A stretch of 64,000 nt of DNA from Luzula sylvatica (taxonomy: Eukaryota; Streptophyta; Magnoliopsida; Poales; Juncaceae), in the NCBI GenBank assembly GCA_946800325.1, contig OX326957.1:28615054-28679053 (forward strand). The letters are read 5' to 3'. Positions 1-64,000 of the stretch are shown here, one piece after another. A program made the translations under genes and the position numbers. The notes below the pieces were generated by a model. That model worked only from the letters and a program-made list of their open reading frames with translations. It was not told the DNA's origin and did no database searches. Within the stretch, counting starts at the first letter, position 1. Every line of letters starts with the position of its first letter.

Positions 1-76
1 TCATACAAATATATAATTGTATTACAATAAAAAATATAATTTACATGCTCGCCGCGTAGCGCGAGTATTCTCCTAG
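1..76 (+). mobile_element. 3' terminus of a Helitron (body lies outside the window)
   Basis: A GC-rich hairpin at 48-65 has stem CTCG+CGC pairing with GCG+CGAG, one bulged C and a GTA loop. Seven bases later comes CTAG (73-76), followed by T. A hairpin just before a CTRR end inserted next to T is the signature of Helitron 3' ends. The sequence resuming at 77 is the interior of a MITE whose outer half is missing here, as expected if the Helitron split it. The AT-rich 1-47 would be the Helitron subterminal region. No coding part is visible, so autonomy cannot be judged. Confidence 0.65.
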
Positions 77-380
77 TTATTATAATTTCATGGATGTCTT
101 TTCTGTTAGATTTTTGTTAGTTATTCGTTAAGATTATTAAGATTATTGCTGATTTTTGTTTTTTCGATTTTACTTCCTATGTAAATAAGAAATACAATTT
201 ATGTCGGAAAAATCGAAAAAACACAAATTAGCTATAATTTTAAGGAACAGTTAACCGAAATCTAACAAAAAGGATATTCCTGAAATTTTAGTAGTTTTGT
301 TGGGGTATTCATGATATTTCCCGTTTTGCATGATATACGTTACATTTTGAGTTTTTGTAAGGGCACATATGAAATTCGGC
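77..380. mobile_element. Remnant of a fold-back MULE-type MITE, split by the Helitron
   Basis: The sequence folds back around the run of bases near 160-215: 'TTTTTCGATTTTAC' is answered by 'GAAAAATCGAAAAAAC' and the two halves mirror each other outwards. Read in reverse complement it matches the complete 375-bp MITE at 40575-40949, including the outer end AGCCGAATTTCATATG versus GGCCAAATTTCATACC. Only about one and a half arms remain because the Helitron end at 76 cuts it. No coding sequence. The block 381-540 next to it has no recognisable feature. Confidence 0.65.
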
Positions 381-540
381 TATCATTTTAATAGTGCAGG
401 ATTTTTTTAGCAATTAAACCCAACTAGGCTTTTTGCAATTTTGGCATAATCCAGGCTATTTTTGCAAATTACCATACAGTCGACTTTGAGCTGATTTTCC
501 GGATTAGTAGTTTCAGTAATCGACAAAAGAAAAAGAGTAA

Positions 541-549
541 TTGTAAAAA
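541..549. repeat. 9-bp target-site duplication, left (TTGTAAAAA)
   Basis: TTGTAAAAA directly precedes the element terminus GGGGAAATTTCTC and is repeated exactly at 3794-3802 directly after GAGAAATTTCCCC. A 9-bp duplication is diagnostic of Mutator-superfamily insertion. Confidence 0.9.
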
Positions 550-3500
550 GGGGAAATTTCTCATGTGTCCCTACTAAATTCATCAATTACATATATATCC
601 CTCTTAAGTTATTAATATCATATTTATCCCTACTAAATCTTATTAATATCAAATTTATCCAAAATTAACAATTCTGTTAAATTTAACAGAAAAATAATTT
701 AAAATGACTATTTTACCCCCTCATTTCATTAACCCTAACTTCAATAATAAAACCCCAAACCCGATAACATGCGACCACTCTATCTTCCCATCTTCATACT
801 GTCGTGAAGCTCTTCTCATGTTCATACACTGGTGCTCTTCTCTATCGTGAAGCTCAAGGAGGCAAAGATTCGGGGTATTAGCGAGGCGGTCTTGCGAGAC
901 GATCTGGTGCGGGTGAGGCGATCTGACAATTCCATCTTCTGGCGAGGTTTTCCCTTAGAGTGGTTTTCTCTTGGCGTGGTTTCTCCTGGCGAGGTTTGTT
1001 CTTATTTTGTTCTTGCGAGATTTCTATGTTGTTTGATTTTCTCTTGTATTTGCTCTTATTTTCTTCTTGTGAGTAATTTTGTTCAATTTGTTCTTTTTTT
1101 TGTTCAATTTGTTCCTGTTAGCAGTTTTGCTTCTATTTTGTTCGAATTTGAGAAGGAAAATTGGGCAATTGAACATTTTTATGGTAGAAGCATGAACAAT
1201 AGATCATGTTTATGGTTCAAGCATGAACAATTGAACAACGAACAAATTTTTGGTACGGGTTTATAATTTTATATATCTCCTTTTTGCTTATTTAGGCTCG
1301 AATTAACCGAAGCATGGTGAATACGAGTAACTGAATATCATCGAAGCTTAGACAATCAATGCTTGATATGGTAATACTTTTCTCCCTTTTTGCTTATTTA
1401 ATACAATTTTTACGATTTTTTCATTCATTTGGTGTATGATCCTTTCTAAATTAGGGGTTTAGGACACCCAATTTATTTTCGAACTGGGACAGAATGTTAA
1501 TAGACAATTGTGATTTAACTGGAGATCTCAATTATAGTTACTGTCCAGTGCAGTTGAACTGGAGAAGATCGCTAGGAATATCCAGAATTGTTTGCGAAGT
1601 TCTGGGCACCAGAAGGTCGATAATTGATTTATCTTAATAGTAAGTGTCAAATATGTTTTATATTCAACTGAATTTAGGGTTTAGTATAATATGCTGCATC
1701 TATAATTGATATTCATTACATGATAACAGAGAATATATTTGTTTATCAAATTTTATTTTAGCTTTATGTATATGTTGGATACATGCAACAAACAATTGAT
1801 GTGGATGGAGATGGAAGGCAAGCTAGATCATCATCAGGTAGTGAATGCTAGAGAGAGCAATAAGAAGAAAGGGGAGTGAGAGAAATGTAGAGCCCATTTT
1901 TTTTTCTTGATTTTGTCGTGTAATCACAATATAAATTTTCATGCTTATGGATGATCTTGTTTGTAACTCAAGTAAAGGATTCTTGGTATTTTATGAAATT
2001 CTCATTTAGCAGTAGGTCATTTTTTACTATTATTTACATTATGTTATGTTTTATTTTATTTTCATTTAGAATTGTTATGTTTTAATTCATAACTCATTTC
2101 ATTTGATTCAGTTTAATCAGTAAATTTGATGTATTTTGCATGTTCATGATATTATTAATTGTAATAATAGAGTTTGCATCTCAATCTAAGTTCCCACCTG
2201 GGATGAGTTCTCGCGACTTGATCGAGAGGAGGTTTGATGAAACAATTCACAACTCCTAAATAAAATAACTCAGAACAAACAAATCACAACTCTAGATATG
2301 TGTATAAAAATTCATGATTACATAAATATTAACCAAGGATTACATAAATTCTAGGCAAGATCATAACTCAAAATTACATAAATACTAGCTAAAGCTTCCA
2401 GTTTTTCCTCCATGCATATTATGCTTTTCGAGTAATTTTATCTGCACGAAATATTTGTTTCTTTTCCTCGATGTGAAAATTAGGGGTCTTAAAGTTCATC
2501 CTCGAAATACTTCCACTACCTATTTGAAACCAAAATGAAGATCATTTGTGTGCGGGCTCAAGTGCACTAGTTATCGCTGCGTATTTAAGTTCCAACTTCA
2601 AAATGGAGATAACATAATATTAGTTTTTCAGGAAAATCAAGCTGGATTATAGAGGAATAAATATGGGAATAAATATGAGCAATAGAAGGAAGATAAACCG
2701 CATGGCCAGTTCCGTTTTGGCAGCACTCAATGACGGGTTGAGAATCATGTCCTGTTTTTGCGAAGCATGTTTCCCAATCTTTGCATGTGTGGTTCACCAC
2801 CATAGTCTCCACGCAATTAATGAAACTGAAGTGCGCGTCCTGCAAAGTTTGCAATATTTAATAGGATAATTAATGTACATATCGATTTGTAAATGACAAA
2901 GATCATATCAACATTTTATAGTGTGAATCAAGATTAAATACTAGGGAGAAAAGTATTACCATATCGGGCCAAGAATTGATTGTCGAATCTTCAATGATAT
3001 TTAGTAAGCACTCATATTCACCATGCTTCAGAAAATTCTAGCCTAAATAAGCAAAAATGAGAGATATAAAATTATAAACTCATGCCATAAATTTGTTCGT
3101 TATTCAATTGTGCAAATGTTTGTTCAATTGTTCATGCTTGAACCATAAACATGTTCAACTTTCATGCTTCTACCATAAACATGCTCTATTGCCCAATTTC
3201 CCTTCTCAAATTCGAACAAAATAAGAGCAAAACTGCTAACAGGAACAAATTGAACAAAAAAAAGAACAAATTGAACAAAACTACTGTCTACTCACAAGAA
3301 GAAAATAAGAGCAAATACAAGAGAAAATCAACCAACATAGAAACCTCGCAAGAACAAAATAAGAGCAAACCGCGGCAAGAGAAAACCATGCCAGTAGTTG
3401 GAATCGTCGGGTCGCCTCACCCGCACCAGATTGTCTCGCCAGATCGCCTCGCCCATACCCCAAATCTTTGCCTCCTTGGGCTTCACGATGGAGAAGAGCA

Positions 3501-3793
3501 CCAGTGTATGAAGATGAGAAGAGCATCACGGAAGTATGAAGATGGAAAGATAGAGAGTACTCACATGTTATTGGGTTATCGGGTTTGGAGTTTTATTATT
3601 GGAGTTTTGTGTTAATGAATTGAGGGGTAAAATAGTCAATTCAAATTAATTTTCTGTTAAATTTAACCAAATTGTTAATTTTGGATAAATTTGATATTAG
3701 TAAGATTTAGTAGGGATAAATATGATATTATCAATTTAAGAGGAATAAATATGTAATTTATGAGTTTAGTAAGGATATAGGAGAAATTTCCCC
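550..3793. mobile_element. Non-autonomous long-TIR Mutator-like element (Pack-MULE)
   Basis: The 3244-bp element is bounded by a perfect 9-bp TSD (541-549 and 3794-3802). It has unusually long terminal inverted repeats of about 840 bp, 550-1385 and 2950-3793. Matching landmarks include GGGGAAATTTCTC at the tips, the block around 860-1010 with its mate around 3330-3490, and 'AAGCATGGTGAATA' near 1310 with its mate near 3015. The unique interior, about 1390-2945, holds a fragment of a GILT-like gene and otherwise AT-rich sequence. No transposase is seen, so it must be mobilised in trans. The TIR-internal reading frames at 832-1266 and 3151-3615 are the two strands of the same repeat and look non-coding. 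A related terminus flanks the copia element at 32834. Confidence 0.92.
2699..2839 (-). pseudogene. Captured exon of a GILT-like (lysosomal thiol reductase family) gene
   Basis: The minus strand reads DAHFSFINCVETMVV, then a WETCF motif, then a VIECC..GTGHA segment. The order FINCVE, WETCF, IECC/DCY, GxG is that of the middle of the gamma-interferon-inducible thiol reductase (GILT) family, which reduces disulfides in vacuolar or lysosomal compartments. The homologous segment starts right after a plausible acceptor (TTTGCAG|G) and ends at a plausible donor (GCG|GTTTAT), so it looks like a single captured exon of about 47 codons. The CxxC active-site exon is absent, so it cannot encode a working enzyme. 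It lies inside the MULE at 550-3793. The call rests on motif memory, not on an alignment. Confidence 0.6.
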
Positions 3794-3802
3794 TTGTAAA
3801 AA
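3794..3802. repeat. 9-bp target-site duplication, right (TTGTAAAAA)
   Basis: Exact copy of 541-549, directly outside the right TIR tip. Confidence 0.9.
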
Positions 3803-4085
3803 AAATTCCTTTTTCCTGAACTTGAAAACCTCCTCCGACAATATTGACAATTTGATGGGAATAATTATTAATTATACAATGCTTTCTTTTCCACCAATTT
3901 TATGGTGAACTAAAAAATGTGTTCTTACAATTTATCACTAGTCATTAATAACGAAAATAAAATTAGTGCCGAACTAACATCATTGATATTTCCCACTTAC
4001 AAGAACACAAAAAAAAAAAAAAAAAAAAAAACTCAAATCCCCCACCAAATTCTTTCAACAATTTCACTTTGGAAACTAAAAGTTA
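3803..4085. other. Region 3' of the B-box gene
   Basis: AT-rich spacer downstream of the minus-strand B-box gene, with a poly(A) run of about 23 bases near 4010-4031 on the plus strand (poly-T in the gene's own sense). No gene or repeat family recognised. Confidence 0.5.
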
Positions 4086-4601
4086 TCATACCATTTGCCG
4101 CAAATCAGATTGATCCATTCCATCCCTCTTCGACGTGGATCCTTCGCTACTCGACCCGTCGCTAACTTCCGGCGATCCGATCCTCCCCCACGGCACCACT
4201 TGATTATCTCCCTCCTCCTCCATTTCCATCTCCTCCTCTTCCTCCTCCTCCTCGTCCTGAGTCTCCTCGGTCTCGCACTCTTCTCCCTCGTCATTATCAT
4301 CGTTACTCTCGCTCTCGGTTTCGAAGCAACATTGAGGGCAAAGGGACACCGTAGGGGGTAGCCGTTCGCCCGAGGCCTTCCAAGCGGTGGGGCGGTGACA
4401 AGAACGGCAGAGCAAAGCTCGAGAGTGACGCGCTACGAGGAAATTGGCGCTGTGGACTCGCGAATCGCAGTCCCAACATAGCGTCGCATCGTCGGACTCG
4501 CAGTACGTTCGAGCTTCCCCGCTGCAGAGCACGCATTTCAAGCCGGTGTTTGTATTGGTTCGGTAATTCGTGTCCAATCTTGCTAATTTATTGTCTCCCA
4601 T
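4086..4601 (-). CDS. B-box zinc-finger protein (small BBX class)
   Basis: The 171-residue protein starts MGDNKLARL. An N-terminal B-box has spaced zinc ligands C23, C26, C34, C42, C45, H50 and H58, with the family string CWDCDSRVHSANFLVARH. A second, degenerate cysteine-rich segment follows at about 65-95 (LLCRSC ... SLCPQCC). The C-terminal half is strongly acidic (runs of E/D at about 100-135), then a Ser-rich tail ending RQMV. Plant BBX proteins bind zinc and act as nuclear transcription cofactors in light and flowering signalling. There is no CCT domain, so this belongs with the short BBX proteins that act mainly through protein-protein contacts. The start is the first Met of the frame, after a GA-rich leader in a pyrimidine/purine-biased upstream region (4602-4800). 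A GT at the end of the frame could be a donor, so a further exon is not excluded. Confidence 0.85.
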   Translation of the reverse strand: MGDNKLARLDTNYRTNTNTGLKCVLCSGEARTYCESDDATLCWDCDSRVHSANFLVARHSRALLCRSCHRPTAWKASGERLPPTVSLCPQCCFETESESNDDNDEGEECETEETQDEEEEEEEEMEMEEEGDNQVVPWGRIGSPEVSDGSSSEGSTSKRDGMDQSDLRQMV

Positions 4602-6094
4602 TGTTTGCCCTTTTTAATGGGTGGAGAGGAGAGGAGAGAAATAGAATGTGTTGATTTCAAAGAAGAGAAACAAACAATGGGGGGGGGAGTCTTAAGCCAC
4701 CATTTATGACTATGAAAGAAGAATGGACCAAGAGATGATGATGGTGATTTCACTGATTTGGGTCTATTTTCTCTCACTTCATGGTGAATAGTATATTCTT
4801 AAAAGTATATGAGATTATATTATGCTTAATTTGTGTATAAAATGTAGTTGTTAGTAATACATGGGGCCAAAAACTAGGTTGTGTGATTTTGATGTCTACT
4901 AGAAAAAGAATTGTAAGAATTTCCGAAATAGCAAAGTTTATTTAACAAGCAAATAAGACCGTTAAAATTTTGAAGTACCCTTTTATTAATTATTGCAATA
5001 TTCATTAAAAAGAAATTGATGAGATTTTTTTTAAAGAAAATAGATTTATTAATAAACTAAAAAGTAAGATCAATATTTCAAGAAAAATATGGACATACGA
5101 ATATTTAATGGTTTGCTTTAGATTATAGTACTTGACATCGAAATTATGAGCCACACAAACAATGACCCCTTGGGCTTATTAAATTCAACCAATAGAGCAC
5201 AAGTACACATATTTTTGGTAAAACAAGTACTTGGACTTGGTGTAATCCTTTTTGTTAAGGTCATGGCAGGAAACTAAAAATGCTTTCATATTTTCTTTCT
5301 TACCCCTACAAAGTGTCAAATATCATAATTATTCATAAAACACGAAATATATCATGAATAATCTTGTATAACACACCGACCTGTAATTTATGAATCCACA
5401 GTGATAAAATTAATGTTTTAAATTGCGATATATCGAACAGTAATTTACACGTAATTATTGTTATTGTTTTCTGTAACAAACGATATAACGTTGTTATTTA
5501 GTAGATTGTGATATCGTATATATATATATATTTTTTTAATATTTACGTTACATCGGCTCTGTTGAATTGCTAGTTAAATTATTGGACAAAGTTAATGTAT
5601 AAAATAATAGTCATATTTAATTATTATTATGTAGAACATAGTCAATTATATATCAATATAAATTAATATGTTATATTTGGAAATAATTTTTTTCAGGGTT
5701 ACATATGAAATTATGTCTTCATCTAATTTTTTTGTTTGCATGATTTAGGGTCCAATTACTTACATCACCATCCACATGGATCTTATTATATTCACTAAAT
5801 AAAAAACAAAAGTAAATTATTCCAGTTCATGACTTTGTCAAAATATTTCTTCTTTTTCAAATGCTTTCCAAAATAAAGCCCCTTTAAAAAGTCATCAAAA
5901 CTATTATTTGCCCCAATTTTCTTTAATTTGCACATAATAATAACTTTTCACAACATTTCCCAGAATCTTCAATTTGGGAAGAATAAATGAATAATTCAAC
6001 ACATAATTATAACGAAAATGATGAGTAGAAAAAGAATTATTTAGCCTAGGAACTTGTAGTTGAAAATAACGAGATAGATACATGATATACATCC

Positions 6095-6097
<3 letters not shown>
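4602..6097. other. B-box gene upstream region and AT-rich intergenic DNA
   Basis: 4602-4800 is the likely promoter and 5' leader of the minus-strand B-box gene (CT-rich in gene sense). From 4800 on the sequence is AT-rich with short A/T runs and an (AT)n tract near 5515-5530. No coding or repeat structure that I can support. Confidence 0.45.
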
Positions 6098-6146
<49 letters not shown>

Positions 6147-6160
6147 AGGGGGGGAGGAGG
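6098..6160. repeat. (GA)n microsatellite followed by a G-rich tract
   Basis: About 43 bases of alternating GA (6098-6140) run directly into G-runs separated by single A (6141-6160). 6161-6680 is otherwise unannotated AT-rich sequence. Confidence 0.9.
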
Positions 6161-6689
6161 AACCCGCGTGGCACGGCATGGGCCACGACTCACGAGCATT
6201 GGAAATTTGGCCATGATTTGCGGTCAGTAAAATGGTGATGTGGGGGAGAGCATGTGAGTTGGTTTACTTGGATGCATGGCCTAATTGACATGTGGAATGA
6301 GCCCATATTCCATTCCACCAAATCCAGATATTCTCTCAACTTGGAAGGATGACATGTCACTATGGATTTGGATTGGGAATTTTACTTTGCACCTAAACTC
6401 ATCTTTCCCATAGTCTATGCTTATTTCAAGGAAAATTAAGAAATAATTACAAACCCAATTAATACGTTAATTTCAACCTATCAATAAAAATAAATACTAA
6501 TTAATCATTAATTTATTTTTACATATAAATTTGATATTATCGTGATATCAATTACAACATCCAGAATAAAAGGCAATGATTTGTGGGTACTATGACCTCA
6601 TTTTGAAAACATACTAATTATTAATAAAATATTATATTCTTTCCAATCTAGCTTCGGTTTTTCTTTTTTTAAATAATTTTTATTGTTGT

Positions 6690-7233
6690 CAATGTTACAG
6701 AAATCGCTCGGCGCTGGCTAGTCGGAAGGGGACCATGGAGCGCCCAATGATAAATCGGAAATCACGACGGATTGTACATTTTTACACATTTAAAATCAAA
6801 ATTAATTAAAAACATACAAATCATATTAATAAGTAGCGAATATATTTTCATTAAAAAAATAATCTACATCTCATAACCTTAACTGATAATTTAAATAACA
6901 TAACAAAATGTATGATAACATAAGATTATCACAAAACACAAAATCCACAAATAAGAAACGCCAATTTAAATCATAAAATCATTTTTTGTAGAAATCTGAA
7001 AAAATAAAATAAAAGGCAAAAAAAAAAAACTTGTAATAAATATGAAAATTTTAGCCAAAAAAATTTCGGCACAAAAAGAAACTTGTAAAAATCGGTTTGG
7101 CGGACGTTCGACGGGCTTGACGGGTGCTTGGCCTGCCACGCAGAAAAATTCAAGGAGTTATCGAGACTGCGGACCATTGACTAGCGATTAGTCGGTGACT
7201 AATCGGCCGCCAAGATCGATTTCTCGAACACTG
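6690..7233. mobile_element. Non-autonomous hAT element (544 bp)
   Basis: The element is flanked by a perfect 8-bp direct repeat ATTGTTGT at 6682-6689 and 7234-7241, the TSD size of hAT elements. It has CA..TG termini and imperfect terminal inverted repeats (CAATGTTACAGAAATCG versus CAGTGTTCGAGAAATCG). GC-rich subterminal blocks with repeated GGC/CGACTAG-type words lie at both ends (6708-6775 and 7090-7220), and an AT-rich centre lies between. No transposase frame; the reading frame at 6971-7177 runs through the subterminal repeat and is not a gene. Confidence 0.88.
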
Positions 7234-7241
7234 ATTGTTGT

Positions 7242-9690
7242 TCATAAGTAACAGTTCAAGACTCAACTAGTTACTTTTTGCTTATTTGTAGTTTTAAATA
7301 TTTTTATGATTTATTTGTATTTTGAATCTTATTTAAATCTCAAACCTTGAAATATCAAATATTTCTATATAAAAGATTTAAAACCATTACTAGTTAATTT
7401 TTTATCTATAATAATAAATTATTGTCCATAACGAGTTTGATAGGTTTCAAAGAAAATTATAATAATGATGAATAAAAACAATTTTGACTAGATAATACTT
7501 TCAATTTTAATACTGAAAAGAATGGAATGTTAATTTTTTTTTTTTACTTTCACGATAGAATATTTTTTGATAATTTGAGTAGCGGTCACAAACTCTGGTT
7601 ATGACATCCAAAATGCCGGGGCCGGCCTGATTAATATTCATATCTTTTTCCTCCATTGTATTTTTTATACGTGTGTAGTTTATGTTCCTTTTAATATTTT
7701 CAATGTTCGTTTGCAAGTAATTGAATGACAAAAAATATGGAAATAAACATCCTCATGGAATAATATTCCAGGCAACACTATTTCGTGTTATTTTGTTATA
7801 TATTTGTTTATATCTTATTTTATTCATAAAAAGTATGCTAATGAGATAATCACATCGTTTATATTGTTTTTTGTCGTGCATGTATTTTTTTTTTTTTTAA
7901 ACGAAACATAATTATTGAATCGTGAATATTTTTAATTTGTGATACCAGTGAGTTTTGTTTTTAATAATAAATGAAGAAAGTTCATGTGTCATCCATCCGT
8001 TGATGAAAATGAGGATCGAATTCATAATTTTTCGTAATATATATATTTTTTTTTGTGTCTCGGGAGAGATTTGAACGCCGAAACTTTGGTTTCATATTTT
8101 TGTCATGAATGTGTTTACAAATAGGAGTTTTTTGATGATTCATTTTCAGGTTAGGGCTGGTCAGTTTGATTTGAGTCCATATTGGATTGAATTAGGTTTG
8201 TGTCAGCACGTACGTCTAGTCTGGTGTTGTGTTGGTTCCAAGTCCGTGCCATAAATTTGTCGTCGTACAGTTGTACTTCATTTAATATTTCTCGAACTTT
8301 AAACCATACCAAAAAATAATGTATTCTAGTATATACGATAAATATAATACGAAATAAAATAAAATAAAATGTCGGTACTAGGAAGGAACGAAGAAAAACT
8401 AGTGGTAGAAATTTCATCAGAATCATGTGTGGTGTGGAGAAGTTTTAACGGACACGGATACGATGCACGTGGCGTGAATTGCACGGCCCATTGATAAATC
8501 GAGTCTGATTCGGACCCACTTTCCTCGGACCCATTATGATCTTGTGAACCACAATTTGGGGATGCTTAATTCCCTTTTACGATGCATATATTTCATTTTA
8601 TTATATTTCAGAATCAAATCACTTTTGATGGAACAATAGGATGTTCTTCTTGAGCTTTTTCCTTTTTTCTCTTTTTTGCCTTGTTGTTCTTTTTTTTTTC
8701 TTCATATGGAGAATCATTAGAGAACATAATTTATTGGGTATTCAGCAAGCCATGTAACAGAATTATTTTATTTTATTTTTGAGGCTGGTATGCAAAATTG
8801 TAAAACCAAAGTATAACATTTTAGAGGGCCTACATGGTGCCACCAGATTTTTCACAAAAGATTCTCAATTTAATGATTAATTAACATTAATACATGTCAT
8901 ATTTTAATCGTGATAATTAATATTAATGATAATTAATATTTTGAAATTATAATAAATCAAAGTATCATAAAACAATTGGCTCGATTTTATACATAACATA
9001 TCATGAAAATTTCTTCACTATAACATTTTTGAACATTTGGGTCAGGGTTAGGCCGCTCCTAAATTACTATTGGGTCGGTTTTTATGTTTGGATAAGGCCG
9101 CCCCTACTTTTATTTGTGTATTTTTTATGTCAAAGTGTCAGTGTATTTTCCTGCACACTGTTTTGGGTCTGGCCGACCCTGAGTATTGTTGAGACGATTT
9201 CATAATTGGGACAACCCGACCCTGATTATATATAATTACTATTTAATTTAGGCAATTCACATTTCATTACTATATCTAAAGTATTTCATTACTATATCAA
9301 AAGTATGGGTTATCGATTTATTTACGATGCTATAATTAGATCTTTGATGTATCGTGAAAATATAAAAAATATATCCGTAAAATTCAATTATTAAAATAAT
9401 CGAATATACATGTGAAGTATTTGATACGGATCGTAACTATATTGTATATGTATTGAATACCCTTATTTTTAGGATTTGTTCAGTTTTTTAAAATAAAAAA
9501 ATACATAACACAACTATCGCCTCGTTAATCCAAATATATTCTATGCTTATTTGGCGCAAAGAAAAATTTGTTCCGATTCATTCTTCTATTCTACTTTATG
9601 TCATCATTTATGAGCATGTCATGTCGACTGTCGTTCGTGCATTAGATTTATGAACAACTATTAATATCGGCGAGTATAAAAACAAAGATA
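7242..9690. other. AT-rich intergenic DNA
   Basis: No gene found on either strand. 9030-9240 repeats the words GGCCGCCCCT / GGCCGACCCTGA in a decayed pattern, which may be an old satellite or TE remnant. Short frames here are isolated and lack recognisable domains. Confidence 0.4.
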
Positions 9691-9699
9691 AATACTAAG

Positions 9700-9835
9700 T
9701 AGAGTCACATATCCCAGTTGGTTAAGCGAGAGTTACAAAAAAATCATACTTGTTGAGAGACTTTGTGTTTAATTCTCATTGACATAAATTGATGAAAAAC
9801 ATATGAAATTTCTTCATTTAAAAACTAAGTATTTT
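9700..9835 (+). mobile_element. Probable tRNA-derived SINE remnant
   Basis: 'CCCAGTTGGTTAAGCGAG' resembles a Pol III A box and 'GTGTTTAATTCTCATTG' about 50 bases later resembles a B box (GGTTCGANTCC), as in tRNA-derived SINEs. A tail TTGATGAAAAACATATGAAATTTCTTC follows in pieces; similar tails occur near 16155-16230, 50320-50400 and 50665-50740, which supports a dispersed family. No clear TSD was found here. 9836-10849 is plain AT-rich sequence. Confidence 0.5.
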
Positions 9836-11509
9836 ACATGAATCCAAATAAAATTGAACGGTAAAAAATGTAAATTGTCACGGAGGATATTATTCAACGA
9901 ATTCAAAGTATCTTATCATAATATTATCTTGTATATATCAAAATATGCACTTATCACAAAAAAAAAAATCGTATTCAAATTATATAAAATGGATCCAAAC
10001 GTCCTAAAAACAAATACATAAGAAAACATAAAACAAAATTAAACAGTGTATATACAGATACAAAGTGGAATTAGAAGAGTTATGCATGTGTTAGAAATAA
10101 TTAAATCACTTTATTTAAATAGTTGATAGAGATTGGTATCATGCATCCTATAATTATTTTCTGCAAGTTAATCAAGATGATAAGGGCTATAATTAAAATT
10201 GTGCTTTCGAGGTTGGGACCAGTTTGGTGCAAGTCATCATTAATTTGGGTCTATTTTTTCTGGTCCGAGTAATTAGGAATATTTTCATGTGTACTTCCGC
10301 TAATAGAATATATTGAGTTTTGATAATTACTACAAATTGACATTAGGAATACAGAATCGCAGATAATATATTTTTTTAGTTTCTAACCAATACAGGATTT
10401 TTTTTTTTTTTTAAATAATAGGGCAGGGGATTTTTCCAGATATATTCCATAAATATTATATACAACCTGTGGTTCATCAACTTTTAACGAGCTCAACTGG
10501 TGAAGGCTTCTAACTAAATTATATAATACGAAAAGTATTTTTATGACACTAGTTTATTAATTTATATATACTATGGAGTTGATTCCCATACGGATCAACA
10601 ATATAATAAACTCGGATTCAAGTTGAACTAAATTAAGCCAAATAAATATTCACATTTTTTTAGAGAACATGGAATTCGGTTAATTCTTTTTTATTAACTC
10701 ATAATTATATTGTGAAAATGTATCGTCCGATTTTTTTTCATGGATATCAATGATGATCAATTTCACAATCTCTCACAATATATAATTTTTTTGTATTTCA
10801 TACTCAATCAAGTGAATTATGAATTCATTGACTGTCTCGTTTGAATTACATTTGCTTTTTTTTCTCGCATTGAGAAGAAATTGCTCTTAAATAAGCAGTT
10901 CATTAAAGTGATTTACTACACAATTTGATAGTTTGCATTATATTTGCATGTTATAGAAATGTTTGTCACGATATTGTCGATAACTAAAACAATAAGCATG
11001 AGTGTACCAGCTTTTTAAAATGTTCAAAAAACGTGAACATTCACACTTTCGGTATTTTTGACCTCATATAAAGAAGAGATGGTGTGTGATCACAACAACA
11101 TAAAAATGAATGAACTGATATAAAATTGTTCAAAAAAATTGATATTAAGATATCGGAGAAAATCAAGTAAATCAAATAATGATAATAATGCCAACAAATT
11201 TCTCTGATTTCTTTTTTAATATGACGCGAAAATAGTTAGTGTGTCGAGTCATATTACACTCTTTGGATCGGAATTGACGGAGCCGAGTGTCAGGTCAATA
11301 ACTGACTTCGCTAAGTACCTTTGGATGCCGTCAATGACGATGAGATCACAAGACTGTAGTGATTTTTTTTGTTTTATTTAAAAGATATAATTCAAGATGA
11401 ATATTTTATTCAAACTAACCAATTTGTGTTTTTTTATAATGATTTTTGTATTCAGTATAGTCGAGAAGATCAACCTGAAATTAACAAGGAAATGTTCTCT
11501 GGCCAAACA

Positions 11510-12160
11510 TGTAAATATTTAGTGTGATTAAATCATTATATCTTTTCGTTGTAATGCAATCCATAACTTGTTTCTAACTCTTTTTTTTTTGTAATGCAAG
11601 TATTCTGTGTTCAAAAGAAAAGCAGGAAAATTGGATAAGATATTCACTATGACACAAAAGGAATTAAATTTTTTTTTGTTGTTGAGAAAATAATAGAGTG
11701 GACTCAAAGTTCCACTTCTATTTTATATTGATCAATACATTTTACAAAGTTTTATAAGGGTCTTAGATGAAATATCCTAACCCCAACTTAGAGTTGTACT
11801 TAAGGCTTATGTCTCACAAATATTAAACACCACTAAAACTATTAGCCTTAGACAAAGTACAAAATAAATGATAAAAAACTATAACTTGAAATCCTTTGCA
11901 TGTTAATCCTTTCAATCCAGGAATTAAATATTTACCAAGGAAAATTGGAAAAGCAGGAAAATAGTTTGTGCCTTGTTTCAAACTCATTTCTTTTGTAATG
12001 CAATATAAAAGTAGTATATTTATAAGATTTGTTGTTCTTGATGTTTGTTTTTTGATAAAAATTGTGACTTTAAATTTGCAAGACCAATCCCTTTATTCTT
12101 CACATAGTTTCAATATCACCCTTAAAACTCCCTAAATACATATAGCTCTAAAAAATGAAA
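11510..12160. repeat. Inverted copy of the segment at 15380-15890
   Basis: Blocks such as 'CTTGTTTCTAACTC..TTGTAATGCAAGTATT' (11573-11610) and 'GATAAAAATTGTGACTTTAAAT' (near 12054) read in reverse complement at 15640-15830, and the block at 12080-12170 reads in reverse at 15380-15490. Internal rearrangement is evident: 'TTGTAATGCA' occurs twice, near 11590 and 11993. This is a third, diverged copy of part of the large palindrome. Confidence 0.6.
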
Positions 12161-12199
12161 AAAAAATTATATTATCAATTCCCTACAATTAAATATTAG

Positions 12200-12375
12200 G
12201 GGAATTCTTCAAAACCCCCTAACTTTTTTGGAAATTATGAAAAACCCCCTATATTTTTAGATTCCCTAAAAAACCTCTATATTCGTGGCTTTCTCCAAAA
12301 ACCCCCTAATATTTTTAGATTCCCTCAAAAATCTCCTATCTTTTTGTTATGATTTTGAAGATTATCATTATACCC
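12200..12375. mobile_element. Truncated MULE terminus (CCCCCTA/TTTTTAGA repeat type)
   Basis: GGGGAATTCTTCAAAACCCCCT followed by several 'AAAAACCCCCTATATTTTTAGA'-like units resembles the ends of the complete 881-bp element at 55268-56148. The opposite terminus is not visible, so this is a fragment. 12376-12700 is AT-rich with repeated 'AATAAATAATAAATAGATATTA' units, a low-complexity mirror repeat. Confidence 0.55.
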
Positions 12376-13045
12376 TTTTCCATAAAATTTTTTATAAATA
12401 TTTATAATTTAATAAATAATAAATATATATTAAAATACAAAAAATAAATAATAAATAGATATTATAATATTATAATAAATAACAAATAGATATTAAATTA
12501 TTATTATATATAATACATAGATATTAAAATATTATAATAAATAATACATAGATATTAAAATACTAATAATTGTTGAAAATGACATTTAATATCAATATAT
12601 TATTTATTATAATATTTTAATATCTATGTATTATTTATTATAATATTTTAATATTTTTTATTTTTTATTTTTTTTATAATAGTTTAATATCTATTAGAAT
12701 TAAGGTCAATCTTATTGTATAATGAAATACACAATATCACCATTTATTCCCATTCTGCATTGGTTTCATTATTATACCGGGGAATACAAAAATAATTTAC
12801 TAAAATTAATTAGAATTAATGTCAATCTTATTTACTTGATTTTCTCGAATATTTTAAAAGATTAAATTTCTTTTAACAATTCCACACTAGTCATTTATCT
12901 TTGAAGCTTTTGTGATCACAGTCACACACCATTTCTTATTTATATGAGTTGAAAATGCCAGAAGTGTGAATGTTCACGTTTCTTCAACATTTTAAAAAGT
13001 TGGTGCACTCATGCATGCTTATTGTTATCAACAATATTGTGACAC

Positions 13046-13102
13046 GCACAAATCGAGAAATGGCCCAAATTTTTTTGGCCTACGGGCAATATCATCCAAA
13101 AA
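13046..13102. mobile_element. 57-bp insertion with 16-bp direct repeats and an A-rich end
   Basis: AACAATATTGTGACAC occurs at 13030-13045 and again at 13103-13118. The intervening sequence ends in an A-rich stretch (CATCCAAAAAAAC) and is absent from the partner inverted-repeat arm near 10970-10990. A long direct repeat plus an A-tail fits target-primed insertion of a short LINE 3' end or SINE piece. Confidence 0.5.
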
Positions 13103-13507
13103 AACAATATTGTGACACACATTTCTATAACATGAAAACATAATGCAAAATATCAAATCGTGTAGTAATTCACTTTAATGAGTTGCTCATTTTAAGAACA
13201 ATTTCTTCTGAATGCGAGACATTCTCACAATTTAATTATGAGTTAATGCAAAAAAAATATGCTATGAACATGTCTCCTCTCAAAAAGAAAACATATTCTA
13301 GTTACAAACTATTTGTCATCACAAAATTAAAACTTATTCTAGAACTTATTATATTATATGAAGTAAAATGATACAATTACATAACAAATAGCCATATTAA
13401 CTAGAATAATTATTTGATCACTTCTCAATGGACCAATAATTCAGATAATTAAGTGTATATCACAAAATATCATATCTGATGAGTTCAATTTTTATTGACA
13501 CCATATA

Positions 13508-13722
13508 GAACTTTTGACAGCCTGAAACGAAATGCACGTGCATTTGGACTCGAGGCGTTGAGCGGCGAGGAACTAAAGGCTATGGTGAAAGAGGGGGACT
13601 TGGACGGAGACGGTGCGCTCGATCAGACTGAATTTTGCGTGTTGATGGTCAGGTTGAGTCCCGAGCTGATGAGAGGGCCTCAGGATGTGATCGATCGAGC
13701 TCTCGGAATTTTCAAAACCTAA
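13508..13722 (+). pseudogene. 5'-truncated copy of the PBP1-like EF-hand gene
   Basis: From TFDSLKRN to the stop it is nearly identical to residues 44-113 of the full gene at 20982-21323 (-). I count about three base differences in roughly 213 bp, one changing Ser-Asp to Ser-Gly just before the EF-hand. The EF-hand loop DLDGDGALDQTE is intact. The first 43 codons and the promoter are missing; sequence upstream of 13508 is unrelated. An upstream ATG at 13495 is in frame but adds only non-homologous residues. It forms the outer end of the left arm of the large inverted duplication. Confidence 0.85.
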
Positions 13723-14984
13723 GTGATAAGCACGTCATATTGTTACTCCATATAAATGCCCCGATTTCTATGACATGCATGTGTTGAACGAAATTTCATT
13801 TATCACATTTTTATTTAGGTACTAGCAAGTTTTTTTTTGTTATTTGGATTAGGTTTTATCTATAACTTGAGATGCTTATTTGCTTCAGATTCTTCTGTTT
13901 CTTTAAAATATGTTTCATTTTCTTAATAGCCCAAAATTAAAGTCGGTTATTGTATTGAACCAGTGAATTAAAAATGAGAGGGCCTGCTATATTTGAAAAA
14001 ACAAATGCTTTATTATAAGAAAAACCTGCCTTATTAAGCCCATAAACCGAACACAGGAACACAGTAACTATTAGGGGGATTTACATATTTTTACATATTA
14101 AAATAGTTAAATACAAACGTCTTCTCATAATTTAAAACAATAAATAATTTTTCTAATGAATTGACAAAAATGCTTAGTTAAACTTGTTTCTCAACCAAAA
14201 AAAATACACATTTTAGTCTGGGGGGATTGTACTTTGTCTCCACAACTCCTCTCTCCCATTTCGAAGAGAATTAGTGAAAGTAATTAACAACTCAATTAAC
14301 ATACACAAACAAATTAAACGTTAATTTCAACGTACCAATAAAAATACATGCTAATTAATCATTAATTCATTTTTACATATAAATTTGATGTTAATTTGAT
14401 ATTAATTGAGTTACTAATTCATCACTAATTATCAACACCACGATGTTATTTGACAACATCAAAGATAAAAAAACATGAATTGTGGGGACATAGTATATGA
14501 CTTCTTAGTTCTAAGTCTTATCATATATATGATCATCACACATTTTCATGTCCGACATACTTCTAGAAGCATATAGTCAAGGCTGGTCTCAACTGTAGGC
14601 CCAAAAAATTTAGGCTTCGGATTCAAAATTTGAAGGGGTCAAAAAATTTCGAAAAAATAATTTATTCAGTTAAAAATAAATATAATTACTAAAACTATTA
14701 AAAATCATAAAAAAATTGTGGTTTATTGATAGAACAAATACCTCTTTTGCGAGATGTTACATGCTCAAATTCTTACAAGTTAATAATTTAGAATTTCTTT
14801 TTACAAAAATACAACGATGAGAAAGTGATCTCGGTGATATTTGAACTTTACATGGATCTTTTCTAAAAAAAGCTTCAGATCCTTAAAATGCTGGGACTGG
14901 CCTGTAAATAGTTTTGTTCAAAAATATATATGTTCCCAATAAAAATCAATTGTTTTTTTTTCAAAAATATACTTTATATTTGAT

Positions 14985-15235
14985 ATGGTATTCTCATAAT
15001 ATGGAAAAGAACGATGATGCCATCACTACTGACATCATCCTTCTTTAATTGATTTAATAAATAACTTAATTGATAGTTTAATTTAATTGACACGATAATT
15101 AAAATTAATTGACGTGTCAATTAAAAATTCTTAATCGAATCAATTAAGAATGTTAATCAACTCACATAATTAAATGAAAATAATATTATGGATGTTGGGG
15201 TGAGTTTTGGAGACACCATATATATTTTCAGCACT
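14985..15235. mobile_element. MITE-like unit inside the arm, with dispersed relatives
   Basis: The unit ends in GGTGTTCTC / GGTGTCTCC-like inverted termini (right-arm copy 17030-17275). Its interior is rich in AATTAA words around a conserved GACGTGTCAATTAA. Related sequences lie at about 49380-49545 and 49920-50180, so it is a dispersed repeat that predates the inverted duplication. No clear TSD. Confidence 0.45.
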
Positions 15236-15500
15236 CTCAAAAGTCAGAACTACTCTCCCGGATTTTTGACATGTGGGATCCAATTCAATTTTTTTTAAAA
15301 AATCAGTATGTTTGAGATCCACATGCCATTCGCCAACGAGTTAAGGTGAGATGTGACTGATCATGACATTACTCTAATTAATTGTAGGGAAATGATAATA
15401 TATTTTATATTTTTTCTAGAGTTATACGTGTGTAGGGTTTTAATTTGTGAATTTTGAGCATAACACTGAAACTATGTAAAGGGATTAGTCTTGCAAATTT

Positions 15501-15659
15501 TATTTTGAATGGTATCCGACAAACGATCGCTTTCGTAACTGATATTTACATATATATATTTTTATTATGATGCTGATGGAATTTGAATCCATAAATTCTT
15601 CAATATATTATTTTATAGTGTCAAACACTCCATCACCGAGGCTATGGTACCATTTACAA
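15501..15659 (-). mobile_element. 159-bp SINE-like insertion with 12-bp TSD
   Basis: TCTTGCAAATTT flanks it exactly (15489-15500 and 15660-15671), and the related sequence near 12080 has this site uninterrupted. On the minus strand 'TAGCCTCGGTGATGG' resembles an A box and 'GGATTCAAATTCCATC' a B box, about 60 bases apart. A Pol III-like promoter with a long TSD fits a tRNA-derived SINE. Confidence 0.6.
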
Positions 15660-15671
15660 TCTTGCAAATTT

Positions 15672-16780
15672 GAAGTCACAATTTTTATCATAAAACAAAT
15701 TTTACAGACTTCCAATAATCTTCTTCAATAATTTTTTATGTTTTCCTTTTGAACGTGATGAGCTCATAATACTTGCATTACAAAAAAAAATGATTTAGAA
15801 CTTAGAAACAAGTTTATACAGATTTTATTAAAATGAGAAAATTTAGGGATTTAATCATAGTAAATATTATCAATGACTATTTAGTCTAGTAATAAATTGC
15901 TTAGCACAAGATACCAAATATTCGCGTCACATTGATATAAAAAATAAAAAATATCTATAATTCATGGATTAGGGTTCGCTTAAAAAAAGCATAGTAAATT
16001 TTTACTTGTTCTACTGTTTCAGTAGTGATTTTTTAGATGTATTATTCTCTTTTTGATTACCATGCCGGCTAAATACAGAAATCATTATAAAAGAAAACAA
16101 TGAACCATAACATAGTTGATTTAGCGTAATACACAAAAAATCGTATATTATGAAATTTTGTTGATTCAATTTTCATTAGCATCAACACATGAAAAACATA
16201 TAAGGCTTCTTCATATATTACAAAAAAAATAATCATTATAAAAACATTGATTGGCTAGCTTAAATTAAAGAATAAAAATTCATCTTGAATTACATCTTTA
16301 AAAAACAAAGAAAACATTATATGGGGTTTTTACAAAATTGTGGCACCATGTCTTGTGTGTATAAATACGATTAAAAAAAAGAATTACCCTATAGAGCTCT
16401 ATTAGCAGGTTCGAAACCTCCTCCTTGCAGGTTATTTTTGTCAAAAAATTAAAGTTCATTTCTGCATTGATTTTTGGCCGATTAACATTAAGAGTAGACT
16501 GATGGAGCATTTTTGCACGTAATCTTTTTTGGAATGAAAATTCTATATATTTTTTTTCAGCGCACAAACATTAAACCTGATATTAAAAAAAAAGATTTAC
16601 TCTCCAAATTTTACCCACCGAATTCTCCATTATGAAACTATTACATTTAATTAACGTGAAAATTAAAACTTATAATTAAATATTCATTAAAATTGATTAA
16701 AATTTATGAATTCGAATAAATGTTAATTATGTATTAAGATAACTTAGAATAAATGTTTAATTATGTTAATTATGTAGTTT
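15672..16780. other. Loop between the arms of the PBP1 inverted duplication
   Basis: Single-copy AT-rich spacer between arms, apart from 15672-15890, which has an inverted relative at 11510-12060, and 16150-16235, which matches the SINE tail seen at 9770-9830. The 89-codon frame at 16298-16567 has no recognisable domain. Confidence 0.5.
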
Positions 16781-18312
16781 CAGTGTTATGCTCAAAATTC
16801 ACAAATTAAAACCCCTACACACGTATAACTCTAGAAAAAATATAAAATATATTATCATTTCCCTACAATTAATTAGAGTAATGTCATGATCACTCACATC
16901 TCACCTTAACTCGTTGGCGAATGGCATGTGAATCTCAAACATACTGATTTTTGTAAAAAAATTGAATTGGATCCCACATGTCAAAAATCCCGGAGAGTAG
17001 TTTTGACTTTTGACAGTGCTGAAAATATATACATGGTGTCTCCAAAACTCACCCCAACATCCATGATATCATTTTCATTCAATTATGTAAGTTGATTAAC
17101 ATTCTTAATTGATTCGATTAAGAATTTTTAATTGACACGTCAATTAATTTTAATTATCGTGTCAATTAAAGTAAACTATCAATTAAGTTATTTATTAAAT
17201 CAATTAAAGAATGATGATGTCAGTAGTGATGGCATCATCGTTCTTTTCCATATTATGAGAACACCATATCAAATCAAATATAAAGTATATTTTTGAAAAA
17301 AACAATTGATTTTTATTGGGAACATATATATTTTTGAACAAAACTATTTACAGGCCAGTCCCAGCATTTTAAGGATCTGAAGATTTTTTTAGAAAAGATC
17401 CATGTAAAGTTCAAATCTCACCGAAATCACTTTCTCATCGTTATATTTTTGTAAAAAGAAATTCTAAATGATTAAGTTGTAGGAATTTGAGCATGTAACA
17501 TCTCGCAAAAGAGGTATTTGTTCTATCAATAAACCACAATTTTTTTATGATTTTTAATAGTTTTAGTAATTATACTTATTTTTAACTGGATAAATTATTT
17601 TTTCGAAAATTTTGGACCCCTTCAAATTTTGAATCTGAAGCCTAAATTTTTGGGCCGACTATCCTTGACTATATATGCTTCTAGAAATATGTAGGACATG
17701 AAAAGTATTGTGATCATATATATGATAAGACTTAGAACTAAGAGGCCATGTACCACAATTCATGTTTTTTATATTTGATGTTGTCAAATAACATCATGGT
17801 GTTGATAATTAGTGATGAATTAGTAACTCAATTAATATCAAATTAACATCAAATTTATATGTAAAAATGAATTAATGATTAATTAGCATGTATTTTTATT
17901 TGTACGTTCAAATTAACGTTTAATTTGTTTGTGTATGTTAATTGAGTTGTTAATTACTTCCACTAATTCTCTTCGAAATGGGAGAGAGGAGTTGTGGAGG
18001 CAAAGTAAAATTCCCCAATACTAAAATGTGTATTTTTTTTGGTTGAGAAACAAGTTTAACTAAAAAGCATATTTGTCAATTCATAAGAAAAATTATTTAT
18101 TGTTTTAAATTATGAGAAGACGTTTGTATTTAACTATTTTAATATGTAAAAATATGTAAATCCCCCTAATAGTTACTGTGTTCCTGTGTTCGGTTTATGG
18201 GCTTAATAAGGCAGGTTTTTCTTATAATAAAGCATTTGTTTTTTCAAATATAGCAGGTCCTCTCATTTTTAATTCACGGGTTCAATACAATAACCTACTT
18301 TAATTTTGGGCT

Positions 18313-18321
18313 ATTAAGAAA
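18313..18321. repeat. 9-bp TSD, left (ATTAAGAAA)
   Basis: ATTAAGAAA recurs exactly at 20706-20714. The empty site in the left palindrome arm (TTTCTTAAT, 13919-13927) proves the duplication was created by the insertion. Confidence 0.9.
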
Positions 18322-18938
18322 GGGCGATTATACTGTGGGACCATTTTTGAAAAGGGTATTTCTGGTATTGAAAATATGCATACGTAGTTTTTTGTGGTAA
18401 CCCTCCATTCTCAAAAAACAGGATATCTCCAATTATTCCAATTAATGTGAATTAGTGTCACTCTTTGCTTCTCCAACTTTGCATTCTTAATTAGGAATTT
18501 TTTTTTATAGACGACCATGAAACAATAATTACAAAAATAGACACTTCACAATCCAAATATGTATCAAAAATTTGTATTATTTAAAAAAATATATGTTAAT
18601 AAAAAAATGTCTCTTTTAAAAAACATTTCATATTTTACAAAATAATATATCTAAAATTATTTTATTTCGAAAAAAAAAGTAAAATATATACACACAAAAT
18701 TAATATATCTAAGTCGAAGTATGAATTATGTTTTCATTGTGTTAATATAAGAAACTAATCAACCATAATAATCTAACAAAATAACTAACAATATTTCAAA
18801 TATTGATTTTTCTAATTTTGAAATATTTTGTCTTTTTTATAATATTTACAAATATGAATTATATTCTTAAGATTTGAGATTTTCTACTTATTAGTAATGA
18901 AATTTAGCACGAAACTAGTTATGCAGAATATCCTTAAA

Positions 18939-19077
18939 CCAAATATCCATAATTTCATAATCAACCAAAATATCATGTATCCTTGATCAAATGTCCATAA
19001 TTTCATAGTGAACCAAAATATCATGTATCCCTAATCAAATAAAATATCCATAATTTCATAATCAACCAAAATGTCAT
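18939..19077. repeat. Tandem repeat, about 3 copies
   Basis: Unit of about 50-55 bp containing CCATAATTTCAT and CCAAAATATCATGTATCC, inside the MULE-like element. Confidence 0.75.
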
Positions 19078-19567
19078 GGATGATGATCCTAAAGGTAAGA
19101 AAAAGAAAAAATCAAATCCCCATCTCTCAAACAATTTAATATTAATTGATTTGGTACCATAGTTGGGCATCCAAATTATAACTTTAAGTTTCAATTTCAA
19201 ACAATTTAATATGAAAAATAAAAATTCGAACTATGGCTATAACAAATAGGTTATAAAAAGATTCGACACTGTATAGGTTTCCGTTTCGAAATCTTCATTT
19301 TGAAGTTGTAAATTTTCGGTTAATAACAAATATGCAACGAGAATATACCTATAATTTAATTTACTAACAAATATTGTTACAACACTTGCATAACATACAT
19401 TAATATATACACTCAATTACTCAAATTTAGCTTGTAAACACAGGATACAAGTTGAAACTCAATTACTCAAATCTGCAGCTTGCTTCTCTGTGTATCTCTG
19501 ATCTATCTCCAATTCTTCTTCTTTTCTCTCTCAATTTCTCTCCCCTCAATATTGAAATTTTCTCCTC

Positions 19568-19645
19568 ATGGCTGATCTGCCGCCAAATTTTCCTCTGGAA
19601 TCGGCCATCTTCTCCTCCCACAGGGCGAGGTGGATCTTTCTATAA
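19568..19645 (+). pseudogene. Possible captured 5' leader plus start of an unidentified gene
   Basis: A CT-rich leader (19455-19567) ends at an ATG opening 25 codons, MADLPPNFPLESAIF..., before a stop. The beginning resembles the N-terminus of plant F-box proteins (MADLPP...), but it is too short to assign. It sits inside the MULE-like element, so capture is a reasonable inference only. Confidence 0.25.
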
Positions 19646-20981
19646 TATTGAAATCTGCAAAGATGATTTATTAATTTGATTGATATCTAATTATACCACT
19701 ATCCATAAATAACCAATTACTAAGAACTTGCATTATTCGTGAATTATTGTTCTTCACATAAAAGGTTTAATTTTGGAAAACATAAAAAATGAAGGTTGTT
19801 TGAAAGAACAATTTCACAAATTAGAGCATACATCGCTGATTTTTTGCATTAACAAAAAAACCAAAAAATATGCAAATTAAAACTTCCAAATTATAATTTT
19901 TTTAAAAAGACCGAAATTATTGAAAATTATGAAATCAAACCCTCAAATTACCAACATTTTGCAAAAAGAACCTAACATTTCTGAAAAACCCAAGTTCATG
20001 TTTTTTGTTGCAATAAGCCTTCAATTGCCAAGAAATTCAAACTTCATTTGAACAGCATAAATTATAAGAGAGACTAATCAAGAATTTTGTAAGGCCTTTC
20101 CTGTGAAAATAACTTAATATCAGTCGAAGAATAAGCCTCAATCCATTGTTGTTAGTTCGCTTTCTCAGGCCTCATTTCATCGAATAGTCGGTACACAAAT
20201 TGAAAGAGAGGAAAATAGTTCGAATAGTCGATCCGTGAAGCTCTCTCTTCCATGTATGTGATCCCGTGAACCTATCTCCGAGCTCAGCTTCTTTTCCCTG
20301 CCCCCGTGAAGCGCTCTCTCTTCCTTTCTCTATGCCTTCGTGAAGTAAACCCTTGCTGAAAAGTAAATGCCGCGAGAGATCAGTTCCCTCTGAAAAAGAA
20401 CGATCGAGAGAGAGATATCTCTCTCTTAGGTTAATCGCCATTGATTTTCTCTTCTGAAAAGGAAAGCCTGCGGAGAGAGGGAGAAAGAGAGAAATGAAGC
20501 GTGTGTTACCAAAAAAAATAAGAGAGAATGACTGGAGGGGGACGTGTGCGAGTCTTTTGAGACTTGAGTGTGAGAGGGGTATTACCATTTTACCCTTTTT
20601 AACAAGGGGTCTACCTTAATTGAATTGAATCACAACCCTTGAATTGATTTGTTTGATTTGATCTTAATCATCCAATCAACAAAAAGTTCTACTGTAGAAT
20701 AACCCATTAAGAAAATGAAACATATTTTAAAGAAACAGAAGAATCTGAAGCAAATAAGCATCTCAAGTTATAACTAAAACCTAATCCAAATAACAAAAAA
20801 AACTTCCTAGTACCTAAAATCATTCTAAAATCATGAAAGAACATAACTGGTTAGCAAAGTTAAAAAATAGAAAAAAATTGATCCCCCCAATAAAAATGTG
20901 ATCAACGAAATTTCGTTCAACACACGCATGTCATAGAAATCGGGGCCTTTATATGGAGTAACAATCTGACGTGCTGATCAG

Positions 20982-21323
20982 TTAGGTTTTGAAAATTCCG
21001 AGAGCTCGATCGATCACATCCTGAGGCCCTCTCATCAGCTCGGGACTCAACCTGACCATCAACACGCAAAATTCAGTCTGATCGAGCGCGCCGTCTCCGT
21101 CCAAGTCCCCCTCTTTCACCATAGCCTTTAGTTCCTCGTCGCTCAACGCCTCGAGTCCAAATGCACGTGCATTTCGTTTCAGGCTGTCGAAAGTTATGAC
21201 GCCTCCCCTCGGGTCCATGAGTAGATCGAACCCTTTACATAACTCCTCCATTAGGCCCTCGCCGCCAAGTTGCGCGGCCATCGAAGGGAGAAGATCTTTA
21301 AAGAAAATCGAGTTATTTGCCAT
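20982..21323 (-). CDS. PBP1: PBP1-like calcium-binding protein with one EF-hand
   Basis: The 113-residue protein starts MANNSIFFKDLLPSMAAQLGG. It has an N-terminal PBP1/KIC-family segment (FxDLLPxMAxxLGGEGLxxELCxGF), then ITFDSLKRNA, then one EF-hand with loop D73-E84 (DLDGDGALDQTE) and the family tail EFCVLMVRLSPELM. PBP1 and KIC are small single-EF-hand proteins that bind Ca2+ and then a partner: the kinase PINOID for PBP1, a kinesin-like calmodulin-binding protein for KIC. Length and single-exon structure fit the family. The start is the first Met, about 55 bases downstream of a TATAAGA-like box at about 21378-21386. The C-terminus (ALGIFKT) is shorter than in the paralogue at 42694. Its 3' part and 3' flank are duplicated in inverted orientation at 13508. 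Confidence 0.92.
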   Translation of the reverse strand: MANNSIFFKDLLPSMAAQLGGEGLMEELCKGFDLLMDPRGGVITFDSLKRNARAFGLEALSDEELKAMVKEGDLDGDGALDQTEFCVLMVRLSPELMRGPQDVIDRALGIFKT

Positions 21324-23226
21324 TTCGTTGTGGATTATAAGATGAGTGAGTTATGAGTATGAACTCAAATCCTGGGTTCTTATACGAAAAGAAAGGAAGA
21401 GGGAAATTCCATCCAAGTTCTTCACTCTTTTGAAAAAGTAGTTTATATTCATGGCGGTTTATTTCATGTGGAGATAAGTTTAAATTGGGCTTAGCTCTTC
21501 TGAAATGCATCCTATAGAATACATTGTAAAAATAATAATAATGAAATTTATTTGTCATTTGTGAAGTTTTTGTTTTGTAAAAATTAAAATGTCCCCCCAA
21601 TAATTGCAAAAAGAAAAAATAGGATTTTAGAGGAGTCTTGCAGGGTTCAATTTCCGGAGAGTAGTTTTAAAATTGAAGCTTTTTCTGGGAAGCTACAAAT
21701 GTTCCACCTAAGCAAGTTCTATAGAAAGCCCAATTTTTTTTTAGTAATTTTTAGGGTTTGTAGAATAAAGTTGTTGGACTTTAAGGGTATCTTCAAAGTT
21801 AAAAAAGAGTGAAGTTACGGAACGAGAGACCTCAGAAACTTCTAACTTTCACATCGATTCCTCTCTTCTTCTTCTTTTTTTTAAATTTGAATACATTAAC
21901 AGCCTGACTTTTGACAAGATTTTAATCAAATAAATCAATTAGGTTTTCCACAAGTATTGTAATTTATGAAAATTAAGTGCTTATTAAATTTAAAAAATAT
22001 GACAAAATATATTTTAGACAGTGTATAGAAACTAGAAAATATGGGAAGTAAGTGAACTTCATACCACTAGCAAGAAGCAATATCGGAAGAAAAACATCAA
22101 ATATTAGAAAATTATTAGTGCACAAAATAGAAAAAAACTATATGAAATTGTGAAAAAGAATATATAGTTTTTTAAAAGCCATCGATTATGTAATTATCTA
22201 GAATAAAGTTTGATTGAACTTTTAATTTTTTGTTTGTTTGCAATTGTTGAACAAATTGTCTAATTTGTTAGGCGTAAAATATTCCAAATTCATTGGTTTG
22301 CAATTCAAATTAATATTATGAATTTATTGAAAAAACAAAGACAAAAAAGATTCATCACGTAACTGTATAGTTTGCTATAAAAAAACAATGCACATAATAT
22401 AAAATAAATTATATCATTCGTAATACATATCTATCGTCTAAATCATAAAAACTATGCATGGTTAATTACTACAAATTATCTAACCTATTTGTGAAATACA
22501 CATGACAATTCACCTTACAAATAAAATAACATCATAATTATTTTAAAAAGAGGTTCGAAAACTTAGCAAGTTCGGAGTGAAAAAAATGTAGAGTACGGTG
22601 AGAAGTTTCCATGAGAATGTTTCACTCCGAAAATCCACCAAATTATATTTTCTAGTTAATTTAATTTTTCCAGTTTAAAAGAGTTTAAAAGACCTGAAAC
22701 TGAAACTATGATTTCCAATTTGCAAATTCAAGATCCAACTTATGCATAATGTATCGAATCTCACAGAATCCTCCGACACAATTGCAACGAATTTGAATGC
22801 CACCCATTCAAAATCACATTTGTCATTCATACTATGAACAATCATGTGATATACATTATGAAAACCCCGAGAAACACTCGACAAAATAATAATAATAATA
22901 CCATTATTTTCTTAGCTTATCAGATATATGCCTTTCTTTATTAAATATTTTTTCTTAACTATTTGAAAATCAAGTAATGAATTTTTTAAGAACGCTAACG
23001 AAACTAAGAGCCTAAAGGTACCTTTCCCTATATGAACAAAAAAACTAGTCATTGTTTTCATAAAACCATTTTACACTTCTACAAGAGAACGACTCTCCCC
23101 TAAACGACTTACCAAAGAAAAAGAAGAAAAAAATAAATAAATTAAAAAAAAAAAACTTTCCTTTTTTGTTTTTGTTTTTCCTCACTCATGTTCTCTTTTC
23201 CATTTTTTCTTTACACTCACCAAGAA
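21324..23226. other. PBP1-like promoter side and AT-rich intergenic DNA
   Basis: 21324-21450 should hold the promoter and leader of the minus-strand PBP1-like gene. The remainder is AT-rich with no domain-bearing frame. The frames at 21313-21609 and 22675-22884 show no family features. Confidence 0.45.
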
Positions 23227-23563
23227 GGGGTAAATTACTAATTACTAAATTGTACTACGAGCCCCTGAATTTTGCATCAATTTCAATTTGGTCACTAAAC
23301 AAGTTTCGATACTACCTCAATTTGGAAAACTTAACTTATTTTTTACCACCTAATTAGATAAACCAATGATATGGCACTTATTATTATTCTAACTCTTTTT
23401 AAAAATACCATCCAAGCAGCGCCACATCATTAATCCATCTACATCTAATATAACGATATTTATTATCGCAAATTATGTTTCCGTTCTGATGCAAAACCGA
23501 AATTCAGTGACCAAATTGAAACTTACCGCAAAATTCATCGACGATTCTAAAAAATTTACCCCC
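23227..23563. mobile_element. MITE-like inverted-repeat element of about 337 bp
   Basis: GGGGTAAATTACT... at the left end is mirrored by AATTTACCCCC at the right end. The similarity extends about 75 bp inwards (GAATTTTGCA...CAATTTCAATTTGGTCACT in both, opposite orientation). I could not find a matching TSD, so the superfamily is open. It ends about 26 bp from the stop codon of the U-box gene. Confidence 0.6.
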
Positions 23564-23588
23564 AAATTGAAACTATTTCCAAATACGA

Positions 23589-24707
23589 TCACCTAAAATA
23601 CCCCAATTGCAAATCCTGCAACGTTCTGACGAGCAAAGAAGCATTCTTTCCAATTTTTCCTTTATCGTTTCCAATCAAATCGAAACAAACCTCCAAAGCT
23701 CCTTCTTTAACAGCCTCGATTGCACTCTCTTCACAATCAGAGCAAATTAGGTTAAGTACCACCAATCCATTCTCAATAGCTCTTGCCGTACCGTTTCTCA
23801 CAACCGATACCAGCCATTTTATCAAATATTGGATCTTTTTCATTTCCGCCCTCCCTTCTTGACATTTCGCAATCAGGCCCAAAACCTCAATCGCTCTCTC
23901 GGAACCACTTACTCCGAAATTCACCAAACCTGGTATCAAACCTGCCCGTACCGCTCGTTTCCTATTGGCTGGGAATTTGCAGAGCTCGTACAAAGCAGTC
24001 GCAGCCTCGCGCATGCAACGATGATCCGAGCCACTAGAAATCAGCCATGTCAGCGCAGGGAATATTGACGGGTGGGCCCCAATGGTGCACTTGTTGACAT
24101 CAACCATGGCAATACTCGTTAACACCGTGGCCGCCACTGCTGTGGCCATTGGCGTGGCACCTCTGGATGATAAAACGACGGCAATAGAATCCACTGCTCC
24201 GTCAGCCACAAGGCCGACTCGAGTATCATCGCCATCAAGACTCAGGCGTAGCAAGGCACGCAAAGAGAGTTCTTGAGACTCGCCAGAGGATGCCACGTGG
24301 CGGAGAAGGATGGGTACTGCACCGGACTCTAAAGTCAAACAACGGAATTGTACGCTAGACTTGATGTTGGAGTAGAAAGTTGCGAGGTTTTGCATGTCAG
24401 AACCGGAGACGAGGGCAACCGGATCCAGTTGAGAATTTTTGGTATTCGAGGAGTGGCAAGGGTGTAAATTACTGGGAAAAAGAGGGGGAGAGTGTGAGAG
24501 GATGAGGCGGCGAAGGGCATGGTTAGGGATGAGAGGCGGCGAAGGAGGCAAAGGGAGGTTAGTGACCGGACAGGTGCGGTTACCGCAGTCCAGCCAACGT
24601 TGGATGGAGGCGCGGTCGAAGGTATGGCCGGAGGTGAGGATAACCGGGTCCGACATCACCTCGAGTGAGATCGGGCAGCGGAAATCGTCAGGGAGACCAA
24701 CCTCCAT
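23589..24707 (-). CDS. PUB8: U-box E3 ubiquitin ligase, PUB8-like
   Basis: The 372-residue, intronless protein starts MEVGLPDDFRCPISLEVMSD. Residues about 5-78 form a U-box (FRCPISLEVMSDPVI, SGHTFDRASIQRW, CGNRTCPVT, LIPNHALRRLI), which recruits the E2 enzyme. The rest consists of ARM-type helical repeats (LSLRALLRLSLDGD, GLVADGAVDSIAVVL, REAATALYELCKFPANRKR, ERAIEVLGLIAKC) that would bind substrate. The pattern matches Arabidopsis PUB8 along its length. The frame extends upstream to 24830, but that part encodes a Ser-Leu repeat from a (GA)n tract. The Met at 24707, directly before the conserved LPDDFRCPI, is the better start. The gene is likely constitutive or stress-responsive; nothing in the sequence decides this. 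Confidence 0.93.
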   Translation of the reverse strand: MEVGLPDDFRCPISLEVMSDPVILTSGHTFDRASIQRWLDCGNRTCPVTNLPLPPSPPLIPNHALRRLILSHSPPLFPSNLHPCHSSNTKNSQLDPVALVSGSDMQNLATFYSNIKSSVQFRCLTLESGAVPILLRHVASSGESQELSLRALLRLSLDGDDTRVGLVADGAVDSIAVVLSSRGATPMATAVAATVLTSIAMVDVNKCTIGAHPSIFPALTWLISSGSDHRCMREAATALYELCKFPANRKRAVRAGLIPGLVNFGVSGSERAIEVLGLIAKCQEGRAEMKKIQYLIKWLVSVVRNGTARAIENGLVVLNLICSDCEESAIEAVKEGALEVCFDLIGNDKGKIGKNASLLVRTLQDLQLGYFR

Positions 24708-24766
24708 GGCTAGCTGCACGGAGCGAGGAAGGGGGGTCGGGTTTTGGGGAGGTTTGTGGGAGTTAC

Positions 24767-24767
<1 letters not shown>

Positions 24768-24797
<30 letters not shown>
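24768..24797. repeat. (GA)n microsatellite in the PUB8-like 5' leader
   Basis: About 30 bases of GA on the plus strand (CT in gene sense), upstream of the preferred start codon. Confidence 0.9.
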
Positions 24798-24800
<3 letters not shown>

Positions 24801-24955
24801 GTGAGGGGGGAGAAAGCGTGTGGGACTCATTTATGGATTTATGGAGCATTTCATTACTTTTTTTCTTTTTGTGAAGAGGGGTTTAATTTTGATTTATCAA
24901 CTGAATTTGAATAAATTGAATTTTGAATTTTTTAACCATCTCCCAAAAGGTAAAG

Positions 24956-24992
24956 ATTGAAAGAAGAAGAAGAAGAAGAAGAAGAAGAAGAA
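24956..24992. repeat. (GAA)n microsatellite
   Basis: Roughly twelve GAA units, upstream of the PUB8-like gene. Confidence 0.9.
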
Positions 24993-25960
24993 ATCATTTT
25001 TCGTTAAATAAATAACTTAATTTTTTGAAATAAATTTGCATTGTTAGGGAAATTTTATATAATTTTTTTTTGTATTGAGTTTAACAAGTGAATGTCGGCA
25101 TTTTCGAGATTTTTTTCTGTTCGATTACTTTATATTATCGTTTGGTGTTTTTTTTTGGTTAATGTTGTTATATATATTCTGGATAGGTAAATTTATGTTT
25201 TTTCATAACCAAGTTATTGTTTTTAACAGACGTAAAATATCAGAATAATTAGAGTTTTACGAATTATCAACGAAATTAAATACTAGATCATGATATTTTA
25301 TCTTTAATTTTGCTTGCTGGCGACGTACATTTATTGTCGTAGAATTTCTTAAAATACTTACGTGTTTTTACTGGACAAAAATGTTAATTTCACAAATATA
25401 ATCAAACAAAATTTAGTTTGTTTTATTAAAGAAATCAATGCAAAAAAAAAACAGGAGACTTGAATATATAATATAATAATTTGTTCTTTGTTTGTGACCA
25501 GAAAGGGAGAGTGTAGGGTGGGTAGAAAACAGGAGGTGAGAATAAGATATTGACGGCCACAACACACGAGTTTCTTATGTTTATAATTACACCTCTAATT
25601 TTTCTCCTAATCTTTGAATTTTGAGGGTTTGAACCAATAATGGACTTGAATAATCCACTACGTAGTTTGGAATTGTTCATGAACCTATTAAACATTTCAT
25701 TAATTAGATTTAATGTATTTTCTGGCTTTTGTTTGTAGGAGTTAATTAGTACAATAATTTCACTTTTTCTTCTTTTTGGGGGCTTTTTTATTTTAAAAGA
25801 TAATTTGAAATATGGAGTGAAATTATATTTATTATTTAATTCATTTTCTTATCTTGTGGCATTATAAATTTCGAAGGAAAAAAAAATTGTGCACGTCGAT
25901 GGAATTTGGCTTAATTCACGCCTAACACATGTGACACGCCTATCTCATCTCTAATTTTTA
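24993..25960. other. AT-rich intergenic DNA
   Basis: No gene, inverted repeat or clear TE end recognised. Short minus-strand frames near 25358-25695 lack domain features. Confidence 0.4.
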
Positions 25961-27110
25961 TAACTATTCAAATGTATTATATATCTTTGAAATGTATCGA
26001 ATACAATTTTTAAATACAATACATGTTATATAGTTTTACGTATATGATAAATTGATATATCTTTATGTTTTATATTTTTATAGATATATCATATATTCTT
26101 TTAGTTTTGTGATACATGTTTATGTTTTTATACTTTTCTAAATGTATAATATACATTGATGTATGCTATATCATTTTAAATATAATACATGTTATATTTA
26201 TTTGTATATATATGATAGAATTTTATGTTTTATAGCATACATATATTTTAGAAGTGCGATATACATTTTTAGATTTATCACATATTTTTGTACACTAGTA
26301 AACTAATGTATTTTTTACTAGAAATATATTTCGTACAATAATTCATATTTTTTAGTTGTCGTCCGATAGACATCTAAAAGGACAAAAAGTTGTCATTGTA
26401 ACACCATGGCTAGTTCCGACGAACCATCATGGATTAGTCCGTCTCTAGTATGTGTATTTTTTTTCTAAATAGATTTAGTAAACAACAATATTTTGCACTA
26501 ATAATGTATTACGGTATTAGGTGAAAATGTCGAAAAACAGTAGGCTTTTTATGTGAAAATGGTAAGCATTGAAACTTAGAGTTAATACAAAAGAATATTT
26601 AATGAGCATTTACCCAAAATTTATTAACTTTCCACCTAAAGGTCAGAGTAACATGCGAAAGTTTGATTTTTTTTTTTTTTTATTTTGATCGAATTTGTAC
26701 ACTCCAAACGCACGTTCAAAAAAGTATAGAAATTTATATAAATTATTTTAATCTCAAAAGAATAATGCAAAATGTTATTCATGTAAAAATGTCACATCTT
26801 AAAATGTGTATCATACATAATTACATACATAACGACATATCATTCGTACAAAAAAATATAACATGTATTGTATTTCAAAAAGAAATAATATACATCTAAA
26901 AAATATAACAAATAAAAAGTATATCATACATGTAAAAAATATAACATTTAAAAGGGTATATCGATGTACATACATATAAAAATATGATACATTTAAAGAT
27001 ATAATATACCTCAAAAAATGTATCACACATAATATATCATATATTTGAAAAATTATCAGACATACATCTCAAGATATGATGCATCAAAAATATATATAAA
27101 CATGAATGAG
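25960..27110. repeat. AT-rich degenerate repeat field (TATATCATACATTT-like units)
   Basis: Many diverged copies of a word like ATATATCATACATTTAAAAA occur, mostly in one orientation before 26340 and in the opposite one after 26760, with a less repetitive middle. A similar field lies at 41890-42330. It resembles AT-rich subterminal arrays of DNA transposons, but no termini or TSD were found. Confidence 0.45.
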
Positions 27111-28040
27111 AGGCCGCGTGTGTTTGGAGTATGCGTGAAATGCACAAAGTATGTTAAATTGAAAAAAAAAAAATCAAAGTACCACATGTTGATCTCTTAC
27201 AAATTTACAATTATAATTTTCAAATTATTATAAGTTATGTTTATGTAAATTTTTTAAATTAATAAAAAGTTAACAAAAAGTTATTTTTTAATTAATGTTT
27301 TTGTAGAAAAAAACGTATTATGTTCCAAAAAACAAATTCATGTTAAATTATTTGAAATTAATAAAATTTTCTTTAGAAGATTTTTTTGAAGTGTCCCATA
27401 ATTGAGATTTTACTTTTAAAATATAAAATTCTCCTTGATAATATTTCTACAACATTAGTAGGTCCATGATTCCATCAAACAATGATTGAATTATACACGT
27501 ACCTTATATTCCCTAACTATTACAGCAATTTGAGTAATATGATTTTTTCAAATGGAAGAATTTCAAAAATGACGAAAAATAAAGGTTTCGAGTTCATTTC
27601 TCAAATTATTATTTCGTTCAAGTTTTCATTAAAATCCAATCAAATTCTTAACGTTTCATTTTAATCAATCAAGATTTTATTTTTTTAATTCAATTCAATT
27701 GAGTCTTTTTCTTTATTAATTGTTAATTCAATTGTTAAACTCTGACATTGCAATATGTTATCTTGCATATTTAATAATCACGACATAAATTTATTTATTC
27801 ACGAATATATTGTATAATCATGTTATAATTTAACGATTTGATCATCTTATAATAATTTAGTTGAATCAAATTTATTAAATAAAATATTGGATTAATCGAA
27901 TATTGTTCTCCTTGGCTAGATTTTTCCCTTTTTGTCTTTTTTTGACCGAGTGACCGTTGGTGGGTTGGCTCATTGGCCGGTACCATGAGCGGTACAGTAA
28001 GCCAAAAAAGCTGTTGTGCTCATTTTTAGTGCATCATTAT
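27111..28040. other. AT-rich intergenic DNA
   Basis: 27570-27740 has wording typical of decayed MULE termini (alternating CAATTCAATT / TTTTAATCAATCAAG) but no pair. Nothing else identified. Confidence 0.35.
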
Positions 28041-28047
28041 TGTTCTT

Positions 28048-28265
28048 GCTCCACCTAAAATAGCATAATTATTAATTATTCAGATTTCAAATTTGGGGTT
28101 GTGAAAATTGCAATATTATTGATCTTCTATGTCATAAATTTCATTTTAAAAGTTAAGAGTTAGTTATTGAGTTTGTATAATTTACTTTCTTTGCTCGACC
28201 TAAAATAGCATAATTATTCAAATTTCAAATCTGGGGTTGTGAAAATTACAATATTTTTACTTTCT
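28048..28265. repeat. Imperfect tandem duplication, unit about 145 bp
   Basis: 'CCTAAAATAGCATAATTATT' followed by 'TTTGGGGTTGTGAAAATTGC' begins at about 28056. It recurs at about 28198 with small changes (TCTGGGGTTGTGAAAATTAC). Confidence 0.75.
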
Positions 28266-29394
28266 TTGCTCTATAATTTCACTATTTTGTGATTTTATCA
28301 CAGTCGCTATTACCATGCTAATTGTTATTTTAAAATGCGTCTTCTTCTCCCCTCATTTCTACATTGCCAACAAAAAAAAATTACATAGAAACGTTATGTT
28401 TTATAAATCAACTTTATTTTAAAATTGTTTTAAAATTTTTAGATATTTATTAATTAATTTTATCAAATTTATGTTTTGGATAACATTAAATAATAAATAT
28501 ACACTAGAATTTTACAAAAAAAAATCATTAGTTAACAAATATTCGAAATATATTTTTTTTAAATGGATTCACGATAAGAAAATAAATCAATGGTAAAATG
28601 TGATGAAATTTGATGAAAATGATTGGAAAGTGGAAATATATTAAAATATAGATTGAGATACGACATTATTATCTTTTAATCACAAGTCAAAGGTTTTTTG
28701 GTAGCCAAATCAGACCTACCCTAGTTAGCTTTTTAAAAAAAACTAATTAAATCATATTTGACCAAATATACCTCGAATAGAAATATTCACCCTCCATAAT
28801 TCAACACAATAACCAATCATAGCTTTTTATAAAAGGCAAATCAAAAGCCACTCGCCCTTTTTCGATATAGAGAAATGATTTTTGTACCCTCCTAAATGTT
28901 ACCCTTTAATTATATATTATACTTTTTTCATATTTATATTATATTTTATGAACATCTTGAATATCATTTAAATGATTATACATATTTAAATAACAACACG
29001 TATTATTATTTATACATAACATAATTTTATAATTTCATATTTTTGTGGGAGTGTACATTTGTCGGCAATTTTTATAAAATTCTCAAAAGGCGAGTAGTAA
29101 CCGAAATCATATTTATTTTTTTATTTCGAATTATATCCATCTGCCACGTGACAGTGATGAATTGAATGTAGTAAAATGTGGTAGGAAATCACACATTCGT
29201 CAAAATTAAAATCTATAAAAATATGAACTTTTTTTATCCCGATGAAGTTAAACTTAACTGTTACATTCAACACATACATTTTTTTTTTACCAAAATACTC
29301 CTATATATTTTCTTTTTCTTTTTCTTTCTTATTGAAAGTAATAAATAAATGAAAGTGGTTTTTTAAACATATTAGTTTGATAATTTAAAATAAT
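28266..29394. other. AT-rich intergenic DNA
   Basis: No gene recognised on either strand. Poly-A/T runs only. Confidence 0.4.
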
Positions 29395-29403
29395 TTGAAT
29401 TAT

Positions 29404-29573
29404 GAGTAATGATACAGTCCACGAATTTATGACCAAGAATAGACCACAACTGTCACGTGACAGATTTCGATTGGCTGCATCTTTTGCACAACTTTAATGC
29501 AGTCAATCGAAAGCTGTCACGTGGCAGTTGTGGTCTATTCTTGGTCATAAATTCCTAGCCTGTATTATTACTC
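29404..29573. mobile_element. 170-bp fold-back MITE of Mutator type
   Basis: A perfect 9-bp TSD TTGAATTAT lies at 29395-29403 and 29574-29582. The element is almost entirely inverted repeat: GAGTAATGATACAG...ACCAAGAATAGACCACAACTG is mirrored at the other end, with a short unpaired centre near 29480-29500. Each arm carries the palindrome TGTCACGTGACA or its variant, which contains the CACGTG core used by plant bHLH/bZIP factors. It begins with the same G(A/G)GTAATGATA word as the 141-bp MITE at 53556. Confidence 0.93.
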
Positions 29574-29582
29574 TTGAATTAT

Positions 29583-30220
29583 TCAATTATTTTCTGCACG
29601 TTTTCTGTAAATGCATTTTCCTGGATTATGTCATAACAATAATGAAAATGGAGAAATTTCAAACACCTCAATGTATAAATCCAGTTCATTTTTTCAAATT
29701 ACGTAACTTAAAGACTAAATCTGTCAATTCATTGACATCTGTATAATATAATAATTGTTATTATTTTTAGCTCCAAGTTATAAAGTCCAATATATTAAAT
29801 ATAAATTTAAGATTGGTTAGAAGTCAAAACATGAAAAGATGTGCAGGCTAATTTCCTGGCAGGTTCATACTGGTACGGTACCAGCAATCAATTGGGGAGG
29901 AAATTTAATATTGTTGATCAACAGATTTTTCTAATGCCCGAATAATAGTCGTTCAAGTTCAAATAAATCGTAAAGAAGTCCAACAGATATTTCAATTTGT
30001 TTTTGTGGATAATTTGACGAAAAATATATTAACAACTCAGCTGACTTTGAATCAGTTTAATACATTCTGATTTTGTACAAAATATTAAATGGTAGGAAAA
30101 GGTGTTATATATTTGTTTAATTTAGTTGATATATATGATTATTTGTAGAGTCAAAAACAATTATATATCTACTCCTCTTTCGAAAATAAGAAAATCGACT
30201 AGTCTGGTAAAAAAATCGGT
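29583..30220. other. AT-rich intergenic DNA
   Basis: Nothing recognised. Weak frames only. Confidence 0.4.
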
Positions 30221-30224
30221 TTTT

Positions 30225-30440
30225 TTTTGAGAAAATTTTCAAAAAAAATTTTAATTTTTTTTTTGATATCGTAAAAAACCCCAATTTTTAGATATTTCAA
30301 AAAAACTTTTCTAAGATTTTTTTTTGTTTTCAAATATCCAGGGATTAATTTAACTTTGAATGACGTGAAATATTTTTTTAACCAAAATATTCTATTTTCA
30401 TATTTGATAATTAAAATATATATTTCGTTACTTTTTAAAT
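30225..30440. mobile_element. Decayed MULE terminus, same family as 55268-56148
   Basis: The order GAAAATTTTCAAAAAAAAT, AAAAAACCCCAATTTTTAGA, TTTCAAATATCC, TTAATTTAACTTTGAATG, 'TATTTTTTTAACCAAAATATTCTATTTTCATA' parallels the left arm of the intact element at 55268. The other end is missing. Confidence 0.5.
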
Positions 30441-30718
30441 TTAAAAAAATTAGATTAACATTATTTATAATCAAATACATGCATGCATGCATACATACAA
30501 ACATACATGTATATATATAGACATGCACATACAAATGCACGTACTGACATCATACTAGATATATCAAGAACGTTTCGATTAATTCTACTCTGCTTATCGG
30601 AGAACACGACGTACCGTGAACCTGTACCGCGTATCGTGTACCGAACGCAGGGTCGGCCATAGGTCCAGGCCCACTAGACTCGAACCTAGAGTCGATTTTT
30701 TTGAGAGGCCTTGTGTGA

Positions 30719-31136
30719 AAGGGGTGGGCATTCGGTTGAATCGAACCGAACCGAACCGAATCGAATAAGAGCAAACCGAATTAAACCGAACCGAACTAGA
30801 TTTAAACCGAACCGAACCGAATAAAATTTGAACCGATTTAAAACCGAACCGAATTAGAAATTTTATAATGTTAAAATTGAAATGTTATTTAGAAAAAAAA
30901 ATATAAAAACAAATCATATAAAATATACTTACTTTATTTCTAATTTTACAATATTTAATTTTAATATTTTTAAATGAATATAATAGAAAAAGTGAAAAAT
31001 AGTATTAATTCGGTCGGTTCGGTTTAATCGGTTCTGAAAACACCAAAATCGAACCGAACCGAATAAACCAAATAATATTAATTTTTGGATCGAACCGAAC
31101 CAAATAAATCGAACTCGAACCATTTGCCCACCCCTA
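30719..31136. mobile_element. MITE built of CCGAA/TTCGG tandem words (probable hAT type)
   Basis: Inverted termini AGGGGTGGGCA / TGCCCACCCCT bound an interior of repeated AACCGAACCGAA words in one orientation on the left and TTCGGTTCGGTTT-type words on the right. TGTGTGA directly flanks both sides (30712-30718 and 31137-31143), consistent with an 8-bp hAT TSD that has lost one base of identity. The family is widespread in plants. The reading frames across it (30550-30774, 30929-31153) are repeat translations. Confidence 0.8.
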
Positions 31137-32833
31137 TGTGTGATATGTAGCATGTATATAAGTATTTATTATTATACTTATTTATTTTTAGTTTTTATTT
31201 AGCATATTTACAAACCGGGTCTGTTTTTCAGCCCAATACCATTCTTTCGGATTCAATTTAAACACACGGGCCCGTTAAGAAAAATGATACTCGATCCGAA
31301 TACAGATTCTTCTAAAAAATAATTCTCGTGAAATGAACATAAACCCTAGTATCGGCGAAAAAATCGTTGCTGGCTGCTGCAGCTCCCCCCAGCGCCTGCA
31401 TCGTCGTTCTCTCTCCGTGTCGCCGCCGTCGCCCTTCTCTCTCAGCCTTTCCATGTTGCTGCGTCTCCCTTCTCTCTGCGTCGACTGTAACGTGAGCTAG
31501 TTTTCTTCTCGTCTTTTTTGTATGATTTTTTTTGTAGAAGGTGATTGTTTCTTGAACAAATTTGTTGATTGATTTGATTTGATCGTGCCTGTTCTGTAGT
31601 TGATTGCATTTTGTTAGTAGTTTTGATTAGAATTTGTTTTCCTGATTTGTACTTGATGGGCAATCAAGTTACCAATTTCCTGTTTTGTTACTTGAGGTCA
31701 TTCAATTGGAATTGGACCTGTTTTGATAGTTTTTTATTTTATTTTCGACTCTTGACCAATTAACTCGCAAGCAATTGAAAAAACAAACAGTGAATTGAAG
31801 AACCAATTAAATCATGTAAATTGAAGAAACAAAAATTACTCTGTAATTTAACCCTTTTATAATCAATATAAATCAAGGCAATGAATTTTCAAGAGTGAAA
31901 TTTATATATTCTTCTTTTCAACTCTGACCTGTTTATTTGTGTCGAAATGTCAATTTTCAAGAGTGAATTTCAACCGTGAATAATGTCGAATTTAAACAGT
32001 GAATTTTAATAGTTAATTATGTCGAATTTCAACAGTTAATTTCTATTTATGTCGATTTTTAACAGGGAATAATTTCATGAATTATTATTAATCTTTGTTC
32101 GATTGATTTTATTTAGGAATTCGAGATATCATGGCTCTGGAACCATCGGAAGGATTGATCAATTCGCAAAAATTCACGATTAACAAAAAAAAATTGCAAA
32201 AAGAACGGTTCAAGAAGATTTCGAAAATGAAGTAAAAACATGGATAGAAGAAAAGGAATTGCAAGAAAAAGAAACGAAGTAGAAATAGCCGTTGAAGAGA
32301 AAGACGATGAAATGAAAAATAAAGAGCAAGTCGAAGTGAAATAATATGATCGTTATTTTTAACATGCATTTGACTTATTTTGATATGTATATTAATTACT
32401 TATAATATGATATATTTTTATTCTAACTTGTATATCTTATTAGACATATCATTTTTTTATAAATTTCTTGTTTAAAGAATGGTTAAGAGCAAAAAGAATG
32501 GTTAAGTCACTTTAGCCAACAAAATTAGAGCAAACAAACAGTTCAAAAAAAAAAACTCGGTGCATTGAAGAAAAATCACACAATATTATTTCGGTGAATA
32601 AGTTATCGGAATTAAATTTGACTAATATAATTACATTAAAAATTTCTTGTTTAATTAAATAAGTAAAGTTGGTTTTTTATATACTTCAAAATAACTTTTG
32701 TAAACAACAAAAAAAACTAAAGATTATAATTAGAAGTACTGTGGCGTGCTCTTTTTATGTTTTGATTATTTTGAATAAAATAATTTTTTTATTTTTACAA
32801 AAATGTTGTGGAAAGATGTATAATTCTAATTGG
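31137..32833. other. Intergenic region with a promoter-like block and a broken coding remnant
   Basis: 31330-31500 is CT-rich and GC-richer than its surroundings, like a 5' leader. At 32133-32234 (+), after a plausible acceptor (TTTATTTAG|G), an ATG opens MALEPSEGLINSQKF... rich in Lys, stopping after 34 codons. A further Lys/Glu-rich stretch follows to about 32340 in another frame. Together these could be a leader, intron and frameshifted coding remnant of an unidentified small gene. I do not recognise the protein. Confidence 0.3.
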
Positions 32834-32905
32834 GGGAATATCCAACATATCCTTCCTAAAGTAAAAAATAACAAATTTATCCCTCTAAAACAACTAATTA
32901 CATGT
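32834..32905. mobile_element. MULE terminus interrupted by the copia element (left piece)
   Basis: GGGGGAATATCCAACATATCC followed by the 'AAATTTATCCCTCTAAAAC' style of words matches the TIR type of the MULE at 550-3793. Its continuation is found after the copia element at 37730-37800 (ATTAATATCAAATTTATCC). The opposite TIR was not found. Confidence 0.6.
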
Positions 32906-32910
32906 TTATC
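32906..32910. repeat. 5-bp TSD of the copia element, left (TTATC)
   Basis: Repeated at 37725-37729 directly outside the right LTR. Confidence 0.9.
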
Positions 32911-33172
32911 TATTGGAATATTTAGTTAGGCCTTAAATGTACTCTCATTAAGGCCCAATCCTTCTACTCAATTGTTATTGGCTGACACTTAATCACTCGG
33001 ATTAGAAATGATAGAAGGGTCAGGATAGTTTTAGAAGTAGTGCTTAGTAGTGGTAGTTATAAAAATAGTTATGTAACTAATCATTATAAAAAGCTTGTAA
33101 CAGTCCCTGATTAAAGTAATGAAAAAATCTTCCAACTCTAAACTTTCTAAACTCACTGTAATTATTCTTATA
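32911..33172 (+). repeat. 5' LTR of the copia element (262 bp)
   Basis: It begins TATTGGAATATTTAG and ends ATTATTCTTATA. Reading it against 37463-37724 I found no difference. The termini are TA..TA instead of the usual TG..CA; the boundaries are fixed by the TSD, the primer-binding site and the purine tract. Confidence 0.93.
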
Positions 33173-33182
33173 TGGTATCAGA
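33173..33182 (+). promoter_or_regulatory. Primer-binding site for initiator tRNA-Met
   Basis: TGGTATCAGA directly follows the 5' LTR. After ten bases it departs from the canonical ...GC continuation (AAAATT here), so the match is short. Confidence 0.8.
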
Positions 33183-33292
33183 AAATTTTAACTCACAGGA
33201 GTTCAAATTTCGATCCTCTTGATCTCAGAAATCCCACTTAGCATCTGTCCTTAGCTCTTGGGAATTTCATCACCGATCTCCCTGTTTTCAGT

Positions 33293-36200
33293 ATGGCTAC
33301 GCGAATTATCTCGTTTCAAAATCAAATTGCCACAAAATTCGATGGTTCCAACTTTCTAATCTGGAGTACTCAAGTAAAAGCCATCATTGGTGGTTTCGGT
33401 CTAAGCAAACACCTAACCGGTCTTGACGTCCCACCCGAATTCATTGCCGAAACTGCAAATCCTAATCCCGACCACCAAAAATATCTACAACAGGATCTCT
33501 TTCTCCAAGGATGGCTTCAATCCACCATGCACGAACAATGCATTGCTCACACACTCAATTGCACGACTTTGGCTGAGGTATGGCAAAATCTCACCTCTCT
33601 CTATAATACTACTACCTCAGCCACTCTTCTCGATGTGCTCTCTCGACTGGTTACTCTCCGCAAAGGGTCACAATCGGGTGGTGATTACTTTCGTCAAATG
33701 AAACAATACGGTGACTCTCTTGCTCAGTTAGGTTTTCCCCTTCCTGACTTTCTTGTTCCTCTCTTGATCCTCCGCGGCTTAGGTCCCGATTATAATAGCT
33801 TTGTCTCGGCTTTACTTACTCGAGCGAACCCTCCTACTCTTCAGGAACTTCATGGCCAGATAATCTCTCAAGAACATCGCCTTGCCGATCAGCTCGCTCA
33901 GGACTCTCCTCAAGCATTTCTCGCGGCTAAGAACCCCACTTCCAAGGGGTCACTTCCTCCAAGCCAAACTCTCTCTACTCTCGGTGTTCAAACACCGACA
34001 GATTCGGTTTCCAATGCTGGTTCACACGGACCACATCCATCCTCTCTTGAGTCCATTGTTTCCACTATGGGACACCTATTGAGTACCCAGTCAGCATCCA
34101 ATGCTGTCTCTCCCCAAACTACACCAGATTCTGTCTACAAACCCTTATGCGAAGCCTTTGCGGCCCAACTCTTTCGCAATCCCCGCGGTGGTAAATCGTA
34201 CCGTGGAGGTCGTGGTAAATATCGTGGTGGAAATTCCTCAAATACCTCCGGAACCACTCAACTTTTTTGTAAATATTGCCAACGCAACAACCATGATATC
34301 AAGACATGTTGGGCACTTCAAAAATATCTCAACTCACCAACCGAGCCTCAAGCCAACATGATTGAACGTACTCTCTCCTCTTCCTCGGATGGTTGGTATC
34401 TCGACTCCGGTGCTACTAACCATATCACCGCCAATCTTAACTCTCTCTCTACGTATTCTCCCTACCAAGGTAATGACCAAATTAAAGTGGCAAATGGTAA
34501 TGGTTTATCGATTCATAATGTCGGTACTTGTCTTCTTCCAACTAATCGACATAACCTTGTGCTCAATAATGTTCTACATGTTCCTAAGATTACCAAAAAT
34601 CTTATTAGTATTTCTCAATTTTCAAAAGATAATTCTATATCTTTGGAATTTAACCCATCTCTTTGTGTCATAAAGGATCGAGCAACCAATGAAGTACTCT
34701 TAGAAGCTTATCTCCAAGACGGTCTTTATCGTTTGGGCACCTCTTCCTCTCCTTCCAAAACGACGTTTCTAAGCGAGAAGACAACGGAAACCCTTTGGCA
34801 TCGTAGATTTTGTCATGCGTCATATCAAATAGTTCGTGATGTAATTCGCAAGTATAACTTAAATTGTAATTCTAACTCAAACGCGTTTTGCGATTCTTGT
34901 GCAATGGGAAAATCGTGTCGTTTACCGTTTTCTTTAGTGTCTTCTCGTTCTACTTCTCCTCTTGAACTTATCCACTCCGATGTGTGGGGACCCACTAAGA
35001 TCTCTTCACATTCCGGCTCGCGTTATTTTATCCATTTTACCGATGATTTTACTCGGTATACTTGGATCTATTTTCTTCACTCCAAGGATCAAGTTGCAAA
35101 TGTGTTTGCTCTTTTTAAGAGGCGCATTGAAAACCAACTTTCATGCACCATTAAGAGTTTTCAATGTGATGGTGGTACCGAGTTTCTTCCTTTACGACAC
35201 ATTTATCCCGAAATCACGTTTCTTCAATCTTGCCCTCACACGCCTCAACAAAATGGCCTCGCCGAACGAAAACATCGCCACATTGTCGAGCTTTCTCTAT
35301 CTACTATGGCTCAAGGTTCGATTCCTACTACCTTTTGGGATGATATTTTTTATAGTGTGGTTTATTTAATTAATCGTATTCCCAACAAAAACTCCACTAT
35401 CTCTCCATACGAATTACTTTTTAATAAACCACCTGATTATGAATTTTTGCGAGTTATTGGTTGCTTGTGTTTTCCTTACACAAAACCATATAACTCCCAT
35501 AAGCTTGAGAATCGATCTCTTCCATGTGTCTTTTTGGGGTATTCCCCGAATCACAAAGGCTACAAATGTCTCCACTTGCCAACCAACCGCCTCTACATTA
35601 GTCGTCATGTGGTCTTCAATGAGACGTATTTTCCTTTCGCCTTTCATGACTCTTTGCCACAACCCATTTCCTCTCCTTCATCCTCCTTGCACATCCTTGA
35701 TGACTCGCCTTCCGAGCCACTACCTCCATTGGTTCCACCTCCTCAACCTTCTCCTATCCTTGAGTCGCAACTTTCGCCACCAACCGCAACCGATCATCCC
35801 GCCACTTCCCATCATATGGTCACGCGCTCTCGGGATAATACAAGGCGCCCTCGCGTTTTTGCTAATCATGAGGTCTACTCATCCACCAAACATCCCCTCT
35901 CTACTTCTTTTGATGAAGTGGAACCCACATGCTTCACCGATGCTCAAAAGGATCCCAAGTGGCGCAAAGCTATGCAAGATGAAATTAATGCGCTCGTTCA
36001 AAATAATACTTGGACTCTTGTACCTTCTTCACCTCGCCACAATTCCATTGGTTGTAAATGGGTCTTCAAGATTAAACGAAATTCTAACGGATCTATTCAA
36101 CGATATAAAGCAAGACTTGTCGCTAAGGGTTATCATCAACAAGAAGGGATTGATTATACCGAAACTTTTAGTCCGGTTATTAAACCGACAACCATTCGAG

Positions 36201-37456
36201 TTATCCTCTCCCTTGCTCTTTCAAAAGGTTGGCCTATTCGACAACTTGACGTCAATAATGTTTTTCTCCATGGTGACCTCACCGAAACCGTTCATATGTC
36301 TCAACCACCCGGTTTTAGCGATCCCTCCAATCTCTCTCATGTGTGTTTACTTAAGAAGGCCCTCTATGGTCTTAAACAAGCCCCTCGAGCATGGTTCACC
36401 AAGTTACGAGCATCTCTCACTCAATACGGTTTTATACCTTCTAAAACCGACACTTCCCTCTTTATTCGTTATAATGGGAATGAACTTCTCTTGGTTCTTA
36501 TTTATGTTGATGACATTCTCATAACGGGTAATTCGACTTCGTCCATTGAGACCCTTATTCTTCAACTCCACTCTCATTTCTCCCTCAAGGATCTCGGCCC
36601 TTTGCGATTTTTTCTTGGTATTGAGGCTCGCTCATCCTCTCATGGTATATATCTCTCTCAATCTCACTATATTACTACTCTTCTTCAACGGGCTAAAATG
36701 GATGGTGCCAAGCCTTGTCCCACTCCAATTATCCCGGGCGAGCAACTATCCAAAACTCAAGGTGATCCCATGTCCGACCCCACTTTGTATCGAAGCATCG
36801 TTGGGGCGCTTCAATATGCTACTATTACTCGTCCCGAAATCTCCTTCGCTGTAAATAAAGTTTCGCAATTCATGCATTCCCCAACCGATCTCCATTGGAC
36901 CGCAGTGAAACGTATCCTTCGTTATCTCAAAGGTACTATTGCTCATGGTCTTCTTTTTCGGCCTTCTATTGACTTCTCTCTTCGCGCATTTTCGGATGCC
37001 GATTGGGCGGGTTGTCCGGATGATCGAAAATCTACTACAGGTTATTGTATATTTTTGGGGCCCAATCTCATTTCTTGGTCTTCAAAAAAACAACCCACGG
37101 TTGCTCGTTCAAGTACCGAGGCCGAATATCGTGGTGTTGCTATGGCTACTTCCGAGTTGGTATGGCTTCAATACCTACTTTTCGAACTGCACATTTCGTT
37201 ACCTACTAGTCCTATTTTATATTGTGATAATATAAGTGCCACTTATCTCACTCACAATCCAATTTTTCATGCTCGTACCAAGCATATTGAGATAGATTTT
37301 CATTTTGTTCGCGATTTGGTCTCGACTAAAAAGCTTCAAGTTCAATACCTCAACACTCATGATCAACTCGCCGATCTCTTAACGAAAGGCCTTTCCGCTC
37401 CTCGCTTCCGCATGCTTCGTGACAAGTTGATGGTTTTTGAGGACCCCTCAACTTGA
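33293..37456 (+). CDS. Copia Gag-Pol polyprotein
   Basis: The 1387-residue frame starts MATRIISFQNQ. The N-terminal third is a Gag region of UBN2/retrotran_gag type. A CCHC zinc knuckle (C-x2-C-x4-H-x4-C) lies at about 326-339. The aspartic protease has DSGAT at D371. The integrase has an HHCC-like zinc region (WHRRFCH...CDSC) and core motifs DVWGP, CDGGTEF and PHTPQQNG. The reverse transcriptase has DVNNVFLHG (usually NNAFLHG) and YVDD at 1071-1074. RNase H has SDADWAG at about 1231 and the STEAEY motif. It would copy and integrate the element through a cytoplasmic particle. No stop or frameshift was found. The stop codon abuts the polypurine tract. The A-to-V change in the RT motif is the only oddity I noticed. 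Confidence 0.96.
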   Translation: MATRIISFQNQIATKFDGSNFLIWSTQVKAIIGGFGLSKHLTGLDVPPEFIAETANPNPDHQKYLQQDLFLQGWLQSTMHEQCIAHTLNCTTLAEVWQNLTSLYNTTTSATLLDVLSRLVTLRKGSQSGGDYFRQMKQYGDSLAQLGFPLPDFLVPLLILRGLGPDYNSFVSALLTRANPPTLQELHGQIISQEHRLADQLAQDSPQAFLAAKNPTSKGSLPPSQTLSTLGVQTPTDSVSNAGSHGPHPSSLESIVSTMGHLLSTQSASNAVSPQTTPDSVYKPLCEAFAAQLFRNPRGGKSYRGGRGKYRGGNSSNTSGTTQLFCKYCQRNNHDIKTCWALQKYLNSPTEPQANMIERTLSSSSDGWYLDSGATNHITANLNSLSTYSPYQGNDQIKVANGNGLSIHNVGTCLLPTNRHNLVLNNVLHVPKITKNLISISQFSKDNSISLEFNPSLCVIKDRATNEVLLEAYLQDGLYRLGTSSSPSKTTFLSEKTTETLWHRRFCHASYQIVRDVIRKYNLNCNSNSNAFCDSCAMGKSCRLPFSLVSSRSTSPLELIHSDVWGPTKISSHSGSRYFIHFTDDFTRYTWIYFLHSKDQVANVFALFKRRIENQLSCTIKSFQCDGGTEFLPLRHIYPEITFLQSCPHTPQQNGLAERKHRHIVELSLSTMAQGSIPTTFWDDIFYSVVYLINRIPNKNSTISPYELLFNKPPDYEFLRVIGCLCFPYTKPYNSHKLENRSLPCVFLGYSPNHKGYKCLHLPTNRLYISRHVVFNETYFPFAFHDSLPQPISSPSSSLHILDDSPSEPLPPLVPPPQPSPILESQLSPPTATDHPATSHHMVTRSRDNTRRPRVFANHEVYSSTKHPLSTSFDEVEPTCFTDAQKDPKWRKAMQDEINALVQNNTWTLVPSSPRHNSIGCKWVFKIKRNSNGSIQRYKARLVAKGYHQQEGIDYTETFSPVIKPTTIRVILSLALSKGWPIRQLDVNNVFLHGDLTETVHMSQPPGFSDPSNLSHVCLLKKALYGLKQAPRAWFTKLRASLTQYGFIPSKTDTSLFIRYNGNELLLVLIYVDDILITGNSTSSIETLILQLHSHFSLKDLGPLRFFLGIEARSSSHGIYLSQSHYITTLLQRAKMDGAKPCPTPIIPGEQLSKTQGDPMSDPTLYRSIVGALQYATITRPEISFAVNKVSQFMHSPTDLHWTAVKRILRYLKGTIAHGLLFRPSIDFSLRAFSDADWAGCPDDRKSTTGYCIFLGPNLISWSSKKQPTVARSSTEAEYRGVAMATSELVWLQYLLFELHISLPTSPILYCDNISATYLTHNPIFHARTKHIEIDFHFVRDLVSTKKLQVQYLNTHDQLADLLTKGLSAPRFRMLRDKLMVFEDPST

Positions 37457-37462
37457 GGGGGG
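37454..37462 (+). promoter_or_regulatory. Polypurine tract
   Basis: A run of G with TTGA before it sits directly upstream of the 3' LTR, overlapping the polyprotein stop codon; plus-strand priming site. Confidence 0.85.
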
Positions 37463-37724
37463 TATTGGAATATTTAGTTAGGCCTTAAATGTACTCTCAT
37501 TAAGGCCCAATCCTTCTACTCAATTGTTATTGGCTGACACTTAATCACTCGGATTAGAAATGATAGAAGGGTCAGGATAGTTTTAGAAGTAGTGCTTAGT
37601 AGTGGTAGTTATAAAAATAGTTATGTAACTAATCATTATAAAAAGCTTGTAACAGTCCCTGATTAAAGTAATGAAAAAATCTTCCAACTCTAAACTTTCT
37701 AAACTCACTGTAATTATTCTTATA
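37463..37724 (+). repeat. 3' LTR of the copia element (262 bp)
   Basis: Same length as the 5' LTR and no difference seen by eye. It would supply the poly(A) site. Confidence 0.93.
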
Positions 37725-37729
37725 TTATC
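37725..37729. repeat. 5-bp TSD of the copia element, right (TTATC)
   Basis: Matches 32906-32910. Confidence 0.9.
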
Positions 37730-39365
37730 GTCTCTAAACTTCATTAATATCAAATTTATCCACTTCAAATTTGTAAATATCAAATTTAACCAAACTGTTA
37801 ACCAATTTCTTCATATACTTAGTTTACATACGAATTGAAATTCAATAAAATTATAGAACCCAAAACAGTAATTGCATAGTATTTTTTCTTGCAAAAGATT
37901 TACATCCTCACCACAGAGACAAAATTAGGATTATAAAACAAAATTTTAGTTCAATAAACATTCAAAACTCAAAAAATAAATAATAAAGGATAATATAAGA
38001 AACGGAATTTGAAAATTTTGATTATCTCTGTAGCTCCAGAGATTCCGTACCTTAAATATACAAATGTATAAAACAATTAATTAGGACAAAACTAGAATTT
38101 AGGAGGAAAAAATGTGATTTTTAATCTCCTCGTGAAAAAGATTCAGATTTCCTATTCGTATTAACTTTATAAAGAAATCATAGCTCAAAAATTCATATTT
38201 TACAAAATTGATATGCAAAAGAAAAATATAAGAATTAAGTTTTTGAGGTTTTGATTAGCAGCCAAACTGGTGAAGGCATCTTCCCCTTTATTATCAAAAA
38301 GTCCACTTCAATTTTGTCGTACGATAGAAAAACAAGAAATGGGTATCTGTTCTATTTTACACCATTCACAGGGAAAGGGTATTTCTTTCCTTTTACACCA
38401 TAAGCTTCAATTTTCTTGTATCATCCCTTTCTACAGTATTCCTTTTTCCTTCTCAGATCCATCCAAGAGCTTCTCTAGGCTCTAACTTAATGGTTTCTTC
38501 AATAACTTCTCTTTCTCATCAGACACTTCATCCATCCTTTTTAAACGAGAAGCTATCGCGCTTCATTCTTGTGGCTTACTGGCTAGAGAGAGAGAGAGAG
38601 AAAGAAGTACGGGCTGGAGAGAGAGAGAGGGGGAGAGTCTGGCAAGAGGAAAGAGGAGATGGGTTTGGGGGAGAATTTAAAGAGGAGGAGCGGACTCCAA
38701 CGTTCGGATTGTGGCCTTGATTTGACCGTTGCAGCAAAATATTGATTTTCTGGGGCTTTATTTGTATAAATATTTGTGTTGCTTACATAAAATAAATGAT
38801 TAAAGCAAAAATAACACTTGTTGCACCGAAGTTTGTAGATTCAAATGTAATGTAAGGACAAAAAAGATTTTTCCAGAATAATTTTAAACAATGAAGTTAA
38901 CAATAATGTTAATAACAAGTATTGTAATCCAAATTTGTGAACCAATAAGAATCATCAAGATTAAGAACTCCAAATCTCTCAATAAAAGGTAATTTAACTC
39001 TTCTTAATTAAGAACTCCAAATCTCTCAATAAAAGGTAATTTAACTCTTCTTAATTATATGTCGAGTAAATACAAGTAATTTCAGAACTGTTGAAACAGG
39101 AAAACGAAAACTTAATTTAGTAGACCCTAACCCCTAATTTAGCAATAATTTCATAAAAAAAAATAACAATTTCAGAGAGAAAGCCTAAATCCAACAATAA
39201 ATAAAAAGTAATTTAAAAATTTTAGGCATACACATTTTGCATATCGTATCCCAAAATTTTTTATATACGACTACTAAATGTTAAAAAACATACAAAATTG
39301 ATTAATTATCATAAAAAGAAATTAATGACAATAATGATAAAAACACAAATGTACATCAACAATTC
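37730..39365. other. Intergenic region between the copia element and RPL12
   Basis: 37730-37800 continues the interrupted MULE terminus. 38470-38720 is purine-rich with (GA)n patches and looks, on the minus strand, like a CT-rich promoter and leader, but no coding sequence follows that I recognise. 38961-39054 is a 47-bp unit repeated twice. The rest is AT-rich. Confidence 0.45.
38961..39054. repeat. 47-bp tandem duplication (2 copies)
   Basis: The unit beginning TTAAGAACTCCAAATCTC at 38961 recurs at 39008 with no difference seen. Confidence 0.9.
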
Positions 39366-39464
39366 GGCCCATATATATCCGGCCCATTAAATCTAAACAA
39401 AAGATTAACCATACATAACCAATCTCTCTCAATCTCCCATCCACTCGCACAACGCATTTATAAA
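39366..39464 (+). promoter_or_regulatory. RPL12 promoter with paired GGCCCA boxes and a TATA-like box
   Basis: GGCCCA at 39366-39371 and 39381-39386 (TGGGCC on the other strand) are site-II-type elements common in promoters of plant ribosomal-protein and other growth genes. ATTTATAAA at about 39456-39464 could be the TATA box, roughly 80 bases before the start codon. Confidence 0.6.
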
Positions 39465-39542
39465 CCCCAAAAAATCTCACCCTTTTCCCTCCCCCCTTAT
39501 CTTATCCTCGCTCTTCGTCTTCCTTCTTCCAGCCGAGTAGCA

Positions 39543-40145
39543 ATGGCAGCAACTCTACCCTCCACCCTCTCCATCTCCTCCTTCGTTTCCTCCCCGTCGC
39601 AACCCCCTTCTCGCTCAATTTCCCACTCCCTTAAGCTCAAATCCCCAACCTCACGGCGCTCACTCGTAATTACCGCCTCCGCAACCGTCTCTCCCAAAGT
39701 CGAAGAACTTGGCAGCACCATTTCGAACCTCACGCTCGAGGAAGCACGTAACCTGGTCGATTACTTATCCGAGAGACTCGGCGTGTCCGCCGCTTCCATG
39801 GCCGCGCCTGTAGCCGCTGCTGCAGCACCGGCTGCCGCCGAAGCCGAGGCCGTGGTCGAGCAGGTCGAGTTTGATGTGATTATCGAGGAAGTACCTAGCA
39901 GTTCTAGGATTACTGCCATTAAGGTCAATTTTTTACATTCTTTCACAATTTCAAAACTTTAATTTGGATCTGATACATTACTAATTTTTCAGGCTGTAAG
40001 AGCTTTGACGAATTTAGCACTTAAAGAGGCGAAGGATTTGATAGAGGGCTTGCCGAAGAAATTCAAGGAGAAGGCCTCGAAAGACGAGGCCGAGAAAGCG
40101 AAGAAACTCCTCGAGGATGCGGGGGCGAAAGTGTCGATTAAGTAA
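39543..40145 (+). CDS. RPL12: Chloroplast 50S ribosomal protein bL12 (L7/L12), nuclear-encoded
   Basis: Two exons, 39543-39923 and 39993-40145, with a 69-bp GT-AG intron, encode 177 residues. Residues 1 to about 50 are a Ser/Thr/Arg-rich chloroplast transit peptide ([12 protein letters not shown]...). The mature protein has the L12 N-terminal dimerisation helix ([19 protein letters not shown]), an Ala-rich hinge (about 80-105) and the C-terminal domain ([20 protein letters not shown], then [19 protein letters not shown]), ending GAKVSIK. Multiple L12 copies form the ribosomal stalk that recruits translation GTPases in plastids. The splice was fixed by joining ITAIK to AVRAL, as the family requires; reading through the donor hits a stop within 12 codons. 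Confidence 0.96.
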
Positions 40146-40565
40146 ATTTACTTCAAATTGTAATTGTCTAGGTTTGAAATTTGTTTTTACTTTTTTTTTT
40201 CGAGTCTTTTGGAGGATTTTTTATGTCTGTTTAAAAGCTGTTTGATTTCTATTTGGTTTTGTTAATGTTGCACAAATCATCAAGCAGTCACATTTTTATT
40301 CTTTTTTGTTTATGTTGCAGGAATCAAAATGATCATAATTTAAAACAATATATTTATATTGTATACATAATTTATATCCAAAACAATGAGAAAATCTTGA
40401 ACCATTCTGCCTTTCTCGGATACATTTTCATTTCATTTAATTTAGGATGCAAAAAGCTTTAATTTATTTAATCTGTATTGCAAAATGATTAAGCAACATG
40501 AAAACCAGGCCCAAGGCCATGTAGTGGCAGCTGAAAAACAGCCCATCTACAGATTTTTCTGATTA
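40146..40565. other. 3' flank of RPL12
   Basis: Likely 3' UTR with a TTTTTTTTTC run near 40190, then AT-rich spacer. No gene recognised. Confidence 0.45.
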
Positions 40566-40574
40566 TTCTTTTAA

Positions 40575-40949
40575 GGCCAAATTTCATACCTATCCCTACA
40601 AAATCTCCACAATTTCACGTGTACCCTTGCAAAACTTGAAATATCATGAATACTCCTATAAAACTATTAAAATTTCACGAATGCTTTTTTTTTGTTAAAT
40701 TTCGATTAACTATTTGCAAAGATTACCCCTAATTTACGCTTTTTCGATTTTTCTGACACAAAATTTATTGCTTATTTACATAGGGGGTAAAATCGAAAAA
40801 GCAAAAAATTGACGATAATCTTAGCAGATAGTTAACGTAAATCTAACAAAAAAAACATCCATAAAATTATAAAAAAAAATTTAGGCGTGTTTGCAGGAGT
40901 ATATACGTTAAATTGTGGGAATTTATAAGGGTACATATAAAATTTTGCC
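40575..40949. mobile_element. 375-bp fold-back MULE-type MITE
   Basis: The termini GGCCAAATTTCATACC and GGCAAAATTTTATATG mirror each other, and nearly the whole element folds back around the TTTTTCGATTTTT / GGTAAAATCGAAAAA centre near 40740-40800. It is flanked by 9-bp repeats TTCTTTTAA (40566-40574) and TTCTTTTTA (40950-40958), one mismatch. Same family as 77-380. Confidence 0.85.
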
Positions 40950-40958
40950 TTCTTTTTA

Positions 40959-41889
40959 ATGTACAAATTATTTGGAGATATTTTGTTGTTAAACCTTTTA
41001 GGGACATGGAAGCAAAATTATTTGTTTGTGAGAATTTTATTTTAATGTCAAAACGGAGGTATTAAAAGGGCAAAAAAACAAGTTAGACAGATTTTTTTTA
41101 GCAATTATTATTTCGTACTTTATAATTTCAATAAATGTAATTAAAGAATTATTTGTCACGAAAAATATACAAAGTTACTAATACGTGTGCATGGTGCTCA
41201 TTAAATTAAATATTAAATATCAAATATATTATTAGTCGGTACCAAGAAAAAGAGACACGTCAAGCCTCTTCTTTCACGTGTGTGTGTGTGTGTTCTCACT
41301 CTCGGACCTTCTTTGAAACACCCCATTATTTACACCTTTCATAACTCAGTAAGTACGGTATTATTTGTAACGAGTCGTTAAAGAATGTATTGTTGACCCG
41401 TTACGTGGATGTGTGTAATAGAAGAGGTTAAGATAACTACACGCTTCCTTACTTGAGTTGAGCAGCTTCCTTAGTCTCTCTTTCCTTACCTATGGGTTTT
41501 CTCCTCTCCATTTCTAACTCAAATGGATGGTCATACTATCAAAATAATTTACCCCATTGTTGCATTACTTGGGAGATTTTGATGGTTATAAGATTCAAAC
41601 AAATATTGTTTCGTCGTATAATTTGACTTATTTTAGTAAAATTTTCATTCCCATATTTTTATTAAATGAATAAGATTATTTGTTCCTTATTTATTATTAT
41701 TTAATATCAATAAAAATAAAATTCATGACATATGATTTATTGTATTATGCAATAGATCGGTTCAGTTATGCGTCCATTGACATATTATTTTTTTTGAAAG
41801 AAAATGACTATTGTCGCCGGCCACTTCGTCCGCCCGGTCGTTAAAATTGTCAAGAACGCGCCATGTGTCATTTTTTTATTGGATGCGTC
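40959..41889. other. AT-rich intergenic DNA
   Basis: A short (GT)n tract lies at about 41278-41292. No gene or repeat family recognised. Confidence 0.4.
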
Positions 41890-42335
41890 TTTATTTAAAT
41901 ATTATATTCAAAAAGTATATAATGATGTTACAAAAATATGATAACTAAGTAAAATATATAATATTGAAAAATCCATACATATATATTAATATTTAAAATA
42001 TATTTAAAGTGCTATACAAACATATACTATATATTTTCCGAAAATATACTTCAATTAAAAAAGATATAATGATCGTGTAAAAACTACATATTAAAAATAT
42101 ATTATAATTATAACTAAAAATACATAATATTATATATTTAAAAAGATACATAAAAATATCTAAAAATATATATATCATACATTTAGAAAAAAATATCTCC
42201 CCAAATATATATTGTAATTTAAACATAAAATATATCATACATTGAAAAATAACTCAGTACAAAATTATAAAATATATATCATAATATACTTAAAATATGT
42301 ATTGTACTACAAAAAAAACATAATTAAAAATAACT
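41890..42335. repeat. AT-rich degenerate repeat field
   Basis: Diverged units of the type ATATATCATACATTTAGAAAA, as at 25960-27110. Boundaries not defined. Confidence 0.45.
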
Positions 42336-42539
42336 GACGACAAAATAATTATAATTAGTAAAAAAAAATTGTCTAAAATTTAATTCTCATTAAAAAAAAA
42401 CTCAATCCACAAGCATTATTACAAAAAGATAGGTCCATTTTAATAGAAATGGCGAAGAAGTAAAACGATCCACACTGTAGAGAGAGACTACAGCCCAAGC
42501 CTGGCGCCATCTAAGCTGTCCCCCATCAACTTCCTCTCC

Positions 42540-42609
42540 GATTCCTCGAAACCCCTCCCCCCTTCTCCCTTCTCCCTTCTCCCTTCTCCCTCCCCCCTTC
42601 TATATATAC
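42540..42609 (+). promoter_or_regulatory. Core promoter of the second PBP1-like gene
   Basis: A CCCTTCT repeat block (about 42556-42600) is followed by TATATATAC (42601-42609), 85 bases before the start codon. Confidence 0.6.
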
Positions 42610-42693
42610 TCCCCTTCCATTTCTCCATCACAATTCAACTCATTCTCTCCAACCCACAAAAGAAGAAGCTTCATAGTCCTACAAAAATCAACA

Positions 42694-43062
42694 ATGGCGA
42701 CACAAAGACCAATCGACCAATTCGAGGATTTCTTCCCGGTAATGGCGGACAGGCTCGGAGAGGACGGTTTGATGCAAGAGCTCGTCAACGGGTTCCGAAT
42801 TTTGATGGATCCCCGCGTCAATTTAATCACATTCGATAGCTTGAAAAGAAACGCTTCGGTCATGGGGCTCGAAGGATCGAGCGACGAGGAACTGAGACTC
42901 ATGCTTCAGGAAGGCGATTTCGACGGAGACGGCGCGTTGAACGAGATGGAATTTTGCGTCTTGATGGTCAGACTCAGTCCTGAATTGATGGAGGGACCGC
43001 GAAGATGGCTCGATAACGAATTTCAACAAGCTTTCGGTTTCGAATTAGGTTTAGATCATTAA
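42694..43062 (+). CDS. PBP1: PBP1-like calcium-binding protein with one EF-hand
   Basis: The 122-residue, intronless protein starts MATQRPIDQFEDFFPVMADRLG. It has the same family architecture as 20982-21323: N-terminal FFPVMADRLGEDGL, ITFDSLKRNA, one EF-hand loop D75-E86 (DFDGDGALNEME), EFCVLMVRLSPELME, and a longer C-terminal tail ending FGFELGLDH that resembles the FGF ending of Arabidopsis PBP1. It should bind Ca2+ and then a protein partner (PINOID kinase for PBP1 itself). The start is the first Met after a normal-length leader. It is the more typical family member. It is clearly diverged from the copies at 13.5 and 21.0 kb, so it is not part of that recent duplication. Confidence 0.93.
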   Translation: MATQRPIDQFEDFFPVMADRLGEDGLMQELVNGFRILMDPRVNLITFDSLKRNASVMGLEGSSDEELRLMLQEGDFDGDGALNEMEFCVLMVRLSPELMEGPRRWLDNEFQQAFGFELGLDH

Positions 43063-44340
43063 TCGAGTCGAATTCGAGACTAATCGATTTTTTTTTTCTC
43101 CTTTTTCTTTGTGATTTTTGATTTGTTGATACAATGTTGAGAAGAGAATTAATAAAAGTAACTTTTATTCCAAACTATCTTTTTTGTTGTTAATTTTTGT
43201 GGATTTAGTTAACAATCCACAATAAACAATGTATTTTGAATTAACAAATGTTCAAGTTGGTTTATGAGTTGTAATCAGGTTGTACAACTCAAATTAAATT
43301 TGTAATTAAGACTTGACAGTAACCAAAACATGACATCACAGAGAATCGAACGTGTTTGATGCTCTATTTAAATAATGGATAATGTTAAGCAATATTAATT
43401 AAAATATTTATTACAACTAGTAAAGCAAACCATAAAAAAATTGACAACTTGGTCTCCAAATATCAAGGGATGAAAATTTTGAAATATTTTTGTGTATTCC
43501 CCACAAGATATAGAATATTCATATATTTAATTAAGAGATTTTATCACGTCAACAGACTTTGCTTAATATCTAAATCGAGTAGATTTTAACATATGTCATA
43601 GAACTTTGCTTTTTTTAGATGTATGACATAAAATTTGGATGCAAAAATAATCAGAATCAAAATAATTTTGCAAGAATAATTTAATTTGGACCAATTAAAA
43701 GTTCAATTACCACGTCAATAATTAGAATTTCAACGACTATCTTGGCTAAAGTTTAGTTTGAAATTTTTAAAAAAAAATTCTGACACTTTTTTCAAGTCCC
43801 TCAAAAAGTACTTTGAAAATTTCTTAATGGTCAATCAAGGTTAAATTTAACAACAGGACTTTTAAATATTCAAAATTAACAGAACTATCAATTTTTTCCA
43901 TTTGAAAATTTTCAAAATTAATTGGGGAAACCTAGCTGTTTCAATGTCACAAGACAAGAATCATAAAGAGACATGATCTCAGTGTATACCTCTGTTTTGT
44001 CTCCTAATATATTTATAATTAACTAACTAATCATGTTAGCAAATTAATTAAAATTTCTAATTTGCCATTGTTGTCTCGGAGATTCTTGGCACAGTGTTTT
44101 TCTGCACTGGTTGGTTAATTTTATAAATCCAATCTTTGTCTCATTTATAGGTATCAAATTTGCTAATCATGCATGCATGTTTATGTTCATGTTTTGAAAA
44201 TGGATTTTATCTGTATTTATTTTATTTTATTTACTCATGTTTGCTCTGCTCTTTCAATTATTTATTTATTGTGATAGTTTATCAGTATCTTCTAAGATGT
44301 TTTATCATTTTATCCGGCTCAAGCAAGATCAATGTGTTTT
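43063..44340. other. 3' flank and AT-rich intergenic DNA
   Basis: 43063-43180 is the probable 3' UTR (AATAAAA at about 43149). The rest has no recognised feature. Confidence 0.45.
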
Positions 44341-44344
44341 AGAA

Positions 44345-44592
44345 CAATCATTATATGACCCAACCCGAAAAAGTGATCCGACCGGTCCGAATCCAAACCC
44401 GACACAAATCGAAAAATGTTGAAACACCAACGAGCCAAAACCGAAATCGAATCGAATGACCCAAATCCGAAACCGAATGATTTGAACCCAATCGAACCGA
44501 AACCGAATAACCCAAAATCCGAATTGACCTGAAACCGAACTGATTCGAGAAAGAACTGACCAGATACCCGAATGACCCGATGACCCGAAAAC
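44345..44592. repeat. CCGAA-type minisatellite / MITE remnant
   Basis: Irregular repeats of ACCCGAA, AACCGAAA and AATGACCC words occur in one orientation. It resembles half of the element at 30719-31136 but without inverted termini. Frames across it are repeat translations. Confidence 0.6.
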
Positions 44593-45333
44593 AAAATTGT
44601 AAGAATTCGTATCCCCCGGACGATATATTACTAACAATATAAATAGTATATATTATTGCTACAATGTATATAATAGTATAATCGTATAATCACGCTAAAT
44701 ATAATTTTAAAAAATTGTATTTCTAAGTCAATGTGTCTAATAATTATTATAAAATTTTCGGAAAAGAATGATCAAAATTCATATTACCAAAATTATATAT
44801 TTTGTTATTTATTCATTGATGTCAATGAAACTTGAACGCACAAATTCTTTCAATATATGATTCTGCTCGTAATTTTTATATTGTATTTTCTTTCAAGTTC
44901 TATGAATTAGTGATATATTTTGTCCCTACAGCTTCATAAAAGTAGGCTGGATGGTCCATGTTCATTTTATATTAATTATTAGAAGTTTACATCTCTATAA
45001 GGATTTTGAGAATATTCCTAAATAAAACAAAACCCAACTTCTAATACAAATTAAGAAATATGCACAAGCCAACTTCCAAAATCCTTCTTAAAAATCTAGG
45101 ACATTTCTCCTCTATTCTGGATCAGGCCTTGAAGTCCAGGACAATTAAGTAGGAATTTAGATTCCATTTCCTCTATTCTGATGTTCATTAATCTATTATT
45201 ATTTATTTTAAAACCAAAAAATAAGAACAAAATGAAAGAAATGACATTTGACTAGGCATTTAAAAATAAAATAAAAATTTATTACTAACGCAAATTCATC
45301 GTTTTTCAATAAATTTACAAATGGAAAAATAAT
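44593..45333. other. AT-rich intergenic DNA, 3' of the beta-glucosidase
   Basis: No gene recognised. The part near 45200-45333 should include the 3' UTR of the minus-strand gene. Confidence 0.4.
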
Positions 45334-48773
<3,440 letters not shown>

Positions 48774-49370
48774 AGTTGTGAGTTCATAGATACTTTTCTT
48801 AGGAAGTATATATATTAGATTGTCAAGGGTACTCTTGGAATTTTTGTGAAAGTGAGAGATAGATAGGTTTTGAATCTTCTCTTTTAGAATACGTAATGGA
48901 GATCTGTCAAATTCATATTCTTATGCATTTTGTGATAATGGAGATCTACAGTATCATGAAATGGAGAGGAGATGTAGGTTTTACGTGAAAATATTTAAAT
49001 AACTAAATAAGGTGAGGGCTCCCTTGTCTTGGAAGTGCTTTTAAACATGCGTTAGGGTTAAGATAATTAAAATTCCCATTTCTAATAGAGACAAATTTGT
49101 GTGCTTGTGGGTCGGTGAGTGTGTTGAGTGTGGGTGTGTTGTGATATTTGATGAAGCAAAGCAATCTCCTAGTCACGGAAATGTATCTCCATATTATTTG
49201 TGTGATCAAATCTTCAAATTATGGTACTATGAATAAGCTGCAAGACTAAAATTTGGGGCAAATTTGACATCAAATGTACATCTACAAAACCTCAAAACAC
49301 CACTCAAGCTCCTCAAATATATAAAATATAAATTATATAATTGATTCATAAAATATAATTGATTTCTATA
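48774..49370. other. Beta-glucosidase promoter side
   Basis: Upstream region of the minus-strand gene, AT-rich. No binding site I can support beyond the TATA-like stretch. Confidence 0.4.
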
Positions 49371-49919
49371 CAGAACGGAAGAACGATTCATAAAATATAA
49401 TTGATAATTAAATTAAATTGACGTGTCAATTAAACATGTTAATTAATCTTAATTTGAATGTAAATTAATCCAACTAATCTTAATTTGTTCACTTCATCGA
49501 GAGTGTTAGGGGTGAGATTGGGAGGCACAATATATTTTTCCATATAAAAACTGCATGACCAAAGTAATTTGGGGATATTTCGTAGATAGGGTTATACTTA
49601 TACATGACTATTATGTTATGTAGGGTCGTTGGGATAACCATGACGTTTTCTTTCTGTAGGGGCAAATGTGATATTTTGAGATTTTGGATGGTACACCAGA
49701 AATTAACCTTTTCTTTCTTTTTATATGTTAATTACCGATTGTAATAATTAACAGTCCAACTAAAATAAAATAAGTTCCACTGACCATATGTTATTTTGTA
49801 AAAAAAATTGGATGTCAACTTGTTTTTGTTTGACCTTTTATAAAAATTAAATGTGTTATTTTTCCATATACACGACGGGCACACGTTTTATTCGGTGTAT
49901 TTTAGGATATGGAAATTAT

Positions 49920-50185
49920 ACTTGTCTCCCCCAAACTCATTTCGAGTTTATTGATGAGATGACAAAAAAAATTAAATGGGTTGATTAGGTTTTTTAATTG
50001 ACTCAATTAATTGTTAATAAATTATATTATTACATATTGATTGACGTGTCAATTCAATTAAACGATGAATTAAATTGCTAATCAAATCAATTAATAATAC
50101 TAATTATCTCATTTAACCATCATATGCTACTTCATCAAGACTCTTTTTTGTGTTACGAGAGCTGCGTATATAACCCCTTTAGGAT
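49920..50185. mobile_element. Diverged copy of the GACGTGTCAATT MITE-like family
   Basis: 'CTCCCCCAAACTCAT' at one end, AATTAA-rich middle around GACGTGTCAATTCAATTAA, and 'TTTGTGTTACGAGAG' at the other end parallel the unit at 14985-15235. A shorter relative spans about 49380-49545. Ends are not exact. Confidence 0.4.
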
Positions 50186-50269
50186 ACATGTATTATCAAA
50201 TATCCATATTGCTTATTTGATTTGACGAGTCACAAGAACATGCTTAGGATCCACGTGTTACTTGTAGAT

Positions 50270-50405
50270 TCAGAGCCATGTGGGTTGTGTGACACAAAAA
50301 ACATATATTGTGGGAAAATTGTGAATTCAAGTCTCGTTGATATTAATTGATAAAAAATCATCGAGTATTTTCCGTTTACTCATTTTTTTACAAATTTAAC
50401 GTGGA
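50270..50405 (+). mobile_element. SINE-like remnant
   Basis: 'GTGAATTCAAGTCTCGTTGA' (B-box-like) is followed by 'TATTAATTGATAAAAAATCATCGAGT' in pieces and 'TTTACTCATTTTT'. The same tail recurs at 50665-50740 and resembles 9770-9830. 50186-51270 otherwise holds no feature. Confidence 0.4.
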
Positions 50406-51269
50406 ATTCCCACTATAAAATACTACAACAATTCAAAAAAATTGAAATTTATATAAAATATAGTGTACATATTTAACATACAAATTGTTTTTTTAATAAA
50501 TCTAGAACAAAAACCCAATATTTGGTTCAATGTGAAATTTTACTTATACCTTACAAAACCTCAAAATATCATGTTTCCAAAAAATGAAATAATATTAATA
50601 CCTAGTAAAATGTAAAAAAATATCAATGCATTTCTTTTCTTCATTTCTAAATTTTCAAAGAAATATAATTGTGAGTTAAAGTCTCATTGACATTAATGGA
50701 TGATCACCGAATCCTTTTCATTTACTCATTTAAAATTGTTTGTATTTTTCCGAAGAATCATGAATTCAGTGTTATTGTTTACTAACCGACTGAGATTCAA
50801 CTTCACTGTGATAACCAGAATTAATTTTGTTAGATGTATTTTTTTTCTAAAGAATCATTTGTATGGAAATTTTGCATAAATATATATTTGCATCTTCAAA
50901 CGTTTAGGTGGCAAATCTTATCATGAGAAATAAAATAAATACGTAAATTTGTATAAATGCCCAATTTCATGTTCTCAAACTAAACATGTTGTAGATAATT
51001 AAATACCGAGAGACAATAAATCAGTAACGTGGCAGAAATTAGTTCTTGCTTACACGTTTTTAACATTGGCCCCCATTAATTATATTGCTTGCTTGCTTGC
51101 ACGTAAATTAAACCATGTTCATTTTTATATTTGAGCTAGTGCTTTAAAAGGCTTTTTTTATAATGAAAAAACTATTCTATTTTCGGAAATTTATTTTGTG
51201 AATAAAAGTAATCTACTTTTATATACTTAAAAAAAATGTCCTTTATATGATATATTTTATTTATAGGAA

Positions 51270-51520
51270 AAAATATGTTTTTAGTCACTTATCTTTTACA
51301 AAAGAGTTCAATGAAATCATGACGTTTTAATTGGATCAATCAAGGCCTTTAACTTTTTTACTTGGTATAATCAAATCCTTTCATACGTTAAATGTTGAGT
51401 AAACTGATAAATTGTTGCTAAATGATGACGCGGTAACATATCATGGCAAAATTTATTTTCTAATATCCAAATTACTCAAAATGACGTGGCATGGTCCACC
51501 ATGTCAGCAGCCTCATTTCC
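51270..51520. mobile_element. Possible MULE terminus upstream of the MuDR fragment
   Basis: TTTTTAGTCACTTATCTTTTACAAAAGAG, read in pieces, and the following GACGTGGCATG/CCACCATGTCAGCAG words are typical of MULE ends. No partner or TSD was found, so the link to the transposase fragment at 52.0 kb is inference. Confidence 0.35.
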
Positions 51521-51769
51521 TATTTTTTCAAAATGAAGTATTTATTTTCTTCTCCAAAACTCGTGTTAGTGCCAAAGACACAAGTCTGTTCATCTTCTCG
51601 TACATCTCTTCTTCTTTGCATGAGTTCACCTTCTAGCGCGAAACTCCTATTTTCGCATGTGTTGGGCACCACCAATGGTCCATTTCTTTCTCTCTTATGT
51701 TTGATAGACCGACTTTTGCTAGCAAGTTTACGACCCCATAATCTCGACCAAAAATCGCCCAATCACCAT

Positions 51770-51772
<3 letters not shown>

Positions 51773-51829
<57 letters not shown>
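51773..51829. repeat. (CT)n microsatellite
   Basis: About 57 bases of CT. It creates a Ser-Leu repeat in an otherwise non-coding frame. Confidence 0.95.
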
Positions 51830-51831
<2 letters not shown>

Positions 51832-52025
51832 TATTATGTTGTTTTTTTTCACTATAAAATTTGGTCTCAAATTGCAATTTATTTTCTTTCTCAATAATTG
51901 TATATTCAAATGGGAACTAATTTGTTGATGATTTAATTGTCTTGTTTAACATTGGTATATCCAAATGGTACTAATTATTTGATGATTTTTCTATCACATA
52001 TTTCATTAAAAATTGAAAAATGCTA

Positions 52026-52744
52026 GGCTTCGTGTATTTCATCGCGATAAATTTGTGTACAATAGTTCCGATTGCGAGTACATCAAATATCAATGGTGAA
52101 AAATAATTTTGGACAATCTAATTCGGGGGGTTAAGTATCATGATCTTTTACACTTGATAAAGGAGACATTGTGTATGGACCATTTATCGAAATTGTATTA
52201 TAAAGTTCCGGATAGTTGCTTGAAGGACGGACTGAAGATTATGTATCAAGACGAGCCAGTATATGAAATGTTTGTGTTGTTTGTCGTTTTATGAGTATTG
52301 ATGTGTATGTAGAGTATTTATGTGTTGACGAGGAGAATGTGTCGAATCAAAATTACCTGGATGTATTTGTTGATGGAGAGGAGGGAAGATGATATTGAAA
52401 AAGTTGTGACATTGGATATTGAATTTGCAGATTCTGTTTCGAGCGAGTACGGTAGTTATATTGAGAGTAGTGATGATGATAATAGTTATTCCGGTACACC
52501 CGAGTTCTATGTTGGGATGACGTTTGTGGGAGTTAAGGAAATTAGAGAGGCAGTTACAAAATACGCCATTGCTAACGTAAAACATAATAAAAATAAGAAA
52601 AATGTTTCTTATAATTGTATATTTTGTTTTTTTGATCTAGCAATTCATTTACATATTTTTTATGTTAGGGTTCTAGGAAAAAAAATTGAAGCTCAATGTT
52701 CGAATCAGTCTCATGTTGTTCGACAAAGTAATTATGATATGTGA
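52026..52744 (+). pseudogene. Frameshifted N-terminal fragment of a MuDR-type transposase
   Basis: Pieces read LLHLIKETLCMDHLSKLYYK, then VPDSCLKDGLKIM, VYEMFVL, an acidic stretch (SSEYGSYIESSDDDNSYSG) and VGMTFVGVKEIREAVTKYAI followed by AN. The last segment matches the start of the plant MuDR N-terminal (DNA-binding) domain and the order is that of MURA-like transposases. At least one in-frame stop after 52294 and two frame changes (near 52292 and 52380) break it. The catalytic DDE and zinc-knuckle regions are absent downstream. It is therefore a dead remnant and cannot mobilise the MULEs in this window. Confidence 0.75.
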
Positions 52745-52984
52745 GATTGGGAATTTTTTATGTTGAACATTTATGGCATTAAATATTTTGTTTTTTTTTT
52801 ATATTTTGTAAGTGGGATTACTACATTTATATTAATGAATATTTTCTGATATTGTATGTTCATATTCCTCAAAACTATATTTTGTAGTAATGGATAATTT
52901 CTGATTACTATATTTCTTTTTTATGACTAAATTATTTTAAGGACTTAGAATTAGGATTATAGTTGACTGGATCAATTTGACAGC

Positions 52985-53125
52985 ACATTCAATACTAATT
53001 CACAATCGATACTAATTCAGATTCAATATACAATTACATTTCAATACACATTAATACCAATTCATATTCATATTCATATTCAATACTAATTCACATTCAA
53101 ATACATTTCAATACACATTTTGTTA
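52985..53125. repeat. Minisatellite of ACATTTCAATACACATT / AATTCACATTCAATAC words, block 1
   Basis: Irregular tandem array of words such as CAATACTAATTCACA and ACATTTCAATACACATT. The same family forms the larger block at 56385-56900. Confidence 0.8.
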
Positions 53126-53555
53126 CACGCCAAAATTATAATTATAATTATAATCATAATTGAACTTAGCTTTACAAAAAAAAAATTGCATTCATTAAAT
53201 ATTCTATCAGGACTCACTTGTAACAAAAAATTTCAGTATCTAAATATATGGAACTTGAAAATCAAATCTTTGAAATATTTCTTTAGAAATATCACATAGG
53301 AGAATATTAAATTCTTTTTGTAACTCCCTTATGTGTTAATGACTGTTCAAATAAAGTTATCCTCAAATTGTGCCCTAATTTCCTCCTAACTGTTAAATTA
53401 GAAAATATGAATACTAATAGCCTCATTGCAAATCCATTCCTTGGAGACACGCCTACTATTTAAATGCAATTAAATATATATCATTTCACGCTGACTAAAC
53501 TTAACACAATTTCTTCTTCCGAAATTTGCATTTCTGGGGTTGATGTTTCTTGATA

Positions 53556-53696
53556 GGGTAATGATATTGACAGGAAATAATATTACTGGGAACAAGAAAT
53601 TTAAACTTGAATTGCTAATTTTACTTTTAATTCATGCCAAATTTAAATGAAATTTCCTGTATCTAGTATTTATTTTTCCTGTCAATATCACTATCC
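53556..53696. mobile_element. 141-bp MITE of Mutator type
   Basis: A perfect 9-bp TSD TTCTTGATA lies at 53547-53555 and 53697-53705. The inverted termini are GGGTAATGATATTGACAGGAAA and GGATAGTGATATTGACAGGAAA, written here in halves: outer GGGTAATGATATTG, inner ACAGGAAA. The fold-back is mostly at the ends, the centre is AT-rich. Shares its terminal word with the MITE at 29404. Confidence 0.92.
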
Positions 53697-54022
53697 TTCT
53701 TGATATTTCTTAGCCATGGTCATTATTAATATCAATTGAGGTAACCAATATCTCTATATTTCACGAATTTATATATTTATTTGTATTTGAATTTGAATTC
53801 GGATATATTATGTTGTTTTCGATAATTTTTATTTGGTTTTGGATATTTGATTCGTATATTTTATTATGATAAAATAAACAAAGAAATAATACGTTAAAAA
53901 CGATAGTTATTTATTTAATAATATGGACGAATAGAAGGAGAAGAAAAAGTCAAATCTGGCACGTGCGTCAAGACCCACCTCAGACAACGATTCTGAGCCT
54001 CCCCTCGGATCTAGAGGATTTG

Positions 54023-54027
54023 TTGCG
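54023..54027. repeat. 5-bp TSD, left (TTGCG)
   Basis: Repeated at 55139-55143, directly outside the LTR. Confidence 0.85.
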
Positions 54028-55138
54028 TGAAAGAAATACAGTTTCGGATCAACCGTAAAAGTATACACATAAGGATATATGAACATGAATGTTCATGGGT
54101 AGATTAAATGCATAATATGATTGTGCAAAGTTAAGTTTCAGAGAGTAGTTCGTTCGAACTAACCGTCGGGTCCGTTCGAACGGACCGCTACGAGTGTAAA
54201 ATAGTTTTACACATATTCATTCCAGGGAGTGGTTCGTTCGAACCAACATTGGTGTTCGTTCGAACCAACATTGGTGTTCGTTCGAACGGACTACTACGAA
54301 TGATGTTTGGAATTAATACTGAAGTGGACAAGAGATGATTCGTTCGAACGAACCATAAGGGTGCGTTCGAACGGACCTCTTCGAGTATAAAATGGTTTTT
54401 ATACATTCTCATGACATGAAGCAGTTGGTTCGAACGAACCTTATGGTGCGTTCGAACGAACATGCTGCTGGGAGTGTATATTGGATATACACAACATTTC
54501 ACCCAATCCTTATCTTATTTTATTATAAATACGATGTTTCTCTCTCTCTTTCTATTCAGACAATTCAGAATTCAGAATTCTGTCTAAAGAAGTCTAAGTC
54601 AATTGAAGTCTAATTCAGTCCAGAAATTAGAGAGACTCTTATCAAGTTGTTGAAAGAGTGCGAAGAGAAAGAGAGAAAGAGAAAAGGTGTTTTCTCAGTT
54701 TAGAGAATAAAACGCAATCATGCAAGTTCGTCGGTGCATCGTCTAGGCAGGTGCATCCGCGACCGAGGTGCTACGACTCACGGTGGATACGAGGATACGA
54801 GTAGAGGAGTTTGCACTTTGTGGCTCTTCGTTGTGATCAAACCGAAGGAGTGAAAGGCTGTAGAAGCATGTGGGCATGGGACGCACGAAGACAACCGGAG
54901 ACGTGTCAAGACGGTGGGAGATATGTGGTATGGGACGCACGAACTAGTCACCAACGTGACACCGAAGGAGAGAAGGATGTGAGCGATCAACCCGTCGTGC
55001 GTGATCAATTTCACGCTGGTAATCGTCTATCCTACTTTGCATCGTACCCTCGATATCAAAGCGTGATCTCGAGATTTGGGAACCGGACCGGGCCTTCATA
55101 TCCGCTGCGCGGGCCCGGGGACGGGATAATTCCTAACA
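54028..55138 (+). mobile_element. Solo LTR (1111 bp) of an LTR retrotransposon
   Basis: TGAAAG...CTAACA termini are flanked by TTGCG on both sides, with no internal retroelement region, as left by recombination between two LTRs. On the plus strand there is a U3-like array of palindromes (54153-54456), a TATAAAT box (54534-54540), an AATAAA signal (54706-54711) and a GC-richer U5-like part, so I read it as plus-oriented. The opposite orientation would also give TG..CA ends (TGTTAG...TTTCA). The 122-codon frame at 54811-55179 crosses the LTR boundary and is not a gene. Confidence 0.82.
54145..54465 (+). promoter_or_regulatory. Array of nine TTCGAA-centred palindromes in the LTR U3
   Basis: TTCGAA occurs at 54153, 54175, 54237, 54259, 54281, 54343, 54366, 54429 and 54451 (start positions), usually inside GTTCGTTCGAACGAAC or CCGTTCGAACGG. 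Sites come mostly in pairs 22-23 bp apart. After several pairs there is a small hairpin word (GTGTAAAATAGTTTTACAC, or GTATAAAATGGTTTTTATAC). The array lies 80-390 bp upstream of the TATA box, the position of LTR enhancers. Factor unknown. Confidence 0.75.
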
Positions 55139-55143
55139 TTGCG
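55139..55143. repeat. 5-bp TSD, right (TTGCG)
   Basis: Matches 54023-54027. Confidence 0.85.
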
Positions 55144-55267
55144 CACAACGGTTGGACCCACCTCAAGCAGCGATCTTGAGCATCCAATTGGTCAATATCT
55201 GAAAGAGATATGAAATGAATATATAATAGTTGAATTTATTTGTTTTATTATAAACTATTATTAATTT

Positions 55268-56148
55268 GGGAAATTTTTAAAAAACCCCCTATCTTTTTTC
55301 GATATTCTAAAAAACCCCCTATCTTTTTGGAAACTTCAAAAAAACCCCTCTACCAAACTTTTATTTTCAAATACCCCCCTATGGGGTTAAAATTAACTAT
55401 GTATGGTGTTAAATATTTTTTTATGACCAAAATACCCTTCATTTTACATATTTAGTAATTAAAATAATGTTTTTGTTATTTGTATTAATTTTTAAAAAGT
55501 CCTAATTTTTTTTTTTTTGCTTATAATAATTTTTAAAAAATAATTATCATATGTTATATGTATATAATTTTAATATTTCATACATTACATATATTTGACT
55601 TTCATAACTTTTTATTGAAAAAATAACATAAAATAATAATAAGATGAACAACAATATTAAAAGAACACCTTGCAAATATTTAAAAAATAAAATATCATGA
55701 ATCTATTAAAAGCATACATAAAAGAAGAACGAAAATAAAATTAAAATAGGTGTTTAAAGAAATATTTTTCTTTCAGTATATTTTCAAGTTGTTTATTTTA
55801 TTATTATCTGATGTTAGTTTTTCATGAATAATAAATGAAATATTAAAATTATACAAACACAACATTTAATAATTTTATTTTTGTGAAATCATTATATGTT
55901 AAAAATTAGTTATGAATTTTTTTTAAAACTAATAAAATTAATGAAAAAATAACAAAAAATATACATATGAAAATAGAAGGGTATTTTGGTCAAAAATAAA
56001 TTTTAACACCATCCTTGGTTAGTTTTAACCTCTATAGGGGGGTATTTGAAAATAAAAATTAGGTAGAGGGGGTTTTTTGGAGTTTCCAAAAAGATAGGGG
56101 TTTTTTTAGAATATCCAAAAAAGATAGGGGGTTTTTTGAAAATTTCCC
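55268..56148. mobile_element. 881-bp non-autonomous MULE
   Basis: A perfect 9-bp TSD TATTAATTT lies at 55259-55267 and 56149-56157. Long inverted termini of about 190 bp begin GGGAAATTTTT and consist of repeated AAAAAACCCCCTATCTTTTT units, then CAAATACCCCCCTA, then GACCAAAATACCCTTC. All are mirrored at the right end (GAAGGGTATTTTGGTC ... GGGGGGTATTTG). The centre is AT-rich, without a gene. Decayed relatives lie at 12200 and 30225. Confidence 0.94.
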
Positions 56149-56157
56149 TATTAATTT

Positions 56158-56384
56158 TATAAATTTGATTTATATAGAGAGATTGCGCCTTTTAGAAAAT
56201 CGGTTATTGAGTTTATAAACTCATCCCTTTTATTTGGATTTTTTGCGTAGGTACATCGAAGGTGCGGAAATCGAAGCTATGATAACATTTTGGACAACTC
56301 AAATGGACACGTGTGCTTCGTATATTGTTAACTATAGTTAATAATATACGGCAATCACGTTTCGATTTCGGGACGTGACACATT
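56158..56384. other. Short spacer
   Basis: Sequence between the MULE and minisatellite block 2, with no recognised gene. Confidence 0.4.
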
Positions 56385-56900
56385 TGATATCAATTCACCT
56401 CAACACACAATAACATTTCAATACACATTCGATACCGATTCACATTCAATACACAATTACATTTCAATACACATTTGATATCAATTCACATTCAATAATA
56501 TTAATGCATATTCAATATACAATAATATTTCAATACACATTGGATTTATATTCAATACTAATTCACATTTAATTACATTTCAATACACATTCGATACAAT
56601 TTCATATTCAATACACAATTACATTTCAATACACATTCGATACCAATTCACATTCAATACACAATTACATTTCAATACATATTCGATACCAATTCATATT
56701 CGATACTAATTCACATTCAATACACAATTACATTTCAATACACATTCGATACCAATTCACATTCAATACTAATTCATATTCAATACAATAACATTTCAAT
56801 ACACATTCGATACCAATTCATATTCAATATTAATTCACTTTCAATTACATTTCAATACACATTCAATACACAATTACATTTCAATACACATCATGTATGA
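56385..56900. repeat. Minisatellite block 2 (ACATTTCAATACACATTCGATACC words)
   Basis: More than ten tandem units of roughly 45-60 bp composed of ACAATTACATTTCAATACAC, ATTCGATACCAATTCA and CATTCAATAC words. Related to block 1 at 52985-53125. The solo LTR and the MITE and MULE with known TSDs lie between the two blocks. Confidence 0.9.
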
Positions 56901-56904
56901 TTAT

Positions 56905-59900
56905 AATATTAATATTAATAAAATGAACATGACACATCATGTATTGATCAACATTGTACTTAATTGAATTGCAACTTAATATACGTATATTGTATATTTA
57001 ATAATTCAATTGGTCGTAAACATGCGTAAATCGCGACATGTCGCGGAACCTCTTAACATCGCATCACTGAATAGTGAATTCCCAATATTTTCTCTTCATT
57101 TTTAACAAGAAAATAAAAATAAAATAACGATAATCAATATGCATAGTAACCAATTTTTAGTTAACAGTTGGTAATTTTTTTAGTTATAAAAGTTTTATTT
57201 AATAAAATGGACAAATCATTATGTCCAAATAGTGACGTCCTAAAGATATGTTTTTTTTTTCTGGAAAATTCTAGCAACGAAATTACTGGCATCCGAGATC
57301 GGCTACAACAATAACCCTTTCGTTATGATGTTTGATAAGTTTCGTTATATATATGTTTGTATTATTAGGATACTATGTAACATTATTTTGTTTAAATAAT
57401 AAATATTAATGTTTTCGTCAACTATTTAATTTTTTTTTATATTCAAACTATTATCAAATCGAGCTGAGCTATTTTGAATCAAAATGAGACAAACTTGAAC
57501 TTAAGTTTTTAGCTCGGATTTCGATGATAAACGAGCCGATTAGAATCAAGTTCAGGCCGAGTTTGAGCTGGACATAGCTCGTTGGAACTTGACTCGGCTA
57601 CCGCACCGAGGTTGTTTAATAAAAAAAATTACAATGTTAGTATTTTTCATTAAGTCTGGAATTCACATTATACGCTAACACGCTAAAACGTAACAGTTCA
57701 TTCTCAATTAATTGATGGAATATCTAATCGAACCAAAATATAAATATAATATAATTAATCAAATTAAAATATTAAGGATTGATTAAACTCTATTAAAATG
57801 CAACGGAATGATATCTTACAATAATTAACAAAAGAAAATTAAGGCCCACAACATAGAAATAATTTCGTTTACCAAGGAATTTATCTTGTTTTAGGATATA
57901 AAAAGAAATATACGGACCTGGAATCTACTAAAGGCTTATGAGGGTCAAGAATTAGAGTAGAGAAAGGGGGAGTCGAGAAGAAAGTTTGAGGTTTCCCAAA
58001 ACTAATTTTTTTTCTTGAAGATGGCTGTACTAAAAGCGGCTTGGTTATTTGAAACTGATGATTCAATATCAATAGTTTTTTGGAAAAAACTTTCCAAATC
58101 AGTTTCATTGATGTATTTTTTTTGAAAACGAACTTTGTAAGAAATTGTATGAATCTCTCGTAAGGTACAAGATCAAGCAAAACCCAACAAACAAGGTTTG
58201 CCGGAAGGTTTGAGTGAAAGTTCTCATAATACCGAACTCGTTCATTTCATCTAGTTGTCGACATTTGTCCTTTCTACCTATCATCAATTGTTGAGTTGCT
58301 GTAATAAATTTACTTTTCTTTTGTCGACCTCATTTTTTCCATCTCTTTCGTTATAGCTTACGCTAGATTCTTACTCTCTCACGGAACGACACTAGATCTA
58401 CAAGCAAGTGTCATTCCGTATTCTCTTCAACCATCAAAAGGCATATTACATTATTGTAATAACGGAATTCAGTTATGCCTGGATCCATAATCGAATGAAT
58501 CACACTCAAACATATCAAAACTCGAATAACTAGAAACTCGAAAGAACCGAACAATCCTAAACATGAACTGAATCGAATTATTGGTAAACCGAACGACCCG
58601 TGCTTCAAGTGATTTGCATCTCGAATTACGAAATGAATTAAAACCTAAACCTAGATAGATCAGTAATTAAAACCGTTGATGTGATGATATTGATATCATG
58701 AAAAAATTATCCATCGGGACTAAAATTCTATGTACTACATCTCGAGTGGTTTGTCGAGAATTTGTTTGACACAAAAATATAATATGAATATTAAAAAAAT
58801 AAAAAATTATACTTGTCTTCTCTAATATTCCCTCGATATATTGATGTATTGACAATATATAATAAATGTATTAAATGTTAAATTATTTTAGATAATAAAT
58901 TATAATATGTGACAAATCGTATTAATTAGGTGGCAAGCTGTATTAATTATGGTAACCACATTAATTAGGTGGTAAACCAAATTATTAAAAATAGTTTGGT
59001 TTGTTTAATATTTTTATTATATTTAATCTAACACATGATAAGTCATATGTATTTAAACAAATTTTTATTATTTTATTTTCAATCTTTTTTTAAAAGCAAA
59101 ATATTTTCGTTTTTATTTTATTTATTTTTGCGAAATAATAAATTTTATTTTCATTGTTATACTTTTGTTTATTTTTTATGATAGTTTTATTCGTGTGTAT
59201 CTATTTAACACATGTCAAATAATATATTAATTCAGTCCAATAATTTACTTTTCAATTTCACAAATTTAAATTTGATTAATGATAGAGTGGTAAACAAACT
59301 TGTTAAAAATATTAAATAAATTAATGATATGTAAAATTATGGATATTTTTTTAAAAAGATGTATATCATCACTCTAAAAAATAAATGAATTTGATTTATC
59401 ATTAATATTTAATTTGATGTCAATACATCAACCACTCTAGTTAATTTTAAGAGGCGTATTATCACTCTAAAAAAAATTAGTATAAACATTATGTTATTAA
59501 AAATAAAAAAGAATAATATGTTATTGCTAAAAAGAGTACTAATATAGTTGTTGATCACGCTCAAAATTATATATATCTACCGAATACACACAAAAATATG
59601 GTTTAGATATATTATCCAAAGCACGAACTGATAGGTGCTAGGATATCTGAAAATTTAAGATTTTTAAATTTGAAATAAACACATGATGATCTGAAAATTA
59701 AATTTTTTGAAATTTGAATTACTCACTGATCCGAAAATCGTTGCAACCCGAATAATTTGGAAATCGTTTTTCCAAACTCCGAAGAACGTAAAATTTGAAA
59801 ATCTAATTTTCTGAAACTCGATGATCTCAAACGATCAGAAAATAAAAAAGAAATTGACAATCAAATATTTCGAAGCTGAATAATCCGAGAACCAAATGAT

Positions 59901-60104
59901 CCGAAAATCAGACGACTCGCGATTGAATGGCATAATAATCGAATGTCTCGCAACCCGAAATAAGCCATTGTAGTAGTTGACTTTTAATCATCACCAAAAA
60001 TTTTAAATCAAAAAAAAAATCATCACCAAAATTGAATCAACATCGAATCCAGGACTTCATTACAAACAAATGAATCAAATCATGTGCCAACTTATTCTTT
60101 GTAA
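56905..60104. other. AT-rich intergenic DNA
   Basis: 57470-57610, 58540-58600 and 59700-59960 contain decayed CCGAA / GCTCG-type tandem words like those at 30.7 and 44.3 kb. The minus-strand frames at 57881-58287 have no recognisable domain. Nothing else is supportable in these 3.2 kb. Confidence 0.4.
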
Positions 60105-60113
60105 TAAAATATA
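60105..60113. repeat. 9-bp TSD, left (TAAAATATA)
   Basis: Exact repeat at 63250-63258, directly outside the element tips. Confidence 0.92.
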
Positions 60114-60379
60114 GAAAAAAGTACACTTTTGCCCCTCAATGTTTTGACAAAAGTGCACTTTGCCCCCCAAAAAAAAATCTGCACCTTTTGGCCCCCTAAT
60201 GTTTCAAAAAATGTTCAACATGCCCCCTCCGTCTATTTTGTTACCAAATTTCTGTTAACTGATGACGTGGTCGGTTAATTGATGACATGGCATGTTCCAT
60301 GTAGTGATGACATGGAATTTGATTCTAACCCGATCCGTTTACTCAAACCCGACCCGATAACTAATATATCTCTCAAAAC

Positions 60380-60416
<37 letters not shown>

Positions 60417-60528
60417 GTCGCAAACCCTCATCGCCCCCTTCTCAAATCCTCGCCAGCGCCGTCTTCTCTTCTCTCGCTCTCTCCTCTTTCTTCTCTCGCT
60501 CTCTCCAGTCCATTTTTGCGAAGTTGCC

Positions 60529-60648
60529 ATGGCGAGTACCGATCCAGAACGCAAAGTAGAGGTGGAAGAGGAGGTGGAGACACCCGCCGTTGCCGCCGGT
60601 GAGGAAGAAGATACCGAGGCAGATGTTGCTCCGATTAGGGTTAGTTAA
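60529..60648 (+). pseudogene. Captured first exon of a RanBP1-type gene
   Basis: A CT-rich leader with a (CT)n tract (60384-60414) precedes an ATG opening 39 codons: MASTDPERKVEVEEE..., then an acidic stretch, then EEDTEADVAPIR. The pattern MASxDPE...acidic...EDTxAxVAPI is the N-terminus of plant Ran-binding protein 1, a cytosolic partner of Ran-GTP. Homology stops where the exon should end (ATTAG|GTTAGT); the Ran-binding domain is absent. It lies 400 bp inside the Pack-MULE and may bring the original promoter with it. Confidence 0.75.
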
Positions 60649-60689
60649 TTTGTGAAAAAGCCCCGTTTGGGTTAAATTCGAAGAGGGGA

Positions 60690-61075
60690 AAGAAGATGAA
60701 TTTGTGAAGAACTGCATTGAATTGTGTATGTTTTCTTTTCTTTATCTAATTAGGGTTTTCTTTTATCTAATTAGGGTTAGTTAATTTGAAATTATGGTTA
60801 ATTAGGGTTAATTAAGGTGGATTTTAGTCAAATTAGGGTGCATTTCAGTCAATTTCAGCCATTTTAGGATTATTTTGGGTCAATTTCAGTCAATTCAGGG
60901 ATAATTTGGGTTCATTTCAGCCATTTTAGGATTATTTTGGGTCAATTTCAGTCAATTCAGGGTTAATTTAGGTTAATTTCAGCCATTTTAGGTCAATTTC
61001 AGTCAATTTCAGCCATTTTAGGTCAATTTTAGTCAAATTCAGTCAATTTTGGGTTAATTTGGTTGACTTGATTTA
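60690..61075. repeat. Tandem repeat of GGTCAATTTCAGTCAATT / CAGCCATTTTAGG words
   Basis: Irregular array derived from repeats of TTAGGGTTAATT and TTTCAGCCATTTTAGG units within the Pack-MULE. Confidence 0.8.
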
Positions 61076-61407
61076 TTTAATTTTGGTTTATTTTAGAATG
61101 TATATTTTGATGATGAAACTGCCGAGGTTGTTATTTCGTCTTTGTAAACTAGAAGCTGGAATTCGTCTTTGTAAGTCATATTTTTATTCATTTATTCTAA
61201 GAATATAAACCCTAATCTTCTATGTGTATTTTAGTTCTCAAGTCATTTGCGGGATCCAACTTCTGAAAATAGAGGGTGTGCATTATGGATGCAAGAGACG
61301 AAGACGGGTGTGGTGATTTCAACGAGTGTTCTCCAAACCGACGAGAGGAGCGATGCACGACGCTGGTACTGGTGACGAGAAGAGGGACGTGCAATAACCC
61401 TAATTTT

Positions 61408-61506
61408 TTTAATTGTTTCGAGTCGTGATCGAGTCATGTATGTTTGTATTGTGTTGTAAATTTGTAATTGTTTCGAGTCGTGATCGAGTCATGTATGTTT
61501 GTAAAC
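61408..61506. repeat. Tandem duplication, 2 copies
   Basis: 'TTGTTTCGAGTCGTGATCGA' followed by GTCATGTATGTTTGTA occurs twice, about 57 bp apart, inside the Pack-MULE. Confidence 0.85.
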
Positions 61507-61803
61507 TTTTGACAATTTTTTCTGTAAATTGGGAGACTAAATAATAAAATGACACTTTGTCAAATTTTTCTGTAAATTGTTTTGTAGTTGAAAATAACAT
61601 GAATTCTAAACAACATAACAAAATAACATGAATTCTAATACAACAATGTTACTAAATTCATAACAAAACAACAAATGATAATTACTAATTTCAAAACAAA
61701 ATCATAACAAAATGATTGTTTTAAAACGAAAATTGGTACGAAAACAAATAAGAAATTGGTACGCATAATTTTGACCCTTGTCGAAGCCCCTGCCCCACCC
61801 CTT

Positions 61804-61804
61804 G

Positions 61805-61844
<40 letters not shown>
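61804..61844. repeat. (CA)n microsatellite
   Basis: About 36-40 bases of CA following a GCGCGCG word. Confidence 0.95.
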
Positions 61845-61846
<2 letters not shown>

Positions 61847-61967
61847 TAATGATTAAATTTCAATAAAAAACCAAAATGAAACACCAAAATTGATTTCATG
61901 AATAAAAAACTAGTACCGTAATTAACCCTAAATTTCGAACCCGACATCAGGGGTATGTATGAAAACC

Positions 61968-62433
61968 CTAATTTCGATTGATAGCGTTAAGCTGGCTTCG
62001 CACAGTGTTATATTCCGCTGATCGGACCTATAAATATTTCACAAATACAAATTTGAAATTGAGAACTCATGGATAAATAATGCATAAAAAAAAGGAAAAT
62101 TGCAAATATATTTATAATTCAAAACCTTCATGTCGTCTTCGATTTTGGCAACAAGGCTGTGGATGTTGTTGACTGTGTTCTTCAACGGAGACATTGTTGG
62201 ATACCTCGCTTCATCCCATGCAAACCTTCAGCAACATATAAACAAACAAAAATCAAATTAAGCAGATTAACCAACAATTATATAAAAGAAACCTTTGTTT
62301 CGTGATTTCATAGTTGGTAAATAGAATTAGTCCAAGTAATATACCTCGTGATGTAAGTTTCAACCGGGACTCCATCCACAGTGAGAGCACCACCTTCAGC
62401 ACTAGAAACCCTCTCCGAGAATAAATTCCTCTC
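61968..62433 (-). pseudogene. Captured exons of V-type H+-ATPase subunit C
   Basis: Three exon pieces lie in order on the minus strand with introns kept. 62345-62433 encodes ...ERVSSAEGGALTVDGVPVETY followed by ITR. 62126-62225 encodes FAWDEARYPTMSPLK... ending KIEDDMK. 61968-62027 encodes VRSAEYNTVRSQLNAINRN then a stop where the family has NRK. Junctions are GT-AG and in phase (AG|G gives Arg-Phe). These match the central part of VHA-C (DET3 in Arabidopsis), the stalk subunit regulating V-ATPase assembly. N- and C-terminal parts are missing. Conserved introns show that genomic DNA, not a cDNA, was captured. Confidence 0.85.
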
Positions 62434-62509
62434 GAGCATTATATCGAACACCAGCTGTGCATCCAACAACATTCTATCCTCTCGAGCATTCTATTTCCAC
62501 ATAACCAAA

Positions 62510-62750
62510 TTCCGTCATTTTGCATGGCTAATAACCTTTTGAAGGCCTCCCTTCCTTGCTCGTGTTGTACATGGGCTGTTATAATTGTAGTCCAAGCAAC
62601 CACGTCTCGTTCAGGCATTTTATCGAACATGTTACGAGCACAATGAAGATCTCCACATTGGGCATAGAAGAATACAAGCACACTGTTTACAAATAAATTA
62701 GCCCAATCCCCTTTAATAACACAAGCATGGAGTTGAGTACCTAAATCGAA
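62510..62750 (-). pseudogene. Captured segment of a PPR protein
   Basis: The minus strand reads DLGTQLHACVIKGDWANLFV, then NSVLVFFYAQCGDLHCARNM, then FDKMPERDVVAWTTIITAHV. This is the PLS-type pentatricopeptide pattern of plant organellar RNA-binding proteins (GxQLHAxVIK, NSLVxxYAKCGDLxxARxxFDxMPERDVVSW). Only about two repeats are present. In the same 163-codon frame (62439-62930) it is fused to the hydrolase piece upstream. Confidence 0.8.
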
Positions 62751-62773
62751 ATAGTACTGCAAGAGAAGAGAGG

Positions 62774-62909
62774 AAGGCTTCGCTTCGGGGTTTCCAGCGC
62801 CTCTCATGTCGAAGGTGATCGCTGGGTATCCCTTTTCAGCGAGACCAGTCGTAATTCCGAGGAGAAGGCCCTCAGATCTGGTGTACGAGAGAGAAGGTGA
62901 TCGCACATA
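62774..62909 (-). pseudogene. Captured segment of an alpha/beta-hydrolase gene
   Basis: SPSLSYTRSEGLLLGITTGL followed by AEKGYPAITFDMRGAG is the strand-helix-strand region before the nucleophile of plant alpha/beta-hydrolase superfamily proteins (GLAxKGYxAVTFDMRGxG). The catalytic Ser, Asp and His are not included. It opens a chimeric frame with the PPR piece and lies next to the right TIR. Confidence 0.65.
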
Positions 62910-63249
62910 ACAGAAGGGAGAGAAGCACATCGCGAGGGAGAGAGGGAGAGAGAAAGAGAGAGAGAGAGAGGAGCGGGTTCAAATGGGTTAATTTTGGGTC
63001 ATCGGGTCGGGTCGGGATTTAATTGGGTCGGGTTTGGATTTAATGGGTTCAGTTGCCATGTTACCATTATTTGTATCCTACTCAGCACGCCACATCATCA
63101 GTTAACTGAGATTTTAACAGCAAATGGACGGAGGTGGCAAGTTGAACAATTTTTGAAACATTAGGGGGCAAAAATGTGCAGATTTTTATTTGGGGGGCAA
63201 AGTGCACTTTTTGGAAAAGATTGGGGGACAAAAGTGTACTTTTTTTTTC

Positions 63250-63258
63250 TAAAATATA
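63250..63258. repeat. 9-bp TSD, right (TAAAATATA)
   Basis: Exact copy of 60105-60113. Confidence 0.92.
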
Positions 63259-63650
63259 ATACAATTATATATATTCGTGTACTAAAAGATTATGGACAAC
63301 TCTACTCTTCTCCTCAAACATCCCACACCATTCACGATCCGTACAAAATATGGGTGTGGGATGGATAAATGCCCCCAAATTGCACCCCACATTTTCTATT
63401 GTTTGTTAATCAAAATTTTAATTAACGGTTAATTCAAAGTTGATTACCGGCCAATACAATTACATCAAAATTAATAAATTTAATTAACGATTAATATATT
63501 TTTGGGTGCAAATTTGGAAGATTTGAAATGGCCCCCCCCCCTATCGTGGATGCTCGAGTGGATATGGGGGGTTCCATATATGAGCTCAAAGATTATTACT
63601 CTCTCTTATTCACTTATACACCTTATTCAGCTCCAGCTTGTTGGGCAAAA
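63259..63650. other. Upstream region of the reductase gene
   Basis: AT-rich sequence, with a run of ten C near 63532-63541 and CT-rich sequence before the start codon. The Pack-MULE ends about 400 bp upstream of the ATG, so it may lie in the promoter. Confidence 0.45.
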
Positions 63651-64000
63651 ATGGACAACGGAAGCGAGAAGAGAGTCTGCGTGACCGGTACAACAGGCTA
63701 TATCGGTTCATGGTTGGTACGATCGCTTCTTCTAAGAGGTTACCATGTCCACGCCACTGCCAGAGATCCTGGTATCTTAATCTTTCGTCTTTAACTTCAA
63801 TTGATCTTCTTCTAAGAGGTACCACGCCCCTAATTGGATTTCTCAATCATCGTAGAAAAAGCATCCCAAATCTTATCTTCTTTCGAAGGTAACAATCGAT
63901 TGAAAATATTCAAGGCAGATCTTAACAAAGAGGGGAGCTTTGATGACGCATTGAAAAGTTGTATTGGATTGTTCCACGTCGCTGCTTCCATGGAATTTAA
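63651..64000 (+). CDS. NAD(P)-dependent reductase, DFR/ANR-like (5' part; runs off the window)
   Basis: Exon 1 is 63651-63771 and exon 2 starts at 63856 and continues past the end, with an 84-bp GT-AG intron. The protein begins [20 protein letters not shown]: a Rossmann fold with dinucleotide motif G13-T-T-G16-Y-I-G19, then [15 protein letters not shown], joined in phase to [36 protein letters not shown] and [11 protein letters not shown]. It belongs to the extended short-chain dehydrogenases related to dihydroflavonol reductase, anthocyanidin reductase and cinnamoyl-CoA reductase, and resembles Arabidopsis At4g27250. The catalytic YxxxK lies beyond the window, so the substrate is open. The word CTTCTTCTAAGAGGT from exon 1 is repeated in the intron at about 63807. 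Confidence 0.9.

Follow-up and report, generated by a model that had tools for sequence, protein, structure and literature searches.

Here, we describe a local inverted segmental duplication in the wood-rush Luzula sylvatica that holds an intact EF-hand calcium-sensor gene and a truncated, dead copy of it. Its structure, the order in which a MULE-like element entered it and the decay of the truncated copy are established at the level of sequence comparison. We consider it probable that the intact gene is the sole functional product and that no hairpin RNA containing the gene accumulates. The features lie in the window, the whole 64,000-nucleotide stretch of DNA that was analysed:

10863 to 11201, minus strand: older inverted homolog of 12803–13219, 77–89% identical
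11363 to 12195, minus strand: older inverted homolog of 15375–16314, about 75% identical and patchy, continuing across the boundary of left arm and loop
13425 to 13510, plus strand: SINE-like head, reaching as far as the left outer breakpoint, with matches at 7 fetched sites (L025–L031)
13512 to 15474, plus strand: left arm, with the gene fragment and ~1.75 kb of 3' flank
13512 to 13722, plus strand: 5'-truncated gene copy, a pseudogene aligning from codon 43/44 to the stop
14213 to 14514, no strand assigned: high-copy dispersed repeat shared by both arms, given by its approximate left-arm limits
15475 to 16774, no strand assigned: 1.3-kb loop that runs on from the left arm and holds a SINE-like insert (~15501–15659) and a partial foldback repeat (16527–16772)
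16775 to 18321, minus strand: right arm, inner block, matching the left arm by self-BLAST
18322 to 20705, minus strand: MULE-like insert of 2384 bp with ends GGGTTATTCTACAGTAG / GGGCGATTATACTGTGG and a 9-bp target duplication, TTTCTTAAT
20706 to 21192, minus strand: right arm, outer block, covering the intact gene's 3' part and 3' flank
20982 to 21323, minus strand: intact single-exon EF-hand calcium-sensor gene of the KIC/PBP1 (KRP1) family, 113 aa
42694 to 43062, plus strand: linked, diverged paralog of the intact gene, 122 aa

The intact gene is one uninterrupted open frame of 113 codons in the list of open reading frames. Its protein matches Pfam EF-hand_8 at 67 bits, and the top PDB match is the KCBP-interacting Ca2+-binding protein KIC (3h4s_E, E 4.2e-32); 767 of 794 candidate proteins match at E ≤ 0.001, the best named ones coming from Rhynchospora, Cocos and Juncus. 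A length within ~110–125 aa and an EF-hand region with an intact calcium loop place it in the KIC/PBP1 (KRP1) family; reading by eye, we take DLDGDGALDQTEF to be that loop. Sequence does not make it obvious where the gene ends on its 3' side, because the first canonical AATAAA lies 1309 bases past the stop codon, within the MULE-like insert. Plant polyadenylation signals are loose, and looser hexamers of this type start 28 bases past the stop.

The pair of inverted copies is real. Self-BLAST of the window aligns 13919–15474 with 16775–18321 (94.5%, 1569 columns), 13509–13815 with 20889–21195 (96.7%, 307 columns) and 13814–13927 with 20706–20818 (96.5%), so that each of two arms carries a gene copy at its outer end, the copies lying tail to tail. 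The left outer boundary falls at 13509–13512, a few matching bases blurring the exact point. The original prediction had been of a full PBP1-like gene and a truncated near-identical plus-strand copy ending two mirrored arms of about 2 kb around a 1.3-kb loop, with a MULE in the right arm. Both gene copies, the loop, the left arm and the element (as MULE-like, with its target duplication) are where it put them; the right arm as a whole (16775–21192) is now 4.4 kb, not ~2 kb, because of the insert. A census of the window for inverted matches that span 150 columns or more and start within 12 kb of each other gives 12 rows, a small, non-random background in which some palindromes are counted twice; two of these rows belong to the arm structure, and they are the longest and the most similar. 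Among the 40 candidates scored out of 1286 in a search with the left arm, nothing appeared apart from both arms themselves and short repeats embedded in them, and 37 of the 44 matches listed there fall in 14213–14514. With all 4 candidates of a gene-query search also scored, we therefore describe a pair of high-identity, oppositely oriented arms at a single locus rather than a dispersed family.

The alignment of the arms that had been proposed for dating the duplication gives 64 substitutions over 1940 columns (K2P 0.034) and, leaving aside the insert with its target duplication, 13 indels; by our inference the age is perhaps 1–3 million years. Transitions and transversions number 31 and 33, without excess, and MULE-like copies used as a control behave alike (168/176, counted at four of five MULE-related loci, L013 being omitted as the same place as L012). 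The longest identical run between the arms is 172 bases, a length equalled in 15.7% of 2000 shuffles, so this longest-run test gives no significant indication that differences cluster as they would after gene conversion. Substitutions affect 3 of 211 positions in the gene part and 61 of 1729 in the rest of the arms; the difference is not significant (P 0.15) and gives no clear sign of a preserved match to the gene.

The left copy, a fragment of ~70 codons, is by its sequence a decaying pseudogene, since it lacks a start codon and each of the three coding differences from the intact gene is derived when polarised with the linked paralog. There is no in-frame upstream ATG, and in-frame stops lie upstream. 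The differences are TTC>TTT at codon 45, D62G, and GGC>GGT at codon 78; D62 is present in 118 of the 120 homologs listed. The insert resembles a non-autonomous MULE, with imperfect terminal inverted repeats starting GGG, copies elsewhere (a near full-length relative on C4 aligns over 5–164 and 253–2393 of 2393; others are partial) and TTTCTTAAT on both sides, at 18313–18321 and 20706–20714. The same 9 bp occur singly in the left arm, at 13919–13927. As the left arm thus keeps the empty site, the aligned arms indicate that the element entered the right arm after the duplication.

The breakpoints of the duplication involve SINE-like sequence and a truncated foldback repeat. On the left, we take 13425–13510 to be SINE-like from its tRNA-box-like sequence. 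On the right, a clean foldback-element terminus was considered for the inner breakpoint and rejected, as all three copies compared (L033–L035) run past the end of the copy in the window. The join of left arm and loop is old because the older inverted homolog (12195–12044) continues over it. Clues to the source arm oppose each other: the old join is on the left-arm side, yet it is the right arm that carries the intact gene. The alignments show recurrent inverted duplication events at this place, the older, more diverged ones overlapping the one described here; beside the 10863–11201/12803–13219 match, the only other long relative found is 71% identical and lies on C1.

In the explanation we favour, a local inverted segmental duplication would have copied the KIC/PBP1-type gene and its 3' flank tail to tail, and a break at codon 43/44 would have joined one gene copy to SINE-like sequence, leaving it to decay. 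The MULE-like element inserted into the other arm later. We infer that nothing but the intact gene yields a functional product and that read-through is lacking: transcription most likely stops soon past the gene, so that no gene-containing hairpin RNA would accumulate. The repeat-rich inner arms may carry methylation as other repeats do, without regulating the gene. Two observations count against this explanation, namely the distance to the first AATAAA and arms that pair well enough for long dsRNA.

How such an RNA would fold can be predicted. The original prediction that minus-strand read-through would cross both arms into antisense gene sequence agrees with the geometry, which runs from gene sense through both arms to gene antisense. 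With up to 3 mismatches allowed, every one of the 191 21-mers in the fragment has a match in the intact gene; the linked paralog matches 12 of these 191 and a paralog on chromosome 5 matches none. From the stop codon of the intact gene to the antisense fragment is 7.26 kb, through the MULE-like insert, and was 4.87 kb before insertion; the gene-bearing blocks are predicted to pair along 393 bases, the left block being 407. The inner hairpin is uninterrupted, lacks gene sequence and contains the high-copy repeat. Its predicted MFE is −2508 kcal/mol, compared with −805 for a single control of the same length; pairing with the left arm is predicted for 1495 of the 1547 right-arm bases, and 29 perfect arm-to-arm runs reach at least 21 bases. 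In silico, the arms within one transcript are thus capable of long dsRNA, and any read-through RNA would form it because they pair well. No Rfam match to a known RNA family or MIR gene was found in 12400–22000 at the gathering score, and none of 5 papers listed from the open-access literature deals, by title, with small RNA of Luzula.

These predictions invite the reading that the locus silences its own gene: minus-strand read-through would yield a 7.8-kb hairpin RNA, now or before the MULE-like insertion, and Dicer-like cutting would release siRNAs against the gene. The tail-to-tail geometry, the pairing of the gene-bearing blocks and the stable inner hairpin fit this, and there are precedents. 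At rice Lgc1 (LGC1), a 3.5-kb deletion between GluB4 and GluB5 created a silencing unit of inverted, tail-to-tail glutelin genes whose read-through would give sense and antisense RNA (PMC10647759), whereas the wood-rush copies stand far apart, with a MULE-like insert between them and one copy reduced to a fragment. Arabidopsis PAI1–PAI4, likewise a tail-to-tail inverted gene duplication, has documented siRNAs and non-CG methylation (PMC13213937); the wood-rush arms are 3.4% diverged and interrupted. VIM4–VIM2 of Arabidopsis Cvi-0, also an inverted gene pair with structural variation but laid out head to head, is 99.86% identical with read-through RNA shown, and its small RNAs are described as Cvi-specific, the copies being ~96 bp apart there and ~2.8 kb apart in Col-0 (PMC13213937). 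Two of the three silencing pairs compared, Lgc1 and VIM4–VIM2, were born by deletions that shortened the spacing. Against self-silencing, then, stand the distance between the wood-rush copies even before the insertion, an uninterrupted hairpin devoid of gene sequence and pairing in the gene part without significant preservation. The base rate is also low in rice, where 437 pseudogenes are found within 10 kb of the parent gene and 21 near pairs of this kind are listed as having significant siRNAs (PMC2708354), about 5% by our division; those pairs resemble ours in having a decayed copy near its parent and were chosen by small RNA counts, the wood-rush locus by sequence. We regard self-silencing as improbable, and equally so a proto-hairpin-RNA locus between birth and loss, in which the duplication, one of about three inverted duplications here, began to silence its own gene and the MULE is dismantling it.

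Somewhat less unlikely, yet still doubtful, is that the inner arms alone (13919–15474 / 16775–18321) are expressed from a repeat promoter, giving 24-nt siRNAs and methylation of the 3' flank while leaving the gene uncontrolled. The hairpin is uninterrupted and embeds a high-copy repeat, and its loop is about the size of that in one siRNA-making rice pseudogene hairpin (185-nt stem, 1283-nt loop; PMC2708354). The transition and transversion counts show no excess expected of methylation decay, a point that does not discriminate given the similar MULE control. Capture of the gene fragment by a transposon (Pack-MULE or Helitron) could be imagined from the MULE-like element in one arm and is very improbable: that element entered an arm that was already there, the empty site being kept in the opposite arm; no element end marks the passage from left arm to loop; and neither the four gene-query candidates, all scored, nor the 40 arm candidates scored out of 1286 included a third copy of the gene-fragment arm. 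Missed hairpin adapters or mis-joins can create long inverted repeats. We give such an assembly or library artefact almost no credence, because a read artefact would yield near-identical arms and no loop; here the arms are set apart by 3.3% divergence, 13 indels and a 2.4-kb insert that has a target duplication of its own. The published assembly rests on 33x HiFi reads at QV 59.9.

If the locus makes no siRNAs and is, as we favour, an ordinary inverted segmental duplication in which one gene copy is dead, it would be a useful negative, indicating that correct geometry and near-perfect pairing are insufficient. The recurrent inverted duplications also illustrate, on a small scale, how such structures originate beside foldback repeats. 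Were siRNAs made, the locus would ask how much spacing and insertion a silencing locus tolerates, and would provide a natural test of whether inverted gene duplications seed silencing loci in the Juncaceae, far from the model cases.

Self-comparison and alignment of the arms reveal a real and moderately young inverted duplication that carries a dead gene copy. This bears out the inverted-repeat structure of the original prediction, which had further proposed that a tail-to-tail duplication could yield a hairpin RNA and may silence its own gene. The features, the first three placed by self-comparison and alignment, are:

13512-15474, left arm
15475-16774, loop
16775-21192, right arm, insert included
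18322-20705, MULE-like insert of 2384 bp between the right-arm blocks, with TTTCTTAAT at both sides
20982-21323, minus strand, intact gene, one uninterrupted reading frame (113 codons)

Across 1940 ungapped columns the arm blocks differ by 31 transitions and 33 transversions (K2P 0.034). Their alignment also has 14 gaps. The 9-base gap at 13917/20716 corresponds to the extra target-site copy made by the insert, so that 13 true indels remain, the largest of 72 bases at 13814/20890. The original prediction had suggested dating the event from such an alignment; if plant rates from outside Juncaceae apply (6.5e-9 to 1.3e-8 substitutions per site and year), the divergence corresponds to 1.3-2.6 million years. 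Either arm may be the source. The inverted repeat does not look like a read artefact, given the 3.3% substitutions between the arms, the indels, the loop and the one-sided insert, and the 33x HiFi data from which lpLuzSylv1.1 was assembled (PMC11380069). In a census of inverted matches of at least 150 columns in the window (12 rows), the two rows of the duplication are the longest and most similar. Elsewhere, a second large inverted repeat (530-3813; 530-1387 / 2943-3813, 82%, 1.6-kb loop) adjoins an ORF at 4086-4601 that is B-box-like by eye, and 55260-56155 is a near-complete palindrome (896 bp, 72%) whose ends match 12191-12281.

The insert fits a non-autonomous MULE that arrived later than the duplication, in line with the MULE originally placed in the right arm: its termini are imperfect inverted repeats beginning GGG, and the flanking TTTCTTAAT pair is a single copy in the left arm (13919-13927), which lacks the insert. 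Genome searches covered 445,347,901 bases in 37 contigs, with the window at C2:28615054-28679053; the published Luzula sylvatica assembly lpLuzSylv1.1 comprises 36 scaffolds with a total of 444.5 Mb, not counting organelles (PMC11380069). Among 40 of 586 candidates scored, C4 carries a near full-length relative of the insert, which aligns at 89-92% with bases 5-164 and 253-2393 of a 2393-base query, and partial relatives lie on C3, C4 and elsewhere. The window also holds a young retroelement at 32911-37725, whose 263-bp direct terminal repeats (32911-33173, 37463-37725) are 100% identical and enclose one open frame of 1387 codons; judged by eye from its motifs, it is copia-like.

The label PBP1-like is fair for the intact gene, because its protein has an EF-hand pair match, the solved structure closest to it is that of the KCBP-interacting calcium-binding protein KIC (3h4s_E, E 4.2e-32), and 767 of 794 candidate proteins match at E <= 0.001, the top named ones among the best 120 listed being from Rhynchospora, Cocos and Juncus. 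DNA searches of its own genome returned four matches (4/4 candidates scored): itself, the truncated copy in the left arm (the fragment), a paralog on C5 (70%) and one at 42.8 kb of the window (75%). This linked paralog (42694-43062) is a second KIC/PBP1-type gene of 122 aa, 21 kb away in opposite orientation. The fragment is a pseudogene, with no in-frame upstream ATG and with in-frame stops a short way upstream. It differs from the gene at three bases, two of them silent (TTC>TTT at codon 45, GGC>GGT at codon 78) and one causing D62G. In the linked paralog codon 45 is TTC, codon 62 GAC and codon 78 GGC, indicating that each of the changes took place in the fragment. Position 62 is D in 118 of 120 listed homologs. 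We see no clear selection for keeping the match between fragment and gene, because differences in the gene part of the arms (3/211) are not significantly rarer than in the rest (61/1729, P 0.15).

At the left outer break, gene codon 43/44 is fused to 13425-13510, a short dispersed sequence with matches at 7/7 other sites compared, which looks like a tRNA-derived SINE head. At the right inner break the arm abuts 16527-16772, a partial foldback repeat with many copies across the genome (40/1572 candidates scored). We ruled out an element end here: 3/3 examined foldback copies extend beyond the point where this copy stops, indicating a rearrangement break. No break separates the left arm from the loop: an older inverted homolog (12195-12044) aligns with 15375-15500, passes over a SINE-like insert with TTGCAAATTT repeats at its bounds, and resumes at 15660-15699. 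The older pair 15375-16314 / 12195-11363 has its full partner only at this locus, its remaining matches being an embedded repeat (40/143 candidates scored); for a further pair, 10863-11201 / 13219-12803, the search gave a single 71% relative, on C1, besides short repeats elsewhere (23/23 scored). Because of these two older pairs, inverted duplication probably recurred here. They lie within and beside the young one, across 10863-16314, with partners mostly confined to the locus, a possible hotspot of inverted duplication adjoining foldback repeats.

In silico, the locus could form a hairpin RNA. Folding covered the inner part and the gene-bearing blocks as separate pieces of the putative 7.8-kb transcript. 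The minus-strand inner part has a predicted energy of -2508 kcal/mol, versus -805 for one equal-length control stretch of slightly lower G+C, and 1495 of 1547 right-arm bases are predicted to pair with the left arm; between the gene-bearing blocks, pairing could extend over 393 bases (407 in the left block). Putative fragment siRNAs would target the intact gene, hardly the linked paralog and not the C5 paralog, since 191/191, 12/191 and 0/191 fragment 21-mers, respectively, match with at most three mismatches. Two facts limit the hairpin idea. The uninterrupted inner hairpin (13919-15474 / 16775-18321) is free of gene sequence and partly high-copy repeat, at about 14213-14514, where 37 of 44 listed left-arm matches fall (40/1286 candidates scored). 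Reaching antisense gene sequence from the stop codon takes 7.26 kb of transcription, a distance that was 4.87 kb until the MULE inserted; AATAAA first appears 1309 bases past the stop, within the insert, and looser hexamers are present as early as 28 bases past it. Transition/transversion counts as a sign of methylation decay (31/33 in the arms, 168/176 in a MULE control) do not discriminate, as the control has no excess.

Known silencing pairs set the expectation. In rice LGC1, a 3.5-kb deletion put GluB4 and GluB5 tail to tail and led to silencing (PMC10647759); at VIM4-VIM2 of Arabidopsis Cvi-0, whose copies are 99.86% identical, siRNAs followed a deletion from ~2.8 kb to ~96 bp (PMC13213937). 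A deletion is not needed in every case, since PAI1-PAI4, a tail-to-tail silencing repeat from an inverted duplication, is described with no deletion mentioned in the available text (PMC13213937). Among rice gene-pseudogene pairs with significant siRNAs, 21/38 lie within 10 kb, compared with 437/11,956 pseudogenes overall, an enrichment according to the authors (PMC2708354); by our division, 21/437, or about 5%, of near pairs in any orientation produce siRNAs. By analogy with these cases, self-silencing of the locus would be highly improbable. The silencing idea is well formed, with support that stops at geometry; the duplication belongs structurally to a known kind and is most likely functionally inert.
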